Source: Mycolicibacterium nivoides
GTDB taxonomy: Bacteria > Actinomycetota > Actinomycetes > Mycobacteriales > Mycobacteriaceae
DNA length: 64,000 nucleotides
NCBI RefSeq assembly: GCF_003855255.1
Contig: NZ_CP034072.1
Coordinates: 1,665,723-1,729,722, forward strand
Direction: 5' to 3'
The notes beneath the pieces were generated by a model. The model was given only the letters and a program-made list of their open reading frames with translations. It was not told the origin of the DNA and searched no databases. The stretch's first letter is position 1; each line of letters starts with the position of its first letter. The position numbers and the translations under genes were made by a program. Below are positions 1 through 64,000 of this stretch, one piece after another.

Positions 1-95
1 CGTTCCGCCCAGTCCGGGGCCGCCAGAACTTCTTCGGCTTCGGCGATTCCCGGAAGGGTCAGTCCAGCCGCGTGAGATCCAGCGCGTCCTTCCAT
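1..95 (-). CDS. partial gene running off the left edge, unknown function
   Basis: An open reading frame begins at an ATG (complement of 93-95) and stays open to the window edge, giving 31 codons. The start is preceded on the same strand by a strong purine-rich ribosome-binding site, GGAGGA, four to five bases upstream, which is the main support. The peptide begins MEGRAGSHAAGLTLPG and has no motif I recognise. It lies 63 bp downstream of the quinone-reductase-like gene on the same strand and could be cotranscribed with it. Only the N-terminus is visible, so no function can be proposed. Confidence 0.5.
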   Translation of the reverse strand, partial: MEGRAGSHAAGLTLPGIAEAEEVLAAPDWAE

Positions 96-158
96 GTCTC
101 CTCCACCGGGTGGCCCGCCGCCGCCGTGCGGCTCGAGCCTACCTGTGGAGTCACGGGC

Positions 159-1232
159 TCAGTCGTGTGCGCCCGTGGTGACCACCAGCCGGCCGGTGGT
201 CTGCCGGGCCTGCATCCGCTCCAGTTGGGCGGGCAGGTCCGACCACGCCACCTCGGCGCCGATGACGGTCCGGATGGCCCCGGTACGCAGCATTTCGAGC
301 AGTTTGACGTGGGCGTCGAGGCCCTCGGAGCGGGCCGGCCAGTTGAACCCGAGGGTGCGGCGAACCGCCAGCGGGTCGGTCACGTAGACCAGGCAGACCC
401 CGCACACGTCGAAGTTGCCGTAGGCGATGGGACGCGGCGAGAGGTAGTCACCGTCCTCCAGAGCGATGTCCTCGGCGAACCCCGCCATCAGGTGCCGCCC
501 GTGCAGGCCCATGCAGCGGAAGGTGTCGGTGGTCACGCTGCCGCCGACCGCGTCGAATGCGACGTCCACCCCGCGGCCGTAGGTGAGGTCCATGACCTGC
601 TCCACCCAGTCGCCGTTGCGGTAGTTGACGGCGTGATCGGCGCCCAGTTGGCGACAGAACTCGACCTTCTCGTCACTGCCGGCGGTGGCGATCACGCGAG
701 CGCCGAGCGCCTTGCCCAGCACCAGCGCGCCCGACCCGGTTCCGCCGGCCGCCGCGTGCACCAGCAAGGTCTCGCCGGGCTTGAGCCGGCCGCGCTCGTG
801 CAGTGCGAACCAGCCCAGATGGAACGGGTAGTGCAGGGCCGCGCCGTCGGCGTCGCTGACCCAGGCCGGCAACTCCAGCGCGGTCGCCGCGTCGACGATG
901 GCGTAGGAGGCGTACCCGCCGAAGGCCATCGAGGGGATGCCCACGATGCGCCGGCCCACCAGGTGCTCGGCGCCGAGCCCGGCGCTCTCCACGACGCCCA
1001 CGGCCTCCATGCCGGGGATGAACGGCGGCTGCAGGGGCATGGTGGTGTACCGGCCACCGATGACGTCGATGTCGTTGAAGTTCAGGCAGAACGCGCGCAC
1101 CGCGACCCGCACCTCGCCGGGCCCGGGTGCGCGCACCTCGACGGTCTGGCGTTCCAGGACCTTCGCCGGGTCCCCGAGGGCGGTGGCCACCCAGGCTTCG
1201 GCCGAAATCGGTTTGGCTGCAATATCGTTCAC
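159..1232 (-). CDS. zinc-type alcohol dehydrogenase / NADPH:quinone oxidoreductase-like protein (MDR superfamily)
   Basis: The 357-aa product has the medium-chain dehydrogenase/reductase layout: an N-terminal GroES-like domain (FCLNFNDIDVIGG, then PGMEAVGVV) and a Rossmann domain with a glycine-rich loop in AAAGGTGSGALVLGKALGA. It lacks the zinc-binding cysteine set and therefore resembles quinone reductase/enoyl reductase members that reduce small carbonyls or quinones with NADPH. I chose the GTG at 1232 because GGAGG lies about nine bases upstream; the frame stays open to 1538, but that would cross the divergent regulator's promoter. It is divergent from a TetR gene and separated from it by a long palindrome, so substrate-induced derepression is likely. 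The substrate cannot be read from the sequence. Confidence 0.85.
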   Translation of the reverse strand: MNDIAAKPISAEAWVATALGDPAKVLERQTVEVRAPGPGEVRVAVRAFCLNFNDIDVIGGRYTTMPLQPPFIPGMEAVGVVESAGLGAEHLVGRRIVGIPSMAFGGYASYAIVDAATALELPAWVSDADGAALHYPFHLGWFALHERGRLKPGETLLVHAAAGGTGSGALVLGKALGARVIATAGSDEKVEFCRQLGADHAVNYRNGDWVEQVMDLTYGRGVDVAFDAVGGSVTTDTFRCMGLHGRHLMAGFAEDIALEDGDYLSPRPIAYGNFDVCGVCLVYVTDPLAVRRTLGFNWPARSEGLDAHVKLLEMLRTGAIRTVIGAEVAWSDLPAQLERMQARQTTGRLVVTTGAHD

Positions 1233-1252
1233 TGACTCACACCTCCATGGAG

Positions 1253-1283
1253 CATTTGTTATTACAGGATGTAACAACAAATG
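1253..1283. promoter_or_regulatory. 31-bp imperfect palindrome, probable TetR operator
   Basis: The left arm CATTTGTTATTACA (1253-1266) and right arm TGTAACAACAAATG (1270-1283) are inverted repeats with one mismatch in 14 bp and a 3-bp centre. The site lies 20 bp upstream of the GTG of the leftward oxidoreductase and 85 bp upstream of the rightward TetR gene. It is AT-rich within a high-GC region. Size and position fit an operator for the neighbouring TetR protein controlling both divergent genes; the assignment is by inference. Confidence 0.75.
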
Positions 1284-1368
1284 TGACACCATGGCAACAG
1301 TGAGTTCCGGTAGGCGGCCACCGTTGTGCCAGACTCGGCTGACCTGCCCGGCGATGTGAGGAGACAGC

Positions 1369-1983
1369 GTGGCGACGCGTTCGGTCGGCACTCGCCATCG
1401 GCGGCAGGGCTCGCGCCCCGACCCGTCGATCGACCAGGCCGTGCTGAGCACGACCCGCCGGCTGCTGGTGCAGCGCGGGTATGCGGCGACGTCCATCGAC
1501 CTGATCGCCAGCACGGCCGGGGTCAGCCGGCCGACCATCTACCGCAGGTGGAAGTCCAAGGCGCTGCTGGTCCATGAGGCGGTGTTCCCGGACCTGGACC
1601 CGGCTGCGCCGAGCGACGACATCGCCACCGAGATCACCCGGCTCTGTCGCGGAGCGTTTCTGATGTTCTGCGATCCCGCTGTGCGGGAATCGATTCCGGG
1701 CCTGTTGACCGATCTGCGGGCGGACTCCGACATCCGCAGGCTCATGACGGAGCGGCTGGACTCCGCCGCGCGCACCCAGCTCGCATCGCTTTTGACCGAT
1801 CCCGCCTCAGCGCGGCGGGCCCACCGGCCGATCAACGTCGACACCATCATGGATGCGATCGGCGGGGCGGCCCTGTACGCCGTGTGCGTACGTGGGGTCG
1901 ACGATCCCCATGAGATCGAACGTGCCGCCGCCGATCTGGCCGACCTCATCCTGCGCGGGATGCTCGATCAACCCGAGGGATAG
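1369..1983 (+). CDS. TetR/AcrR family transcriptional regulator
   Basis: The 204-aa protein has a basic N-terminal tail followed by a typical TetR helix-turn-helix at about residues 25-70 (LIASTAGVSRPTIYRRWKSKALLVHEAVF). The C-terminal half is a helical ligand-binding domain of normal length for the family, with no recognisable ligand signature. It is transcribed away from the MDR oxidoreductase, and the 31-bp palindrome between them is its likely binding site. It probably represses both genes until a small molecule binds. The convergent neighbour ends at 1993. Confidence 0.9.
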   Translation: MATRSVGTRHRRQGSRPDPSIDQAVLSTTRRLLVQRGYAATSIDLIASTAGVSRPTIYRRWKSKALLVHEAVFPDLDPAAPSDDIATEITRLCRGAFLMFCDPAVRESIPGLLTDLRADSDIRRLMTERLDSAARTQLASLLTDPASARRAHRPINVDTIMDAIGGAALYAVCVRGVDDPHEIERAAADLADLILRGMLDQPEG

Positions 1984-1992
1984 CCCTACCGC

Positions 1993-3037
1993 TCAGATGC
2001 GGTGGGTACCGTCGCGCACCGTGCCGACCAGATCCTCGACCAGGTCCTCCAGGGCCACCATCGCGGTCACGGTGTCGTCCGGTCCGGTCACGAGCGCGAG
2101 GTGGCTGTTGCTCCGCCGCATCCGCGACAAGGCGTCGGGCAGCGGTGTGGACGCCGGGATCCGCGGCAACGGGCGCACCATGGAAATGTCCAGCACCGCA
2201 TCGGGGTCGTTGATGTGCGGCAGCACATCCTTGATGTGCAGGTACCCGATGAACTCGCCGAACGAATCCGCCACCGGGAAGCGTGAATAGCCCGTATCGG
2301 TGAGGGCCCGTTCCACATCGCCGACGGTCGGCCCTGACCCCGGCGCGGCGACCCGGATGGCATGGATCTCGCTCAACGGCATCGCGACATCGTCGACCGT
2401 GCGGCTGCGGGTCTGCAGGGCCCGGGTCAGCCGACCGTGTTCCTCGGTGTCGAGCAGGCCTTCCGAAACCGACTCGGCGATCATCTCCGACAACTCGACA
2501 GTCGACACCGCCGATTCCAGCTCGTCCTTCGGCTCGACGCGGAAAGTCCGCAGGGTGATGTTGGCGCACCAGTTGTAGAACGCGATGAACGGACGGGCCG
2601 CGCGGATGTAGACCAGATACGGCGGGACCAGCAGCATCGCAGCGGTCTCGGGGCCCGCGATGGCGATGTTCTTCGGCACCATCTCGCCGAGCAGTACGTG
2701 CAGGATCACCACGATGGCCAGCGCGACGACGAACGAGACCGTGTGCAGGACGGTGTCGGACACCCCGACCAACGCGAACGGCTTCTCCAGCAGGTGCGCG
2801 ACGGCAGGCTCGCCGACCCGGCCCAATAGGATCGAGCAGATCGTGATGCCCAGCTGAGATCCGGCCAGCATGAGCGACAGGTGCTCGCCGGCCCGAATCA
2901 CGGTGACAGCGCTGCGCTTACCCTGTTCGGCCAGCGCCTGCAGCCGATCGCGACGGGCCGAGATCAGCGCGAATTCCGCGGCCACGAAGAACGCGTTGGC
3001 GGCCAGCAGCAGCACGGTCAACAGCACACCGAGGATG

Positions 3038-3045
<8 letters not shown>
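1993..3045 (-). CDS. CNNM/CorC-type membrane protein with CBS domains (Rv1841c-like)
   Basis: The 350-aa protein starts with a hydrophobic CNNM (DUF21) domain: [20 protein letters not shown], further membrane segments near residues 55-85 and 100-150, and the conserved LGEMVPKN segment. It ends with a cytoplasmic CBS pair (about 210-345) containing GYSRFPVAD and [14 protein letters not shown], the latter being the degenerate EDL(V/I)EE-type motif of the family. Unlike its upstream partner it has no C-terminal CorC_HlyC domain. The two genes overlap by 8 bp, so they are translationally coupled and perhaps act as a heteromer. Homologues are linked to magnesium or cobalt efflux; older annotations call them haemolysins. 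The ion is unknown here. Confidence 0.85.
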
Positions 3046-4405
<1,360 letters not shown>

Positions 4406-4505
4406 CAGATTCTCACCAGTGCTACGCCGGGCCCGGGGCCCGGCCGACTAGAAGCGGGGTCGTCAGCTTCGGCGCTCAGAAGTGACTGGTGTTCCACCCC
4501 GAAGG

Positions 4506-4585
4506 CCGGTTCAGAACCGGAGGCCTCGGTGGGTGCCTGCGGCACGTGAACCCTTTCGTTCGATCTGACCGAGTGGACGAAAGGG
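4506..4585 (-). terminator. two inverted repeats between guaB1 and the CNNM genes
   Basis: CCGGTTC/GAACCGG (4506-4512 and 4514-4520, 1-bp centre) and CCCTTTCGT/ACGAAAGGG (4551-4559 and 4577-4585, 17-bp loop) lie in the 238-bp spacer. On the minus strand the second forms a hairpin about 60 nt beyond the guaB1 stop. It could be a terminator without a U-tract or part of the CNNM leader. No known riboswitch fold was recognised. Confidence 0.4.
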
Positions 4586-4643
4586 CGCGATGCCACCGTC
4601 CGCTCGGTATGCAGGAACCCCAATAGTATCGCGACTCGCCGGA

Positions 4644-6101
<1,458 letters not shown>

Positions 6102-6105
6102 CTAC

Positions 6106-7560
6106 TCAGGCAGGGACTTCGCTGCGGTCACCGCTCCAGAGGGTGTGGAACTTCTGGCCGGGCTCCGCGTCGGTGCGCCCGTAGGTGTGCGCGCCGAAGA
6201 AGTCGCGCAGGCCCTGGGTCAGCGCCGCGGGCAGCCGCTCGGTGCGCAACGCGTCGTAATAGGACAGTGCCGACGCGAAACCGGGGACCGGAATCCCCAA
6301 CTCGGTCGCCTTGATCACGACCCGGCGCCAACTGTCGATGCCCGCCTCGACCGCGTCGCGGAAGTACGGAGCGGCGATCAGGGTGGCCAGATCGGCATCG
6401 TCGTCGTACGCCTCCTTGATCCGGTTGAGGAACTTCGCCCGGATGATGCAGCCGCCGCGCCAGATGGTGGCCATATCGCCCAGGGTGATGCCCCACCCGT
6501 ACTCGGCCGAGCCCGCCTGGATCTGGTTGAAGCCCTGGGCGTAGGCGATGATCTTCGAGGCGTACAGCGCCTTGCTGACATCGTCGATGAACTGTGCCGA
6601 TTCAGAAGGCTTGTCGCCGAGCTCGCCTGACGCCAGTCCGGTCGTCGCCTTGCGCTGGGGCACGGAACCCGACAGCGCCCGGGCGAACACGGCCTCGGCG
6701 ATGCCGGTGACGGGAACCCCGAGGTCCAGGGCGGACTTCACGGTCCAGCGCCCGGTGCCCTTCTGCTCGGCCTCGTCGACGATCACGTCCACCAGCGGCT
6801 TGCCGGTCTTGGCGTCCACCTGACGCAGCACCTCGGCGGTGATCTCCACCAGATAGCTGTCCAGGTCGCCCTTGTTCCACTCGGTGAACACGTCGGCGAT
6901 CTGTGCGGCCTCCAGGCCGAGCCCGTCGCGCAGCAACTGGTACGCCTCGCCGATCAGCTGCATGTCGGAATACTCGATGCCGTTGTGCACCATCTTCACG
7001 AAGTGCCCGGCACCGTCCGGGCCGATGTGGGTGCAGCACGGCACACCGTCCACGTGCGCGGAGATCTCCTCCAGCAGCGGGCCGAGGGACTTGTAGGACT
7101 CGGCGGGGCCGCCGGGCATGATCGACGGGCCGTTGAGCGCGCCTTCCTCGCCGCCGGAGATCCCCGCTCCGACGAAGTGCAGGCCGCGCTCGCGGATCGC
7201 CTTTTCCCGACGGATGGTGTCGGTGTAGAGGGCATTGCCGCCGTCGATGATGATGTCGCCGGGCTCCATGGCGTCGGCCAGCTCGTTGATCACCGCATCG
7301 GTGGGGTCGCCGGCCTTGACCATGATGATCACCCGGCGTGGCTTCTCCAGGGCGTCAAGGAATTCCGCGATCGTCTCGCTGCGCACGAACTTGCCCTCGG
7401 AGCCATGCTCGGCCAGCAGCGCATCGGTTTTGGCGATCGACCGGTTGTGCAGAGCGACGGTGTAGCCGTGGTGGGCGAAGTTGCGGGCGAGATTGGAGCC
7501 CATCACGGCCAGGCCGGTGACTCCGATCTGCGCCGTGCCGGAAGTGCTGGTCTTGGTCAT
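6106..7560 (-). CDS. gnd1: 6-phosphogluconate dehydrogenase, decarboxylating (NADP-type)
   Basis: The 484-aa enzyme oxidises 6-phosphogluconate to ribulose 5-phosphate and CO2 in the pentose phosphate pathway. The N-terminal Rossmann motif is GVTGLAVMGSNLARNFAHHG. The substrate-binding signature VGAGISGGEEGALNGPSIMPGG lies near residue 130, and the catalytic FVKMVHNGIEYSDMQL segment near 185. The all-helical C-terminal domain ends KFHTLWSGDRSE, as in the long dimeric form. It is located immediately upstream of guaB1 on the same strand, linking NADPH/pentose supply with purine interconversion. Confidence 0.96.
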   Translation of the reverse strand: MTKTSTSGTAQIGVTGLAVMGSNLARNFAHHGYTVALHNRSIAKTDALLAEHGSEGKFVRSETIAEFLDALEKPRRVIIMVKAGDPTDAVINELADAMEPGDIIIDGGNALYTDTIRREKAIRERGLHFVGAGISGGEEGALNGPSIMPGGPAESYKSLGPLLEEISAHVDGVPCCTHIGPDGAGHFVKMVHNGIEYSDMQLIGEAYQLLRDGLGLEAAQIADVFTEWNKGDLDSYLVEITAEVLRQVDAKTGKPLVDVIVDEAEQKGTGRWTVKSALDLGVPVTGIAEAVFARALSGSVPQRKATTGLASGELGDKPSESAQFIDDVSKALYASKIIAYAQGFNQIQAGSAEYGWGITLGDMATIWRGGCIIRAKFLNRIKEAYDDDADLATLIAAPYFRDAVEAGIDSWRRVVIKATELGIPVPGFASALSYYDALRTERLPAALTQGLRDFFGAHTYGRTDAEPGQKFHTLWSGDRSEVPA

Positions 7561-7611
7561 GCCGCAGCCTTTCGTTGTTTTGTTGTAGCAGAACGCCTGT
7601 CGTGCAGAGCT

Positions 7612-8583
7612 TTATCCGAGTCCGGCGAACAGGCGGTGAAGCTCGGTGAGCCAGGGGACGGCAACGGCGACGGTGGGGACCACCAGGACCGCGGCCGCGG
7701 TGAGATAGGCGGTGACCGCCATGGCCACACTGTTGGGCTTGCCGCCGAGGCGTCGTACCCGGATCACGGTGGTGGGCCCGCCGGCGGCCAGCGCACCCGA
7801 GGGGGTGCGGCCGCTCGCACAGGCGACCAGCGCCCGGGCCAGGGGAGTGGGACCCGCGGTCCGTACCGCGGCGTCGTCGGCCAGCAACTCGATCAGCAGC
7901 CGGACCGCATCGAGGGCGTTGGCACTGCGGACGAACCTCGGGAAGGCGGCATGGACGGCGGTGAACATCTCCAGGACCAGATCATGGCGGGCGCGCAGGT
8001 GGGCCCGCTCATGGGTGAGGATCGCGGCGACCTCGTTGTCCGACAACGTGGTCAGCGTTCCCTCGCTGACCACGACGCGGCTGCGGACGCCGGGCAGACA
8101 GTAGGCGAGAGGCTGCGCGACATCGAGGATGCGCAGCCCGTCGCCGGCGAGCGGGCGGTGCGCCGTACAGAGGTGGGCCGGGACCGCGTCGCGCGACTTG
8201 CTGAGCAGGTCGACCATCATGCGGTGGTGGGCGCGCCGGCGCCGGGTGCCCACCGCCACCTGGACCACGGCCACGCAGAGCCGCCCGCCGATGAACAGGG
8301 TCAGGCTGAAAACCACGACGTAGAGCAGCCACAACGGCCAACCGAGAGCGTTGATCTCACTGGTGATGGTTGCGGTCGGCCGGCCGTCCGGACCGGGAAC
8401 GAACAGGCGGCTGGCGATCGCGATACCGGCCGAGAAGGCCGAGAGTACGGCGGCCAGCGCGATGGACTGCCACAGCACGATCGCCGCTCGCGGGGCGCGC
8501 AACGGCCACGCCGCACGGGCCAGCACTGCCGGCACTGGTCCCACCAGGGCCAGCGCGACGAGAGTGAAGGCCAGCGCGGACAC
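7612..8583 (-). CDS. M56 family (BlaR1-type) membrane metallopeptidase (Rv1845c-like)
   Basis: The 323-aa protein has membrane segments near residues 1-25, 33-60, 80-112 and 280-305. A cytoplasmic gluzincin motif HERAH lies at residues 191-195, followed by the glutamate-containing region of the M56 family. There is no C-terminal penicillin-binding sensor domain, so it is a shortened BlaR1. It lies 14 bp downstream of a BlaI-type repressor gene. In this family the peptidase inactivates BlaI when cell-wall stress or a beta-lactam is sensed; how a sensorless form is triggered is unclear. Confidence 0.88.
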   Translation of the reverse strand: MSALAFTLVALALVGPVPAVLARAAWPLRAPRAAIVLWQSIALAAVLSAFSAGIAIASRLFVPGPDGRPTATITSEINALGWPLWLLYVVVFSLTLFIGGRLCVAVVQVAVGTRRRRAHHRMMVDLLSKSRDAVPAHLCTAHRPLAGDGLRILDVAQPLAYCLPGVRSRVVVSEGTLTTLSDNEVAAILTHERAHLRARHDLVLEMFTAVHAAFPRFVRSANALDAVRLLIELLADDAAVRTAGPTPLARALVACASGRTPSGALAAGGPTTVIRVRRLGGKPNSVAMAVTAYLTAAAVLVVPTVAVAVPWLTELHRLFAGLG

Positions 8584-8597
8584 GCCGTAAGTCTCTC

Positions 8598-9014
8598 TCA
8601 GGCAGTGCCCGAATTACCAGCCGGTGGGGGCAGCTGGTGCTTGCTCTCCAATTCGGCGAGCGCCCGGCGCAGTGCCCGGGCCTCGTCCACACCGACTCGC
8701 TCGACGAAATGGACCAGCGCGGCCTGGCGGCTGCCGGAGTCCGCGGCCTGGTCGAGGGCATCGACCATCAGGCCGGCGACCAGCTCGTCGCGGCCGTTTG
8801 TGGGCGCATAGCGGTGCGCCCGGTCGTCGCGGTGCTGTACGACCAGGTTCTTCTTCGCCAGCCGTTGCAGCACGGTCATGATCGTGGTGTAGGCCAAGTC
8901 GCGGCGGGCGGCCAGCGCCTCATGGACTTGGCGCACAGTTTGGGGTTCGGGCGCGGACCACAAGTGGTCCATCACCTCGCGCTCAAGCTCCCCGAGACGC
9001 GTCATTTTGGCCAT
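8598..9014 (-). CDS. blaI: BlaI/MecI family repressor
   Basis: The 138-aa protein has a winged-helix N-terminal domain. LGELEREVMDHLW and TIMTVLQRLAKKNLVVQHRDDRAHRY are the hallmark helix and wing of BlaI/MecI proteins. A C-terminal dimerisation helix region follows. It precedes the M56 peptidase by 14 bp in an apparent operon, as Rv1846c and Rv1845c do in M. tuberculosis, where BlaI represses beta-lactamase and other genes. TACTAC repeats 35-50 bp upstream may be its autoregulatory operator. Confidence 0.93.
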   Translation of the reverse strand: MAKMTRLGELEREVMDHLWSAPEPQTVRQVHEALAARRDLAYTTIMTVLQRLAKKNLVVQHRDDRAHRYAPTNGRDELVAGLMVDALDQAADSGSRQAALVHFVERVGVDEARALRRALAELESKHQLPPPAGNSGTA

Positions 9015-9035
9015 GTTCCGTTCACTCTCCTGAGC

Positions 9036-9065
9036 AGTAAAGCCAGCGTACTACGGGTTTACTAC
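9036..9065 (-). promoter_or_regulatory. candidate BlaI operator (TACTAC direct repeats, AGTAAA/TTTACT inverted repeat)
   Basis: TACTAC occurs at 9049-9054 and 9060-9065 with an 11-bp period, and AGTAAA (9036-9041) faces TTTACT (9058-9063). These AT-rich repeats lie 22-51 bp upstream of the blaI ATG, where an autoregulatory operator would be expected. The match to known BlaI sites was judged only by general character. Confidence 0.4.
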
Positions 9066-9193
9066 CGCGCGTCGTATGCGTTTGGCGACGGCGCTGCAAC
9101 TGCCCTCCGTAGCGGTTTAGGGCAAGGTCAGCGCCATATATGGGGTCCGTTGTGAATCGAGTCACAGGGGGTAGCTCTCATCCTTCACGTGAC

Positions 9194-9212
9194 TATAGTA
9201 AGGCTAACCTAA
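9194..9212 (+). promoter_or_regulatory. IdeR box upstream of the 256-aa iron-regulated gene
   Basis: TATAGTAAGGCTAACCTAA matches the mycobacterial iron box TWAGGTWAGSCTWACCTWA at 17 of 19 positions. It lies 27 bp upstream of the downstream ATG, overlapping the expected promoter, so iron-bound IdeR should repress the gene. Confidence 0.85.
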
Positions 9213-9238
9213 GTCAAACTGGAGTCTTCGGAGGTGAC

Positions 9239-10009
9239 ATGACGGTCTTGATCGAAGATCCGCTGATCGCGGGTATGGCTATCGAGCGGACGCTGCCGCT
9301 GCACGAGTCGAGTCGGCGTTTACGTGAGCTGTATCCGGAGTGTCCGCGGGTCTACGGCGTGGCCGTGGTGGGCGACCTGTCGCGTCGGCGGTGGTGGCCG
9401 CTGGCCGAGGCGTTGTCCGCGGATCGACTGCAGGGCATGTTCGACGCGGCGATGGCCGAGACGGGCAATCGGGCCGCGGTCGCCCAGCAGTTGGCCGCCA
9501 CATTCACGCACGTGGTGATCGGCCGGGTGGTACCGCTGCTGGTGCTTGAAGGGCGGGCCTGGGACACCGGCCTGGAGAACCTGTGGGTCCACGTCGACTC
9601 CGAGGGTGCGATCGACTGGGTCGGCGTGGTCGATCCGACGCTGCGCGGCCTGCCCGAGGATCCCTATTACTGTGGCCGGGCCGCCAGGTTCGCCAGTGCG
9701 TGCCACGACGGGATCGTCGCGCTGCCCAGTGAGGCTGCGCTGACCACCTGGGTGGCTCATCGCAGTCATCGCGCGCTTGAGCCGCTGTTCGCCCGGTTGG
9801 TGGAGATCAGCGACGGCGCCATGTCGGTGGCGGCCATGTGGCACATGGTGGGGGCGGCGGTGGTCGGCGCGGCCACCCAGGTCCCGCTGTTGGCCGGCTC
9901 CAGTGAGGTGGTCAGCATGCGGCGCGGCCAGGCGGTGCTGGACGCCCTGGTGGGCTTCGGCCTGCCGGTCCGCGGTTCGGGTCGCGCAGGGAAGGTCTTG
10001 CTAAATTAG
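9239..10009 (+). CDS. IdeR-regulated protein, IucA/IucC C-terminal / FhuF-like
   Basis: The 256-aa soluble protein starts at an ATG directly behind a strong GGAGGTGAC ribosome-binding site. The pattern HESSRRLRELYPECPRVYG near the N-terminus, a central GRVVPLLVLEGRAWDTGLENLWVH segment and a helical C-terminus resemble proteins annotated in mycobacteria as IucA/IucC C-terminal-domain or ferric-reductase (FhuF)-like. The paired cysteines that bind the FhuF [2Fe-2S] cluster are not evident: the cysteines are scattered. The 17/19 IdeR box upstream makes iron-starvation induction the firmest statement. A role in siderophore reduction or utilisation is inference. The gene sits between blaI and the mrsI-like sRNA. 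Confidence 0.75.
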   Translation: MTVLIEDPLIAGMAIERTLPLHESSRRLRELYPECPRVYGVAVVGDLSRRRWWPLAEALSADRLQGMFDAAMAETGNRAAVAQQLAATFTHVVIGRVVPLLVLEGRAWDTGLENLWVHVDSEGAIDWVGVVDPTLRGLPEDPYYCGRAARFASACHDGIVALPSEAALTTWVAHRSHRALEPLFARLVEISDGAMSVAAMWHMVGAAVVGAATQVPLLAGSSEVVSMRRGQAVLDALVGFGLPVRGSGRAGKVLLN

Positions 10010-10024
10010 GATAGCCTTGCCTAG
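10006..10024 (+). promoter_or_regulatory. IdeR box at the 3' end of the preceding gene, promoter of mrsI
   Basis: TTAGGATAGCCTTGCCTAG matches TWAGGTWAGSCTWACCTWA at 16 of 19 positions. It overlaps the stop codon of the 256-aa gene. Candidate -10 hexamers TAGTAT (10022-10027) and TAGATA (10029-10034) follow at once, placing the operator on a promoter that reads into a short untranslated transcript. Confidence 0.8.
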
Positions 10025-10035
10025 TATGTAGATAC

Positions 10036-10135
10036 GAGACCAACGGACCGCGCCGGAGTCCTGAGGGCTGCAGAGACCCCCGGTCCGCTCGAGGGCGGGT
10101 CCCGCGTTTTATACGCGGGACCCGCCCGCATCTTT
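10036..10135 (+). ncRNA. mrsI: MrsI-like iron-regulated small RNA
   Basis: A transcript of about 100 nt is predicted from the IdeR-controlled promoter to a perfect rho-independent-type hairpin. A first stem is closed by GGACCG (10045-10050) with CGGTCC (10081-10086) and carries a large apical region. The second hairpin is the terminator. M. tuberculosis encodes MrsI (ncRv11846), an IdeR-repressed sRNA that spares iron by blocking mRNAs of iron-containing proteins, in the gap next to Rv1846c and before Rv1847. This element has the same neighbours, size and control. The exact 5' end is estimated. Confidence 0.75.
10093..10127 (+). terminator. strong intrinsic terminator of the sRNA
   Basis: GGGCGGGTCCCGCG (10093-10106) pairs perfectly with CGCGGGACCCGCCC (10114-10127) across a 7-nt loop, followed by a short T-containing tail. 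It ends the IdeR-controlled transcript just before the next coding region. Confidence 0.9.
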
Positions 10136-10567
10136 ATGGCGACACGGCGTGTAGACACGAGAACTGTGACCACTGATTCCATCGATCGTCTGGGCCAAGG
10201 GTTCGATTCCGAACTGGGCCTGACCTATCTCGAGCTCACTCCCGACGGCGGCCGCGCACAGCTGACAATCCACGACAAGCTGCTGCAGCCCTGGGGCATA
10301 GTGCACGGCGGCGTGTACTGCTCGATCGTCGAGAGCCTGGCCAGTGTGTCGGGCCACGTGTGGCTGTCGGAGAACGGCGGCGGCACCGTGGTCGGGGTCA
10401 ACAACAACACCGATTTCCTGCGCGCCATCCGATCCGGCACCATCACAGCGGTTTCCACGCCGATCCACCGAGGGCGGCGGCAGCAGCTGTGGCTGATCAC
10501 CATCACCGACGAGAACGACAAGCTCGTGGCCCGCGGTCAGGTGCGACTGCAGAACATCGCCGAGTAG
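10136..10567 (+). CDS. PaaI/hotdog-fold thioesterase (Rv1847-like)
   Basis: The 143-aa protein has the hotdog-fold signature of PaaI-type acyl-CoA thioesterases: WGIVHGGVYCSIVESLAS, then VGVNNNTDFLRAIRSGTI, then GRRQQLWLITITDENDKLVARGQVRLQN. The ATG at 10136 abuts the upstream terminator, so the in-frame GTG at 10166 (MTTDSID...) is an alternative, possibly leaderless, start. It precedes ureA by 60 bp, as Rv1847 does, but whether it shares the urease transcript is unknown. The substrate is unknown. Confidence 0.85.
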   Translation: MATRRVDTRTVTTDSIDRLGQGFDSELGLTYLELTPDGGRAQLTIHDKLLQPWGIVHGGVYCSIVESLASVSGHVWLSENGGGTVVGVNNNTDFLRAIRSGTITAVSTPIHRGRRQQLWLITITDENDKLVARGQVRLQNIAE

Positions 10568-10627
10568 CGCTTCCGGCGCGACGGCGAGCGCTGCCGATCC
10601 CCGCTCGTCATGGCAGGATCGCGCACT

Positions 10628-10930
10628 ATGCGTTTGACCCCGCATGAGCAGGATCGTCTGCTCATCTCCTATGCCGCAGACCTGGCGCGGCGCAGACAAG
10701 CCCGCGGCTTGCTGCTCAACCATCCCGAGGCCGTCGCGGTGATCACCGATCACCTGCTGGAAGGCGCCCGCGACGGTCGGACGGTCGCGGAGTTGATGGT
10801 GAGCGGACGCGATGTGCTGACCCGCGAGCAGGTCATGGAGGGAGTGCCCGAGATGCTGCACGACGTCCAGGTCGAGGCTACTTTCCCGGACGGCACCAAG
10901 CTGGTCACCGTCCACAACCCGATCTCGTGA
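10628..10930 (+). CDS. ureA: urease subunit gamma
   Basis: The 100-aa protein matches the urease gamma family over its full length, from [20 protein letters not shown] to the C-terminal VTVHNPI. It is the smallest structural subunit of the nickel enzyme that hydrolyses urea to ammonia and CO2. The stop overlaps the ureB GTG by four bases (GTGA), giving translational coupling. It is the first gene of ureA-ureB-ureC-ureF-ureG-ureD. Confidence 0.98.
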
Positions 10931-11253
10931 GGCGCGCTGTGATCCCGGGTGAGATCGTGTTCGGCGAGGGTGACATCGCGCTCAATTCCGGTGCGCCACG
11001 GCTGATTCTCGACGTCGTCAACACCGGCGACCGGCCGGTGCAGGTCGGCAGTCATGTACACCTGCCACAGGCCAACGCCGCGTTGGACTTCGACCGCGCG
11101 GCCGCTCGAGGCCATCGCCTCGACATCCCGGCCGGTACCGCGGTTCGCTTCGAACCCGGTGTGGCCCAGCGCGTTTCACTGGTTCCGCTCGGCGGCGCCC
11201 GTGAGGTCCACGGAATCAGTCTCGACCCGCCCGGCCGATTGGGAACCGCATGA
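10927..11253 (+). CDS. ureB: urease subunit beta
   Basis: The 108-aa beta subunit opens with [15 protein letters not shown] and contains [18 protein letters not shown] and [14 protein letters not shown], all conserved in the family. Start is GTG in a GTGA overlap with ureA, and its own stop overlaps the ureC ATG (ATGA). It forms the outer beta-barrel part of the urease alpha-beta-gamma trimer. Confidence 0.98.
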
Positions 11254-12971
11254 CCGAGTTGACCCGGGCCCGCTACGCGGCGCTGTTCGGCCCCACCACC
11301 GGTGACCGGATCCGGCTGGCCGACACCGACCTGTTCATCGAGATCACCGAGGACCGCAGTGGCGGTCCGGGCCTGGCCGGTGACGAGGCGGTGTTCGGCG
11401 GTGGCAAGGTACTGCGCGAGTCGATGGGCCAATCGAGGGCGACCCGCGCCGACGGTGCGCCCGATACCGTCATCACGGGCGCGGTGATCATCGATCACTG
11501 GGGAATCATCAAGGCCGACATCGGGATCCGCGACGGCCGCATCGCCGCCATCGGCAAGGCCGGTAATCCCGACATCATGACCGGCGTGCACCCGGACCTG
11601 GTCGTCGGTCCGTCCACCGAGATCATCGCGGGCAACGGTCGCATCCTGACCGCCGGCGCGATCGACTGCCACGTGCACCTGATCTGTCCGCAGATCATGG
11701 AAGAGGCCCTGGGCGGCGGAATCACGACGATCGTGGCCGGCGGTACCGGTCCGGCCGAGGGCAGTAAGGCCACCACGGTAACCCCGGGCGCCTGGCACCT
11801 GGCCAGGATGCTGGAGTCGCTCGATTCCTGGCCGCTCAACGTCGCCCTGCTGGGCAAGGGCAATACCGTCAGCGCCGAGGCGATGTGGGAGCAGTTGCGC
11901 GGTGGCGCAGCGGGATTCAAGCTTCACGAGGACTGGGGCACCACGCCCGCGGCCATCGATGCCTGCCTGACGGTCGCCGAAGCCGCAGGGGTACAGGCCA
12001 ACATCCACACCGACACCCTCAACGAGGCCGGTTTCGTCGAAGACACGCTGGCCGCGATCAAGGGCCGCGGCATCCACGCGTATCACACCGAGGGCGCCGG
12101 TGGCGGGCACGCACCTGACATCATCACCGTCGCCTCGCACCCGAATGTGCTGCCCAGCTCCACCAATCCGACCCGGCCGCACACCGTCAACACCCTCGAC
12201 GAGCACCTCGACATGCTCATGGTGTGCCATCACCTGAATCCGAGCGTGCCCGAGGATCTGGCATTCGCCGAGAGCCGGATCCGGCCGTCGACGATCGCCG
12301 CCGAGGATCTGCTGCACGACATCGGGGCCATCTCGATGATCGGCAGCGACGCCCAGGCGATGGGCCGAATCGGCGAGGTGGTCCTACGGACCTGGCAGAC
12401 CGCGCACGTGATGAAGCGCAGGCGTGGCGCCCTGGAAGGGGATGGTCAGGCCGACAACAACCGCGTCCGCCGGTACGTCGCGAAGTACACCATCTGCCCG
12501 GCCATCGCGCACGGGCTCGACGAGGAGATCGGGTCGGTCGAGGTCGGCAAGCTCGCCGACCTGGTGCTGTGGGAACCCGCATTCTTCGGCGTCCGGCCGC
12601 ACGCGGTGATCAAGGGCGGCATGATCACATGGGCGGCCATGGGCGATGCCAATGCCTCGATCCCCACCCCGCAGCCGGTGCTGCCGCGGCCGATGTTCGG
12701 TGCCGCCCCGGCCTCCGCGGCCGCCACCTCTGTGCACTTCGTCGCACCGCAGGCGATCGAGGACGGTCTGGCGGACCGTCTCGACATTCGTCGAAAGTTG
12801 GCTGCGGTCAAGAATGTCCGGCAAGTCGGCAAGGCCCAGATGCCGCTCAACGATGCGTTGCCCCGCATCGAGGTCGAACCCGACACGTTCACCGTGCGGA
12901 TCGACGGGCAGGTGTGGCAGGAACAGCCCGCCGTCGAACTGCCCATGGCTCAACGATATTTCCTGTTCTAG
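11250..12971 (+). CDS. ureC: urease subunit alpha (catalytic)
   Basis: The 573-aa catalytic subunit carries the binuclear nickel site: His141 and His143 in AIDCHVHL, the carbamylated Lys224 in GFKLHEDWG, His253 and His279, and an Asp in [13 protein letters not shown]. The mobile flap [22 protein letters not shown] is intact. Length is normal for UreC. It is coupled to ureB by a 4-nt overlap and followed at zero spacing by ureF. Cytoplasmic. Confidence 0.99.
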
Positions 12972-13607
12972 ATGAGCAGCCTGGCAACACTTCTGACCCT
13001 GACCGATTCGCGGTTGCCGACCGGCGGGCATGTTCACTCCGGCGGTGTCGAGGAGGCGGTCACCAGCGGTCTGCTCACCGACGTCGGCACGTTGCGCGCC
13101 TATCTGGTCCGGCGCATCCGCACCAACGGGGTGGTTGCCGCCTCGATAGCGGTGGCGGTCCACACCGGGACCCTGGATCCCGAGACTGCCGACGCTGAAA
13201 CCGACGCCCGCACACCGGCTCCGGCGGCACGCGAGGCCTCGCGTGCCCAGGGGCGCGGATTGATCCGGCTGGCCCGGCGGGTCTGGCCGCGGCAATCGTG
13301 GGAAGCGCTCGGACCCCGGCCGCATCTGCCGGTCGCGGCCGGCGCCGTCGGAGCGGCCGCCGAGCTGGATCCGGGCCAGACCGCGCTGTCGGTGGTGTAC
13401 ACCACCATGACCGGTTCGGCCACCGCCGCGCAGCGGTTGCTCGCGCTGGACCCGGCCGATGTCGCGGCGCTGACCTTCGAGCTGTCGGGGTTGTGTGACG
13501 CGGTGGCGGCCGAGGCGGTCATCGGGCCGGCCGACCTGTCCGACCCCTTGCTCGACGTCCTGGCGCAGCGGCACACCGAACGCGACCGGCCGCTGTTCGT
13601 CTCGTAA
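12972..13607 (+). CDS. ureF: urease accessory protein UreF
   Basis: The 211-aa all-helical protein has the UreF opening (LLTLTDSRLPTGGHVHSGGVEEAV) and the central GRGLIRLARRVWP and HLPVAAGAVGAA segments. UreF acts with UreG and UreD as the GTPase-gating complex delivering nickel to apo-urease. Its ATG follows the ureC stop with no gap. No ureE (nickel metallochaperone) is present, as in other mycobacterial urease operons. Confidence 0.96.
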   Translation: MSSLATLLTLTDSRLPTGGHVHSGGVEEAVTSGLLTDVGTLRAYLVRRIRTNGVVAASIAVAVHTGTLDPETADAETDARTPAPAAREASRAQGRGLIRLARRVWPRQSWEALGPRPHLPVAAGAVGAAAELDPGQTALSVVYTTMTGSATAAQRLLALDPADVAALTFELSGLCDAVAAEAVIGPADLSDPLLDVLAQRHTERDRPLFVS

Positions 13608-13636
13608 ATCTGTAGTTCGATCTCGAAAGGCCCACC

Positions 13637-14323
13637 ATGCCACCGCATTTCCTCGACGGCGAGCCCCACACCCATGTCGACCGGCCCAAACGGGTGCGCC
13701 AGGCGGGCGAGCCGCTGCGCATCGGTGTCGGCGGCCCCGTCGGATCCGGGAAGACCGCCCTGGTGGCCGCACTCTGCCGGCAGCTGCGCGATGAATTGTC
13801 GCTGGCGGTGTTGACCAACGACATCTACACCACCGAGGATGCCGACTTCCTGCGCAGGCATGCGGTGCTGCCCGACGAGCGGATCGCCGCGGTCCAGACC
13901 GGGGGATGCCCGCACACCGCGATCCGCGACGACATCACCGCCAACCTCGATGCCATCGACGATTTGATCGAGGAGAACCCCGCACTGGACCTGATCCTCG
14001 TCGAATCCGGTGGCGACAACCTCACCGCGACGTTCTCGTCGGGCCTGGTGGACGTTCAGATCTTCGTCGTCGACGTGGCCGGGGGAGACAAGGTGCCCCG
14101 CAAGGGTGGGCCGGGCGTGACGTACTCGGATCTGCTGGTGGTCAACAAGACCGATCTGGCGCCGCTGGTGGGTGCCGATCTGGACGTGATGCGCCGCGAT
14201 GCGGCCAAGGTCCGCGCAAACAGGCCGACGGCGCTGATCTCGCTGACCGAGGATCCGTCCTCGGGCCCGGTGCTGGCGTGGGTGCGTGAGCAGTTGAAGG
14301 TCGCGCAGGCGCCGTCGGCGTGA
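13637..14323 (+). CDS. ureG: urease accessory GTPase UreG
   Basis: The 228-aa SIMIBI-class GTPase has a P-loop [17 protein letters not shown] near residue 35, the metal-binding [14 protein letters not shown] (CPH motif) near 95, [11 protein letters not shown], and the guanine motif VVNKTDLA. It has a histidine-containing N-terminal extension ([16 protein letters not shown]) that might help bind nickel in the absence of UreE. It starts 29 bp after ureF with a GAAAGG ribosome-binding site and overlaps ureD. Confidence 0.98.
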
Positions 14324-14991
14324 TGCACGCGAACGTCGTCGTCGTGGCCTCGCCGGGGCGGTTGCCCCGGATCGAGGCGCGCGACGGGCTGGCGGGACGC
14401 TGTACCGGGCCCGATACGGTGCACCTGATCTCCACGGCGGCCACTCCGCTCGGCGGCGACACCCTCACAGTGCGGCTGGTCGTGGAAGCCGGTGCCCGGC
14501 TGCGGATCCGCACCGCCGCCGCGACGATGGTGCTGCCCGGCGGCCATACGTTGCAATCGGCGGCGCAGTGGGAGCTCGAGGTGGCCGGGGAGTTGGACCT
14601 CGATCCGCAGCCGACGGTGGTGGCAGGCGGCTCGGTGCATCACACCACGACGCGGCTGCGGCTCGCCGAGCCCGCGCAGGTGCGCATCAGGGAGCGGGTC
14701 CAGATCGGCAGATCCGATGAGCGAGACGGGTTCTGGTCGTCGTCATTGCACGCGGACGTCGACTCGGTGGAGGGTTCGTGGCCGTTGTTGCGTCATCGCA
14801 TCGAACTCGGCCGTGGGGCCGTGGGCGACGATGCGCTGGCCGCGCCCCGGGCCTGTATCAGCGAACTGCGCTATCCCGCACCGTCGTTCGAGGCTAACGG
14901 AACCGTGCTGGAACTGGCCCGCGGCGGCAGCCTGGCCACCTGGCAGGGTGACCGGCTACCACCTCAGACAGCACAGGGTGCAGAGGCCTAG
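14320..14991 (+). CDS. ureD: urease accessory protein UreD/UreH
   Basis: The 223-aa beta-rich protein fits UreD, the scaffold that binds apo-urease and accepts UreF/UreG. Recognisable segments are [20 protein letters not shown] and [20 protein letters not shown]. The start is GTG 14320 or ATG 14323, both overlapping the ureG stop. It is the last gene of the operon and converges on ndh with a 4-bp overlap. It is somewhat shorter than typical UreD, as in mycobacteria. Confidence 0.93.
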
Positions 14992-16361
14992 GAAGCCGCT
15001 TTCTCGGTTTCCTGCACGGAAGCCGCGATTTCCTCGAGTTCTTCGATTCGGGTGCGCGCGTAGGCCTGCTGCTCTGTGATGGTGAGCTGCCCGCGCTTGG
15101 TGCTCAGGAACGTCACGCCCCACGACAGCACCGTCACCAGCCGGCTCTTGAACCCGACGATGTACACCAGGTGCAGCACCAGCCAGCACAGCCAGGCGAA
15201 GAACCCGGAGAACTCGACCGGGCCGACCTTGGCCACCGCGGAGAACCGCGACACCGTGGCCATCGAGCCCTTGTCGAAGTACTCGAACGGGGACCGGATC
15301 TTCGGGCTGGTGCCGGCGACCTCACGCTTGATCAGCTTGGCCGCGTACCGGCCGCCCTGGATCGCGCCCTGAGCGACACCGGGAACCCCGTCCACGGCGG
15401 CCATGTCACCGACCACGAACACGTTCGGATGGCCAGGCAGCGTGAGGTCGGGCTGCACCTTGACCCGGCCCGCCCGGTCCAGTTCGACCCCGGACTGCTC
15501 GGCCAGGTCCTTACCCAGCGGGCTGGCCGAGACACCGGCCGACCACACCTTGCAGGCCGACTCGATGCGGCGCAGCGTGCCGTCGGAATCCTTGACCGTC
15601 AGGCCGTTGCGGTCGACATCGGTCACCATGGCGCCGAGCTGAACCTCGACCCCCATCTTCTCCAGCCGTGCCTGGGCCCGTTTGCCCAGCTTCTCGCCCA
15701 TCGGCGGCAGCACCGCCGGCGCGGCGTCGAGCAGGATCACCCGCGCCTCGGTGGGATCGATGTGGCGGAAGCTGCCGCGCAGCGTCTGATCGGCCAATTC
15801 GGCGATCTGCCCGGCCATTTCGACACCGGTCGGTCCGGCACCCACCACGGTGAAGGTGAGCAGCTTGGCCCGGCGCACCGGGTCACTGGAACGCTCGGCC
15901 TGCTCGAAGGCGCCGAGGATGCGGCCACGCAGTTCCAGCGCGTCGTCGATCGACTTCATGCCGGGCGCGAACTCGGCGAAATGATCGTTGCCGAAGTAGG
16001 ACTGCCCGGCGCCCGCGGCGATGATGAGGCTGTCGTACGGCGTGGAATAGGTGTGCCCGAGCAGCACCGAATCCACCGTCTGGTTCTCCAGATCGATGTG
16101 GGTGACGTCGCCCAACAGCACCTGAGCGTTCTTCTGCTTGCGCAGGATCACTCGGGTGGCCGGCGCGATCTCGCCTTCGGAGATGATGCCGGTCGCCACC
16201 TGGTACAGCAGCGGCTGGAACAGGTGGTGTGTGGTGCGGGCGATCAGCTTGACGTCGACGTCGGCACGTTTGAGGGTCTTGGCTGCGGTCAGGCCGCCGA
16301 AACCCGATCCGATGATGACTACCTTATGCCGATCCGATGCCGTAGCTCCGGGATGGCTCAT
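14988..16361 (-). CDS. ndh: type II NADH dehydrogenase (NADH:menaquinone oxidoreductase)
   Basis: The 457-aa flavoprotein has two dinucleotide-binding folds: VVIIGSGFGGLTAAKTL near residue 14 for FAD and FTVVGAGPTGVEMAGQIAEL near 170 for NADH. It also has NVFVVGDMAAVDGVPGVAQGAIQGG and a C-terminal amphipathic/hydrophobic region near 385-410 (GFFAWLCWLVLHLVYIVGFK) that anchors it to the membrane. It transfers electrons to menaquinone without proton pumping. Synteny with Rv1854c supports ndh. Monocistronic and convergent with ureD. Confidence 0.97.
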   Translation of the reverse strand: MSHPGATASDRHKVVIIGSGFGGLTAAKTLKRADVDVKLIARTTHHLFQPLLYQVATGIISEGEIAPATRVILRKQKNAQVLLGDVTHIDLENQTVDSVLLGHTYSTPYDSLIIAAGAGQSYFGNDHFAEFAPGMKSIDDALELRGRILGAFEQAERSSDPVRRAKLLTFTVVGAGPTGVEMAGQIAELADQTLRGSFRHIDPTEARVILLDAAPAVLPPMGEKLGKRAQARLEKMGVEVQLGAMVTDVDRNGLTVKDSDGTLRRIESACKVWSAGVSASPLGKDLAEQSGVELDRAGRVKVQPDLTLPGHPNVFVVGDMAAVDGVPGVAQGAIQGGRYAAKLIKREVAGTSPKIRSPFEYFDKGSMATVSRFSAVAKVGPVEFSGFFAWLCWLVLHLVYIVGFKSRLVTVLSWGVTFLSTKRGQLTITEQQAYARTRIEELEEIAASVQETEKAAS

Positions 16362-16459
16362 TGCTGCTCCTCGCGGACGTGTTTGCCACTCGATACAACC
16401 GATAGGTTAGTCGGCGCCATTCCAACGGGTGCGATGAGATGGGCAACCGAACCGAATGT

Positions 16460-17386
16460 TTACCCGGATATCAGTGGTTTCAAGGCTTCAGCCACCGCGG
16501 TGATACCGCCGGGAACGTATCCGCCCATGGTCACCGGGCTGAGGATGACGCCGTTGACGCCGGTGTCGAAGAGCTTGGTCTTGAGCTGCTCGGCGATCTG
16601 CTCGGCGCTACCGAATACCGCGCGCTGCTGGAAGTCGGGCGGGATGGCGTCGGCGGTGAACTGCTCGCCGATCAGGGCGATCACCAGCATGCTGGTCTCC
16701 AACGTGGCCGGGTCACGGTCGATCTGGTCGCACTGCTGCCGGATGACGTCGAGCTTGCGGGGCAGTTCGTCGAAGTTGGCGATGATGTTGAGGTGGTCGA
16801 AGTACCGGGTCGCGAGCGGAATGGTCTTCTTCTCGCCGCTGCCGCCGATCATCAGTGGAATGTGTTCGCGGAAGCGAGGATTGGCCATCGCCTCGACTGT
16901 CCGGTAGTACTTGCCCGAGAATGTCGGGCGCTCGCCTTCGAGCATCGGCAGGATGATCTGCAGCGCCTCGCCGAGTTTGTCGAATCGCTCGGTGAAGGTG
17001 CCGAATTCGTAGCCGAGCTGATCGTGTTCGAGTTCGAACCATCCGGTGCCGATGCCGAGGATGGCGCGACCCTGACTGATCACGTCGAGTGTGGTGATGG
17101 CCTTGGCCAGCAGGGTCGGGTTCCGGTACGTGTTGCCGGTGACCAGGGTGCCGAGCTGGACGTTCTGGGTCGCGGTCGCGAGCCCACCGAGGGCGGTGTA
17201 GGCCTCCAGCATCGGTTGATCGGGCGTGCCGAGACCGGGTAGCTGATAGAAGTGGTCCATCACGAAGACGGAGTCGAAGCCGGCCGCTTCGGCTTCCTGC
17301 GCCTGGGCGATGACGGTGGGGAACAGTTCCGCGACGCCGGTGCCGTAGGAGAAGTTGGGGATCTGGAGTCCGAGTCGGATTGTCAC
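16460..17386 (-). CDS. LLM-class F420-dependent oxidoreductase (Rv1855c-like)
   Basis: The 308-aa TIM-barrel protein belongs to the luciferase-like monooxygenase family of the F420-dependent branch. Its landmarks are GLQIPNFSYG, AEAAGFDSVFVMDHFYQL, VQLGTLVTGNTYRNPTLLAK, RAILGIGTGWFELEHDQLGYEFG and PLMIGGSGEKKTIPLATRY. Cofactor F420 is common in mycobacteria; the substrate is not predictable. It lies 18 bp after the neighbouring SDR gene on the same strand, forming a two-gene unit. Confidence 0.92.
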   Translation of the reverse strand: MTIRLGLQIPNFSYGTGVAELFPTVIAQAQEAEAAGFDSVFVMDHFYQLPGLGTPDQPMLEAYTALGGLATATQNVQLGTLVTGNTYRNPTLLAKAITTLDVISQGRAILGIGTGWFELEHDQLGYEFGTFTERFDKLGEALQIILPMLEGERPTFSGKYYRTVEAMANPRFREHIPLMIGGSGEKKTIPLATRYFDHLNIIANFDELPRKLDVIRQQCDQIDRDPATLETSMLVIALIGEQFTADAIPPDFQQRAVFGSAEQIAEQLKTKLFDTGVNGVILSPVTMGGYVPGGITAVAEALKPLISG

Positions 17387-17404
17387 TCCTCCGACCCTAA
17401 CCCG

Positions 17405-18079
17405 TTATCCCAAAGTGGCGAGGGCACCGCGACTGACGTGCAACGTCTGTCCGGTGATGTGGCGGGCGGCCGGTGTGGAGAGGAACACCGCCATCCGGGC
17501 GAACTCGTCGGCGACCGACGGCGGCGTGCTGCCGAGGCCGTCGTAGCCGGGGTCGGCCGACAGGCCGGGGGCGATGACGTTGACGGTGATCCCGCGGGTG
17601 CCGAAGTACGTGGCCTGACCGGCGGTCCAATCGCCGAGGGCTGCCTTGACGGCAGCTTCGGCGCTGCCCTCACGTGGGCTCGCGGGCACGACGTTGATGA
17701 TGGAACCGCCCGAGCGCAGGTGGTCACCGACGATCTGCACGGTCAGCACCGCTGAGACGACGGTGGCCTCCAGCGCGTTGCGCCACGCGGTGGCCAGATC
17801 GGTCAGCGTGAAGGCGCGGGGGTCCTTGGCCTCGAACAACGGAGCCGGGACGTTGACCAGGGTGTCGAGGTGGTGGGGGAACAGCGCGCGGGCGTTCTCG
17901 AGGCTGGACGGATCGGTGTTGTCGAACACGATCGACTCGACGTCGAGCTGCTTGGCGGCCAGCTCCAGGTCTTCGCGGCGCGCACCCGCGATGACCACGT
18001 TGTGGCCCGCGTCGAGGAAACCGGCCGCGATCGTGCGGCCGAATTCGGTGTCGCCTCCGGTGACCAGCACCTCCGCCAT
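17405..18079 (-). CDS. atypical short-chain dehydrogenase lacking the catalytic tyrosine (Rv1856c-like)
   Basis: The 224-aa protein has an SDR fold with a modified cofactor loop TGGDTEFG (residues 7-14), the helical core and a C-terminal ITVNVIAPG segment. At the usual YxxxK position it reads EAAVKAAL, so the tyrosine is replaced by Glu141 while Lys145 remains. The active-site serine region is also altered (NVVPASP). It may be a non-catalytic binding protein or have different chemistry. The ATG at 18079 has GGAGG six bases upstream; a longer frame to 18178 is not needed. It is probably cotranscribed with the F420-type gene. Confidence 0.85.
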   Translation of the reverse strand: MAEVLVTGGDTEFGRTIAAGFLDAGHNVVIAGARREDLELAAKQLDVESIVFDNTDPSSLENARALFPHHLDTLVNVPAPLFEAKDPRAFTLTDLATAWRNALEATVVSAVLTVQIVGDHLRSGGSIINVVPASPREGSAEAAVKAALGDWTAGQATYFGTRGITVNVIAPGLSADPGYDGLGSTPPSVADEFARMAVFLSTPAARHITGQTLHVSRGALATLG

Positions 18080-18191
18080 GATGTACCTCCATGTACCAGG
18101 GGATCGCCGCGCCGGGCGGGGGCGACCAACGGCCAATGTTACTGGACAGTAGCTAGGACACGAAACTCGGCGCGCCAAATGCCGGCTCGCA

Positions 18192-18261
18192 TAAGGTTGC
18201 GGGGATGATTCGACCCAGCGCTCTCACCTGCGTCGACGTGGTCGGCGGGGTCAGATCGTGA
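18192..18261 (+). promoter_or_regulatory. promoter plus leaderless 18-codon ORF overlapping modB
   Basis: A -10 element TAAGGT (18192-18197) is followed after exactly seven bases by ATG 18205, the spacing of mycobacterial leaderless transcripts. The [21 protein letters not shown] ends at TGA 18259-18261, overlapping the modB GTG by four bases (GTGA). The 18-residue product would couple translation to modB. It occupies the position where modA lies in M. tuberculosis but is not recognisably similar to ModA. Confidence 0.5.
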
Positions 18262-19052
18262 CGAATCCGCCACGCCTTCCGCGCTGGATCTATGTCCCCG
18301 CGGCGGCGGGCGCGATATTCGTCGTGCTGCCCCTGGTGGCGATGGTGGCAAAGGTCGACTGGCCACAGTTCGGTTCGCTGATCTCAAGCGCGTCGTCCAC
18401 CGCGGCGTTGAAGCTCAGTCTGGAGACCTCGCTGGCCAGCACCGCGTTGTGCGTGCTGTTCGGGGTCCCGCTCGCGCTGGTGCTGGCCCGCACCGACGGG
18501 CCCGTCACCCGGATCGTCCGGCCGTTGATCCTGCTGCCGCTGGTGCTGCCGCCGGTGGTCGGCGGCATCGCGCTGCTCTACGCATTCGGTCGGCTCGGGC
18601 TGGTCGGCAGATATCTGGAGAGTGCGGGCATACAGATCGCCTTCACCACGGTGGCGGTCGTGCTGGCGCAGACCTTCGTGTCGCTGCCCTTCCTGGTCAT
18701 CTCACTGGAAGGAGCGGCCCGCACCGCGGGAGCCGATTACGAGGTCGTGGCGGCGACGCTGGGGGCGTCGCCGGCCACGGTGTGGTGGCGGGTGACCCTG
18801 CCGCTGTTGGGCCCGGGATTGATCTCGGGAGCGGTGCTGGCCTTCGCGCGGTCCCTCGGCGAATTCGGCGCCACGCTGACCTTCGCGGGTTCACGTCAGG
18901 GCGTCACCCGGACCCTTCCGCTGGAGATCTACCTGCAGCGCGAGAGCGACGCCGACGCGGCTGTGGCGTTGTCGGTGCTGTTGGTCGTGGTGGCCGCGGT
19001 AGTGGTCATCGGGCTTGGCAGCCGTCGGCTGCGGGCAGGGGGATGGGCTTGA
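18258..19052 (+). CDS. modB: molybdate ABC transporter permease ModB
   Basis: The 264-aa protein has five to six membrane segments and the binding-protein-dependent transport signature [34 protein letters not shown] (EAA loop, read in parts) near residues 150-185. The [29 protein letters not shown] region is typical of ModB/CysT. It starts at GTG in a GTGA overlap with the short upstream ORF and overlaps modC by 10 bp. The periplasmic binding-protein gene modA, expected immediately upstream, is absent from the window. Confidence 0.93.
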
Positions 19053-20137
19053 CGTTGCAGGTGCGCGCTGTCGTCGAAAACCGCGGTCTGGACCTGGAAT
19101 TCGGCGTGGCGGCAGGGGAGGTGCTGGCGGTACTGGGCCCCAACGGCGCCGGGAAGTCGACCACACTGCACTCGATCGCAGGGCTGGTCGGCCTGGATGC
19201 CGGACGCATTCAGGTTGGGGATCGGGTGCTGACCGACCCGGCCGCCGGTGTGCAGGTGCCGACGCATGCCCGCAGGGTCGGCTTGTTGCTGCAGGACTCC
19301 CTGCTGTTTCCGCATCTGAGCGTGCTGGCCAACGTGGCATTCGGTGCGCGCAGTGGCCGTGGGCTGGGGCACCGCGCCGCGTATGCGAACGCCCACCGGT
19401 GGTTGGCCGAGGTCGATGCCACGGAGCTGGCCGACCGGCGTCCCCGCCGGCTGTCGGGAGGTCAGGCACAGCGGGTGGCGCTGGCCCGGGCATTGGCCGC
19501 CGAGCCCGAGGTGCTGTTGCTCGATGAACCGCTCGCGGGTCTGGACGTGACCGTGGCGGCATCCATGCGCAAAGTGCTGCGGCGAGTGCTGGCCAGTGAT
19601 GGCAGGTGCACGGTGCTGATCACCCACGACCTGCTCGACGTACTCACGCTGGCTGACCGGGTGGTGGTGGTGGACGGCGGTCGGATCGTCGAAAGTGGTT
19701 CTGCTGCTGAGGTGTTGACAACACCCAAGAGCCACTTCGCGGCCCGGTTCGCCGGGGTGAACCTGATCGGCGGCACGGCGGTCACCGACGGGGTGCTGGC
19801 CACCGCATGGGGGGCGAGCTGGCACGGCACGCCGGCGGCCGAGGTGCGGCCCGGGGTGCCGGTGGTGGCGGTGTTCTCTCCGGCGTCGGTGTCGGTGTAT
19901 CGCGACGAACCGCACGGCAGTCCGCGCAACACGGTCGCGGTGACGGTGGCCGAGCTCGACAGCAGGGGGCCCGGCATCCGGGTGCGCGCCGATGAGCAAC
20001 CCGATGGCGCGCCCGGCCTGGCCGCCGACATCACCGCGGAGTCGGCCGCCGAGCTGCGGCTGGCCCCGGGAGACACGGTGTATTTCTCGGTGAAGGCGCA
20101 GGAGGTTGCCGTCCACCCCGCAGGGCACCGGCGGTGA
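19043..20137 (+). CDS. modC: molybdate ABC transporter ATP-binding protein ModC
   Basis: The 364-aa protein has an ABC domain with Walker [10 protein letters not shown] near residue 33, signature [15 protein letters not shown], Walker [13 protein letters not shown] and switch His in [10 protein letters not shown]-terminal Mop-like molybdate-binding domain lies at about residues 290-355. This is the ModC architecture. The ATG at 19043 overlaps modB by 10 bp. It should form the modBC uptake complex; without a local ModA the substrate protein must come from elsewhere. Confidence 0.93.
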
Positions 20138-20363
20138 CTGGCGCACGCGGCGTAACGCAGGCGCGTCCGGGTCCGAATCACGTGGTGAGGGTCCCGGCAC
20201 CGCACGTGTCGGGGGTGGGTTGCCAGGTCCGGCGTGGCGCCCGGCACACACGCGTGTCAGCAACCGTGCGTCTTATCGTTTAGCTGGATATATCCCATCT
20301 GTCGCAATCGCACTTTTGAGCACTCTAAGAGCAACTCACACTTGCGTCACGGCCGTAACACGG

Positions 20364-20377
20364 TAGTTTCTTCCCCA
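20364..20377 (+). promoter_or_regulatory. leaderless promoter of apa
   Basis: The -10 hexamer TAGTTT (20364-20369) lies seven bases before the A of ATG 20377, which predicts transcription starting at the initiation codon. No Shine-Dalgarno sequence is present. The rest of the 239-bp gap after modC (20138-20376) shows no gene that I can support. Confidence 0.6.
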
Positions 20378-21393
20378 TGGACGAGTCGGATGCGATGTCA
20401 CATCGGCGCAGAGGTCTGTCGAAGAAGCTGGCGCTGGTTGCCATGACCGGTGCGACTGCCGCGGCTGTCGCGCTGCCTGCGGTGGCGTATGCGGATCCCG
20501 TGCCGGCACCCCCGGCGCCGGCTCCCGCCCCAGCCGTGCCCGGTGCGCCCGCGCCTGCCCCGGCCGCACCTGCACCTGCTCCCGGTGCCCCGGCCGCGCC
20601 TGTCGATCCCAATGCGCCCGCCCCTGCCGCGCCTGCTCCGGCTCCGGCGGACCCGAACGCGCCTCCCGCTCCCGCTCCCGCACCGGCGGACCCGAACGCT
20701 CCGGCCCCTGCTCCCGCCGCTCCCGCTCCGGAGCCAGGCCGGGTGGACAACGCCGCGGGCGGGTTCAGCTACGTCGTGCCTGGTGGTTGGAAGGTGTCCG
20801 ACGCGACCCAGTTGTCTTACGGACAGGCGTTGTTGACCAAGATTCCGCCGGAGGGCACGCCTGAGCCGCCGAACGACACCAGCGTGCTGCTGGGGCGCCT
20901 GGACCTGAAGCTGTTCGCAGGGGCCGAGGCCGACAACGCCAAGGCGGCCGTCCGGCTCGCCTCGGACATGGGTGAGTTCTTCATGCCGTTCCCCGGGACC
21001 CGGGTGAACCAGGAGACCGTGCCGCTCGACGCCAACGGGCTCACCGGCGTGGCCTCGTACTACGAGGTGAAGTTCACCGATACCAACAAGCCCAACGGCC
21101 AGATCTGGGCCGGCGTGGTCGGGGCGCCGCCTGCGCCGGGAACCCCGCGCGGGCAACGCGCACCGGAACGCTGGTTCGTGGTCTGGCTGGGTTCGGCCAG
21201 CCATCCGGTGGACAAAGCTGCCGCCGCGACGCTGGCCAACTCGATCCGGCCGTGGACGCCGCCGGCTCCGCCCGCGGGCGATCCCAATGCGGCACCGCCG
21301 CCGGCCGACCCGAACGCCCCGCCTGCCCGTCCGGGTGTCGGGGTGCCGGTGCCGGTCACCAATGCTCCGCCGGAGATGCAGCCGCCGGCCTGA
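20377..21393 (+). CDS. apa: Apa, secreted proline/alanine-rich fibronectin-attachment glycoprotein
   Basis: The 338-aa precursor has a Sec signal peptide (about residues 1-42, [25 protein letters not shown], cleavage after AYA-DP). A Pro/Ala-rich low-complexity segment follows at about 43-122 with repeated PADPNAP units, then a conserved globular domain at about 125-290 ([66 protein letters not shown]) and a Pro-rich tail. This is the layout of M. tuberculosis Apa (Rv1860, 45/47-kDa antigen), an O-mannosylated adhesin and lectin ligand. The Pro/Ala region is coded by GC-rich imperfect repeats. Confidence 0.96.
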
Positions 21394-21410
21394 TATCCGC
21401 TCGTCGCTCT

Positions 21411-21434
21411 CGCCGGCCCTGCTCAGGGCCGGCG
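21411..21434 (+). terminator. terminator downstream of apa
   Basis: CGCCGGCCCTG (21411-21421) and CAGGGCCGGCG (21424-21434) form an almost uninterrupted palindrome that folds into a strong GC hairpin 18 nt after the apa stop. There is no long U-tract, which is common for mycobacterial terminators. Confidence 0.7.
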
Positions 21435-21624
21435 TTCAGCATTTCTGGGGTCGGGTGATTTTCGTCTGCCCACCTAGGTGTGACTCGTCCGCGCGATGGG
21501 AAACCCATGGGCGAACGCTGATCGTTCCCAAACAGCCAACCGAATCGTTACGTTCGGGAGGTACACCTGGGGTGAGGCTCAGCGAGCCCGCTGGGCATGG
21601 CCAGTGACAGGCAGGAGACCTGCA

Positions 21625-21927
21625 ATGGACGTAATGGCGGCTACCGAAATCCTGGCGCGTTCCTCCACGCTGACGAGTGTCGGCTGGATCGGCTACATCA
21701 TCATCGGAGCGATCGCCGGGTGGATCGCCGGCAAGATCGTCGAAGGCGGTGGCCAGGGCATTCTGATGAACATCGTCATCGGTGTGATCGGCGCGCTCAT
21801 CGGCGGGTTCCTGCTCAGCTTCTTCCTCGACACGGCCGGCGGCGGGTGGTGGTTCACCCTCTTCACCGCGATCCTCGGATCGGTGATTCTGCTCTGGCTC
21901 GTCGGACTGGTGCGCAACCGCAGCTGA
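21625..21927 (+). CDS. GlsB/YeaQ/YmgE-family membrane protein (Rv1861-like)
   Basis: The 100-aa protein has three membrane segments with glycine-rich packing: GWIGYIIIGAIAGWIAGKIVEGG, ILMNIVIGVIGALIGGFLLSFFL and WWFTLFTAILGSVILLWLVGL. This is the transglycosylase-associated protein family, small stress-linked inner-membrane proteins of unclear function. I chose ATG 21625, preceded by CAGGAGACC; ATG 21634 is also possible. It lies between apa and adhA as Rv1861 does. Confidence 0.88.
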   Translation: MDVMAATEILARSSTLTSVGWIGYIIIGAIAGWIAGKIVEGGGQGILMNIVIGVIGALIGGFLLSFFLDTAGGGWWFTLFTAILGSVILLWLVGLVRNRS

Positions 21928-21936
21928 CCGGAGCGG

Positions 21937-22962
21937 GTGATGGCCTCCGGAACCGCCGGGAGCATGACGGCCTGGCAGGTCGTCACCCCGGGGCCGGTGA
22001 GTTCGCATCCGCTGCAGCGGGTCAGCGTGCCCACCCCGCAGCCCGGGCCTGACGAGCTGCTCGTCAAGGTCCTGGCCTGCGGGGTGTGCCGTACCGATCT
22101 GCATGTGGCAGAAGGCGACCTGGCCGTACACCGGCCACGGGTGATCCCCGGGCACGAGGTCGTCGGCGAGGTGGTCGCGGTCGGCGCCGACGCCAGCGGG
22201 TTCGCACCGGGCGATCGTGTCGGCGTGGCCTGGTTGCGGCACACCTGCGGGCGGTGCGCCTATTGCCTGCGGGGACGGGAGAACCTCTGTCCGTCCTCGC
22301 GGTACACGGGCTGGGATGCCGACGGCGGCTATGCCGAATTCACCACCGTCCCCGCGGCATTCGCGCTCCGATTGCCCGCCGGGTACTCCGACGTCGAACT
22401 GGCTCCGCTGCTGTGCGCGGGGATCATCGGTTATCGGGCGTTGTTGCGCACGGATCTGCCGCCGGGCGGCCGGCTGGGACTCTATGGCTTCGGCGGCAGC
22501 GCGCACCTGACGGCGCAGGTGGCATTGGCGCAGGGGGCCCGCGTACACGTGATGACCCGGGGCGAGCGCGCCCGCGAACTCGCCCTGGCCCTGGGAGCGT
22601 CGTCTGTACAGGGCAGCGCCGACATGCCGCCTGAACCATTGGACGCCGCGATCCTGTTCGCGCCGGTGGGGGATCTGGTGCTGCCCGCGATGGAGGCACT
22701 GGACCGGGGCGGTGTGCTGGCGATCGCGGGAATCCACCTCAGCGACATCCCCACCTTGAACTACCAACGGCATCTGTTCCAGGAACGCGAGATGCGCTCG
22801 GTCACCGCCAACACCCGCGCCGACGCCCGCGATTTCCTGGCGTTCGCAGGGGAACACCGGATGGCGGTCAGCACTCCGGTGTACGGCCTGGACGGCGCCG
22901 ATCAGGCGCTGGCCGATCTGAGCGCCGGTCGCATTGCGGGTGCCGCGGTGCTTCAGCTGTAG
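21937..22962 (+). CDS. adhA: zinc-dependent alcohol dehydrogenase AdhA
   Basis: The 341-aa enzyme has the zinc ADH layout. Catalytic zinc ligands fall in CGVCRTDLH and PGHEVVGEV (Cys51, His73, Glu74), and the structural zinc cysteines are Cys104, Cys107, Cys110 and Cys118 in [18 protein letters not shown]. The NAD(P) fold [16 protein letters not shown] is near residue 185. It corresponds to Rv1862. Start is GTG 21937 or ATG 21940, 9-12 bp after the GlsB-like gene, so the two may be cotranscribed. Its alcohol substrate is unknown. Confidence 0.93.
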
Positions 22963-22973
22963 CTGAAACCCGG

Positions 22974-23447
22974 TCAGAGTGCGGCGAGCGCAGCGCCCAA
23001 TCTGCCGTCCAGGTCCCCGTGCCCGAACGCGTACATCGGTCCGAGACCGTCATTGATAACCCGGTTCAGGCGGGCCATGCCGCGCGCGCTCACCGGTAGC
23101 GGTGAATGCAGTCGCAGGGTGATCGTGTCGATCGTCGCTTCCGCTGCGGCAATATTCTTCCGGTGCAATGGAATTCGTGAGGACCACAATACGGTGTCGG
23201 TTGCGGCCTCGCGCACGCAGCGGCGCAGTACGCGGGCGATCGCATCCCGTTCGGAAGTCGACGTCAGCCGGGCCGCGCGGGCGGCGATGGCACTGCCGGC
23301 GGGAGTCGGTGCGCCGACGGCCAGCATGGCGTCCAGGCGACCCGACCTGATCCGTGCGGTCAGGCGGGCCCGGATCGACGGGCGGCAGGGGGCAGGTGCA
23401 CGGCGGACTGCGGTCGCTGGCGTCGCAGAAATTCGATTGTCGTTCAT
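22974..23447 (-). CDS. small arginine-rich actinobacterial protein, unknown function
   Basis: The 157-aa basic protein begins MNDNRISATPATAVRR. It contains RPSIRARLTARIRSGRLDAMLAVG and TSTSERDAIARVLRRCVREA, a pattern I have seen in uncharacterised actinobacterial proteins of this size. It has no membrane segment or catalytic motif. GAGG lies seven to ten bases before the ATG. It is divergent from a CGNR zinc-finger gene across 119 bp that contain an inverted repeat, so shared control is possible. Confidence 0.7.
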   Translation of the reverse strand: MNDNRISATPATAVRRAPAPCRPSIRARLTARIRSGRLDAMLAVGAPTPAGSAIAARAARLTSTSERDAIARVLRRCVREAATDTVLWSSRIPLHRKNIAAAEATIDTITLRLHSPLPVSARGMARLNRVINDGLGPMYAFGHGDLDGRLGAALAAL

Positions 23448-23499
23448 GGCGATACCTCGTAGTTTTCCCGTATGCCCAGGCCGTAGATCGTGACTACCT

Positions 23500-23518
23500 A
23501 TGACCGTACGCTGGTCAT
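23500..23518. promoter_or_regulatory. inverted repeat ATGACC-N7-GGTCAT between divergent genes
   Basis: ATGACC (23500-23505) and GGTCAT (23513-23518) flank GTACGCT, a sequence that recurs at the -10 of the rightward gene (TACGCT, 23555-23560). The site is 53 bp upstream of the leftward ATG and 49 bp upstream of the rightward one, a position suited to an operator. Confidence 0.4.
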
Positions 23519-23554
23519 GAATGACTAGTCAAACCAATTTAGTGGTCACGGCGG

Positions 23555-23567
23555 TACGCTGGAGTGA
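23555..23567 (+). promoter_or_regulatory. leaderless promoter of the CGNR gene
   Basis: The -10 TACGCT (23555-23560) is followed by six bases and the A of ATG 23567, the spacing of leaderless mycobacterial transcripts. No ribosome-binding site is seen. Confidence 0.6.
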
Positions 23568-24151
23568 TGACGACGACGTGGGCCGGTGACTCCGAGACCA
23601 AACCCGCGCCCGGACCTCTGGCCCGGATTCAGGCTCTGGTCAACACGATCGAGTTGCCTGCCGGAACCGACCGTCTCGCGGACCCCGACGATGCGGCGCC
23701 CTGGCTGGCGGCAAACGGGTTGCTCGCCGCAGGTGCGCGTCCGACGGCGGCCGAACTGGACCTGGTTCGCCGGGTGCGCGAAGCGTTGCGCGCGCTGCTG
23801 ATCCACAACACCGGCGGCCCACCGCCGCAGGCCGATCACCTTGCCGTACTGCAGGCGCTCACTGATGCGTGTACCGCGAGGGTCGAGCTGGCCTCCGACG
23901 GGCAGGTGCGGTTGGCGGCCACTGGTGAGGGCGTGGACGAGCGTCTGCTCGAGCTACTGCTGGTGATGCGCGACGCGCAGCGGGACGGCACGTGGGCGCG
24001 GCTCAAGGCGTGTGCGAACGACGAGTGCACGTGGGCGTTCTACGACCGGTCCCGCAACCACGGCGGCACGTGGTGCGTGATGTCCGAGTGCGGGAACAAG
24101 TTGAAGAACCGGGAGTTCCGGGCGCGTCGCCGTGCCGGAGGCGCGAAGTAG
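23567..24151 (+). CDS. CGNR zinc-finger / ABATE-domain protein, putative regulator
   Basis: The 194-aa protein has an N-terminal helical ABATE-like domain (LARIQALVNTIELPAG..., LVRRVREALRALL) and a C-terminal CGNR zinc finger at about residues 147-185. The cysteines are ACANDECTWAFYD, WCVMSECGNKLKNREFRAR, with the CGN-R core intact. Such proteins are predicted stress-related transcription regulators. GTG 23564 is an in-frame alternative start. The stop codon lies in the first copy of a 25-bp tandem repeat. Confidence 0.88.
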   Translation: MTTTWAGDSETKPAPGPLARIQALVNTIELPAGTDRLADPDDAAPWLAANGLLAAGARPTAAELDLVRRVREALRALLIHNTGGPPPQADHLAVLQALTDACTARVELASDGQVRLAATGEGVDERLLELLLVMRDAQRDGTWARLKACANDECTWAFYDRSRNHGGTWCVMSECGNKLKNREFRARRRAGGAK

Positions 24152-24202
24152 GCCCCGTGCCGGAGGCGCGAAGTAGGCCCCGTGCCGGAGGCGCGAATTA
24201 GG
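24132..24202. repeat. 25-bp tandem direct repeat, nearly three copies
   Basis: The unit GTGCCGGAGGCGCGAAGTAG+GCCCC occurs at 24132-24156 and 24157-24181 with no difference, and a 21-bp third copy (24182-24202) reads GCGCGAATTAGG. Copy 1 holds the CGNR stop codon. The third copy's change supplies the TAA stop of the convergent CPBP gene (complement of 24198-24200). Confidence 0.9.
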
Positions 24203-24962
24203 TCGACAGGTGCCACACCAGGGCGGCGGCCAGTGCACCGACCCCGTTGAGTGACCAGTGCAGGGCGATCGGGGCGATCAGGCTGCCGCTGCGCTTGCGC
24301 AGCCAGGTGAACACGAAGCCCGCGACGCCGGTGGCCACGACGGCCAGCACCACACCGGCGACCATGCCGAAGATGCCGCCGCCGAACAGTCGGGTGAAGC
24401 CGACGTTCTCACTCGTCAAACCCAGCGAACTGGCGATGTGCCACAGGCCGAACAGCAGTGAGCCCGCTGCAGCGACACCGCGAAAACCCCAGGCCCGGTT
24501 CAGGGCCCCGTGCAGCACGCCGCGGAACGCCAACTCCTCGGGGATCACCGTCTGGAGCGGGATGATCACCATCGACGCGAGCAGTGCGCCGGAGATGGTG
24601 GCGTAGTTGTCGTTCATGAACATCGGCCGGGTCCACGGCAGCATCGTCCCGATAGCGATCACCGAGACGACCAGGGCCACCGCCGCCAGCGCATAACCGG
24701 CCCCGGAGCGCCAGTGTTCGCGACCCAGTCCCAGCTCGGCCCAGCCCAGGCCGCGGGCCCGCACCAGGATCAGCAGGCCGATCGCCGCTGCCGGGACGGT
24801 GGCGATGCTCGCCCAGGGGGTGGTGAAGTGCGCGATCAGGTTGGTGACCGTCAGGATGACGATGACGATCCCGATGTCGGCATAGATCCGGAAATGGTGC
24901 AATGCCGAGAGCTGGGCCACCAGCGGATGTGGATGCGCGGCGACGGCGCTCTGCTCAGACAT
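24198..24962 (-). CDS. CPBP-family intramembrane glutamic endopeptidase (Rv1863c-like)
   Basis: The 254-aa protein has about eight hydrophobic segments and the CPBP/CAAX-protease motifs: Glu142-Glu143-x-x-x-Arg147 in VIPEELAFRGVLHGAL and a second motif with His175 (SLLFGLWHIASS). Members cleave or process prenylated or bacteriocin-type peptides, but bacterial substrates are mostly unknown. I chose ATG 24962 because the earlier part of the open frame encodes no membrane protein. Its stop is formed inside a tandem repeat. Confidence 0.9.
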   Translation of the reverse strand: MSEQSAVAAHPHPLVAQLSALHHFRIYADIGIVIVILTVTNLIAHFTTPWASIATVPAAAIGLLILVRARGLGWAELGLGREHWRSGAGYALAAVALVVSVIAIGTMLPWTRPMFMNDNYATISGALLASMVIIPLQTVIPEELAFRGVLHGALNRAWGFRGVAAAGSLLFGLWHIASSLGLTSENVGFTRLFGGGIFGMVAGVVLAVVATGVAGFVFTWLRKRSGSLIAPIALHWSLNGVGALAAALVWHLST

Positions 24963-25014
24963 AACTTGCCAATCGTACCGGCGCGGTGCAATTACCCAGG
25001 TCACACTGGGTTGA

Positions 25015-27393
25015 TCACACCGCGGTCCAGGTCCACTGGGAGATCGCCGGATCGTCCTCGCCGTGTTCCCGGGTGTAGTGGCGGGCGGCCAACCGGGCGT
25101 CGACCATCTCCTGGCGCAGCCCGGCGGCACGGGGTCCCAGCCCCTCGACCCGGTCGATCACGTCCATGACCAGATGGAAGCGGTCCAGGTCGTTGAGCAT
25201 CACCATGTCGAAGGGTGTCGTCGTCGTACCCCGCTCCTTGAAACCCCTGACATGTAGCTGATCGTGGTTGGTGTGCCGGTAGGTCAACCGGTGGATGAGC
25301 CACGGGTAGCCGTGATAGGCGAAGATGATCGGTTTGTCGGTGGTGAAGATCGAGTCGAATTCTCGATCGGACAGCCCGTGGGGATGTTCGGACTCCGGTT
25401 GCAGCCGCATGATGTCGACCACGTTGACCACCCGGACCAGCAGGTCGGGAAGCTTGCGGCGCAGGATGTCGGCGGCGGCCAGGGTTTCGAGCGTCGGGAT
25501 GTCGCCGGCGCATGCGAGCACCACGTCGGGTTCACCGGTCGTGGTGCTGGCCCATTCCCAGATCCCCAGCCCTCGGGTGCAGTGCGAGACCGCCTCGTCC
25601 ATCGTCAGATATGTCAGGGCCGGTTGCTTGCCTGCCACGATGACGTTCACGTACTGACGGCTGCGCAGGCAGTGGTCGGCCACGGACAGCAGGGTGTTGG
25701 CGTCCGGCGGCAGGTAGACGCGCACGACCTCGGAGCGCTTGTTGGCGACGTGGTCGATGAAGCCGGGATCCTGGTGCGACGCGCCGTTGTGGTCCTGACG
25801 CCACACATGTGAGGTGAGCAGATAGTTCAGCGACGCGATCGGGCGGCGCCAGGTCAGGTGAGAACTGCTGAACAACCACTTGGCGTGCTGGTTGAGCATC
25901 GAATCGACGATGTGCACGAAGGCCTCGTAGCAGTTGAACAACCCGTGCCGGCCGGTCAGGAGGTAGCCCTCCAACCAGCCCTGGCACAGATGTTCGGAGA
26001 GGACCTCCATCACCCGCCCGTCGGGCGCCAGATTCTCGTCGACAGGCAGGATCTCGGCCTGCCAGGCCTTGTCGGTCTCCTCGAATACCGCGGCCAGGCG
26101 GTTCGAGGCGGTCTCGTCCGGGCCCATCAGCCGGAAACGGTCCGGATTGTGGGCGATCACATCCCGCAGGAACGTACCGAGCACCCTGGTCGCCTCAGCG
26201 GTATCGGTGCCGGGGCGCTCGACGGTCACCGCGTAGTCGGTGAAGTCCGGGAGGTCGAGGTCACGCAGCAGCAATCCGCCGTTGGCATGCGGGTTGGCGC
26301 TCATCCGCCGGGTGCCGGCGGGTGCCAACGCGCGCAGATCGGGCCGCAGCGCGCCCGTGGCGTCGAACAACTCCTCGGGCCGGTAGCTGCGCAGCCACGT
26401 CTCCAGCTGCGCCATGTGCGACGGGTTGGTCCGGGTCTCGGACAGCGGCACCTGGTGAGAGCGCCACGTGCCCTCGACCAGTTTCCCGTCCACCTCGTGG
26501 GGTCCGGTCCAGCCCTTGGGCGTGCGCAGGATGATCATCGGCCACAGCGGACGGCCAGGTTCACCGTCGAGGCGGGCCGCGCGCTGGATCGCCGCGATCT
26601 GGTCGAACGCCTCGTCCATGGCCGCGGCCAGTTGCTGGTGCACGTTGTCCGGGTCGTCACCGGCGACGGTGATGGGCCGATACCCGTAGCCGTAGAACAG
26701 GGATTCGAGTTCCTCGGCCGGAATGCGGGACAGCACTGTGGGATTGGCGATCTTGTAGCCGTTGAGGTGCAGGATCGGCAGCACCGCGCCGTCGACGACG
26801 GGGTTGAGGAACTTGTTCGAATGCCAGCTGGCGGCCAGCGGGCCGGTCTCGGCCTCACCGTCGCCGACGACGCAGGCCACCACGAGATCCGGATTGTCGA
26901 ACGCGGCGCCGTAGGCGTGCACCAGCGCGTACCCGAGTTCGCCACCCTCGTGGATGGAACCGGGTGTCTCGGCGGCCACGTGACTGGGAATCCCGCCGGG
27001 AAACGAGAACTGGCGGAACAGTTTCCGCAGGCCGTCGGTGTCCTGGCCGATTCCGGTGTAGACCTCGCTGTAGGTGCCTTCAAGATAGGCGTTGGCCACC
27101 AGGCCCGGACCGCCGTGGCCGGGCCCGGTCACGTAGATGATGTTCGCGTCGCGCTCGCGGATGATCCGGTTGAGGTGGGCGTACAGCAGGTTCAGACCCG
27201 GGGTGGTACCCCAGTGCCCCAGCAGTCGCGGTTTGACGTGCTCCGCGGCCAGCGGCTCATGGAGCAACGGGTTGTCCAGTAGATAGATCTGGCCGACGGA
27301 CAGATAGTTGGCCGCTCGCCAGTAGGCGTTGAGCTGCTCGAGTTCCGTGTCGGTCAGTGCCGGTGAGAGGGTCGCGTCGCTCATGTTCTCCAT
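25015..27393 (-). CDS. xfp: phosphoketolase (xylulose 5-phosphate/fructose 6-phosphate)
   Basis: The 792-aa thiamine-diphosphate enzyme splits xylulose 5-phosphate (or fructose 6-phosphate) with phosphate to acetyl phosphate and glyceraldehyde 3-phosphate (erythrose 4-phosphate). Its landmarks are [22 protein letters not shown] and [22 protein letters not shown] in the N-terminal TPP domain, then [21 protein letters not shown], and a C-terminal domain starting near NVIVAGKQ. Start is ATG 27393 or 27384 (MSDATLS); GGAGA lies two bases before the latter. Together with 6-phosphogluconate dehydrogenase it could route pentose phosphates to acetyl units. M. tuberculosis lacks this gene here. Confidence 0.95.
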
Positions 27394-27534
27394 AGTGGCC
27401 GGTGTCGGTGAATGGCGCCCGCGATCCGGGTACCCGAATTCGTACCGGTCAACCAACGCCACGCGAAATACCCCGCTGCACGCGCCCCGATGTGCTATCC
27501 ACAGCCACAGAACCCGCGTAGATCGGAGCCCATC

Positions 27535-28977
27535 ATGGATCGCGTTCCCGCCCCGGGCGAGCCCGCCCAGCTGTTCGTCGACGGCGCGTTCCGTACTGCC
27601 GAGCGGGCCGAGCCGGTGATCGAGGCCGGCACCGGCGAACCCCTCGGATCAGGCTGTGCAGCAAATGAATCCGAGGTCGACGGGGCGGTCGCTGCGGCCC
27701 GCGCGGCATTACCCGGCTGGCGGGAGGTTCCGCTGGCCGAGCGTGCCGCGGTACTGATCCGGTTCGCCGACGCGCTGCAGTCCCGGGCGAACGGCACCAG
27801 GGAACTGTGCAGCCGGGAGAACGGGATGCCGCTCGCCTTGTCGCGCGGGGCCAACGGCGCGTTTCCCGCGGCGCTGCTGCGCTACTACGCCGCGCTGATC
27901 GTGGAGACCGGCGTCGAGGAGACCCGGCCGAGCATGATCGGCCACACCATCGTGCGGCGTGAACCGGTCGGCGTGGTCGCGGCGGTCATCCCGTGGAACT
28001 ACCCGCAGGCGCTGGCGGCGATGAAGTTCGCGCCGGCCCTGGCCGCGGGCTGCACCGTGGTACTCAAGGCGGCACCGGAAACGGCCCTGGACGCACTGGT
28101 TTTCGGGGACGCGGCGACGGAGGCGGGACTGCCGCCGGGGGTGCTGAACGTGCTGGCCGGCGGACCCGACGCCGGGGCGCATCTGGTGTCGCATCCCGGG
28201 ATCGACAAAGTGGCCTTCACCGGGTCGACGGCGGCCGGGCGCAAGATCGCCGAGGTGTGCGGGCGGCTGATGCGTCCGGTCACCCTGGAACTCGGCGGGA
28301 AGTCGGCGGCGATCGTGCTCGACGATGCCGACCTGGACGCGACGATCCGTGGGCTGCGCAACGCGTCGTTCGTCAACAACGGGCAAACCTGCCACCTCAA
28401 TTCGCGTGTGCTGGCCCCGCGCTCGCGCTACGACGAGGTGGTCGACGCGGTCGCCGCGCTGGCCGACGGCTTGCGGGTGGGTGACCCACTGGACCCGGCG
28501 ACCGAGGTCGGGCCGCTGGTCAGCGCCCGGCAGCGGCAACGGGTGATGGGCTACATCGAGGTGGGCCTCGGCGAGGGCGCCAAACTGGTCGCGGGCGGAT
28601 CGGTTCCCGCCGACCAACCGCGTGGCTGGTTCGTCTCGCCGACCGTGTTCTCCGAGGTGGACAACTCGGCGCGGATCGCGCAGGAGGAGATCTTCGGGCC
28701 CGTGCTGACGGTCATCCCGTACGACGGCGACGACGATGCGGTGGCCATCGCCAACGACAGCGAGTTCGGTCTCGGCGGCAGCGTGTGGTCCACGGACGTG
28801 GAGCGGGCGACGAACATCGCCAGGGCGGTACACACCGGCACCATCGGGATCAACGACTACCAGCTGGACATGGGCGCGCCGTTCGGCGGCGTGAAATCCA
28901 GTGGCATGGGGCGCGAATTGGGGCCCGAGGGTTTGGCCGCCTACCAGATCCTCAAGTCCATCTACCGCGTCGGCTAG
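27535..28977 (+). CDS. NAD(P)-dependent aldehyde dehydrogenase
   Basis: The 480-aa protein has the complete ALDH fold. These include [20 protein letters not shown], the cofactor segment [16 protein letters not shown], the general base Glu in [13 protein letters not shown], the nucleophile Cys in [15 protein letters not shown] and [16 protein letters not shown] 27535 has CGGAG nine bases upstream. The aldehyde is unknown. It is followed after 10 bp by the thiolase-like gene and divergent from phosphoketolase. Confidence 0.93.
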
Positions 28978-28987
28978 GTTCGTGGGC

Positions 28988-30475
28988 ATGACCCTGCCCA
29001 GGACGCTCGACCCGCGAACCCCGGTACTGGTGGGCTACGGCCAGGTCAACCAGCGGGAGGAGAAGCCGGACGTCGAGCCGGTCGATCTCATGGTGGAGGC
29101 GGCTCGGGCCGCCGCCGACCCGCGGGTTCTGGAAGCGGTCGACTCGGTACGGATCGTCAATCTGCTGTCCTGGCACTACCGCGATCCGGGTTTGCTGTTG
29201 GCCCAGCGCATCCGGGCCGACAAGGCCGCGACGCGCTACACCGGGGTGGGCGGCAACGTACCGCAGACACTGGTGAACGAAGCCTGCCTGGATCTGCAGG
29301 GTGGCAGGGCCGAGGTGGTGCTGATCGCCGGCGCCGAGACGTGGCGTACCCGCAGTCGGCTGCGGGCCCGCGGGGCCAAACCGGACTGGACGCGCCAGGA
29401 CGAATCCGTGCCGGAGGCCCCGGGTGCGCATGACGGCGTGCCGATGGCCGGTGAGGCCGAGATCCGGATCAAGCTGGACCGCCCGGCCTATGTGTACCCG
29501 ATGTTCGAGCAGGCGCTGCGGATCGCGGCCGGAGAGACCAGCGATGAACATCGCAGGCGGATCGGCGAGCTGTGGTCACGGTTCAGTGCCGTGGCGGCGG
29601 GCAATCCGCATGCCTGGAGCCGGGAAGCCGTGCCCGCCGAGCAGATCTGGCAGCCGGGGCCGGACAACCGGATGATCAGCTGGCCCTACACCAAGTTGAT
29701 GAACTCCAACAACATGGTGGACCAGGGTGCGGTGCTGATCCTGACCACCGCCGAGAAGGCGACGTATCTTCAGATTCCCACCGACCGTTGGGTTTTCCCG
29801 TATGCCGGGACGGACTCGCATGACACGTACGCGATCGGGGAGCGGGCCGAGTTCTACCGGTCGCCGGCGATCCGGATCGCCGGGCGCCGGGTCCTTGAGC
29901 TGGCCGGTGTGGGCTCTGACGAGGTCGACTTCGTCGACGTGTACTCCTGCTTCCCGTCGGCGGTCCAGGTGGCCGCGGCCGAAATCGGTCTGCCCCTGGC
30001 TGATCCGTCGCGTCCGTTGACCGTCACCGGCGGGCTGACGTTCGCGGGCGGGCCGTGGAACAACTACGTGTCCCACTCGATCGCCACCATGGCCGAGCGG
30101 CTCGCGGCCGATCCCGGGACCAAGGGCCTGATCACCGCCAACGGCGGGTATCTCACAAAGCACAGTTTCGGCGTGTACGGCACCGAGCCGCCGCCACACG
30201 AGTTCCGTTGGCAGGACGTTCAACCCGAGGTGGATGCCGAGCCGACGCGGCTGCTGCAGGTGGAATTCACGGGCACCGGCACGGTGGAATCGTGGACCAC
30301 GCCCGTCGATCGCGACGGCACCGCGGAGCGGGCGTTCCTGGCGGTGCGCACCCCGGAGGACGGTCGCACGCTGGCCCGGATCGTCGACGAGTCACAGGCC
30401 GCGGCGACCATGACCGAAGACATCGCAGGGGCGAAGGTGCAGGTTCACGCCGACGGCAGCGCGACCCTGCTCTGA
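28988..30475 (+). CDS. acetyl-CoA acetyltransferase-like (thiolase superfamily) protein (Rv1867-like)
   Basis: The 495-aa protein belongs to the mycobacterial thiolase-like family exemplified by Rv1867. An N-terminal thiolase half (RTPVLVGYGQVNQREEK, TLVNEACLDLQGGRAEVVLIAGAETWR) and a C-terminal half (VDFVDVYSCFPSAVQVAAAEIGL, GGLTFAGGPWNNYVSHSIATM, GLITANGGYLTKHSFGVY) are followed by an extra OB-like domain from about residue 415. The classical N-terminal nucleophilic cysteine context is not obvious, while Cys in VYSCFPS and His in LTKHSFGVY remain. Probably coupled to the ALDH gene; substrate unknown. Confidence 0.88.
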   Translation: MTLPRTLDPRTPVLVGYGQVNQREEKPDVEPVDLMVEAARAAADPRVLEAVDSVRIVNLLSWHYRDPGLLLAQRIRADKAATRYTGVGGNVPQTLVNEACLDLQGGRAEVVLIAGAETWRTRSRLRARGAKPDWTRQDESVPEAPGAHDGVPMAGEAEIRIKLDRPAYVYPMFEQALRIAAGETSDEHRRRIGELWSRFSAVAAGNPHAWSREAVPAEQIWQPGPDNRMISWPYTKLMNSNNMVDQGAVLILTTAEKATYLQIPTDRWVFPYAGTDSHDTYAIGERAEFYRSPAIRIAGRRVLELAGVGSDEVDFVDVYSCFPSAVQVAAAEIGLPLADPSRPLTVTGGLTFAGGPWNNYVSHSIATMAERLAADPGTKGLITANGGYLTKHSFGVYGTEPPPHEFRWQDVQPEVDAEPTRLLQVEFTGTGTVESWTTPVDRDGTAERAFLAVRTPEDGRTLARIVDESQAAATMTEDIAGAKVQVHADGSATLL

Positions 30476-30500
30476 GCCCCCCCGGGGCCGGGTCAACAGC

Positions 30501-33500
30501 TCAGCGCGCGACCGGCTCTCGCTGCGCCAGCGCGAGGACCTCGTCGGTCGTCGGCGGGCTGGGCGGATGGTTGGACAGGCACCACGGCGTCTGGATCTTG
30601 TGGAAGGCATTGCCTTCCAGCGCCACATAGAACTGGCCGGACCGCAGCTTGCTGATATCGGGTACGTGGCCGCCCTTCACCCGGGCCATCTCCCGAGCCA
30701 CGGCGATCTGCGCAGGGGAGTTCAGCAGACCGTAGAACTGCGTCGTGGCATTGCCCGGGATGTGGTTGTGCAGACCGCGTGGAGACTGCGTGGCGAACAC
30801 CAGCCCCAGCCCGTACTTTCGCGCCTGCGACGACAGCGCCAGGGTGCTGTGTGTGGAGGCAGTCGTGTGACTGGACGGCGCGAAGTTCTGCGCCTCGTCC
30901 ATCACCAGCAGCCCACCCAGCGGCCGGTCCCCGGCCGGGTTGCGCTTGATCCAGGCGAACAAGGCCATTTGCAGCTGGTTGACGAACCCTTCGCGTTGTT
31001 GATCGCTGGTCAGACCGACCATGCTGATCACCGATACCCGGGCCCGGTAGCCCGGTGACGGTGTCAACAGCACCCCGGGGTCGGCGGCAGTCCCGGAGCC
31101 ACCGAACAGCGGATCGTTGACGGTCGCGGCCCGAAGGTTCTGGGCCAGTTCGGTGGCCAGTTTGTGCGCCCCGCTTAGTGCGCTGACCTCTGGGGGCAGA
31201 TTGCCGAGCAGGTCGATGAAGCCGCCCAGGGACACCGAGGGGCTGGCACCGTAGAACCGCAGCGCCTCACGCAGCACCGCGCGGGACCGCTCGGCCTTGG
31301 CGGTGTTGCCGGCGATCAGGGCGCGGGGTTCCAGTGCGGCGACGGCGGATTCGACGGCGTCGGAGAACTCGTCGGCGTCATCGATGACGCTGGCGAAGTC
31401 GGGGAGTGGGTGGAAGGACAGCGGGCGGCCGGTCGACCGGCCCGGCGTCCACACCACGACCTCGGCGTTGTCGAAATACGCGTCGGCGCGTTCGTCGTCG
31501 GCCGGGTTCCATCCTGGCGGATTGTCGGGCCAGCGGGCGCCCAGCCGGGACAGGTCGTTGTTGGGGTCCAGGACGATCGACGACACGCCCCGCAGCGCGC
31601 ACTCCTCGACCAGGCGCCGGATCAGCACGGTCTTGCCCGATCCGGAGCCGGCGAAGATCGCGGTGTGCTTGCGCAGCGCGGCCAGGTCCACCGATACCGG
31701 GCGCCCGCCGGGGCTGTCCAGGCCCAGGGTGACGGCGGTGGGCGAATGCTCGATCACCGGCGCGGGCGGCGTTACCCGTATCGGTCCGGTCGCGAGTTCG
31801 GCCTCCACATCGATCTGGGCCGGTGGCGGCGGATCGCCCGCGATGTCCCCGAGCGCGGATCGCAGCCAGCCGATCCCGTGGGCGGGCCGCCGCCGGCGCA
31901 ACCACTCGGGCAGGTCGGGGTGATTGTCGTCGATCAGATCGCGCAGCGCCGTCATGGTGCGCACGTCGTCCTCGTTCATCGGCAACACCCGACCGCCGGC
32001 CGCCTCGAACTCGGCGATCGCCACCGCGGTTTTCGCGCCCTTCGGCCACGCGGTGTTGCGCAGCAGGAACAGCCGGCGCCGGTCAGGGTTGAAACCGGTT
32101 GCTTCCCAGGCTTTCCGAATCCTGTTCTGCACCGCGACGGCATTGCCGGACGAGATGGCGCGAAACGCCCAGTGCCGCTCGTCGTCGGTGGCGGCGTCGA
32201 GCGTCTGGCGCAGCCGCCCGTGCAGCACCACCCGTTGGCCCGGCAGCGGATCGGGGCGAAATGCCTGCCCTGCCTCGCCGAGTTCGGTGATCCACGCATC
32301 CAATGCCGCCGACAACAGGCCGGGCATCGTCGTGTCCTCGCCGTCGGGGTCGAGCGCGGCGACGGTCACCGCGCGGCGCCGGTAGTCGGCGAAGCGGCGG
32401 TCCAACTCGCCGGTGTCACCGGCGGCGGTGCCGCCCGCAGCGGGTTCGTGTGGTTCGGCCACCTCACCGGTGAGTTGGGACAGTTCTTCGATCGTGTCGC
32501 GGTCCAGGCAGCGGCGGACATGGGTGTCGGCCCGCTTGAGCAGTTGACGCGGCGTGTACTGGGTGGCCTCGTCGAACGCCGAGGGCAGGATCGGCCAACT
32601 CGGGTACGGCGCGGTGAATCCGATGGACGCGTAGCTCGCGGTGAACCGCCGTTCCAGGATGGCGCGGCCGACCTCTGGCGTCGGCAGGCCCTGCAGCAGA
32701 GCGGTGGTCCGGAACCGGTCCTGCACCGTGGCGGTGGCCCGGTCCTGGATCGCCTCCCAGGCTGCGGGAAGGCAGGCCACCACACCCACCGTGCGCCGCA
32801 TGGTTTGGCGGATCGACATGAGCCCGTGCGCGATGTGCTCCAGGTCGCGGTTATCCGGCGCAGCGCCGACGGCATCCGTGCGCTCGGTGGACTGGGCCAG
32901 CAGCGTGTCGATCTGGTCGAGGGCCAGAACCGACGGCCCGGCCAGGGCGATCAGCCGGGAGATGTCGCGTACCGATTCCTGCGGGGTGAGCACCGGCGCG
33001 GGCAGCCCCCAGGCCTCCCGTTCGCCGCTGCCGGTCAGGAACGCCTCGCCGACGTCCTGCAGCTCGAGGTCTCCGGCACCCAGCAGCACCAGGGCGCGCA
33101 GGGTGTGGTGCGCGCGCTTGACGGTGTGGCGGTGGACCTTGTGCAGCGAGTTGACGAAATCGTTGAGGATCTCGGGAGTCAGGTCGTCGTCGCCGATCAC
33201 AGCGCGACGATTGGCCCGAGAGATGTGGGCCACCGAGGACAGTTCCCACAGCAGATCTTTGAGTTGGGTTTCGCGCTCGCTGCCCGGCCGGCCGAGGCTT
33301 TCCAGGATGCCCGCGCGGGCGGACTGCCAGAAGCTGGCCGCGTCGAGAAGTTCGACGAGGAAGAAGAAACCGCCGCCGGTTTGCACTTGTTCGCGCACCT
33401 GACCGAGCAGGTGGGTCTTGCCGGATCCGGCCGGGCCGCGGACCACCACGCCCAGCGGGCTGGAGTCGGTTTCCCGTTCGGCATCGCCGAAGGCGGCCAA

Positions 33501-33629
33501 CACGTCGGCCATCGGCCGGTCGTGCAGCCCGCGCACGTGCAGCGCGCCCTGCGAGTGCCACAGGTCGTCGGCGGTGGGCGCCCAGGTCAGGCGGAGCGCG
33601 CTGAGCGCTTCGCGGTGCTGTAATTCCAT
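30501..33629 (-). CDS. large double P-loop ATPase: N-terminal AAA/ORC-like module plus C-terminal HerA/FtsK-like module
   Basis: The 1042-aa protein has an N-terminal AAA-type NTPase with Walker A GPAGSGKTH (about 65-73) and Walker B VLALDQIDTLL (about 234-244). A middle helical region with WH-like patches follows. The C-terminal HerA-like translocase domain has Walker A AGSGSGKTVLIRRL (about 660-673), VLDPNNDLSRLG, and Walker B GLLVMDEAQNFAPSS (about 250 residues later), then FATQSPRGLHNH. DNA pumping or processing is the inferred activity. The ATG overlaps the stop of the upstream winged-helix gene (TGATG), so the two are coupled. It resembles ATPases of phage-defence or DNA-processing loci, but no nuclease or methylase is adjacent. 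Confidence 0.85.
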   Translation of the reverse strand: MELQHREALSALRLTWAPTADDLWHSQGALHVRGLHDRPMADVLAAFGDAERETDSSPLGVVVRGPAGSGKTHLLGQVREQVQTGGGFFFLVELLDAASFWQSARAGILESLGRPGSERETQLKDLLWELSSVAHISRANRRAVIGDDDLTPEILNDFVNSLHKVHRHTVKRAHHTLRALVLLGAGDLELQDVGEAFLTGSGEREAWGLPAPVLTPQESVRDISRLIALAGPSVLALDQIDTLLAQSTERTDAVGAAPDNRDLEHIAHGLMSIRQTMRRTVGVVACLPAAWEAIQDRATATVQDRFRTTALLQGLPTPEVGRAILERRFTASYASIGFTAPYPSWPILPSAFDEATQYTPRQLLKRADTHVRRCLDRDTIEELSQLTGEVAEPHEPAAGGTAAGDTGELDRRFADYRRRAVTVAALDPDGEDTTMPGLLSAALDAWITELGEAGQAFRPDPLPGQRVVLHGRLRQTLDAATDDERHWAFRAISSGNAVAVQNRIRKAWEATGFNPDRRRLFLLRNTAWPKGAKTAVAIAEFEAAGGRVLPMNEDDVRTMTALRDLIDDNHPDLPEWLRRRRPAHGIGWLRSALGDIAGDPPPPAQIDVEAELATGPIRVTPPAPVIEHSPTAVTLGLDSPGGRPVSVDLAALRKHTAIFAGSGSGKTVLIRRLVEECALRGVSSIVLDPNNDLSRLGARWPDNPPGWNPADDERADAYFDNAEVVVWTPGRSTGRPLSFHPLPDFASVIDDADEFSDAVESAVAALEPRALIAGNTAKAERSRAVLREALRFYGASPSVSLGGFIDLLGNLPPEVSALSGAHKLATELAQNLRAATVNDPLFGGSGTAADPGVLLTPSPGYRARVSVISMVGLTSDQQREGFVNQLQMALFAWIKRNPAGDRPLGGLLVMDEAQNFAPSSHTTASTHSTLALSSQARKYGLGLVFATQSPRGLHNHIPGNATTQFYGLLNSPAQIAVAREMARVKGGHVPDISKLRSGQFYVALEGNAFHKIQTPWCLSNHPPSPPTTDEVLALAQREPVAR

Positions 33630-34273
33630 CAGGACTCGATCGCGATCAGGTGTTTGTCCTGGTTGCCTATCTCCACCGCGGCTTCGCGGTCTGCGGGGGT
33701 GAGCACCTTCTGGTTCTCCTCGGGGATCAGGCTGACGCCGGGTTGCTGATAGAGGCTGATCAGGGCGGCGTCGACGGTGGGGCGGGGCAGCCCGGGTACG
33801 GCCTGACGCAGCCGCAGCAGACTCACCCAGCCTCCGGGCCGGGCCGTCAGCCCGGCATAGGCGGTGCGCAGCTGGATTTCGGGACCGGCTTCGGGAGCCG
33901 GCGTGGCCGCCTGGGCGGGCGCCTCGGCGGGCAGGAACACGTCGGCGGGAACGAGGTCGGCGTGTTCGAAATAGCGGTGCAGCGCACCCAGCAGCGTGTA
34001 CAGGGCCTTGCCCTGTCCGGTGGACCGCGGTGGTGCGTCGGCGCCGAACAGGGATCGGCACAGCGCCCACCCCGTGTCGGTCAGCTCGTGGACGAGGGGC
34101 CGGGTGCCGGTGGACTCGATCAGGCCCAACCGGTTGAGACGGTCCCGCTTCGGTTTGTCGAGTTTGGGCCCGAGCCGCTCCAGCTCGGCGTTGGGCACCG
34201 GGCGTGACTCGGCCATCAGCACCAGCAGGACTGCCTGCTCGGTGCCGGACAGCTCGTCGGGTGCGACATTCAC
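33629..34273 (-). CDS. winged-helix-like protein coupled to the HerA-type ATPase
   Basis: The 214-aa protein has two probable winged-helix domains. The first, at about residues 6-75, contains LSGTEQAVLLVLMAESRPVPNAELERLG and KRDRLNRLGLIES. The second, at about 135-205, contains WVSLLRLRQAVPGLPRPTVDAALISLYQ. They are joined by an Ala/Pro-rich linker. The GTG at 34273 has AGGAAGGTGAG about eight bases upstream, and the stop overlaps the ATPase ATG by one base. The composition suggests a DNA-binding or adaptor subunit of the ATPase. I do not recognise a named family. Confidence 0.75.
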   Translation of the reverse strand: MNVAPDELSGTEQAVLLVLMAESRPVPNAELERLGPKLDKPKRDRLNRLGLIESTGTRPLVHELTDTGWALCRSLFGADAPPRSTGQGKALYTLLGALHRYFEHADLVPADVFLPAEAPAQAATPAPEAGPEIQLRTAYAGLTARPGGWVSLLRLRQAVPGLPRPTVDAALISLYQQPGVSLIPEENQKVLTPADREAAVEIGNQDKHLIAIES

Positions 34274-34422
34274 CGGATGCTCACCTTCCTGCTGTCGTGG
34301 GTGTGGCACGCGGGCGCCGATGCCGGCACGTGTCTCAAGCACGTTAGCGCGTACTCCCGACCGCGCGAGAATGTTGTTGCGCCGCACGGTTTTCGCGCAC
34401 GCGGCAGGCGCGGTGCCCCCAG

Positions 34423-35649
34423 CTACCCGGGCGGCAGTGTCTGGGCAGGGTCGGCGATACGTTCCGGATCGACGGGCTCGGCCGATCGGATCAGTGCCTT
34501 GACGTCGTCAAGGACGTCCCACACGTTGACGTTCATCCCCGCCAGAACACGGCTCTCGGCGTCGAGCCAGAATGCCACGAACTCGCGCCCAGCAACGTCG
34601 CCGCGGAAAACTACTCGCTGATATCGGGGTGCGTGGCCGACATATTCCATGCCGAGGTCGTACTGATCGGTGAAGAAATAGGGCAGTTCGTCGTATTCGG
34701 CGCTTTTGCCCAGCATCCCCGCGGCCGCCACCGCGGGCTGTTTGAGTGCGTTGGCCCAGTGCTCGGTGCGGATACGCACCCCGAAGAAAGGATGTTGTGC
34801 GGCGGCGATGTCGCCGACGGCGAATATGTCGGGATCGCTGCTGCGTAACGATGCGTCGACGAGCACCCCGCCGTCCGCGATGGCCAACCCGGCCTTTTCG
34901 GCCAGTCCGATGTTCGGCGCCGCGCCGACGGCGATCAGGACCGCGTCGGCGGTGACGGTGGAGCCGTCCCCGAGTCGCAGACCGGTGGCGGTGCCGTTGT
35001 CGGTGGTGACCTCCTTCACCGACTGATCCAGCCGCAGATCGACCCCGTGCTCGCGGTGCAGTTGCGCGAACACCTCACCCACCTCGGCGCCGAGGGCGGC
35101 CAGCAGCGGCAGGCGTGCGGACTCGACGACCGTGACGTTCACGTCGCGGCCGCGCGCGCCCGCGGCGACCTCCAGTCCGATCCATCCGGCGCCCACGACG
35201 GCCAGCGTCGAACCCGGGGTCAGCGCGGCGCTCAGGGTCGCCGCGTCGTCGATCGTGCGGAGATAGTGGACTCCGGCGGCGTCCGATCCCGGAATCGGTG
35301 GTCGGCGTGACGAGGATCCGGTGGCCAGCAGCAGTTTGTCGTAACCGACGGCGGTGCCGTCGGGCAGTGCGAGCGTGTGCTCGGCGGCGTTGACGGCGGT
35401 GACCTCGGTCCCCAGCCTCAGCTCGACGTTGTGGTCGCGGTACCAGGACGCCGGATCGACGGTGAAGTCGTCGAGCTTCTTCTTTCCGGCCAGGTATTCC
35501 TTGGACAGCGGTGGACGCTCGTAGGGGAGCTGGTCCTCGGCAGCGAACAGCACGACATGCCCGTCAAAGTCGTTGTCCCGCAGAGCTTCAGCGGCCTTGG
35601 CGCCGGCCAGGCCACCGCCGACGATCGCGAATGTGGACGACGTTGTCAT
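34423..35649 (-). CDS. FAD-dependent ferredoxin/rubredoxin reductase-type oxidoreductase (Rv1869c-like)
   Basis: The 408-aa protein has an FAD fold (FAIVGGGLAGAKAAEALR near residue 7), an NAD(P) fold (STLAVVGAGWIGLEVAAGARGR near 145), the FAD-binding DIFAVGDIAAAQHPFFG near 270, and a C-terminal reductase domain. It resembles reductases that deliver electrons from NAD(P)H to ferredoxins of cytochrome P450 or dioxygenase systems. Its partner ferredoxin is not adjacent. Synteny (after Rv1867/1868) supports Rv1869c. Confidence 0.93.
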   Translation of the reverse strand: MTTSSTFAIVGGGLAGAKAAEALRDNDFDGHVVLFAAEDQLPYERPPLSKEYLAGKKKLDDFTVDPASWYRDHNVELRLGTEVTAVNAAEHTLALPDGTAVGYDKLLLATGSSSRRPPIPGSDAAGVHYLRTIDDAATLSAALTPGSTLAVVGAGWIGLEVAAGARGRDVNVTVVESARLPLLAALGAEVGEVFAQLHREHGVDLRLDQSVKEVTTDNGTATGLRLGDGSTVTADAVLIAVGAAPNIGLAEKAGLAIADGGVLVDASLRSSDPDIFAVGDIAAAQHPFFGVRIRTEHWANALKQPAVAAAGMLGKSAEYDELPYFFTDQYDLGMEYVGHAPRYQRVVFRGDVAGREFVAFWLDAESRVLAGMNVNVWDVLDDVKALIRSAEPVDPERIADPAQTLPPG

Positions 35650-35660
35650 GCCAACTCAGC

Positions 35661-36389
35661 CTACTCGCCCGATACCAACTGCTTCAGTTTTCGGGCGTTG
35701 CGTACCGCATGACCACCGAGATCGTTGTTGAAGTACACGACGACGCGGTGGTCGTCGCGGTCCCACTGCCGGATCTGCTGTGCCCACCTGTTCAACTCGT
35801 CATCGGAATAGGAACCGGCGTACATGGCCTCGTCACCCGGACCGTGCATCCGGACATAGACCAGGTCACCGGTGACCACCGGGCGGCAGGTCAGCCCGGG
35901 GCCGCTCATCACGACATACGCCGCGCCGAAACGCTGCAACAGCGCATCCACCGCAGGTTCCTGCCAGGAGGGGTGGCGCAACTCCATCGCCACCCGGATC
36001 TGGCGGGGGAGTTGGGAAAGGAAACCGGTGAGCAGTGCGTCGTCGCGCTCCAGGGCGGGGTGAAGCTGGACCAGGAGCGCCTCGTTGTGTGCGCCCAGTA
36101 ACTGCCAGTAGCGCTCGAACCGCGGCGTCCAACTCTCCGGTGACCGCAGCCGCCGGTAGTGGGTCAGGCCGCGAGGCGCCTTGACCGACATGGTGAAACC
36201 GCTCGGCACCTGCCGGCTCCACCCGGTGAACGTGGTCTCAGCGGGCCAGCGGTAGAAGCTGCCGTTGAGTTCAACGGTGTCGAACTCGCCGGCGTAGTGG
36301 GCCAGCCGGGATTTCGCCGGTGTGCCCCGCGGATACAGCACGTCGGTCCAGTGGTCGTACGACCAACCCGAGGTGCCGATCCTGATCAT
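35661..36389 (-). CDS. DUF72 family protein
   Basis: The 242-aa protein shows the DUF72 TIM-barrel pattern: IRIGTSGWSYDHWTDVLYPRG at the N-terminus, FDTVELNGSFYRWP, VKAPRGLTHYRRLR, VAMELRHPSW and VVYFNNDLGGHAVRNARKL at the end. The family resembles AP-endonuclease/xylose-isomerase barrels but has no established function. It ends 11 bp before the FAD reductase start and may be cotranscribed with it. Confidence 0.93.
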   Translation of the reverse strand: MIRIGTSGWSYDHWTDVLYPRGTPAKSRLAHYAGEFDTVELNGSFYRWPAETTFTGWSRQVPSGFTMSVKAPRGLTHYRRLRSPESWTPRFERYWQLLGAHNEALLVQLHPALERDDALLTGFLSQLPRQIRVAMELRHPSWQEPAVDALLQRFGAAYVVMSGPGLTCRPVVTGDLVYVRMHGPGDEAMYAGSYSDDELNRWAQQIRQWDRDDHRVVVYFNNDLGGHAVRNARKLKQLVSGE

Positions 36390-36398
36390 GTGCCATCG

Positions 36399-36980
36399 CT
36401 AGGGGACGTCTGTGTAGTGCGGGGTGTAACCCTCGGCGGAGAAGGTGAAACCTCGGCCGGTCACCTCCCGAACGCAGGACACCCCGGACTGTTCCTGGAC
36501 GTTGCAGCGGAATCCGGCCACTGCCAGCACCTTCCCGAACGGCAGCACGACGGCGGCCGATTGCGCGAACTCGGGCTGTGCCAGGTTGGCGAATTGGGCG
36601 TCGTTGTCCCGGTCGAGCACAAGGGCATTCGGTGCTGCCGTCCCGCCGGTCGCGTCGGGCACCTCCTCGGGTGCTCCCGCCACCGCCATCGCCGATGTGC
36701 CGCCTGCCGGTTGGCAGCCGGCGCGATCGCGGGGCAGGATCGCGCACTGCCACCGACCGCTCGGGGTGCTGAAGTAATAGGCCTTGTGGCCGTTGACCTC
36801 GAGCGCGTAGTCGGCGGCGTTGACCAGATGCGCGGTTCCGAACGCCGGTGGCGCCGCGGTGGTGCTCGTGGGCGGTGGCGACGCGGCGTCGTCGGTATTG
36901 ACGACGGTTCCCGACGCGCATCCGGCGAGTGCGGACGCGGCGGCTCCAAAGATTGCACACCTGACGAGGCAAGCCTTCAC
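36399..36980 (-). CDS. putative lipoprotein, unknown function
   Basis: The 193-aa precursor has a lipoprotein signal peptide with lipobox LAGC (Cys21), followed by a Thr/Pro-rich linker (about 30-47) and a globular domain. It has several cysteines (Cys at WQCAI, AGCQP, FRCNV, VSCVRE) that could form disulfides outside the membrane. Such short secreted domains are common in mycobacteria. GTG 36980 is the start. It lies 9 bp upstream of the DUF72 gene on the same strand. Confidence 0.75.
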   Translation of the reverse strand: MKACLVRCAIFGAAASALAGCASGTVVNTDDAASPPPTSTTAAPPAFGTAHLVNAADYALEVNGHKAYYFSTPSGRWQCAILPRDRAGCQPAGGTSAMAVAGAPEEVPDATGGTAAPNALVLDRDNDAQFANLAQPEFAQSAAVVLPFGKVLAVAGFRCNVQEQSGVSCVREVTGRGFTFSAEGYTPHYTDVP

Positions 36981-37035
36981 GACGCAAGACCCTAGTCAAT
37001 CGTCGCGGCCGCCCGGACGGTAGCGTCGAATTTCC

Positions 37036-37413
37036 GTGACACCTGATGCCCGCCCCGCGGCCGCCCGGCTCACCACGGCACTGCTCGCCGCCGGGGTGGC
37101 GGAGCTCAGTGCCTCGGCGAAGATCCACGGCGTGGCCGGAGGGCTCGGCTTCCTGTCCGCGACCTGCGGATGCTTCGCGCTGGCAAGGTATTTCGCCCAC
37201 ATGGGGGACCGGGTCTGGATGGTGGTTTCGGCGGGGGTCGGCGTCGCGGTGTTGTCGGTGGGCGTCTACCTGGGCCTCAACGCCGGCGCGCAGACCGAGA
37301 CGTTCAACTATGTGCCGACATGGATCAGTGGTGCGGCGTTGTGGCTGTTCGTCGCGGCTGTGGCGGCGCGACTGTTGCACTCACAGCGCGACGCACACGT
37401 CGGCGCCCAGTAG
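37036..37413 (+). CDS. four-helix membrane protein, unknown function
   Basis: The 125-aa protein has four hydrophobic segments: LTTALLAAGVAELSASA, GGLGFLSATCGCFALARYF, MVVSAGVGVAVLSVGVYLGL and ISGAALWLFVAAVAARLL. No family is recognised. It starts at GTG 37036, divergent from the lipoprotein gene. Its last 33 bp overlap the end of the convergent small membrane protein gene. Confidence 0.6.
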   Translation: MTPDARPAAARLTTALLAAGVAELSASAKIHGVAGGLGFLSATCGCFALARYFAHMGDRVWMVVSAGVGVAVLSVGVYLGLNAGAQTETFNYVPTWISGAALWLFVAAVAARLLHSQRDAHVGAQ

Positions 37414-37632
37414 CAGCACCGGCCACAGCAGCGTCACCTGGCCGAAGGCCACCAGATCGGCGCCGGCCGGGAACTTGGTCAACAGGCTCGATTCGATGAG
37501 CTGCACCTGTTCGGGATGGAAGAACGTCCAGACCAGTCCGATCACGAGGTAGGGCAGGGCCAGCCACATCAGCGTCTCGAGCACCTGCTCGACGCTGGCT
37601 TTGTGGCCCAACATCCGGCGGATCCGGTGCAT
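37381..37632 (-). CDS. small membrane protein paired with the DUF2236 gene (copy 1)
   Basis: The 83-aa protein has two membrane segments (ETLMWLALPYLVIGLVWTFF and FGQVTLLWPVLLLGADVCV). It closely resembles the 74-aa product at 38521-38745: LPYLVIGLVW and PYLLIGLVWS are shared, as are WPVLLL and WPVLLF near the end. Its ATG overlaps the stop of the DUF2236 gene by one base (TGATG). A role as membrane partner of the DUF2236 enzyme is inferred. Confidence 0.7.
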   Translation of the reverse strand: MHRIRRMLGHKASVEQVLETLMWLALPYLVIGLVWTFFHPEQVQLIESSLLTKFPAGADLVAFGQVTLLWPVLLLGADVCVAL

Positions 37633-38507
37633 CAGATCAGGGCCTTGTCGGCCGATACGCGGCGGCGGACGTCGGCCAGCAGCAGGTAGCTGCCACCCTG
37701 GCGGACGAACACCGGCAGGAAGCGGTTGCCGAATGCCACCGCCAGGAACAGCCATTCGAACAGCCGCTGCCTGCCGCGGCCCCAGCCGAAGCCGACGGCG
37801 TCGCGGAACACCGGAGCGAGGAAACCGGTGGTCAGGAATTTCAGCAGTGGCCGAAACGGTATCCGGAGCAGCGGATTGATCATCCGTAGGTCGACCAGGT
37901 CGTGCAGATACCGTCTGACGACGTCGTCGATCTGCACCCGGCCGCACGCGGCGTCCCAGTACGTGTCGAACTCAGCCCGCGTCGCGGGCCACTGCTCCGG
38001 GCTGACCTGCAACGTGGTGCCCAGCGTCGCCGCGGATTGATAGAACTGCTCGGCCTGAGCGTGCGTCATCTCACCCCGCAGCAATTGGTAGACATCTTCC
38101 AGCCCGACGAACAGGCAGGCGGCCACCCACAGCTGCAGGTCCCGGTCAAAGGCGTTGTACTGCACGGGACTTGCGGGCCCGGATCGGACCTGCCGGTGAG
38201 CAGCGTCCACGGCGTCGCGGAACGCCGCCCGATCCTCGGGCTTTCCGAGGATGGCCACCGCCAGATAGCTCAGTGTGGTGCGGGCCCGCTTCCACGGGTG
38301 CTTGAGCAGGTTGCCGGAATCGACGGTGCTCTCCACGACCCCGTAACCCACACCCGGCGAGGACAGCTGCATGATCACGTTGGCCGCGCCGGCGGCGAAG
38401 CCCCACAGGTCCATCGCATCGGCGATGGTCACGTCCTCGTCGGACCAGCGAGCTGTCCGTCGGGTGATCGCGATGCGGTTGGCGGGAGTGGTGTCGCCGA
38501 GAGACAT
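37632..38507 (-). CDS. DUF2236 (MpaB-like oxygenase) family protein
   Basis: The 291-aa protein matches the DUF2236/oxygenase MpaB family: FAAGAANVIMQLSSPGVGYGVVES, HPWKRARTTLSYLAVAILG, HRQVRSGPASPVQYNAFDRDLQLWVAACL and LVDLRMINPLLRIPFRPLL. This helical family includes haem enzymes such as latex-clearing protein Lcp, but most mycobacterial members are uncharacterised. It lies between two similar small membrane-protein genes on the same strand, 13 bp after the first and overlapping the second, an apparent three-gene operon. Confidence 0.88.
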   Translation of the reverse strand: MSLGDTTPANRIAITRRTARWSDEDVTIADAMDLWGFAAGAANVIMQLSSPGVGYGVVESTVDSGNLLKHPWKRARTTLSYLAVAILGKPEDRAAFRDAVDAAHRQVRSGPASPVQYNAFDRDLQLWVAACLFVGLEDVYQLLRGEMTHAQAEQFYQSAATLGTTLQVSPEQWPATRAEFDTYWDAACGRVQIDDVVRRYLHDLVDLRMINPLLRIPFRPLLKFLTTGFLAPVFRDAVGFGWGRGRQRLFEWLFLAVAFGNRFLPVFVRQGGSYLLLADVRRRVSADKALI

Positions 38508-38520
38508 GCGCCGGCTCCTC

Positions 38521-38745
38521 TCAGCTCATGCACACGTTGGTGAACAGCAGGACGGGCCAGGAGACGATGGAGCCGAGAAAGGACACCACGGCGTCGGCCC
38601 CGTCCATTCCGGCCAGATGGCTGGTGTGGGTGAGTGACCAGACCAGGCCGATGAGCAGGTAGGGGACCGCGAGGATGACGGCGGTGCCGATCCACTCGGC
38701 GATGGTCATCTGGAAACCGAGGATCTTGCGTACTGCGGTCAGCAT
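38521..38745 (-). CDS. small membrane protein paired with the DUF2236 gene (copy 2)
   Basis: The 74-aa protein has two membrane segments (WIGTAVILAVPYLLIGLVWSL and VVSFLGSIVSWPVLLFTNVC) and is a paralogue of the 83-aa protein after the DUF2236 gene. It is the first gene of the three-gene unit, so transcription probably starts in the 69-bp gap upstream. Confidence 0.7.
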   Translation of the reverse strand: MLTAVRKILGFQMTIAEWIGTAVILAVPYLLIGLVWSLTHTSHLAGMDGADAVVSFLGSIVSWPVLLFTNVCMS

Positions 38746-38783
38746 ATGAGCGGGCCCCCGTCGTTGTCAGGCACGCTCTATGT

Positions 38784-38798
38784 TAATGGTGATTCTCA
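38784..38798 (-). promoter_or_regulatory. weak Zur/Fur-like sequence upstream of the DUF2236 unit
   Basis: On the minus strand TGAGAATCACCATTA matches the Zur-type core TGATAATCATTATCA at 11 of 15 positions and overlaps a possible -10, TAACAT. It lies 39-53 bp upstream of the first gene of the DUF2236 unit. The right half is poor, so this is tentative. Confidence 0.25.
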
Positions 38799-38814
38799 TC
38801 GGCCGCGGCGGAAA

Positions 38815-39147
38815 CTACTTGGGCGGCAGCCCCTTGGCGAAATCGATGCCGCGGGTTACCCATGACTGGAGCTGCCGCCGGGTCTTGATGCCGGGACCGG
38901 CGATCCGCAGCCAGCCCCGCATCTCGCGGCCGCCCATCACCATCGGCTCGACGTGATCGCGTCGCAGCAGGTTCTCGCCGTCGTCTCGCGAGACCCGCAC
39001 CATGAGGCCGCCTTCGCGGGTCGCCGCGACGGCCATGTTGCCGTGGACCAGAAAGGCCAGCCCGCCGAACATGCGTCTCTCGTCGAGGCCGCTTTCGGTT
39101 GCCGTCAACTCGCGGATGCGATCGGCCAGGTCCGGGTCGAAGGCCAT
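38815..39147 (-). CDS. TfoX N-terminal-domain protein
   Basis: The 110-aa protein matches the TfoX/Sxy N-terminal domain: LADRIRELTATESGLDERRMFGGLAFLVHGNMAVA, with a C-terminal RGWLRIAGPGI segment. In proteobacteria Sxy acts in competence, but the isolated domain in actinobacteria has no known role. The ATG at 39147 lies 1-2 bp after the stop of the upstream deazaflavin-type gene (TGACATG), so the two are coupled. Confidence 0.85.
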   Translation of the reverse strand: MAFDPDLADRIRELTATESGLDERRMFGGLAFLVHGNMAVAATREGGLMVRVSRDDGENLLRRDHVEPMVMGGREMRGWLRIAGPGIKTRRQLQSWVTRGIDFAKGLPPK

Positions 39148-39148
39148 G

Positions 39149-39538
39149 TCAGTCGAGGTCGATGCGGAGGGTGAGCAGATCGCTGCCCATGGCCCGGACC
39201 ACCGCACTGTTGAGCGTCGGCAGCTCCTTGAGCCGCGCGACCGGGTCGTCGTCGGGCAGCAGGTACGCCGTCCCGGTCCGCCAGTGGCCGTTGATCCGCA
39301 GCCGCACAGCAGGATTGGCCTTGATGTTGAGCACGTAGTGGGAGCGCTCGCCGTGCTCGGCGACCATCCAGAATTGATCGCCGATCACCCGGCCGCCCAC
39401 GGCGGTGTGCCGTGGTTCGCCGGATTTCCGGCCGACCGTCTCCAGCATGGTGACGGGCAGTTGGCGGCCGACCGGATTGACGATGCGGCGTTGGGCGCCA
39501 TGGACGATGCGTCGCTTCAGATCACGAAGATCCACCAT
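39149..39538 (-). CDS. nitroreductase-family deazaflavin (F420)-dependent protein (DUF385)
   Basis: The 129-aa protein has the split beta-barrel pattern of the Ddn-like family: VTMLETVGRKSGEPRHTAVGGRVIGDQFWMVAEHG, then NPAVRLRINGHWRTGTAYLLPDDD. Members bind F420 or related deazaflavins, and some reduce quinones or nitroimidazoles. It precedes the TfoX-domain gene and follows the permease gene by 19 bp. Confidence 0.9.
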   Translation of the reverse strand: MVDLRDLKRRIVHGAQRRIVNPVGRQLPVTMLETVGRKSGEPRHTAVGGRVIGDQFWMVAEHGERSHYVLNIKANPAVRLRINGHWRTGTAYLLPDDDPVARLKELPTLNSAVVRAMGSDLLTLRIDLD

Positions 39539-39557
39539 GGCGCCACCCTACCGAGCG

Positions 39558-41024
39558 TCAGTCAGAATCCGTCGACTTGAGTTCGGCGCGGAATTCGGCT
39601 TCGCGGGCCAGATGTTGCGGGCGACGCCGCAGCACCAGCCAGGCGATACCGAGTACCAGGAACCACACCGGCGTCACGAGTTCGGCCTGCAGGGTGTCTT
39701 CCTTCAAGGCGAACGCCACGATCAGGAAGGCGAAGAAGGCCAGGACGACGTAACACATCACGATGCCGCCGGGCATCTTGAACTTCGACGCCTCGTGCAG
39801 TTCCGGCCGGCGTTTCCGGTAGACGAGGTAGCTGACCAGGATGATCGTCCAGACGAAGATGAAGCACAGCGACGAGATGGTCGTGACCAGGGTGAAGGCC
39901 GCGACGATCGAGTCGCCGGCGGCGACCATGACCACACCGGACAGCAGGAACACCCCGGACAGGAACAACGCGTTGGCGGGCACGCGCCGTGAGGTGAGCC
40001 GGCCGAACAGGCGGGGTGCGTCACCTTCGGTGGCCAGGCCGTAGACCATCCGGGAGGTCGAGTAGATGCCGGAGTTGGCCGACGACGTCGCCGAGGTCAG
40101 CACCACGAAGTTGACCACCGAAGCGGCGATTCCCAGGCCCGCCAGGCTGAACATGGCCACGAACGGGCTGAGTTTGGGATCGATCTCGCGCCACGGCGTG
40201 ACCGCGATGATGATGGTCAGGGCGGCGACGTAGAAGAGCATGACGCGCACGGGGATCGAGTTGATCGCCTTGGGCAGGTTGCGTTCCGGGTCCTTGGCCT
40301 CGGCGGCAGTGGTGCCCACCAGTTCGATGCCGACGAACGCGAAGGTCGCGATCTGGAAGCCGGCCACGAATCCCATTGGGCCGGTGGGGAAGAAGCCGCC
40401 GTCGTTCCACAGGTTGGCGAAGGAGGCCTGGGCGCCGGTGGGCGCTTGGAAACTGGTGAAGATCATGACGAGGCCGACGATGATCAGCGTCACGATCGCG
40501 ATGATCTTGATCAGGGCGAACCAGAACTCGGTCTCGCCGAAGGCGCGCACGGTCGGCAGATTCAGTCCGATCAGCACCACGACCGTCGCGAGAGCCGGTA
40601 TCCACAGCGGGAGGTCCGGCCACCAGAAGGCCACGTACCCGGCGATCACCACCACGTCGGCGACGCCCGTGACGATCCAGCAGAACCAGTAGGTCCAGCC
40701 GGTGAAGAACCCCGCCCACGGGCCGAGGAGGTCGGCGGCGAAATCGGCGAAGGACTTGTAATGCAGGTTGGACAGCAGCAGCTCGCCCATGGCCCGCATC
40801 ACGAAGAACAGCATGAAGCCGATGATCATGTAGACGAACAGCACCGATGGGCCGGCCAGCGAGATGGTCTTGCCGGACCCCATGAACAGGCCCGTGCCGA
40901 TGGCACCGCCGATCGCGATCAGCTGGATGTGCCGGTTGGAGAGCTGACGGGAAAGGTGCTGTGGCTCGCCGGACGATGCGGGCGATTCCGCTGAATCAGC
41001 GGACAGATCACTGGATTGGGACAT
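39558..41024 (-). CDS. amino-acid permease (AAT/CycA-type), glycine riboswitch-controlled
   Basis: The 488-aa protein is an APC-superfamily AAT-type transporter with 12 predicted membrane segments. The N-terminal signature is LSNRHIQLIAIGGAIGTGLFMGSGKTISLAGPS, and GFQIATFAFVGIELVGTTAAEAKDPERNLPKAI is the family hallmark near residue 220. CycA-like members import D-alanine, D-serine and glycine. The tandem glycine riboswitch immediately upstream points to glycine uptake. ATG 41024 is the start, with a weak AGG upstream. It is the first gene before the DUF385 and TfoX genes. Confidence 0.93.
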   Translation of the reverse strand: MSQSSDLSADSAESPASSGEPQHLSRQLSNRHIQLIAIGGAIGTGLFMGSGKTISLAGPSVLFVYMIIGFMLFFVMRAMGELLLSNLHYKSFADFAADLLGPWAGFFTGWTYWFCWIVTGVADVVVIAGYVAFWWPDLPLWIPALATVVVLIGLNLPTVRAFGETEFWFALIKIIAIVTLIIVGLVMIFTSFQAPTGAQASFANLWNDGGFFPTGPMGFVAGFQIATFAFVGIELVGTTAAEAKDPERNLPKAINSIPVRVMLFYVAALTIIIAVTPWREIDPKLSPFVAMFSLAGLGIAASVVNFVVLTSATSSANSGIYSTSRMVYGLATEGDAPRLFGRLTSRRVPANALFLSGVFLLSGVVMVAAGDSIVAAFTLVTTISSLCFIFVWTIILVSYLVYRKRRPELHEASKFKMPGGIVMCYVVLAFFAFLIVAFALKEDTLQAELVTPVWFLVLGIAWLVLRRRPQHLAREAEFRAELKSTDSD

Positions 41025-41069
41025 AGCAACCTAAGGATCTCAGGCCCCATGGGGAGCGCGGACTGCGGG

Positions 41070-41280
41070 CGCCTCCCCGCTCTGTCGTTTTGAACCTGAG
41101 AGTTTTCACGAACCGCCGCTACCGGCGCTTCACCTGCCCCTTCGGTGAGCCGGTCCTGGACTGGCCGACTGCTTTCCAGAGGTGCCTAGTCGCGGCGATA
41201 CGGGGGCCTGAGAGATTCCTGGGGAGGATTTGCTCCTGCGGCGCCCGCCGGCTGGATGGGGCGGGACTCTCCCGCCGCGA
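41070..41280 (-). promoter_or_regulatory. tandem glycine riboswitch
   Basis: On the minus strand, two aptamers follow each other. Aptamer 1 (about 41279-41171) has GGAGAG, GCCGCAGGAGCAAA and CTCTCAGG (complement of 41207-41214). Aptamer 2 (about 41165-41072) has CACCGAAGGGGCAGG and CTCTCAGG (complement of 41095-41102), with a CGACAGAG end. The linker GCACCTCTGGAAAGCAG is characteristic. It ends about 46 nt before the permease ATG. This 443-bp gap (41025-41467) otherwise contains only the lon 3' palindrome and presumably the permease promoter. Confidence 0.9.
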
Positions 41281-41396
41281 CTCAACGGCGTCTTGAGTTG
41301 TGAGCCACCCCGAACCTGGAGTGTGCCGCGCGTCACGTTAGCAGCCGAGTGCGGATCGCGCACCCCCATGGGGACCGCGCGTCATCCGCGCACGCC

Positions 41397-41452
41397 GAGC
41401 GACCGTGTCTGTACGGTGACGCGCCGTCACCTGCGTACATTCACGGTCGCTC
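41397..41452 (-). terminator. nested inverted repeats downstream of lon
   Basis: GAGCGACCGTG (41397-41407) pairs perfectly with CACGGTCGCTC (41442-41452). Inside it GGTGACG (41415-41421) pairs with CGTCACC (41425-41431), flanked by GTAC on both sides. The structure begins 16 nt after the lon stop on the minus strand and has no U-tract. It probably ends lon transcription. Confidence 0.6.
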
Positions 41453-41467
41453 GCGCGGTGGATTTCC

Positions 41468-43792
41468 TTACGCGGCGGCGGTCGCCTGCTCGGCGGCCGG
41501 TTCCAGCGCCGCCGCGATGATGTCGGCCACGTCTGTCATCGGCTTGACCTCCAGTGCGTCGAGCACCTCGGCCGGCACGTCGTCCAGGTCCGGCTCGTTG
41601 CGCGCCGGGATGAACACCGTCTTCAGCCCCGCCCGCTGCGCAGCGAGCAGCTTCTGCTTGACGCCGCCGATGGGCAGCACCCGGCCGTTCAGCGTGACCT
41701 CGCCGGTCATGCCGACATCGCCGCGCACCTGCCGCCCGGTGGCCATCGACACCAGTGCCGTCACCATCGTGACGCCGGCCGACGGCCCGTCCTTGGGCAC
41801 CGCGCCCGCGGGGACGTGCACGTGGATCTGACGGTCCAGCGCCTTCGGGTCGACGCCCAACTGCTCGGCGTGGGCCCGCACGTAGGACAGCGCGATCTGC
41901 GCCGACTCCTTCATGACGTCACCCAGTTGACCGGTCAGCTTCAGGCCCGGCTCACCCTCGTTCGAGTTCACCTCGATGAAGAGCACGTCACCGCCCAGTC
42001 CTGTGACGGCCAGGCCGGTCGCCACACCCGGCACCGCGGTGCGCTCGTCGGACTCCGGCGTGAAGCGTGGACGCCCCAGGTACTCAACGAGATCCGGCTC
42101 ATCAATCACGATCGGGGCCTCGGTGGAGTCCAGTTTCGTGGTCACCTTGCGCAGCGCCTTGGCCAGCAACCGTTCGAACTGACGAACGCCTGGCTCACGG
42201 GTGTAGTCCGCGGCGATCTTGCGCAGCGCCGCATCCGTCACCGTCACCTCGGCATCGGTCAGGGCAGCGCGTTCGGCCTGCCGTGGCAGCAGGTAGTCCC
42301 GTGCGATCGCGACCTTGTCGTCCTCGGTGTAGCCGTCGATCTGCACCAGTTCCATGCGGTCCAGCAGCGCCGAGGGAATGTTCTCGATGACGTTGGCCGT
42401 CGCCAGGAACACGACGTCGGACAGGTCCAGATCCAGGTCCAGGTAGTGGTCGCGGAACGTGTGATTCTGCGCCGGGTCCAGCACCTCCAGCAGCGCGGCA
42501 GACGGGTCGCCCCGGTAGTCCGAGCCCACCTTGTCGATCTCGTCCAGCAGCACAACGGGATTCATCGAACCCGCCTCGCCGATGGCCCGCACGACCCGGC
42601 CCGGAAGCGCGCCGACGTAGGTACGCCGGTGGCCGCGGATCTCGGCCTCGTCACGCACACCGCCTAGGGCGACGCGCACGAACTTGCGGCCCAGAGCCCG
42701 GGCCACGGACTCACCCAACGAGGTCTTGCCGACCCCGGGCGGACCGGCCAGCACCATCACGGCGCCCGAGCCGCGGCCACCGACGACGGCCATGCCGCGC
42801 TGGGCACGACGGGCCCGCACGGCCAGGTACTCGACGATGCGGTCCTTGACGTCGTCCAGACCGTGGTGATCGGCGTCCAAGATCTCGCGGGCACCCTTGA
42901 GGTCGGTCGAGTCCTCGGTCCGTTCGTTCCACGGCAGATCCAGAACGGTGTCCAGCCAGGTACGGATCCAGCCGCCCTCGGGGCTCTGCTCGCTGGAGCG
43001 TTCCAGCTTGCCGACCTCCCGCAGCGCGGCCTCGCGGACCTTCTCCGGCAGATCGGCGGCCTCGACCCGGGCCCGGTAATCGTCTGACCCCTCGGGCTCG
43101 CCTTCGCCCAGTTCCTTGCGGATCGCGTTCAACTGCTGGCGCAGCAGGAATTCCTTCTGCTGCTTGTCCATCCCGGCCCGGACGTCCTCGGCGATCTTGT
43201 CGTTGACCTCGACTTCGGCCAGGTGCTCGCCGGTCCATTCGATGAGCAGGCTCAGGCGGCGACTCACGTCCTCGGTCTCCAGGAGCTGACGCTTCTGCAC
43301 GTCGGTCAGGTACGAGGCGTAGCCGGCCGTGTCGGCCAGTGCGGACGGGTCGGTGATCTTGTTGACCACGTCGACGATCTGCCAGGCCTCACGCCGCTGC
43401 AGCATGGCCAGCAGCAGCTTCTTGTATTCGGCGGCCAGCGTCTTGGTCTCGTCGGTCACCGAGTCCGGCTCGCCGGCTTCCTCCACCTCGACCCACAGGG
43501 CCGCACCGGGTCCGGTGGTTCCAGAACCGATGTGGGCACGGTGTTCACCGCGGACAACGGCGGCTTCCGCACCTCCGGGCATGCGCCCGACCTGCACGAT
43601 CGACGCGATCACACCGTGGGTGGGGTAGCGGTCGTCCAGGCGCGGGGCGATCAGCAGCTTGCCCGATTCGCTGGCCTGGGCGGCGTCGATCGCCGCCCGG
43701 GCAGCGTCGTCGAGTTCGACGGGCACCACCATTCCGGGCAACACGATCGGTTCGCTCAAGAACAAGATGGGCACTGCGTTTGATTCGGACAT
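41468..43792 (-). CDS. lon: ATP-dependent Lon protease
   Basis: The 774-aa protein has an N-terminal LonN domain (VPILFLSEPIVLPGMVVPVEL), coiled-coil region, AAA+ module with Walker A GPPGVGKTSLGESVARAL and LLDEIDKVG, and a C-terminal protease domain. The catalytic Ser lies in PKDGPSAGVTMVTALVS and the catalytic Lys in RVLPIGGVKQKLLAA. It degrades misfolded and regulatory cytoplasmic proteins. ATG 43792 has GGAGG four bases upstream. M. smegmatis carries lon, whereas M. tuberculosis lacks it. It starts 28 bp after the upstream membrane-protein gene. Confidence 0.97.
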   Translation of the reverse strand: MSESNAVPILFLSEPIVLPGMVVPVELDDAARAAIDAAQASESGKLLIAPRLDDRYPTHGVIASIVQVGRMPGGAEAAVVRGEHRAHIGSGTTGPGAALWVEVEEAGEPDSVTDETKTLAAEYKKLLLAMLQRREAWQIVDVVNKITDPSALADTAGYASYLTDVQKRQLLETEDVSRRLSLLIEWTGEHLAEVEVNDKIAEDVRAGMDKQQKEFLLRQQLNAIRKELGEGEPEGSDDYRARVEAADLPEKVREAALREVGKLERSSEQSPEGGWIRTWLDTVLDLPWNERTEDSTDLKGAREILDADHHGLDDVKDRIVEYLAVRARRAQRGMAVVGGRGSGAVMVLAGPPGVGKTSLGESVARALGRKFVRVALGGVRDEAEIRGHRRTYVGALPGRVVRAIGEAGSMNPVVLLDEIDKVGSDYRGDPSAALLEVLDPAQNHTFRDHYLDLDLDLSDVVFLATANVIENIPSALLDRMELVQIDGYTEDDKVAIARDYLLPRQAERAALTDAEVTVTDAALRKIAADYTREPGVRQFERLLAKALRKVTTKLDSTEAPIVIDEPDLVEYLGRPRFTPESDERTAVPGVATGLAVTGLGGDVLFIEVNSNEGEPGLKLTGQLGDVMKESAQIALSYVRAHAEQLGVDPKALDRQIHVHVPAGAVPKDGPSAGVTMVTALVSMATGRQVRGDVGMTGEVTLNGRVLPIGGVKQKLLAAQRAGLKTVFIPARNEPDLDDVPAEVLDALEVKPMTDVADIIAAALEPAAEQATAAA

Positions 43793-43820
43793 CAAACCTC
43801 CAAAGTTCAGTCTGATGCGC

Positions 43821-44462
43821 TCAACCTTGGTGGGCTCCCATTTGTTCCCGGAGGAGTTCCCCCTTGGCCCTGGCTCGTTTCGCGACCACCACGGTGGCCG
43901 CCATCAGCAGGGCCGTGAAAGCCAGCGAAACGACCGTGTTCACGCCGTTCGCGACGTCTATGGCCAGGGAGAAGATGATCGCCAGGCTGATCAACATCCC
44001 GATCAGCAGGCCGATGCCCCACATCGCTGAGAGCGAAACGTGGACCCGGTGCCTGAACGCCGCCTCGCCGGGATCGGGAGCCTCGTCAGGGGCGGGCCGG
44101 ACCCGTTCGGCGACGATCTGGGTCAGCGGTTTGCCGATGAAACAGCTGCCGAGGAAAGCCAGGGCGCCGATGCCGCCGACGAGGGTGTTGCCCGCCATCA
44201 GCATCCGGGCGTCCGAGGTCGCCAGGCCCACCGCGAGGCTCAGCCCGAAGCTCAGCATCAGATACCCCGCGAACGGATCGAGCCGGCGGGCCTTGATCGC
44301 GTCATAGGAGACCTTGATCCCCGCGACCACGGTCCCCGTCAGCAGTGCGGCGTACTCGGAGACGCCTGCGGCTCGCAGCCCGTAGTAGGCGATCAGTGGA
44401 GGGGCGACATCAAGGAGGATGCCCCGCATGACGGGGCGCAGTGAGTGATCTTGGCTCACCAC
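43821..44462 (-). CDS. VC0807-like polytopic membrane protein
   Basis: The 213-aa protein has about six hydrophobic segments. It resembles VC0807-family proteins: LLDVAPPLIAYYGLRAAGVSEYAALLTGTVVAGIKVSYDAIKARRLDPFAGYLMLSFGLSLAVGLATSDAR (read in parts) and GNTLVGGIGALAFLGSCFIGKPL. Function is unknown. Start is uncertain: GTG 44462 or 44459, with no clear ribosome-binding site. It lies 28 bp upstream of lon and may carry lon's promoter. Confidence 0.75.
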   Translation of the reverse strand: MVSQDHSLRPVMRGILLDVAPPLIAYYGLRAAGVSEYAALLTGTVVAGIKVSYDAIKARRLDPFAGYLMLSFGLSLAVGLATSDARMLMAGNTLVGGIGALAFLGSCFIGKPLTQIVAERVRPAPDEAPDPGEAAFRHRVHVSLSAMWGIGLLIGMLISLAIIFSLAIDVANGVNTVVSLAFTALLMAATVVVAKRARAKGELLREQMGAHQG

Positions 44463-44556
44463 CGCGAAGATATGGACACACCCTGTGAACTCACTGTGCC
44501 CTGAGGGGAAGCGGCCCTGCGGAATGTTTCCAGCGTTTGGTTCGTCGTAAGGAAAC

Positions 44557-45483
44557 ATGAGCAGAGCAGTCCAATTCGATGAATACGGCGGGATCGACGT
44601 CCTGCAGGTGCGTGACGTGCCGAGGCCGGTTCCGGCGGCAGGCGAGGTGCTCGTGCAGGTCCGGGCTGCTGGAATCAACCCGGGCGAGGCCATGATTCGC
44701 CGTGGCGCACTGCACGATCGGTTCCCGGCCGTCTTTCCGTCAGGCGAAGGCAGCGACCTCGCGGGTGTGGTGGCCGAACTCGGGCCCGGCGTGAACGGAT
44801 TCGACGTCGGTGACGAGGTACTCGGGTTCACCGACGATCGCGCCAGCCACGCCGAGTATGTGACCGTGCCCGCCACCCAGTTGGCTCCCAAACCGCCCGG
44901 CCTTCCGTGGGAGGTCGCCGGATCGCTGTATGTCGTGGGTGCCACGGCCTACGCGGCGGTGCGGGCCGTGCGGCTGCAACCCGGGGACACCGTTGCGATC
45001 GCGGGTGCCGCGGGTGGTGTCGGCACCATCGCGGTGCAACTCGCCAAGCGCGCCGGCGCCACCGTGCTCGGCATCGCCGGGCCGGGAAACGATGAGTGGC
45101 TGACGGCGCACGGCGTCGTCCCGGTCAACTACGGAGACGATCTGGTCGCCCGGCTCCGCACCGCGTCCCCGTCGGGTCGCGTCGATGCCTTCCTCGATTT
45201 CTTCGGCGGCGGATACGTGAAGCTGGCTGTCGAGGAGCTGGGCGTCGCGCCCGACCGGGTCGACACCATCATCGACTTCCCGGCCATCGAGGAGTTCGGT
45301 GTCCAGGGTGCAGGCAACGCCGAGGGGGCCGACATCGCGATCATCGCCGAATTGGCCGATCTCGCCGCCTCCGGGGAACTCGACGTGCCGATCGCCGAGG
45401 TGTTCGCCCTCGACGACGTCCGCGCCGCGTACACCGAGCTGGAAAAGCGGCATACCAGAGGGAAATTGGTGCTGCGACCGTGA
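44557..45483 (+). CDS. NADP-dependent quinone oxidoreductase-like protein (MDR superfamily)
   Basis: The 308-aa protein has the zinc-free quinone reductase layout: FDEYGGIDVLQVRDVPRPVPAAGEVLVQVRAAGINPGE, SGEGSDLAGVVAELG, and the cofactor loop AGAAGGVGTIAVQLAKRAGATVLG near residue 150. The end is ELEKRHTRGKLVLRP. It reduces quinones or enones with NADPH, exact substrate unknown. Its stop overlaps the GTG of an SDR fragment. Confidence 0.92.
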   Translation: MSRAVQFDEYGGIDVLQVRDVPRPVPAAGEVLVQVRAAGINPGEAMIRRGALHDRFPAVFPSGEGSDLAGVVAELGPGVNGFDVGDEVLGFTDDRASHAEYVTVPATQLAPKPPGLPWEVAGSLYVVGATAYAAVRAVRLQPGDTVAIAGAAGGVGTIAVQLAKRAGATVLGIAGPGNDEWLTAHGVVPVNYGDDLVARLRTASPSGRVDAFLDFFGGGYVKLAVEELGVAPDRVDTIIDFPAIEEFGVQGAGNAEGADIAIIAELADLAASGELDVPIAEVFALDDVRAAYTELEKRHTRGKLVLRP

Positions 45484-45809
45484 CCGGTGACCCGATCGCC
45501 GGATTGAAGATCGTGCCGGACATGGGCGTTTACGCGGCGACCAAGTATGCGGTACGGACCGTGATGGAGACACTGCGCCAGGAATCCACCGACGGTGCCA
45601 TCCGGGCCACCGCCATCTCTCCGGGATTTGTCCGTACGGAGCTCGACGGTTCGATAGACGATCCGGGGCTGCGCGCCCGGATACGGTCCAACATGGACGA
45701 ATTCGGCCTCGCACCGAAGGCGGTGGCACGTGCGGTGGCATTCGCGATCGAGCAGCCGCCCGATGTCGAGATCGGCGAGATCGTCCTGCGGCCCACCGTG
45801 CAGGGTTGA
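45480..45809 (+). pseudogene. C-terminal fragment of a short-chain dehydrogenase
   Basis: The 109-aa frame starts at GTG 45480 and encodes only the second half of an SDR: GVYAATKYAVRTVMETLRQES (YxxxK core), AISPGFVRTELDGS and a typical C-terminal VARAVAFAIEQPPDVEIGEIVLRPT. The nucleotide-binding Rossmann half (TGxxxGxG) is absent, and the preceding sequence belongs to the quinone reductase. A deletion that joined the two genes would explain this. The frame is intact, so a short product could still be made, but it cannot bind NAD(P) in the usual way. Confidence 0.75.
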
Positions 45810-45848
45810 TGCGGCCACCTCCTGGTGTGTGGCGCGTAGCATCCAACT

Positions 45849-46049
45849 ATGAACAGGGGATTCGTCGTGACACTCGCGATCGGTGTGATCGTGGCGCTGT
45901 TCGGACTGATCTGGGCCTTGCAGGGATTCGGTGTGCTGCAGGGTAGTCCGATGAGCAACACCACCACCTGGTCGATCATCGGTCCGATCACCGTGGTGAT
46001 CGGGATCGTGATCTCAGTCTTCAGTTGGCGCAAGATCTCCCGCAAGTAG
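45849..46049 (+). CDS. small two-helix membrane protein
   Basis: The 66-aa protein has membrane segments FVVTLAIGVIVALFGLIWALQGF and WSIIGPITVVIGIVISVFSW and a basic C-terminus (RKISRK). The linker contains GVLQGSPMSNTT. I recognise similar short proteins in actinobacteria, with no known function. It converges on the molybdopterin oxidoreductase gene 8 bp away. Confidence 0.65.
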   Translation: MNRGFVVTLAIGVIVALFGLIWALQGFGVLQGSPMSNTTTWSIIGPITVVIGIVISVFSWRKISRK

Positions 46050-46057
46050 GCTCGGCG

Positions 46058-47623
46058 TCATGCCACGGTGAAGTTCACCGAATGCCAACCGGTGGCGCCA
46101 TCGGGCACGGTCGGGGCTTCGTCTGATGTCTGGACGGCTCCGCTGTTGTCGGTGGCCCGCACCGTGAGGGTGTGTTCCCCCGGGCTGTCGGCCTGCCATC
46201 CGAAGCTCCACAACCGCCAGGTCTGGTTGGAGTAGGCGTCCCCGAGCTGGGCGGGTTGCCATGGGCCGTCGTCGATTCGGACCTCGACACCGCGTACGCC
46301 GCGGTTCTGCGCCCACGCGACTCCACCGAAGGTCGTCGCCCCCGACGGGATCTGCTGGCCGCGTTTCGGCACGTCGATGCGCGACTCGGTCTTGATCGGG
46401 CCGCGCGCTGCCCAGCCCTGCCTGGTCCAATACGCCTCTGCCCGGTCGAAGCGGGTCAGCTCCAGGTCGGTGACCCATTTGGTGGCCGACACATAGCCGT
46501 AGAGTCCGGCGACCACCAGCCTGGCCGGGTAGCCGTGGATGACGGGTAGCGGCTGACCGTTGAGGCCGACGGCCAACATCGCATCCCGGCCGTCGTGCAG
46601 GGCCTCCACCGGCGTGCCGACGGTGAAGCCGTCGACCGACGTCGACAGCAACATGTCCGCATCGGGGGAGACCCCGGCCGCCTGCAGCAGGTCTGTCAGT
46701 CGATAACCGGTCCACATGCCCGTCGAGATATATTCGCCACCAACCGGATTGGACACGCAGGTCAGCGTCACCGCCTTCTCGATCGCTTCGAATCGGTCCA
46801 GGTCGGCGAAGCTGTAGGTGATCTCGCGATCCACCATGCCGTGAATGCGCAGTCGCCACTCGTCGCGGCTCAGCTGGGGAACGGAAAGCGCGATGTCCAC
46901 CCGGTAGAAGTCGGCACCATCGGTGATGAAACTCGGCAGGGCAACATCTTTCGGCTGCACGCCGGCCGGTATCGGCGGAGCGGGTATGCGCGGGCGCGGG
47001 ATCACCGAGACATCGCGCTCGGCCGCCACGGAATTGGTCAAGCGGCCGACGACGACGCCCAGCAGCCCGCTAGCCGCCCCGAACGCCAGCAGACCGCCGG
47101 TGGTCAGCCACAGTCTTCTGCTGACGTCGGGTTCGTCGCCGCCGTCGGCGTGTCCGGTCTCGGGGACCGTCCACAGGCGCACCGCCAGCAGACGCAGCAC
47201 CGCCACGCCGCATGCGGTGCCCACCACCGTCGGCACGATGTCGGGCAGGGTCGCGCCCGGCCGTGAGAGCACGGCGGCACAGCCGAGAAGTCCCGCGACG
47301 ACGAAGATCACGCTGCCGACCGGCCGGCGCCGGGTCTCGTAGGTCGCGGCGAGGGCGGCGATGGCCGCGATCGCCACCAGGACGACGACGGCGAGGAAGA
47401 GCTTGTCCAGGCCGCCGAGGGCCTGGATCACCAACTCTTTGACGGGGCCCGGTGTGCGGTCGACGATCACCGCGCCGACCGCGCCGAGCGGTTGGGCCTG
47501 AGTCGCGAACGGAATGGCGACAACCGCCGCGACACCGAGCGAGACCGCGGCGGCCGCAACGCCGCCGAGCATCCGCGCATTCGGCGAGGGCCCGGACGAG
47601 GACCTCGACGAGGACTCAGTCAT
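46058..47623 (-). CDS. membrane-anchored molybdopterin-dependent oxidoreductase (sulfite-oxidase fold)
   Basis: The 521-aa protein has an N-terminal membrane region with about five segments (residues 17-40, 73-95, 103-120, 130-150, 172-193). It is followed by a sulfite-oxidase-type molybdopterin domain at about 225-410 and a C-terminal dimerisation domain to 521. The molybdenum-ligand cysteine is Cys289 in VTLTCVSNPVGGEYI, and ATKWVTDLELTRFD and the C-terminal Ig-like segment are also typical. It presumably oxidises an unknown extracytoplasmic substrate. Start is ATG 47623 or GTG 47629. It depends on molybdate uptake, which modBC supply. Confidence 0.9.
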   Translation of the reverse strand: MTESSSRSSSGPSPNARMLGGVAAAAVSLGVAAVVAIPFATQAQPLGAVGAVIVDRTPGPVKELVIQALGGLDKLFLAVVVLVAIAAIAALAATYETRRRPVGSVIFVVAGLLGCAAVLSRPGATLPDIVPTVVGTACGVAVLRLLAVRLWTVPETGHADGGDEPDVSRRLWLTTGGLLAFGAASGLLGVVVGRLTNSVAAERDVSVIPRPRIPAPPIPAGVQPKDVALPSFITDGADFYRVDIALSVPQLSRDEWRLRIHGMVDREITYSFADLDRFEAIEKAVTLTCVSNPVGGEYISTGMWTGYRLTDLLQAAGVSPDADMLLSTSVDGFTVGTPVEALHDGRDAMLAVGLNGQPLPVIHGYPARLVVAGLYGYVSATKWVTDLELTRFDRAEAYWTRQGWAARGPIKTESRIDVPKRGQQIPSGATTFGGVAWAQNRGVRGVEVRIDDGPWQPAQLGDAYSNQTWRLWSFGWQADSPGEHTLTVRATDNSGAVQTSDEAPTVPDGATGWHSVNFTVA

Positions 47624-47650
47624 CGTCACCAACGTACTCCGGACACAGGG

Positions 47651-47687
47651 CAGGGAGCCTGCCGTAGGGGTGACGACAGGCTCCCTG
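47651..47687 (-). terminator. terminator of the antigen-85-like gene
   Basis: CAGGGAGCCTG (47651-47661) pairs perfectly with CAGGCTCCCTG (47677-47687) across a 15-nt loop. It begins 14 nt after the stop of the leftward antigen-85-like gene and precedes the molybdopterin oxidoreductase start. Confidence 0.8.
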
Positions 47688-47700
47688 GGTGGGTGGTCTG

Positions 47701-48813
<1,113 letters not shown>

Positions 48814-48858
48814 TTACTAACGGTTGGAACTCGGCGCCGAGACCGTCGGCGACGGGAT

Positions 48859-50259
48859 TCAGCGAGCGGCCGCGCCGAGTGCCTGCCTGACGCTGGCCCT
48901 GCGCTCCTCGATCGCCCGGCCGATGTCCTGCAGCAGTACCGGCTTCCGCGCCACCAGATCCTCGATGCACTCGCGGTCGAACTGCGCGACGGTGACCTCT
49001 GTCAGTGCGTATGCCGTCGTGATGACCGGCTCGCGGGTCAGCGCGGTCTGCCCGAGGAAGTCACCCTGTTCCAAGGTGAGGACCGGGAGGAACAGATCGT
49101 CCGCGTCGGCCACGGCCAGTTGCACCGTGCCGGCGACGACGAACGTCATCTTCTTGGGAACTTGACCTACGACCTGGATGATCTCGTCCGTGCCGTACCG
49201 GGTGAGACGGACGTACGGTGCCAGATCCCGCTGGTCCTCGGCACTCAGGCGGAGTGTCGGTGCGATCAGGCGAAGCGTCTGCTCGACGCGTTCGCTGGTC
49301 TCGAACTCATCCTCGGCCTCGTCCAGATGCAGACCGGCCCGCCGCGAGGCGTACCACGTCCAGCGCAGGAACGTGGATCTCGCGCTGAAATCGTCGGCGG
49401 GCGAGTGCAGTGGGATGAGCGTCTTGTACTGCAACGCACCGGCCGCAACGGTGGATACCGTTCCGTCGCTTCGTAGTTGAGGTAGGCGGCGGCCCACTTC
49501 GTTGAGTACGCGGCAGACCTCGTCGGGGGCATCATCGACGGCGAACACGGTGATCACAGAAATGGTGTGCGCGCCTGACGGGCGGCTCAGGTTGGTGAAC
49601 GATGCGCCGGCCAGCACGGAGTTCGGGATCACCTGCAGGCCGCTTCCGGTGTCGATATGGGTTGCGCGCCAGTTCACCTCCACCACGCGCCCGCGCGCCG
49701 ACGGCGCATCGACCCAGTCACCGAGTTGGAACGGCTGCTCGAACAACACCAGCAGCCCGGAGATGATCTGGCCGACCGAGTTCTGCAGGGCCAGGCCCAG
49801 CACGATCGACGACACTCCCAGGGCCGTGAAAAGCCCGCCGATGTTGGCGCCCCAGATGTAGGCGAAGATCAAACCGATGCCGATGGCTATCAGTGCGAAC
49901 CGGGCGACGTCGAGGAAGATCGACGGAATGCGCTTGCGCCAACTGCCTTCCGGAGCACTCTGGAACAGTGTCGCGTTGAGTCCGGACAGCAACAGGACCA
50001 GTACGACAAAGCCGAACACCGTCGCCACAATCCGCACCGGTGTGGTTTCCCCGGAGATCTGCATCGCCTGGCTCAGCAGGATCAGCAGCGCACCCAGCGG
50101 CAGGATGTAGGTCCGGACCAGGTGCACCGGGCCGGCCAGGAAGCTGCCCCGTCTGCGGAGCGCGTTGTGGAGTTCGGTGAGGAGCACCAGACAGACGGGA
50201 AATCCGACCGCGACGCCGATCGCCCAGTAGAACCAGGGAGCGTCGAGCAGACCGGTCAT
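48859..50259 (-). CDS. MscS-type channel with C-terminal cyclic-nucleotide-binding-like domain
   Basis: The 466-aa protein has hydrophobic segments near residues 10-28, 50-66, 75-95, 118-140 and the MscS pore helix region 140-175 (GLFTALGVSSIVLGLALQNSVGQIISGLLVLFEQPF, read in parts). The MscS beta domain (GRVVEVNWRATHIDT, IPNSVLAGASFTNLS) follows, then a CNB-like domain at about 335-455. The CNB phosphate-binding cassette (GDFLGQTALTREPVITTAY, about 399-417) has Gln where Glu is usual and Thr where the phosphate-binding Arg is expected. Its ATG overlaps the cyclase stop (ATGA). The pair is similar to Rv2434c/Rv2435c. Confidence 0.9.
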   Translation of the reverse strand: MTGLLDAPWFYWAIGVAVGFPVCLVLLTELHNALRRRGSFLAGPVHLVRTYILPLGALLILLSQAMQISGETTPVRIVATVFGFVVLVLLLSGLNATLFQSAPEGSWRKRIPSIFLDVARFALIAIGIGLIFAYIWGANIGGLFTALGVSSIVLGLALQNSVGQIISGLLVLFEQPFQLGDWVDAPSARGRVVEVNWRATHIDTGSGLQVIPNSVLAGASFTNLSRPSGAHTISVITVFAVDDAPDEVCRVLNEVGRRLPQLRSDGTVSTVAAGALQYKTLIPLHSPADDFSARSTFLRWTWYASRRAGLHLDEAEDEFETSERVEQTLRLIAPTLRLSAEDQRDLAPYVRLTRYGTDEIIQVVGQVPKKMTFVVAGTVQLAVADADDLFLPVLTLEQGDFLGQTALTREPVITTAYALTEVTVAQFDRECIEDLVARKPVLLQDIGRAIEERRASVRQALGAAAR

Positions 50260-52409
50260 CGTCGGTCCTGCAGTTTCCAGATCGGCTGGTCGGTACCGTC
50301 GACGTGCACGGTGCCCGCCGGCTCGAGGTCGCGGGTATCGCCCATCACCTCGAACACCCGCTCGGTGACGTACACCCCCGGCTGTGGCGAGCCCCGCTGA
50401 ACCCGGTAGGCGAGGTTGACCGCCGAGCCCCACATGTCGTAGGCCAGGTTGGAGCGTCCGACCAGGCCACTGCTCACCGCGCCGGTGTCGATGCCCGCGC
50501 GCAGGCTGAGTGCGGTCCCGGCCTCGGTGTTGAACCGTTCGATGATGCGCTGCATTTCGAGAGCGAAGTCGACAGTACGGCGGACATTGTCGAGCCGTGG
50601 GACGCTCAACCCGGAGCTGGCCCAGTAGCCGTTGCGCAGGGTGCGGACCCGTTCCACTCCCAGATCATCTGCGGCGGCGTCGAATTGGTGCACCAAGCGG
50701 TTGACGATGGCCAGCGCTTCCTCGGAGGACATTTCGGATGTCAGCTCGTCCAGGCCGACGGTGTCGGCGAACAGGACCGTCACGTTGTGGTGGTCCTGCG
50801 CGATCGTCTCCTCGCCGTCGCGGTAACGCTGTACCACCGACTCCGGCATCAGCGTGCGCAGCAGGCGGTCGTTCTCCCGACGCTGCTCGGCGAGCAGATC
50901 TTCCTTGATCGCCAAATTGCGGCTCATGTCGTTGAATGCTGTTGTCAGATCACCGAACTCGTCCCTCGACTGCACCGGCAGCGAGATGTCGTAATCGCCC
51001 GCGCCGATCTGCTGGGCGCCGGCCTCCAGCCGGCGCAGCGGTCGGACGAACAGCCGGGCCAACATCATGGCGGCCAGACACACGATGAAGGTGATGATGA
51101 CGGTCGACAACACCAGGGTGCGGGTGAACGTCGCGACGGGAGCGAATGCCTCGGCCGTGTCGATCTTGGCGATGATCGACCAGTTCAGACCTTGCAGACT
51201 GACCGGTGCGTAGGCCTGCAGCGTCTCATTGCCCAGGTAGTCGTCCTCGATCACGGTGCCGCTCTGGCCGCGCAGGGCCAACCGGGTCGCTGTCGTCTCG
51301 ACCGGCTGGACCAGCGTGGTTCCGTGTTGACGGAGTGATTTCGCCGCCACCGCCGGTGGGGTGCCGGCATCGATGACGTCGCGTTCGAACTTCTCCGGAT
51401 TCTCCAGGAACAGTCGTGAATCGGACCGCATCAAACCGTCGGGACCGACCACGAACGTCTCGCCGGTCGCACCCATCCCGGCGGTTTCCCATTGTTTGTC
51501 GGCCGTCATGAGCCGGTTGATCTTGGAGATCGGGAACTGCAGGGCGAGTACGCCCTCAACCCGGCCGGGTGGGCCGACTGGCGCCATCATCCAGGCCGTG
51601 GGCTCATCGGCCGGTTGATAGTCACCGAAGTCGGTGATCCCGACATAGTCGACCGCGTTCGACGCCAGGGTCTTCTCATACGCGTCCGACAGCAGGCTCT
51701 GGCGGTACGGCCCGGTGACGACGTTGGTGCCGAGGTCGATGCCTTTGTACGCGGTGTAGACGACGTTGCCTGCGGTGTCGAGCAGGAGGGCATCCTCGAA
51801 CTGGAATCGTTCGACGATCTCCCGGAAGTAGTCGTTGAACCGGGCGTTCGCGGCCGACCATGCGCTGCCGTCACGGGCGTCGTCGACCCTGATCGCCTTC
51901 TCCGGGTCGGCTACCGGCGCCGTGTAGTACGCCTGCAGGTACTTCTGCGCGTTGGTCGTGGGCAGCAGCCGGGACACGTCCACGGCGTCGCCGGTCTGCT
52001 TCTGTTCCTCCGGCTCGAACTCGGTGTTGTAGTAGTTGACGATCGACTGCCACTGCTGCGGGTTGATCGTCGAGTTGTTGAGCTGACCGAACGCACCGGA
52101 GAACGCCTCGACGGCCTCGATGGTCGTCGTCCCCCGGGTGTAGACGATCAGGGAATCCTCGAGGTCGGCGAACTTCGATTCCAACTGCCGGGTCTGCGAT
52201 TCCCGAACTTCGGTCAGCCGGTCGAAGACCGACTGACGAAGCGACGACCTGCCGGACTGGTATCCGATCGCGCCGACGATGGCCGCCGACAGAATGCTGG
52301 TCATCAACAGCATCACCAGCAGCTTCGACTGAATGCTGATCCGCGACAGGACGCGCCGACGCGGACTTCTGGTACGAGCGACGTGCTCGACGTCGGCAGT
52401 TGTAGTCAT
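50256..52409 (-). CDS. membrane-bound class III nucleotide cyclase with extracellular sensor and HAMP
   Basis: The 717-aa protein has a membrane helix at about 29-50, a large extracellular Cache-like sensor region (51-429), a second helix at 430-452, HAMP at about 452-505 and a class III cyclase domain at about 540-690. Asp549 (LFADTVG) is present. The canonical KTxGD motif reads RTLRN, so the substrate Lys is Arg589 and the second metal Asp is Asn593. Asp658, Asn664 and Arg669 (YDMWGSAVNLAYR) are kept. Activity may be weak, altered or lost. It overlaps the MscS-like gene by 4 nt. Confidence 0.93.
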   Translation of the reverse strand: MTTTADVEHVARTRSPRRRVLSRISIQSKLLVMLLMTSILSAAIVGAIGYQSGRSSLRQSVFDRLTEVRESQTRQLESKFADLEDSLIVYTRGTTTIEAVEAFSGAFGQLNNSTINPQQWQSIVNYYNTEFEPEEQKQTGDAVDVSRLLPTTNAQKYLQAYYTAPVADPEKAIRVDDARDGSAWSAANARFNDYFREIVERFQFEDALLLDTAGNVVYTAYKGIDLGTNVVTGPYRQSLLSDAYEKTLASNAVDYVGITDFGDYQPADEPTAWMMAPVGPPGRVEGVLALQFPISKINRLMTADKQWETAGMGATGETFVVGPDGLMRSDSRLFLENPEKFERDVIDAGTPPAVAAKSLRQHGTTLVQPVETTATRLALRGQSGTVIEDDYLGNETLQAYAPVSLQGLNWSIIAKIDTAEAFAPVATFTRTLVLSTVIITFIVCLAAMMLARLFVRPLRRLEAGAQQIGAGDYDISLPVQSRDEFGDLTTAFNDMSRNLAIKEDLLAEQRRENDRLLRTLMPESVVQRYRDGEETIAQDHHNVTVLFADTVGLDELTSEMSSEEALAIVNRLVHQFDAAADDLGVERVRTLRNGYWASSGLSVPRLDNVRRTVDFALEMQRIIERFNTEAGTALSLRAGIDTGAVSSGLVGRSNLAYDMWGSAVNLAYRVQRGSPQPGVYVTERVFEVMGDTRDLEPAGTVHVDGTDQPIWKLQDRR

Positions 52410-52470
52410 TGAATCCCGAAGATTAGCTTGTCGCGATGTATTGCGTGAGGTTGCGCGACAAACTTGAGGT

Positions 52471-52911
52471 ATGAGCGACCCATTCGACTTGCAGAGGTTC
52501 GTCGATGCCCAGGCCGGCGTCTACGCCGACGTTTGCGGCGAGTTGCGGGACGGGCGCAAGCGCGGTCACTGGATCTGGTTCGTCTTCCCGCAGTTGCGGG
52601 GGCTCGGCCGTAGCCCGACCGCGGCCCACTACGGCATCGCCTCAGCCCAGGAGGCGCGGGCCTACCTGGCCCACCCGACGCTGGGGCCGAGGCTGCGGGA
52701 ATGCGCCCGGCTGGTTGCGCAGATCGACGGGCGGACAGCCGAGCAGATCTTCGGCTGGCCGGACTGGCTGAAGGTGCGCTCCAGCATGACGCTGTTCGCC
52801 GAGGCCGCCGCGAACCCGGCCGAGCGAGCCGACTTTCAGGTCGTGCTGGACAAGTTCTATGACGGGCTCGAAGATCGGATGACGCTCGAAAAGCTCAGTG
52901 CGGCTGGATGA
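52471..52911 (+). CDS. DUF1810 family protein (Rv1873-like)
   Basis: The 146-aa soluble protein matches DUF1810 along its length: FDLQRFVDAQAGVYADVCGELRDGRKRGHWIWFVFPQLRGLGRS, HYGIASAQEARAYLAHPTLGPRLRECARLV and FGWPDWLKVRSSMTLFAEA. The family is helical, represented by the M. tuberculosis protein Rv1873, and its function is unknown. It starts 61 bp from the divergent cyclase gene and overlaps the convergent GH13 gene by 17 bp. Confidence 0.93.
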   Translation: MSDPFDLQRFVDAQAGVYADVCGELRDGRKRGHWIWFVFPQLRGLGRSPTAAHYGIASAQEARAYLAHPTLGPRLRECARLVAQIDGRTAEQIFGWPDWLKVRSSMTLFAEAAANPAERADFQVVLDKFYDGLEDRMTLEKLSAAG

Positions 52912-54202
52912 TCAGCCATCCGTGCGGAGGAACCTCCGTTTGGCCGATGTCCTCCTGCGGTGGTGCGCCCGAACCTGCGATCACCCGTCCCGATCCCACC
53001 GCGAGATCGGACAGCGACAGCCGCAGTGGTGCGTCATCGATGTTGAGTGCCACGATCAGGGATTCGGAACCCGCGCTGGTCCGGTAGACATACCCGGTGT
53101 TGGTCAGCAGCAACGGCGACGTCGTCGCGGTGTGCAGCCACGGATGCCTGCGGCGCAGCCCGATCAGATATTGGTGCAGCCTCATGGCATCGGAATCATC
53201 TGGGGGAGTGGAGAATTCCGGCCGTACGGCATCGTCGCCGCCACGGCGTTCCTCCTTGACGCCCCGGTAGGCCGACTCGTCGCCTGAGTAGATGCTCGGT
53301 GTCCCGCCGGTGGTCAGTAACAGCACCAGCGCGTGCTCGAGGTGCGCGGAATTCTGCAACTGGCTGGCGATCCGGGTCACGTCATGGTTACCCACGAAGG
53401 TCAGCGGTACGAACGTGGCGAGGAAGTCGTTGTGCCGCTTCAGTGCCCAGTCCAGCTCGTGGAAGTTGCCGTCGTTGAGGCTGCTCCAGATGGCCTTCCA
53501 CAGCTCGTACTGGGTCACAGAGTCGAAGGTGGCGGCGCGGACGGTCGCGGAGTAGTCGCCGTGGATGACCTCGCCGACGAACCAGGCGTCGGGGAAATCG
53601 CGACGCACCGACGGCAACACCTGGGCCCAGAACCGGTCGGGCACCGCATACGCGGCATCGAGGCGCCATCCGTCGGCGCCCCGGTTCAACCAGTGTCGTA
53701 GCACCGTGGCGGTATGGTCGACCACCGCGGGCTCGTCGTGGTTGAGCGCGATCAGCTCGCCGTGACCTTCGAACGTGTCGAATCGAGATGCGTTGCCGCC
53801 GCGCCGAAACCAGCTCGATGCGGGATGATCGGGTCCGCCGTCGAGTGCCTCCCGATACCGGGCGAAGTCGGTGCCCACGTGGTTGAACACGCCGTCGAGC
53901 AGGACCCGGAGTCCGCGCCGCCGGGCTTCGGTCACCAGGTGATCGAAGTCGTCCTCGTCACCCAGACGCGGGTCGACGCGGAAGTGGTCGGTCGTGTCGT
54001 AACCGTGGGTTCGTGATGCGAAGATCGGGCCGAGCGCGACGCCGGACGCGCCCAGCCGCACGGCGTGATCGAACCAGTCAACGATGCGCCGCAACCGGTG
54101 TTCGTCGGCCGACGGCGGCCGGTCGGCGGGAAACGCGCCGACGAAACCCAGTGGATAGATCTGCCACCAGATGGCGTGCGCGACCCAGGCGGGCTCAGCC
54201 AC
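52895..54202 (-). CDS. glycoside hydrolase family 13 (alpha-amylase) protein
   Basis: The 435-aa protein is a compact GH13 enzyme. Landmarks are WWQIYPLGFVGAFP, the region-I motif DGVFNHVG, the nucleophile Asp182 in GWRLDAAYAVP, the acid/base Glu211 in WFVGEVIHGD and Asp274 in FVGNHDVTR. It has no signal peptide, so it should act on cytoplasmic alpha-glucans or maltosides. Substrate preference cannot be read. It starts at GTG 54202, overlapping the deaminase gene by 8 bp. Confidence 0.93.
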   Translation of the reverse strand: MAEPAWVAHAIWWQIYPLGFVGAFPADRPPSADEHRLRRIVDWFDHAVRLGASGVALGPIFASRTHGYDTTDHFRVDPRLGDEDDFDHLVTEARRRGLRVLLDGVFNHVGTDFARYREALDGGPDHPASSWFRRGGNASRFDTFEGHGELIALNHDEPAVVDHTATVLRHWLNRGADGWRLDAAYAVPDRFWAQVLPSVRRDFPDAWFVGEVIHGDYSATVRAATFDSVTQYELWKAIWSSLNDGNFHELDWALKRHNDFLATFVPLTFVGNHDVTRIASQLQNSAHLEHALVLLLTTGGTPSIYSGDESAYRGVKEERRGGDDAVRPEFSTPPDDSDAMRLHQYLIGLRRRHPWLHTATTSPLLLTNTGYVYRTSAGSESLIVALNIDDAPLRLSLSDLAVGSGRVIAGSGAPPQEDIGQTEVPPHGWLIIQPH

Positions 54203-54674
54203 GGAACTTCGCCGCGTACAGATCCTTCATGGTCTCGGCCAGTTCCCGCGCCGGGCCGTCCACCTCGATGTCGGGGGCCACGGCGGTGATCGGCAGCGGT
54301 GCCACCGGACCGCCCGGAGCACCCCAATCGGACAGCCAGTCGCTCAGCTGTGCCGAGGAGGTGGCGTAGACGATCCGGCCGAGGCCGACCCAGGCGTGCG
54401 CGGCAGAGCACATCGGGCAGTGTTCGCCTGAGGTGTACACGGTGGCGCGGGCCCGGTCTTCGGGGCTCAGGTGCTCGACGGCCCAGCGGGCGATGGCGAA
54501 TTCGGGATGCTGGGTGGCGTCCCCGTCCTTGACCCTGTTGCGGTCGGCGAACACCGTCGTCCCGGTGTGGTCGACCAGTATCGATCCGAAGGGTTCGTCA
54601 CCGTCGTCGAGTGCTTCGCGGGCCAACTCGACACATTTGCGCAGCTGACCGAGGTCGTTCTCGCTGATGGCCAC
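54195..54674 (-). CDS. nucleoside/cytidine deaminase family protein
   Basis: The 159-aa protein has the zinc deaminase signature: His56-Pro57-Glu58 in QHPEFA and Cys86/Cys89 in SGEHCPMCSAAHAW. The preceding EPFGSILVD segment resembles guanine or purine deaminases more than TadA. The substrate is unknown. It is followed by the GH13 gene with an 8-bp overlap. Confidence 0.9.
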   Translation of the reverse strand: MAISENDLGQLRKCVELAREALDDGDEPFGSILVDHTGTTVFADRNRVKDGDATQHPEFAIARWAVEHLSPEDRARATVYTSGEHCPMCSAAHAWVGLGRIVYATSSAQLSDWLSDWGAPGGPVAPLPITAVAPDIEVDGPARELAETMKDLYAAKFRG

Positions 54675-54710
54675 GGAGGCGAGTTTACGCCCGCGCCGAA
54701 GCAGGAACCC

Positions 54711-56399
54711 TCACTCGCCGCCGCAACACGGGTCCGCCACCTCGAGGCGGCAGGCGCACGACGCGTTGACCGCGACGTCCGCGCGGGCCCGCGCCAACTC
54801 GAGTTGCTGCCCGATGATGACGGCCTCGGCGTCGCGGCCCAGCCGGCGAAGGCATTCGTGGTAGCCGTGCAGGCTCCATACGTTGTTCGGATGGTGGCTG
54901 GACCGGCTCAGTGTGGGGTCCAGGCCCAGGTCGGCGGCGTAGACGCGGGCGGCCTCCTCGACATGTCCCTGTTCGAGCAGCAGCGCGCCGTAGGCATGCC
55001 GGGTGGGCTGCATCCATCCCCAGGGCTCGTCGTAGGGCAGGGCGTCGTCGAGCTCGATGGCCCGGCGCAGGTACGTGAAGGCCGTATCGTAATCGCCTTC
55101 CCGATAGGCGATTTCACCGTTGAGCATCTGCTCGGCGATGGCCAGGATGTCCAGACTGGTGTTGTTGAACAGGTAGCGCGTGTCGGGTATGCGCCGGTAC
55201 GCGGCGAGGAACCTGTCGCACTCGGAACGGGCCTGCTCCACCCGGCCGGTGGCCGCGTAGGCGACGCCGCGGCCGTAGTGGATGGTCGCGGTCGTGGTGC
55301 AGTAGAGCTCGGGATCGGCGGGTAGCGGTTCGGCGATCAGCTCGTCCCAGCGGCCGAACCGCACCAGCACGTGCACCCGCAGGGGAACGAAGGCCTCCAG
55401 CCAGTCGGCCATCGGCGGTGAGGCGACCGAGAGCACCTCGGGGGTGAGCTGCGCGGCCAGCTCCTCGGCGGCGTCAAGAGCGATCTGCGAACTGCCCTCG
55501 AACATGGCCGAATACACCACGAAATGAAGGTCGTGCGCCCGGTACAGCGAATAGAAGTTCAGCGCCCCCTCGCGGGCGACGAATTCTCTGTCCGCTTGTA
55601 CCGCAGCGAGATTGGCCGTCACCGAGTTGCGGTAGTCCCCGCACAGCACGTCGATGTGGCTGGCCATGTGTTGCAGATGACCGGCGTCGGGCACCAGCCC
55701 GCGCAACAGATCGGCGGCGGGCAGCGCCGCCTGGGGCGTCGTCGACATCTCCATCGCGTGGATGTACAGATGCAGGACCCCGGGGTGTTGCCGTCCCGCG
55801 GCGGTGGCCAGCGCCACGTCGAGAATCCGTTTCGCCTCCACCACACGAGATCCCGGGGCGGGCTCACCGGTGCGGCCGTCCCACAACGCCCACGCGGTCA
55901 CATTGAGCAGGGCGTCGGCGGCCAGCGTCTGCACGTCGATGTCCTCGGGATGGGCGGCGGCCAGCGCCGTCATCGCATCGGCGTAGTCGGCGTGCCCCGC
56001 CGTGAGGGCCTCGGCGTCCTCGGGGTCGGCGGTCGGAAATCGCTTGTGCAGAGCGGTGATCAGGTCGCGTTCCAGTGCCGAGGCGCGGCCGGTGGCGGCG
56101 CGCTCGAGTTCGGTACGGGCCCGGGCCAGCGATGCGGTCAGGTCGACCGGGTCGAACGCGTCCCAGGCCTTGTTGTAGTTGGGGCCGACCGCGTAGGCGA
56201 TACCCCAGCGGGCGAGTGCGAAATCCGGGTCGAGCCGCAGTGCCCGCTCGAAGCACCGGATCGCCTCCTCGTGGTTGAAGGCGTACGACCAGACCATGCC
56301 GCGGTCGAACCACACCTGTGCCGGTTGCGAGGGGGTGTCCGTCGGCCGGTGATAGGTACCGAGCCGGTAGTACGGTTCGGTCTGGGCGGGATCCGTCAC
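54711..56399 (-). CDS. tetratricopeptide-repeat protein
   Basis: The 562-aa protein contains TPR-type repeats near the N-terminus (NHEEAIRCFERALRLDPDFALARWGIAYA) and near residues 440-530 (YREGDYDTAFTYLRRAIELDDALPYDEPWGWMQPTRHAYGALLLEQGHVEEAARVYAADLGLDP, read in parts). The middle contains HLYIHAMEMS and MASHIDVLCGDY. It ends CCGGE. No signal peptide or enzymatic domain is seen; a scaffold role is typical of TPR proteins. GTG 56399 is the start. It lies 36 bp before the deaminase gene. Confidence 0.88.
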   Translation of the reverse strand: MTDPAQTEPYYRLGTYHRPTDTPSQPAQVWFDRGMVWSYAFNHEEAIRCFERALRLDPDFALARWGIAYAVGPNYNKAWDAFDPVDLTASLARARTELERAATGRASALERDLITALHKRFPTADPEDAEALTAGHADYADAMTALAAAHPEDIDVQTLAADALLNVTAWALWDGRTGEPAPGSRVVEAKRILDVALATAAGRQHPGVLHLYIHAMEMSTTPQAALPAADLLRGLVPDAGHLQHMASHIDVLCGDYRNSVTANLAAVQADREFVAREGALNFYSLYRAHDLHFVVYSAMFEGSSQIALDAAEELAAQLTPEVLSVASPPMADWLEAFVPLRVHVLVRFGRWDELIAEPLPADPELYCTTTATIHYGRGVAYAATGRVEQARSECDRFLAAYRRIPDTRYLFNNTSLDILAIAEQMLNGEIAYREGDYDTAFTYLRRAIELDDALPYDEPWGWMQPTRHAYGALLLEQGHVEEAARVYAADLGLDPTLSRSSHHPNNVWSLHGYHECLRRLGRDAEAVIIGQQLELARARADVAVNASCACRLEVADPCCGGE

Positions 56400-56507
56400 G
56401 ACGCTGAGGTTAGTTCAGCAACCATGCCGCTGCGTACCGTTGGACGAACCACTGAGTCGAATGCGGCTGGCTCGACACCGGCGCGCCGCACATGTTCTAG
56501 TTCACCA

Positions 56508-57137
56508 ATGCCGGGTTACACCCATGTCGAGGGTCTCAGTTCCGCGGATGTTCAGCGTCTGCGGTCGGTGTGGGCGCCGCTGGCCGATTCGGTGCGCGCA
56601 CTGATCGACGCCAGTATCCGTTCGCAGGTCGACGCCGGCGAGGTCGCCGCCGTGCGGGCCCAGATCGACGACGCGACCGCGCGGTTGCGGGCCGAGCAGA
56701 TCGACGGGCCGTTCGGTGTCCAGTTCACGTCGGACGGGGACCGGATGCCGTGGGGCAACCCGGCGATCGGGATCCGCAATCCGATCGCCCCGCCACTGGT
56801 GATGGTGAAGGACCCCGACGGTGGCGTCCACACCGATTTCCATCTCGGGGCCCCCTACGAAGGGCCGCCGGGCCACGTGCACGGTGGCATGGTGGCCATG
56901 GTCCTCGACCACGTGCTGGGGGAGGTGGCTGCCAGCGACTCGGATCGCCCGCGGTTCACCGGCACCCTGACCATCCGCTATCTGCGGGCGACTCCGCTGG
57001 GCGAACTCCATGCCGAGGGACGGATCACCCGCACCGACGGGATCAAAGCCTTTGCCTCCGGACATGTTTCAGATGCCGAGGGGATCACCGCCGAGGCCGA
57101 GGGGGTTTTCATCCTGCCGAAATGGGCGCGCGGGTGA
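56508..57137 (+). CDS. hotdog-fold thioesterase (PaaI-like)
   Basis: The 209-aa protein has a PaaI/4HBT hotdog domain from about residue 95: NPIAPPLVMVKDPDGG, then YEGPPGHVHGGMVAMVLDHVLGEVAAS, then GTLTIRYLRATPLGELHAEGRI. The N-terminal 90 residues form an uncharacterised helical extension. It probably cleaves acyl-CoA thioesters. It converges on the FUSC gene one base away. Confidence 0.88.
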   Translation: MPGYTHVEGLSSADVQRLRSVWAPLADSVRALIDASIRSQVDAGEVAAVRAQIDDATARLRAEQIDGPFGVQFTSDGDRMPWGNPAIGIRNPIAPPLVMVKDPDGGVHTDFHLGAPYEGPPGHVHGGMVAMVLDHVLGEVAASDSDRPRFTGTLTIRYLRATPLGELHAEGRITRTDGIKAFASGHVSDAEGITAEAEGVFILPKWARG

Positions 57138-57138
57138 G

Positions 57139-59160
57139 CTAGCGCGAGTCTCCTGCGGGCTCGACGCGATCGATCGCGATGTCCTCCAGGCTGCGGGTGA
57201 TCGTGGTCAGTTCGCCGATCAGTATGCGGGCCGCGCCGTTGTCGGCGGACAGTGTCGAGGCCACGTTGTGCACGCGCCGCAGTGCGGTCGACAGCTCGGC
57301 GGTATCCAGGCTCCATGGCACGGCGGGGCTCGGTGGTGCGCCGCGCAGCGCCTCCACGTAATCGTCCACCGCGGCGACGAACTCGCTGTGCAGGGCTGAG
57401 GACGGATGCGTCGGCAGGCTGTTCTCCAGCGTGGTGCAGGCACTGGTCACCGAATTCAGCGCGGTGCGGTAGGACCGCAGCCACCGGCGCAGGATCGGCG
57501 GCTCGAGGCTGGTGGCGCCCCATGCGGCCTCGAATGCGGCCCGCGCCCGGAACGCCCGCTGCCAGGCTGCCGACAGGATCTCGGCAGGATGGTCGACCTC
57601 ATGGACGAACGCCTTGATCACCAGTGCGGCGTAATCGATCTCGGTCATCAGCAGTTCTCCGGCCCGCTGGCGCAACCGGATCAACGCATGGTCGGGCAGC
57701 GCCACGTGGGCCATCACCGCCAGGGCGCCGCCGATCAATACGGCGACCAATCGGTCGGCATTGCCCGACCAGGGTGCGGACGCGCTCACCCCGACGGCGA
57801 ACATCACGATCGCCCCCACGGCCGCGCCGACCGCGAGATAGCCGAACTGTGCGACACCGTAGGCCAGTCCGACGAACAGCAGCGCGCACACCGCCGAGCC
57901 GATCGGTCCGGGTTGCCAGACGAACGTGAGGATCGATGCGGCGATGATGCCGACGCAGAGGCCGGCGATGCGCCCGGCGCACCGGGTGTAGGTGTGTGCC
58001 GTTTCCGGCCGAAGCACCACCACGACGGTCAACGGCATCCAGTAGCCGTGCTCGAGCCCGCCGTAGCGGGCGGCGGCCACCGCGAGCGCTGTCGTCACCG
58101 CCAGCCGGATGGCGTGGCGCAGGATGGGTGAGGTCCAGGTCAGGTGTGAGCGGACCACGGCGGGTGCCGAGGCCAGCGAGCCGATCAGGTCGGGCCGGTG
58201 CAACTGGCCGAACCGCAGGACTGCGGCCTCGCGCAGCTGTTCGCAGAAGCGTTGGGCCAGCGCCGTTTCGGGACCTGTCACGGCGGCCCCGGCAGTCTGG
58301 ACGCGCACCAGGGCATGCTCGGCGTCCCGTCGTGCGGTGTGCCCGTGATCGGCGATCGCGTCGAGGAGCACCGCCGCGGCGGTCAACAGTTGCGGTAGCC
58401 CGGTGTCCGCCACGGACTCGTCGTCGCCATTGGTGTCACGGTCGGCGGTGGAACGCAGCGAGGCCAAGGTGCCGGCGAGGCGTTCCGGCAGCCGGTATCC
58501 GCCGTGGTAGGCCCTCGGCCGCTGGCTCACCTGGCTGTCGGCGAACACCTCACGCAGCCAGGTGAGCGGCGCGTCGTCGACGGCGGCTGCGCTGTTCGCC
58601 GCGACGTTGCGGGAATCGCTGGCCAGTGACCGGTAGGCGCGGGTGAGACCGTCGCGCTGGGCTCGCCAGCGCCGCGGCGGCCAGACCGCGATGAGTACGG
58701 CCTGCACCACACCGGCGACCACCACCAGGGTGGGCGCGAGCAGGGACTGGCCCAGTGTCGGTGCGACCGGTGGTGCCAACACCAGCAGTGCGCTCGCCGC
58801 CGAGGCCACCAGGCCGGCGTTGGCCCCGAGGGACCATTGCATACCCGCGGCGAAACACCACAGCACCACCGCTGCGATGAACACCGGGCTGTGCCCGCCG
58901 GTGAGGGTGCCGAGCAGCACCGCGATGGCCAGTTCCAAGGAGCCGGTGACGACCAGGGGAACCCGGCCGCCGGGGCTGCGTTGCAGGGCGATCGCACCGG
59001 CGATCACGCCGCCGCTCAGCGTCCACATCGCCGTCGCGCCGGAACCCAACGCGAGGGCGGCCGCAGTCACCGCCAGGACGCCGATCAGGCTTCGGGCCAC
59101 CGCACCGGCGTCGGGGGTACTCAGCCGGAGTGCGTCGGCTGCCTGTCCACCCGTGTGCAC
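57139..59160 (-). CDS. FUSC/aromatic acid exporter family inner-membrane protein
   Basis: The 673-aa protein has two blocks of membrane segments (about residues 10-160 and 340-490) separated and followed by soluble helical regions. Its second block contains RLAVTTALAVAAARYGGLEHGYWMPLTVVVVLRPETAHTYTRCAGRIAGLCVG (read in parts), typical of the FUSC domain. The family includes AaeB exporters of aromatic acids. GTG 59160 gives a start immediately before the first membrane block; a longer frame to 59364 would overlap the divergent gene. Confidence 0.87.
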   Translation of the reverse strand: MHTGGQAADALRLSTPDAGAVARSLIGVLAVTAAALALGSGATAMWTLSGGVIAGAIALQRSPGGRVPLVVTGSLELAIAVLLGTLTGGHSPVFIAAVVLWCFAAGMQWSLGANAGLVASAASALLVLAPPVAPTLGQSLLAPTLVVVAGVVQAVLIAVWPPRRWRAQRDGLTRAYRSLASDSRNVAANSAAAVDDAPLTWLREVFADSQVSQRPRAYHGGYRLPERLAGTLASLRSTADRDTNGDDESVADTGLPQLLTAAAVLLDAIADHGHTARRDAEHALVRVQTAGAAVTGPETALAQRFCEQLREAAVLRFGQLHRPDLIGSLASAPAVVRSHLTWTSPILRHAIRLAVTTALAVAAARYGGLEHGYWMPLTVVVVLRPETAHTYTRCAGRIAGLCVGIIAASILTFVWQPGPIGSAVCALLFVGLAYGVAQFGYLAVGAAVGAIVMFAVGVSASAPWSGNADRLVAVLIGGALAVMAHVALPDHALIRLRQRAGELLMTEIDYAALVIKAFVHEVDHPAEILSAAWQRAFRARAAFEAAWGATSLEPPILRRWLRSYRTALNSVTSACTTLENSLPTHPSSALHSEFVAAVDDYVEALRGAPPSPAVPWSLDTAELSTALRRVHNVASTLSADNGAARILIGELTTITRSLEDIAIDRVEPAGDSR

Positions 59161-59245
59161 CCCACCATTCTCACTCGCCGTGGCCCGCCGGTGGCACAAC
59201 TGCCCACGCGTGGCGCGGATCGGTGCGCCGGTAGGTTCTCCCTCT

Positions 59246-59971
59246 GTGGAGAAAGTCATCGTTTTGTTGCGCGCCGCACATTCGGATGAGCAGTGGTGCC
59301 AGGGACTGCGCACCCGCGTGGCCGACGAACTGCTGGCGCTCGGGTTGCCGGGCCTGACGATCAATGTCCGTGACGACGCCGTGCGGGATTCGTTGATGAC
59401 GTTGACGACCTTGGATCCGCCGGTGGTCGCGGTGGTCAGCCTGTGGGTCCGGCAGTACTACGGTGAACTGACCGGCAGGGCATTGGAAATACTTGCCGCC
59501 GAATGTGATTCGCTCGCGGCGTATCTGGTGACCGAATCGGTCCCGATGCCGGCGCCGCCGACCGCCGCGGGTGAGCGGACCGACGGCCTGGCCAACATCG
59601 CGCTGCTGCGCCGGCCTTCGGACCTGGATCGCGCCACCTGGCTGCACCGCTGGCACATCGACCACACCTCGGTGGCCATCGAAACCCAGGACACTTTCGG
59701 CTACACGCAGAACACCGTGGTCCGTGCCCTGACGGAGGATGCCCCGGCGATCGACGGCATCGTGGAGGAACTGTTCCGCCAGGCGGCGGTATCGGATCTG
59801 CACGCGTTCTTCGGCGCTGCCGACGACGACGATCTGGCCGATCGCATGGGCAAGATGGTGGCCAGCACGGATGCCTTCGGAGCCAGCAGCAACATCGACA
59901 CCGTTCCGACCAGTCGATATGTCTACTCCAGCCCTTTCGCCGCCGGGGTTCCCGCACCCGGCCGGCAATAG
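59246..59971 (+). CDS. EthD-like dimeric alpha-beta barrel protein
   Basis: The 241-aa protein begins MEKVIVLLRAAHSDEQWCQGLR and contains LPGLTINVRDDAVRDSLMTLTTLDPPVVAVVSLW and LHRWHIDHTSVAIETQDTFGY, as in proteins annotated as EthD-domain. The HxxDHxxxA-like WHIDHTSVA supports the dimeric ferredoxin-like fold. EthD is linked to ether degradation, but the mycobacterial function is unknown. GTG 59246 is the start. The next gene, an enoyl-CoA hydratase, begins 56 bp downstream. Confidence 0.8.
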   Translation: MEKVIVLLRAAHSDEQWCQGLRTRVADELLALGLPGLTINVRDDAVRDSLMTLTTLDPPVVAVVSLWVRQYYGELTGRALEILAAECDSLAAYLVTESVPMPAPPTAAGERTDGLANIALLRRPSDLDRATWLHRWHIDHTSVAIETQDTFGYTQNTVVRALTEDAPAIDGIVEELFRQAAVSDLHAFFGAADDDDLADRMGKMVASTDAFGASSNIDTVPTSRYVYSSPFAAGVPAPGRQ

Positions 59972-60027
59972 TGAAACGTGTTCTAGTTAGGCTGCAGCGG
60001 TCACGGCGCGAACGCGAGGAGTGAGAG

Positions 60028-60783
60028 ATGACCCTGCTGATCGAGGACAACAATCGGGTTCGCACCCTGACCCTCAACCGTCCGGACGCGCTCAACGCGT
60101 TCAACGAGGCGCTGTATGACGAGACGACGGTTGCCCTGCGCGACGCGGCCGAGGATCCCGACGTGGCGGTGGTGCTGCTGACCGGGGCCGGCCGGGCGTT
60201 CAGCGCGGGCAACGATCTCGTCGAGATGCAGACCCGCATCACCAACCCGGAATTCACCCCGGGCGAGCACGGGTTCTACGGGCTGATCGAGGTGATCGCC
60301 GATTTCCCGAAGCCGTTGATCTGTGCGGTCAACGGGGTAGGCGTGGGTATCGGCGCCACCATTCTCGGGTTCGCCGACCTCGCGTTCATGTCGTCCTCGG
60401 CGCGGTTGAAGTGTCCGTTCACCAGCCTGGGGGTGGCGCCCGAGGCGGCCTCCTCGTATCTGATGCCGCGACTGGTGGGCAGGCAGAACGCTGCCTGGCT
60501 GCTGATGTCCTCGGAGTGGGTGGATGCGACCGAGGCCCGTGAGATGGGTCTGGTGTGGAAGGTGTGTGAGCCCGATGATCTGTTGCCCGAGGCCCGTCGG
60601 TACGCCGAAACCCTGGCAGCCAAGCCGATTTCGAGTCTGATTGCCGTCAAACAGGCCATGGTGGCGCCGATCCGCGATGCGATCTCGGCCGCCGTCGAGC
60701 GGGAGAAGGCGTTGTTCGTCGAACTGGTGGGTGCCGCGGCCAACGTCGACGCGCTGGCTCAGTTCGCCGATCGCAAGCGTTAG
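60028..60783 (+). CDS. enoyl-CoA hydratase/isomerase family protein
   Basis: The 251-aa crotonase-fold protein has the oxyanion-hole segments GRAFSAGNDLVEMQ (about residue 60) and VNGVGVGIGATILGFADLAFMSSSARLKCPFTSLGVAPEAASSYLMPRLVG (read in parts). Catalytic acids are not the pair of the housekeeping hydratase: the second position is Glu in VAPEAASS. Likely a fatty-acid or amino-acid degradation enzyme. ATG 60028 follows GAGTGAGAG. It overlaps bfd on the opposite strand by 4 bp. Confidence 0.92.
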   Translation: MTLLIEDNNRVRTLTLNRPDALNAFNEALYDETTVALRDAAEDPDVAVVLLTGAGRAFSAGNDLVEMQTRITNPEFTPGEHGFYGLIEVIADFPKPLICAVNGVGVGIGATILGFADLAFMSSSARLKCPFTSLGVAPEAASSYLMPRLVGRQNAAWLLMSSEWVDATEAREMGLVWKVCEPDDLLPEARRYAETLAAKPISSLIAVKQAMVAPIRDAISAAVEREKALFVELVGAAANVDALAQFADRKR

Positions 60784-60995
60784 CGGGTGGCCCGCGACGG
60801 GCAACCGTTGAACGCCTGCGGGCTCCCGTCGGCCGCCAGATGGGCGGCGATGATGGCGCGGATCGTGCGCCGGCATCGTCCGCAATCGGCGCCGGCGCCG
60901 CAGGCCTCGGCCACCTCTTTGGATGTGGTGGCCCCGGACTCCACGATCTCGTTGACGACCTGACTGGTCGCCCCGGTACAGAGGCAGACGAACAT
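60780..60995 (-). CDS. bfd: bacterioferritin-associated ferredoxin
   Basis: The 71-aa protein has the BFD-like [2Fe-2S] motif: Cys4-x-Cys6 and Cys38-x-x-Cys41 (MFVCLCTGATS and GADCGRCRRT). Bfd reduces ferric iron inside bacterioferritin so it can be released, and it is normally induced by iron starvation. Its ATG overlaps the stop of the upstream 211-aa gene (TGATG), so both are cotranscribed from the IdeR-box promoter. bfrA lies just beyond, divergently. Confidence 0.95.
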   Translation of the reverse strand: MFVCLCTGATSQVVNEIVESGATTSKEVAEACGAGADCGRCRRTIRAIIAAHLAADGSPQAFNGCPSRATR

Positions 60996-61630
60996 CAGTC
61001 GTCCTGCTCGTCGACGCTCATGATGTATGCCAACTTGCCGACGAACAGGCTCGGGTACGCACCGAATCCGGCGGTGGTCATCCACTCGGCGGCCGCGTCG
61101 GGGTGGTCGATCCACTGCCGGGCGGCGATCTCGTCGGAGACCTCCTGCAGGATCATCACTTCCTGGCCGTCGTCGAGCGCCTGGTAGACCCAGATCTTGC
61201 GGATGCCGCCCTGTTCGAAGCGGTCGAGACCGTCGTGCACCTTCCGCATCAGGGTGGAAACGTCGTCGACGGTGGCCACCGCTCCCACGATCACCCCGGC
61301 CACGTGCCCCTCGGGGGACGGTTCGGTCAGATCGATTTTCTCCACCACTTCGCCGCCGAATATCGGCGGGATATCTTCGACGCCGGAAATATCGAACCAC
61401 TCGAAAATCGCCGGTGAACGCAACACGTCGCGAATGGACCGCGCGTGCCGAATTCCGATAGTCACCAATACGCGGCCGGGCTCCCAAATCGATTTATAGA
61501 GCACCACATGATGGGCGCCGATCGACAAAAGGCCGGAACGGTGTTTCTCCATCCATTTCCACATTTGTTCGACGTCGTCGACGCGGAAATCGCAAGACAG
61601 AATGAGCGAGTGCAAATCGTACTCACTCAT
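60995..61630 (-). CDS. 211-aa mycobacterial protein cotranscribed with bfd
   Basis: The 211-aa protein begins MSEYDLHSLILSCDFRVDDVEQMWKWMEKHRSGLLSIGAHHVVLYKS. Two similar halves seem present: a first with a VTIGIRHARSIRDVLRSPAIFEWFDI segment and a second with ALDDGQEVMILQEVSDEIAARQWIDHP. The fold may be a dimeric alpha-beta barrel. I recognise it as a conserved mycobacterial protein but know no function. ATG 61630 was chosen. Its coupling to bfd and the upstream IdeR box suggest a role in iron limitation. Confidence 0.8.
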   Translation of the reverse strand: MSEYDLHSLILSCDFRVDDVEQMWKWMEKHRSGLLSIGAHHVVLYKSIWEPGRVLVTIGIRHARSIRDVLRSPAIFEWFDISGVEDIPPIFGGEVVEKIDLTEPSPEGHVAGVIVGAVATVDDVSTLMRKVHDGLDRFEQGGIRKIWVYQALDDGQEVMILQEVSDEIAARQWIDHPDAAAEWMTTAGFGAYPSLFVGKLAYIMSVDEQDD

Positions 61631-61667
61631 TCCGTTACCGGCCTTTCTTTCGCGGTGTGACAAGAGA

Positions 61668-61686
61668 TTAGCGCAGTCTAACCTTA
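61668..61686. promoter_or_regulatory. IdeR box between the bfd operon and bfrA
   Basis: TTAGCGCAGTCTAACCTTA matches TWAGGTWAGSCTWACCTWA at 15 of 19 positions. A weak second half-site TTAGGACAGCC follows at 61688-61698. It lies 38 bp upstream of the 211-aa gene and 187 bp upstream of bfrA. IdeR could repress the leftward operon and, as reported for mycobacterial bfrA, activate storage when iron is plentiful. Confidence 0.65.
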
Positions 61687-61810
61687 GTTAGGACAGCCAG
61701 TCCACTCCTCGTGGCCACGCCTCGGTCCGGGTGGTCCGAAGGGTCCGACAATGTCGCACGAACACGCCGAATTGGGCGTTAATCATTGCGCCTCACCACG
61801 CTTTCTGCAC

Positions 61811-61816
61811 TAGATT
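61811..61816 (+). promoter_or_regulatory. candidate -10 of bfrA
   Basis: TAGATT lies 57-62 bp upstream of the bfrA ATG, giving a short untranslated leader that ends with a TAGGAG ribosome-binding site. No -35 consensus is evident, which would suit an activated promoter. Confidence 0.45.
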
Positions 61817-61873
61817 GGAAGTGCACGACACGCGGCAACACTTGACCAGCCCTCAAGGTGCTTAGGAGTCACG

Positions 61874-62353
61874 ATGCAAGGCGATCCAGATGTTCTGAAA
61901 TTGCTCAACGAGCAATTGACGAGCGAACTCACCGCAATTAACCAATATTTCTTGCACTCGAAGATGCAGGACAATTGGGGATTCACCGAACTGGCGGAAC
62001 ACACCCGCTCCGAGTCTTTCGAAGAGATGCGGCACGCGGAGACCATCACCGACCGAATCCTGCTCTTGGACGGTCTGCCCAACTATCAGCGGTTGTTTTC
62101 GCTGCGGGTCGGACAGACGCTTCGCGAGCAGTTCGAGGCCGATCTGGCGATCGAGTACGAGGTGGTTGCGCGCCTCAAGCCCGGGATAATCATGTGCCGC
62201 GAGAAAGAGGACGCGACGTCGGCACGCATCCTGGAGACGATCCTGGCCGACGAGGAAGGCCACATCGACTACCTGGAAACCCAACTCGAGCTCATGGAGA
62301 AGTTGGGCGACGCGCTCTACGCAGCGCAGTGCGTCTCCCGCCCGCCGCAGTAG
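61874..62353 (+). CDS. bfrA: bacterioferritin BfrA
   Basis: The 159-aa haem-containing ferritin has the ferroxidase and haem residues: Glu18 (SELTAINQYF), Glu51, haem ligand Met52 and His54 in EEMRHAETITDRILLLDG, and the second helix pair with ADEEGHIDYLETQLELM. It assembles into a 24-subunit shell storing ferric iron. ATG 61874 follows TAGGAG. It is divergent from the bfd operon, so uptake and release proteins share one intergenic region. Synteny equals Rv1876. Confidence 0.98.
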   Translation: MQGDPDVLKLLNEQLTSELTAINQYFLHSKMQDNWGFTELAEHTRSESFEEMRHAETITDRILLLDGLPNYQRLFSLRVGQTLREQFEADLAIEYEVVARLKPGIIMCREKEDATSARILETILADEEGHIDYLETQLELMEKLGDALYAAQCVSRPPQ

Positions 62354-62371
62354 CGCCAGGAGTTTCGGCTC

Positions 62372-62419
62372 AAGCCGCCCTGGGTAGCCCGGTGACCGCC
62401 GGTTGCCCGGGGCGGCTTT
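62372..62419 (+). terminator. terminator of bfrA
   Basis: AAGCCGCCC (62372-62380) pairs with GGGCGGCTT (62410-62418), with additional GC pairing inside the loop, followed by TTG. It lies 19 nt after the bfrA stop. Confidence 0.8.
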
Positions 62420-62490
62420 GTTCGCGCTGTAACTTTCATAGCTTGTCTAACGATATCGTGGTTGAACTGGCAGGCAGGTGAAAGGAAGTC

Positions 62491-64000
62491 ATGTCGAGCC
62501 CATCAACCACCGCCGAGCAGACCTCTGGCGCGGCACTGCTGAGCGTGCGCAGACGCAACCTCGTGTTCGTCGCTGTTCTGCTCGGCATGCTGCTGGCCTC
62601 GCTCAACCAGACCATTGTCGCCACGGCCCTGCCGACCGTGGTGGCCGATCTCGGCGGCGCCGGCCATCAGGCGTGGGTGGTGACCAGCTACCTGCTCGCG
62701 TCCACGGTCGTCACCGCTGTCGTCGGGAAAGTCGGCGACATCTTCGGCCGCAAAGTCGTGTACCAGGTGGCGGTCCTGTGTTTTCTCGTCGGATCGGTCC
62801 TCAGCGGTCTGTCCGGGTCGATGGCCATGCTGGTGGCCGCCCGCGCGCTACAGGGGATCGGTGGCGGCGCGATCATGGTGACCTCCTCGGCCCTGATCGC
62901 CGAGGTCATCCCGTTGCGCGACCGAGGCCGATATCAGGGTGCGCTCGGGGCGGTATTCGGCGTCACGACCGTGGCGGGCCCGCTGCTCGGCGGCTTCGTC
63001 ACCGATCACCTCGGCTGGCGCTGGGCGTTCTGGCTCAGCATCCCGGTCGGCCTGGTGGTGCTCGTGGTCGCCGCCGCCACGATCCCGGCGCTGACGTCCC
63101 GCCCCGCGCGTCCGGTGATCGACTACGCCGGGATCGTCTGGGTCGGGATCGGGGCCTCCGGTCTCACTCTGGCCACCAGTCTCGGTGGCGAGCTGGCCTG
63201 GACGTCACCGACCATCATCGGTCTGGTGGTCGGGTCGATCCTGGCCCTGGCGATGTTCGTGCGGGCGGAAACCAGGGCAGCAGAGCCGATTCTGCCGATG
63301 CGCTTGTTCCGGAACCCGGTCTTCACGATGTGTTGCGTGCTGTCGCTGGTGGTCGGCTTCGCGATGCTCGGAGCGCTGACCTTCATGCCCACCTTCATGC
63401 AGTTCGTCGACGGGGTATCGCCATCCGAATCGGGATTGCGGACGATGCCGATGGTCATTGGCCTGCTGATCACATCGACCGTCAGCGGCAGTCTGGTGGG
63501 CCGTACGGGTCGCTACAAGATCTACCCGGTCGCAGGTACGGCGATCATGCTCGTCGGCTTCGTGCTGCTGTCGCGGATGAATGCCGCGACACCGATCCCG
63601 CTGCAGTCGCTGTACCTGTTGATCCTGGGCGCCGGTATCGGCATGTGCATGCAGGTGCTCGTCCTCATCGTGCAGAACACGTCGGACTTCGCCGATCTGG
63701 GCGTTGCGACGTCCGGGGTGACGTTCTTCCGGACCATCGGGAGCTCGTTCGGTGCCGCCATTTTCGGTTCGCTGTTCGCCGGATTCCTCTCGGACCGGCT
63801 TCCGAGCGCACTCGCGGCCAGCGGTGCCCCCGCCGTCGCGGGTGCCTCGCCCAAGGCCTTGCACGAGCTGCCGCCCGAGGTCGCCGCCCCGATCGTGAAC
63901 GCCTACGCCGATGCGCTGGATCTGGTGTTCCTCTGCGCCGCGCCGGTGGCACTTGTCGGCTTGATCGTCGCGCTGTTCCTCAAAGAGGTGCCCCTGCTCG
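62491..64000 (+). CDS. MFS drug exporter, DHA2 (14-TM) type, truncated by the window edge (Rv1877-like)
   Basis: The first 503 codons are visible. After a short N-terminal tail, hydrophobic segments follow with DHA2 motifs: LLASLNQTIVATALPTVVADL (motif D1 region), GKVGDIFGRK (motif A), ARALQGIGGGAIM (motif B) and GPLLGGFVTDHLGWRWAFW (motif C). Such proteins export drugs or metabolites with proton antiport. ATG 62491 is preceded by AAAGGAAG. It is encoded downstream of bfrA, as Rv1877 is. The C-terminus lies beyond the right edge. Confidence 0.93.
   Translation, partial: MSSPSTTAEQTSGAALLSVRRRNLVFVAVLLGMLLASLNQTIVATALPTVVADLGGAGHQAWVVTSYLLASTVVTAVVGKVGDIFGRKVVYQVAVLCFLVGSVLSGLSGSMAMLVAARALQGIGGGAIMVTSSALIAEVIPLRDRGRYQGALGAVFGVTTVAGPLLGGFVTDHLGWRWAFWLSIPVGLVVLVVAAATIPALTSRPARPVIDYAGIVWVGIGASGLTLATSLGGELAWTSPTIIGLVVGSILALAMFVRAETRAAEPILPMRLFRNPVFTMCCVLSLVVGFAMLGALTFMPTFMQFVDGVSPSESGLRTMPMVIGLLITSTVSGSLVGRTGRYKIYPVAGTAIMLVGFVLLSRMNAATPIPLQSLYLLILGAGIGMCMQVLVLIVQNTSDFADLGVATSGVTFFRTIGSSFGAAIFGSLFAGFLSDRLPSALAASGAPAVAGASPKALHELPPEVAAPIVNAYADALDLVFLCAAPVALVGLIVALFLKEVPLL

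What the first reader, a model, noticed from the sequence alone, without database searches (positions are those of the whole stretch)
30501..34273. Coupled winged-helix protein and 1042-aa AAA + HerA-like double ATPase: candidate uncharacterised DNA-acting system
Two genes overlap as TGATG. The large protein joins an ORC/AAA-like NTPase (Walker A about 65-73, Walker B about 234-244) to a HerA-type translocase (Walker A about 660-668, DEAQN Walker B). The partner has two winged-helix-like domains. Proteins of this kind drive defence or DNA-processing complexes, yet there is no nuclease, methylase or phosphatase beside them, and the flanks are ordinary syntenic genes.
Basis: partly seen in the sequence, partly recalled or inferred. 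Interest (0 to 1): 0.7.

Follow-up and report, generated by a model that had tools for sequence, protein, structure and literature searches.

The report
Mycobacterial DNA-motor gene pair lacking nuclease
Two coupled genes of a mycobacterium encode a DNA-binding protein and a double DNA-motor protein that in many related bacteria stand beside a DNA-cutting enzyme or another conflict protein; here the cutter is missing but the pair is kept intact, so it is probably a stripped-down or repurposed anti-invader system.

Summary
In detail: a 214-aa winged-helix protein (33629-34273, minus strand) overlaps by TGATG a 1042-aa AAA+/HerA protein (30501-33629) with both Walker pairs intact. The pair is in 39 of 148 sampled genus genomes, always adjacent, at several chromosomal sites. 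'No nuclease beside it' is best read as a lineage-specific loss. In Rhodococcus, Streptosporangiaceae, some mycobacteria and a Methylobacterium plasmid a DUF559 endonuclease gene lies directly upstream. That nuclease was found in 7 of the 148 genomes, each time beside the pair, and it co-inherits with the ATPase (distance correlation 0.81, 46 loci). Other branches have TIR + KGGVGR ATPase (12 loci), trypsin-STAND-WD40 + Trypco1 (8) or an AIPR protein (2). In the window's clade no trace of the nuclease was found, yet the pair is under purifying selection (median dN/dS 0.11 for the ATPase). Best reading: a new variant of the computationally proposed Orc/CDC6-HerA 'capture' defence systems, a recognition and motor core with exchangeable effectors, here without an adjacent one. 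Defence is inferred; I found no experiment on it.

The parts
30501..33629 (-). 1042-aa AAA+ - HerA double ATPase gene (ATG start)
   Evidence: AlphaFold2 mean pLDDT 85
32499..33521 (-). N-terminal AAA+ domain, residues about 37-377
   Evidence: AAA_22 61-186 E 2.6e-11; secondary structure
33414..33437 (-). Walker A of the AAA+ domain, GPAGSGKT, residues 65-72
32907..32927 (-). Walker B of the AAA+ domain, LALDQID, residues 235-241
31839..32339 (-). middle alpha/beta region, residues about 431-597; order of elements resembles an endonuclease-like fold (candidate inactive REase, judged by eye)
   Evidence: DSSP of the AlphaFold2 model; fold not searched alone, so tentative
30522..31751 (-). HerA translocase domain, residues about 627-1036
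31629..31649 (-). HerA Walker A, GSGSGKT, residues 661-667
30885..30911 (-). HerA Walker B, LLVMDEAQN, residues 907-915
33629..34273 (-). 214-aa winged-helix partner gene (GTG start), TGATG overlap with the ATPase gene
34274..34422 (-). 149-bp gap where some relatives at the same site carry the DUF559 nuclease gene; no remnant detected on the pair's strand
34423..35649 (-). flanking ferredoxin-reductase-type gene, boundary of the variable site (not part of the system)
28901..30475 (+). flanking thiolase-like (TLP1) gene, other boundary of the variable site (not part of the system)

Best explanation
The pair is the recognition-and-motor core of an anti-invader system of the Orc/CDC6-HerA 'capture' type. 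Inferred mechanism: the winged-helix protein and the AAA+ domain place the complex on a DNA feature of an incoming phage or plasmid. The HerA domain, as a ring, then pumps that DNA. In the complete form it feeds it to a DUF559 endonuclease encoded directly upstream; other branches use TIR + KGGVGR, a protease/STAND module or an AIPR protein instead. In the window's clade (M. septicum, M. peregrinum, M. wolinskyi and others) the nuclease gene was lost, but selection keeps the pair. It therefore most likely still acts on DNA, either by the motor alone (stripping or blocking) or with an effector encoded elsewhere. Shown by computation: domains and motifs, adjacency, patchy spread, nuclease co-inheritance, absence in this clade, purifying selection. 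Inferred: loss rather than gain, defence role, DNA pumping, complex formation, what replaces the nuclease.
Against: I found no phage or plasmid assay. 51 of 84 loci have neither DUF559 nuclease nor TIR upstream, 36 of them among the 44 genus loci, so in mycobacteria the core usually stands alone. The pair sits among ordinary genes, not in a defence island. No other MADS, BREX or Dnd gene was seen among the flanking genes scanned. Purifying selection is also what a housekeeping gene would show. One window-clade record, M. houstonense L194, has the pair in scrambled pieces, though intact M. houstonense proteins exist (P0009, P0012). The Orc/CDC6 assignment rests on AAA_22/AAA_16 hits, not on a tree. 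Trees are FastTree or short IQ-TREE searches with long branches meeting, and counts of changes cannot tell gain from loss.
Confidence: 0.62

Rival explanations
1. The pair has been taken over for a host function in mycobacteria (for example chromosome or plasmid DNA handling, or distributive conjugal transfer) after losing its nuclease; it is no longer a defence system.
For: Nuclease absent from several mycobacterial branches while the pair stays; purifying selection in nuclease-free clades, ATPase dN/dS 0.107 in the window clade and 0.175 in the iranicum/chubuense clade; the same place beside the reductase gene in the 16 window-clade loci used.
Against: Absent from 109 of 148 genus genomes, different neighbours in different genus members, a remnant in G123; relatives carry conflict effectors.
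Confidence: 0.2
2. The system is complete in trans: an unlinked nuclease of the genome serves the pair.
For: Three matches to the DUF559 part of the partner nuclease elsewhere in the window genome, E 4.9e-8, 1.1e-3 and 6.3e-3.
Against: They match only residues 250-325 of 337 of the query; full-length homologues (E 1e-20) were never seen apart from the pair in 148 genomes.
Confidence: 0.12
3. Housekeeping ATPase orthologous to a known chromosome-segregation or repair protein.
For: HerA fold; no defence island around it.
Against: Presence in only 39 of 148 genus genomes; HerA equivalog models far below cut-off, for example NF040819 20.7 bits against 970.
Confidence: 0.04
4. A decaying relic of a three-gene system.
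For: Nuclease missing; a remnant nuclease in M. hodleri L176, a remnant ATPase in G123, a split winged-helix gene in G144, scrambled pieces in M. houstonense L194.
Against: 16 window-clade loci carry both genes, each in one open frame, with ATPase dN/dS 0.107 and winged-helix dN/dS 0.205; ATPase motifs invariant.
Confidence: 0.02

Closest known systems
Orc/CDC6-coupled HerA/FtsK 'capture' systems (Rakesh, Aravind and Krishnan 2024, PMC10853773; computational proposal)
   Same: AAA+ ATPase with HerA/FtsK translocase, winged-helix protein and a REase-fold nuclease in one gene neighbourhood, domains fused in varied ways; links of related Orc/CDC6 proteins to TIR and STAND domains are also described there.
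   Different: Here AAA+ and HerA are one polypeptide, the nuclease is DUF559-type (word absent from the text), and the window copy has no adjacent nuclease; KGGVGR, Trypco1-protease and AIPR/AbiU partners were not seen in the two sections read.
DndFGH (DndH C-terminal HerA)
   Different: DndH model only at E 0.028; no DndF or DndG seen beside the pair; different N-terminal half.
MADS (mad8)
   Same: mad8 profile matches the HerA domain over positions 3-290 of 314, E 1.5e-21.
   Different: The profile is too short to hold the AAA+ half; no other MADS model hits the pair and no methylase or kinase was seen among the flanking genes scanned.
SIR2-HerA, DUF4297-HerA, NurA-HerA
   Different: Alignments begin at about residue 100-155 of those chains; the N-terminal half here is an AAA+ ATPase, and the usual nuclease is of another family.
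BREX-related capture (BRC) systems (PMC12839542, passages read)
   Different: No PglZ, BrxC-like or transglycosylase gene among the window's flanking genes scanned.

Membership tests
Orc/CDC6-HerA/FtsK capture system | Orc/CDC6-family AAA+ ATPase | tested here: inconclusive
   AAA_22 (44.4 bits, cut-off 27); AAA_16 31.5 bits, just under its cut-off 32.6; AAA_22 in 13 of 13 members scanned; clade not tested by a tree
Orc/CDC6-HerA/FtsK capture system | HerA/FtsK ATPase with intact Walker A and B | tested here: met
Orc/CDC6-HerA/FtsK capture system | winged-helix DNA-binding component | tested here: met
Orc/CDC6-HerA/FtsK capture system | active REase-fold nuclease in the neighbourhood | tested here: not met
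   not found in the window and no full-length homologue of the partner nuclease in its genome; found in 21 of 84 and 42 (plus one remnant) of 80 relatives
Orc/CDC6-HerA/FtsK capture system | inactive REase inserted after the AAA+ core | tested here: inconclusive
   residues 431-524 follow a helix-strand-strand-strand-helix-strand order; not folded or searched alone
MADS | full mad gene set | tested here: not met
   only mad8 matches the pair; flanking genes scanned are metabolic or without family
SIR2-HerA / DUF4297-HerA | SIR2 or DUF4297 effector beside HerA | tested here: not met
   none among the window's flanking genes scanned; not searched for in the relatives
NurA-HerA | HerA with HAS-barrel and a NurA partner | tested here: inconclusive
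   alignments start near residue 100 of HerA chains; no NurA among window genes scanned
BREX / BRC | PglZ and BrxC-type genes | tested here: not met
   no such gene among the window's flanking genes scanned
anti-phage defence in general | measured protection against phage or plasmid | not testable with these tools
   needs bench assay

The most novel reading that the evidence does not exclude
A winged-helix plus AAA+/HerA pair is a self-sufficient DNA-handling core onto which unrelated effectors (DUF559 nuclease, TIR + KGGVGR, protease-STAND, AIPR/AbiU) are plugged in different lineages. In the window's mycobacterial clade the core has become an effector-free system that blocks or evicts invading DNA by motor action alone.
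Probability: 0.25. Interest if true: 0.75.

Novelty: new variant of a known kind. Interest (0 to 1): 0.5.

Why it matters
It turns an anonymous 'HerA domain-containing protein' of environmental mycobacteria and rhodococci into a testable defence candidate with a natural experiment built in. Close relatives differ by the presence or absence of the nuclease, so one can ask whether a DNA-pumping core protects without its cutter. Effector exchange on one conserved core would also show how such systems are assembled.

Tried and rejected
Universal housekeeping gene: set aside, since the pair is in 39 of 148 genus genomes. Dropped from the 41 first matches: G010 (a 27% match over 62 residues of the HerA part) and G123 (remnant). 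Dropped from the 40: G072 (stop-filled match; its region L147 showed nothing).

In one search their matches cover only residues 564 and beyond; of the 15 fetched regions (L128-L142) none has the winged-helix gene, and their frames, as far as shown, either begin near the HerA domain or with what looks like upstream frame extension. Full-length relatives in other orders exist among the named loci.

Phages and viral contigs: no match.

Nuclease remnant in the window: none found; only the pair's strand of 34201-34520 was tested, best E 0.27.

Fold of the AAA+ and middle parts: the whole-chain fold searches were filled by HerA, so these parts were not tested; the same holds for the C-terminal half of the small protein. 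Foldseek alone gave no match at E 0.001 or better for the small protein (best 3.6e-3).

Literature: searches for MADS, HerA with DUF559, HerA with nuclease, defence and winged helix, capture systems, mycobacteria with HerA, KGGVGR/Trypco1 and DUF559 with defence in actinobacteria listed no paper that I recognised as describing this gene set; only listings were seen except for the four papers named here, and the library is open access only. PMC10853773: abstract, sections 22 and 26 and a term search. PMC12839542: passages. PMC13316683: passages, on Druantia in M. smegmatis, not this pair. PMC7159879: passages. The MADS paper and its gene roles are recalled, not read.

Rows dropped or recoded: the tree holds the window, 79 of the 80 named loci (scrambled L194 left out), L151-L153 and 42 of the unnamed loci (L055-L087 without the frame-broken L079, and ten genus loci that I picked). 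L176 was coded 'none'. L085 is coded 'none' though its contig starts inside the winged-helix gene; L117 and L125 show only 563 and 859 bp upstream. One search used 55 rows, near-duplicates removed by hand. In one search the ten 'mycobacterial' rows include L196, a MAG titled only Actinomycetota. In one search pairs with dS outside 0.05-2.0 were dropped, and the 0 in-frame stops that it prints follow from the way the stretches were cut (from stop-free frames). Some names (DedA-type, SDR-type, inactive REase) are by eye or recalled and come from no call.
Full report

Spread. The window's genome holds one copy. In 148 genus genomes the full-length ATPase is in 39, the window's own included, and the partner is adjacent in the same 39. 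In 298 genomes of the order 88 had a match, many only to generic HerA domains, with full-length ones in several families. In 296 genomes of the phylum 36 matched; outside the order the matches cover only residues 564 and beyond, and none of 15 such regions fetched has the winged-helix gene. Full-length relatives in other orders do exist: a scan of named genomes found 401 relatives, of which the best 80 were kept, among them Rhodococcus, Streptosporangiaceae and Micromonosporaceae. Three of 72,556 plasmid records hold a copy covering 94-99% of the query: Nonomuraea, Tsukamurella and, at 37% identity, Methylobacterium. Phages and viral contigs gave none. The window's nearest named relative is M. 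septicum DSM 44393 (99% over 1024 columns).

The third gene. Neighbourhoods were fetched for the 39 genus genomes, 5 further genus genomes and 40 loci outside the genus (not all matches). All 83 with an ATPase match over 2400 nt, and one with a frame-broken ATPase (L079), have the winged-helix gene directly upstream. Upstream of it lies a DUF559 nuclease in 21 of these 84 (13 of 40 outside, 8 of 44 inside the genus), TIR + KGGVGR ATPase in 12 (all outside), and neither in 51 (15 and 36). L107 (ATPase remnant), L128-L142 (HerA only) and L147 (nothing) were not counted; L085, L117 and L125 show little or no sequence upstream. Among the 80 named loci, which partly repeat the same genomes, all have the winged-helix gene; 43 score for the nuclease, 40 of them in one frame, L226 and L229 in pieces, and M. 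hodleri L176 only for its last 54 profile positions. Pfam names the nuclease DUF559 (E 2e-14 to 3e-11 in four tested), the TIR protein TIR_2 (two tested) and the ATPase a ParA/MinD-like protein (one tested); NCBIfam calls the latter KGGVGR-variant (145.8 bits, cut-off 90). The nuclease's only convincing solved relative by sequence is 3hrl, 'endonuclease-like protein' (E 1.4e-3). Conserved acidic and histidine residues of its C-terminal part are invariant in 61 of 61 copies. In the Tsukamurella record the three genes overlap by four bases each (7284-8321, 8318-8989, 8986-12252). On the Methylobacterium plasmid all three stand in a row, the nuclease diverged in its N-terminal half.

Other partners. 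A supported clade of eight loci (L056, L057, L060, L081, L082, L211, L223, L231) has a divergently transcribed Trypco1-like gene and a trypsin-STAND-WD40-like gene beside the pair in 8 of 8, and in none of the other 158 of 166 loci searched. Two divergent loci (L080, L086) have an AIPR protein downstream, of which the one scanned, L080, matches AbiU at 3.5e-76.

Loss in the window's branch. Across 148 genus genomes the full-length nuclease was found in 7 (E 1e-20 or better), each time directly beside the pair; for independent genomes the chance of 7 of 7 would be 5.8e-5, but genomes are related, so this is only a guide. Nuclease and ATPase distances correlate (r 0.814, 46 loci, 0 of 2000 permutations), and the ten mycobacterial nucleases form one clade (SH-aLRT 98), as the mycobacterial ATPases do. 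The tree of 125 ATPases needs 12 changes of the nuclease label, a 55-row tree 6. With every Rhodococcus and named Streptosporangiaceae row carrying the nuclease, repeated loss in Mycobacterium is the simplest reading; counts of changes alone cannot tell gain from loss. The window clade (17 rows) has no nuclease, and no trace was found upstream in the window. The genome has only three matches to the DUF559 part.

The site. In the window the pair lies between a thiolase-like gene and a ferredoxin-reductase-type gene. In L098, L102, L103 and L105 (genus) the nuclease lies between the reductase and the pair. Of 26 genomes without the pair searched for the reductase, ten regions were fetched: L238 has only 35 bp between the two boundary genes; L234 has another window-neighbour gene there; L235, L236, L237, L239 and L242 carry a gene of about 700 aa there; L243 shows no intact reductase; L240 and L241 show no shared neighbour. 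Elsewhere in the genus the pair has other neighbours.

Is the two-gene form alive? In 16 window-clade loci median dN/dS is 0.107 for the ATPase, 0.205 for the winged-helix gene and 0.153 for the flanking reductase. In another nuclease-free clade (7 loci) it is 0.175 and 0.253. In 10 Rhodococcus loci with the nuclease it is 0.117 and 0.242, and 0.291 for the nuclease. In 11 Streptosporangiaceae loci with the nuclease it is higher (0.398, 0.436, 0.411), where dS may be saturated (all). So the nuclease-free pair of the window clade is kept about as strongly as the Rhodococcus system. Against this, M. houstonense L194 of the same species group has the pair in scrambled pieces, though intact proteins of that species are on record (P0009, P0012).

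What is known. Rakesh, Aravind and Krishnan (PMC10853773, sections 22 and 26 read) propose HerA/FtsK capture systems in which an Orc/CDC6 ATPase with an inserted inactive REase, an active REase, a HerA/FtsK and a winged-helix protein are combined in one or several polypeptides; related Orc/CDC6 proteins also occur with STAND or TIR domains. A 2026 paper (PMC12839542, passages read) repeats this and adds BREX-related capture systems. The word DUF559 is in neither text; the first has 'Mycobacterium' only in its reference list, and the second was not searched inside for it. The system here fits that kind as a variant: AAA+ and HerA in one chain, DUF559 as a frequent nuclease, exchangeable effectors, and nuclease-free mycobacterial forms. 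The middle region 431-524 has a helix-strand-strand-strand-helix-strand order that could be the inactive REase, but it was not searched alone. The best PADLOC match is mad8 of MADS, for the HerA part only.

Verdict. Observation confirmed; interpretation partly supported. A new variant of a proposed kind of defence system, in a branch that has most likely lost its nuclease. Defence is inferred from company and design, not shown.

Noticed in passing
L152:4870-20936; also L079, L085 and L052: In the Tsukamurella record the nuclease/winged-helix/AAA-HerA genes sit inside the ribosomal-protein cluster, between rpsQ and rplN; L079, L085 and L052 share the rpsQ-side gene clusters next to the pair. 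The Tsukamurella 'plasmid 22' record thus carries a chromosomal-type cluster.
   Followed up: partly
L107:10298-10384 (G123): A short ATPase remnant lies beside a gene of the same cluster (c57, DedA-type by eye) that neighbours the pair in L099 and L106, suggesting a site where the pair decayed.
   Followed up: partly
L194:9420-13496: In the M. houstonense ATCC 49403T record pieces of the reductase, winged-helix and ATPase genes alternate out of order, either a rearrangement or an assembly fault.
   Followed up: no
L235, L236, L237, L239, L242: Five mycobacteria without the pair carry at the same site a gene of about 700 aa that begins like an SDR-type epimerase (by eye); its function was not examined.
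   Followed up: no
L076:6955-8055 and L078:6811-7689: Two divergent loci have proteins of 367 and 293 aa without Pfam hits directly upstream of the winged-helix gene, possible further partners.
   Followed up: no
L059:5579-7771: A 731-aa protein with a P-loop-like motif (by eye) and no Pfam hit lies 52 bp upstream of the winged-helix match.
   Followed up: no
L198, L203: The tree tool's origin labels place two Rhodococcus loci in Cyanobacteriota, apparently a name homonym; the sequences group with Rhodococcus.
   Followed up: no
61001-62000: Lower G+C (58%) just beside a ferritin-like gene at 61874-62353; the other window genes scanned look metabolic, regulatory or membrane-related.
   Followed up: no
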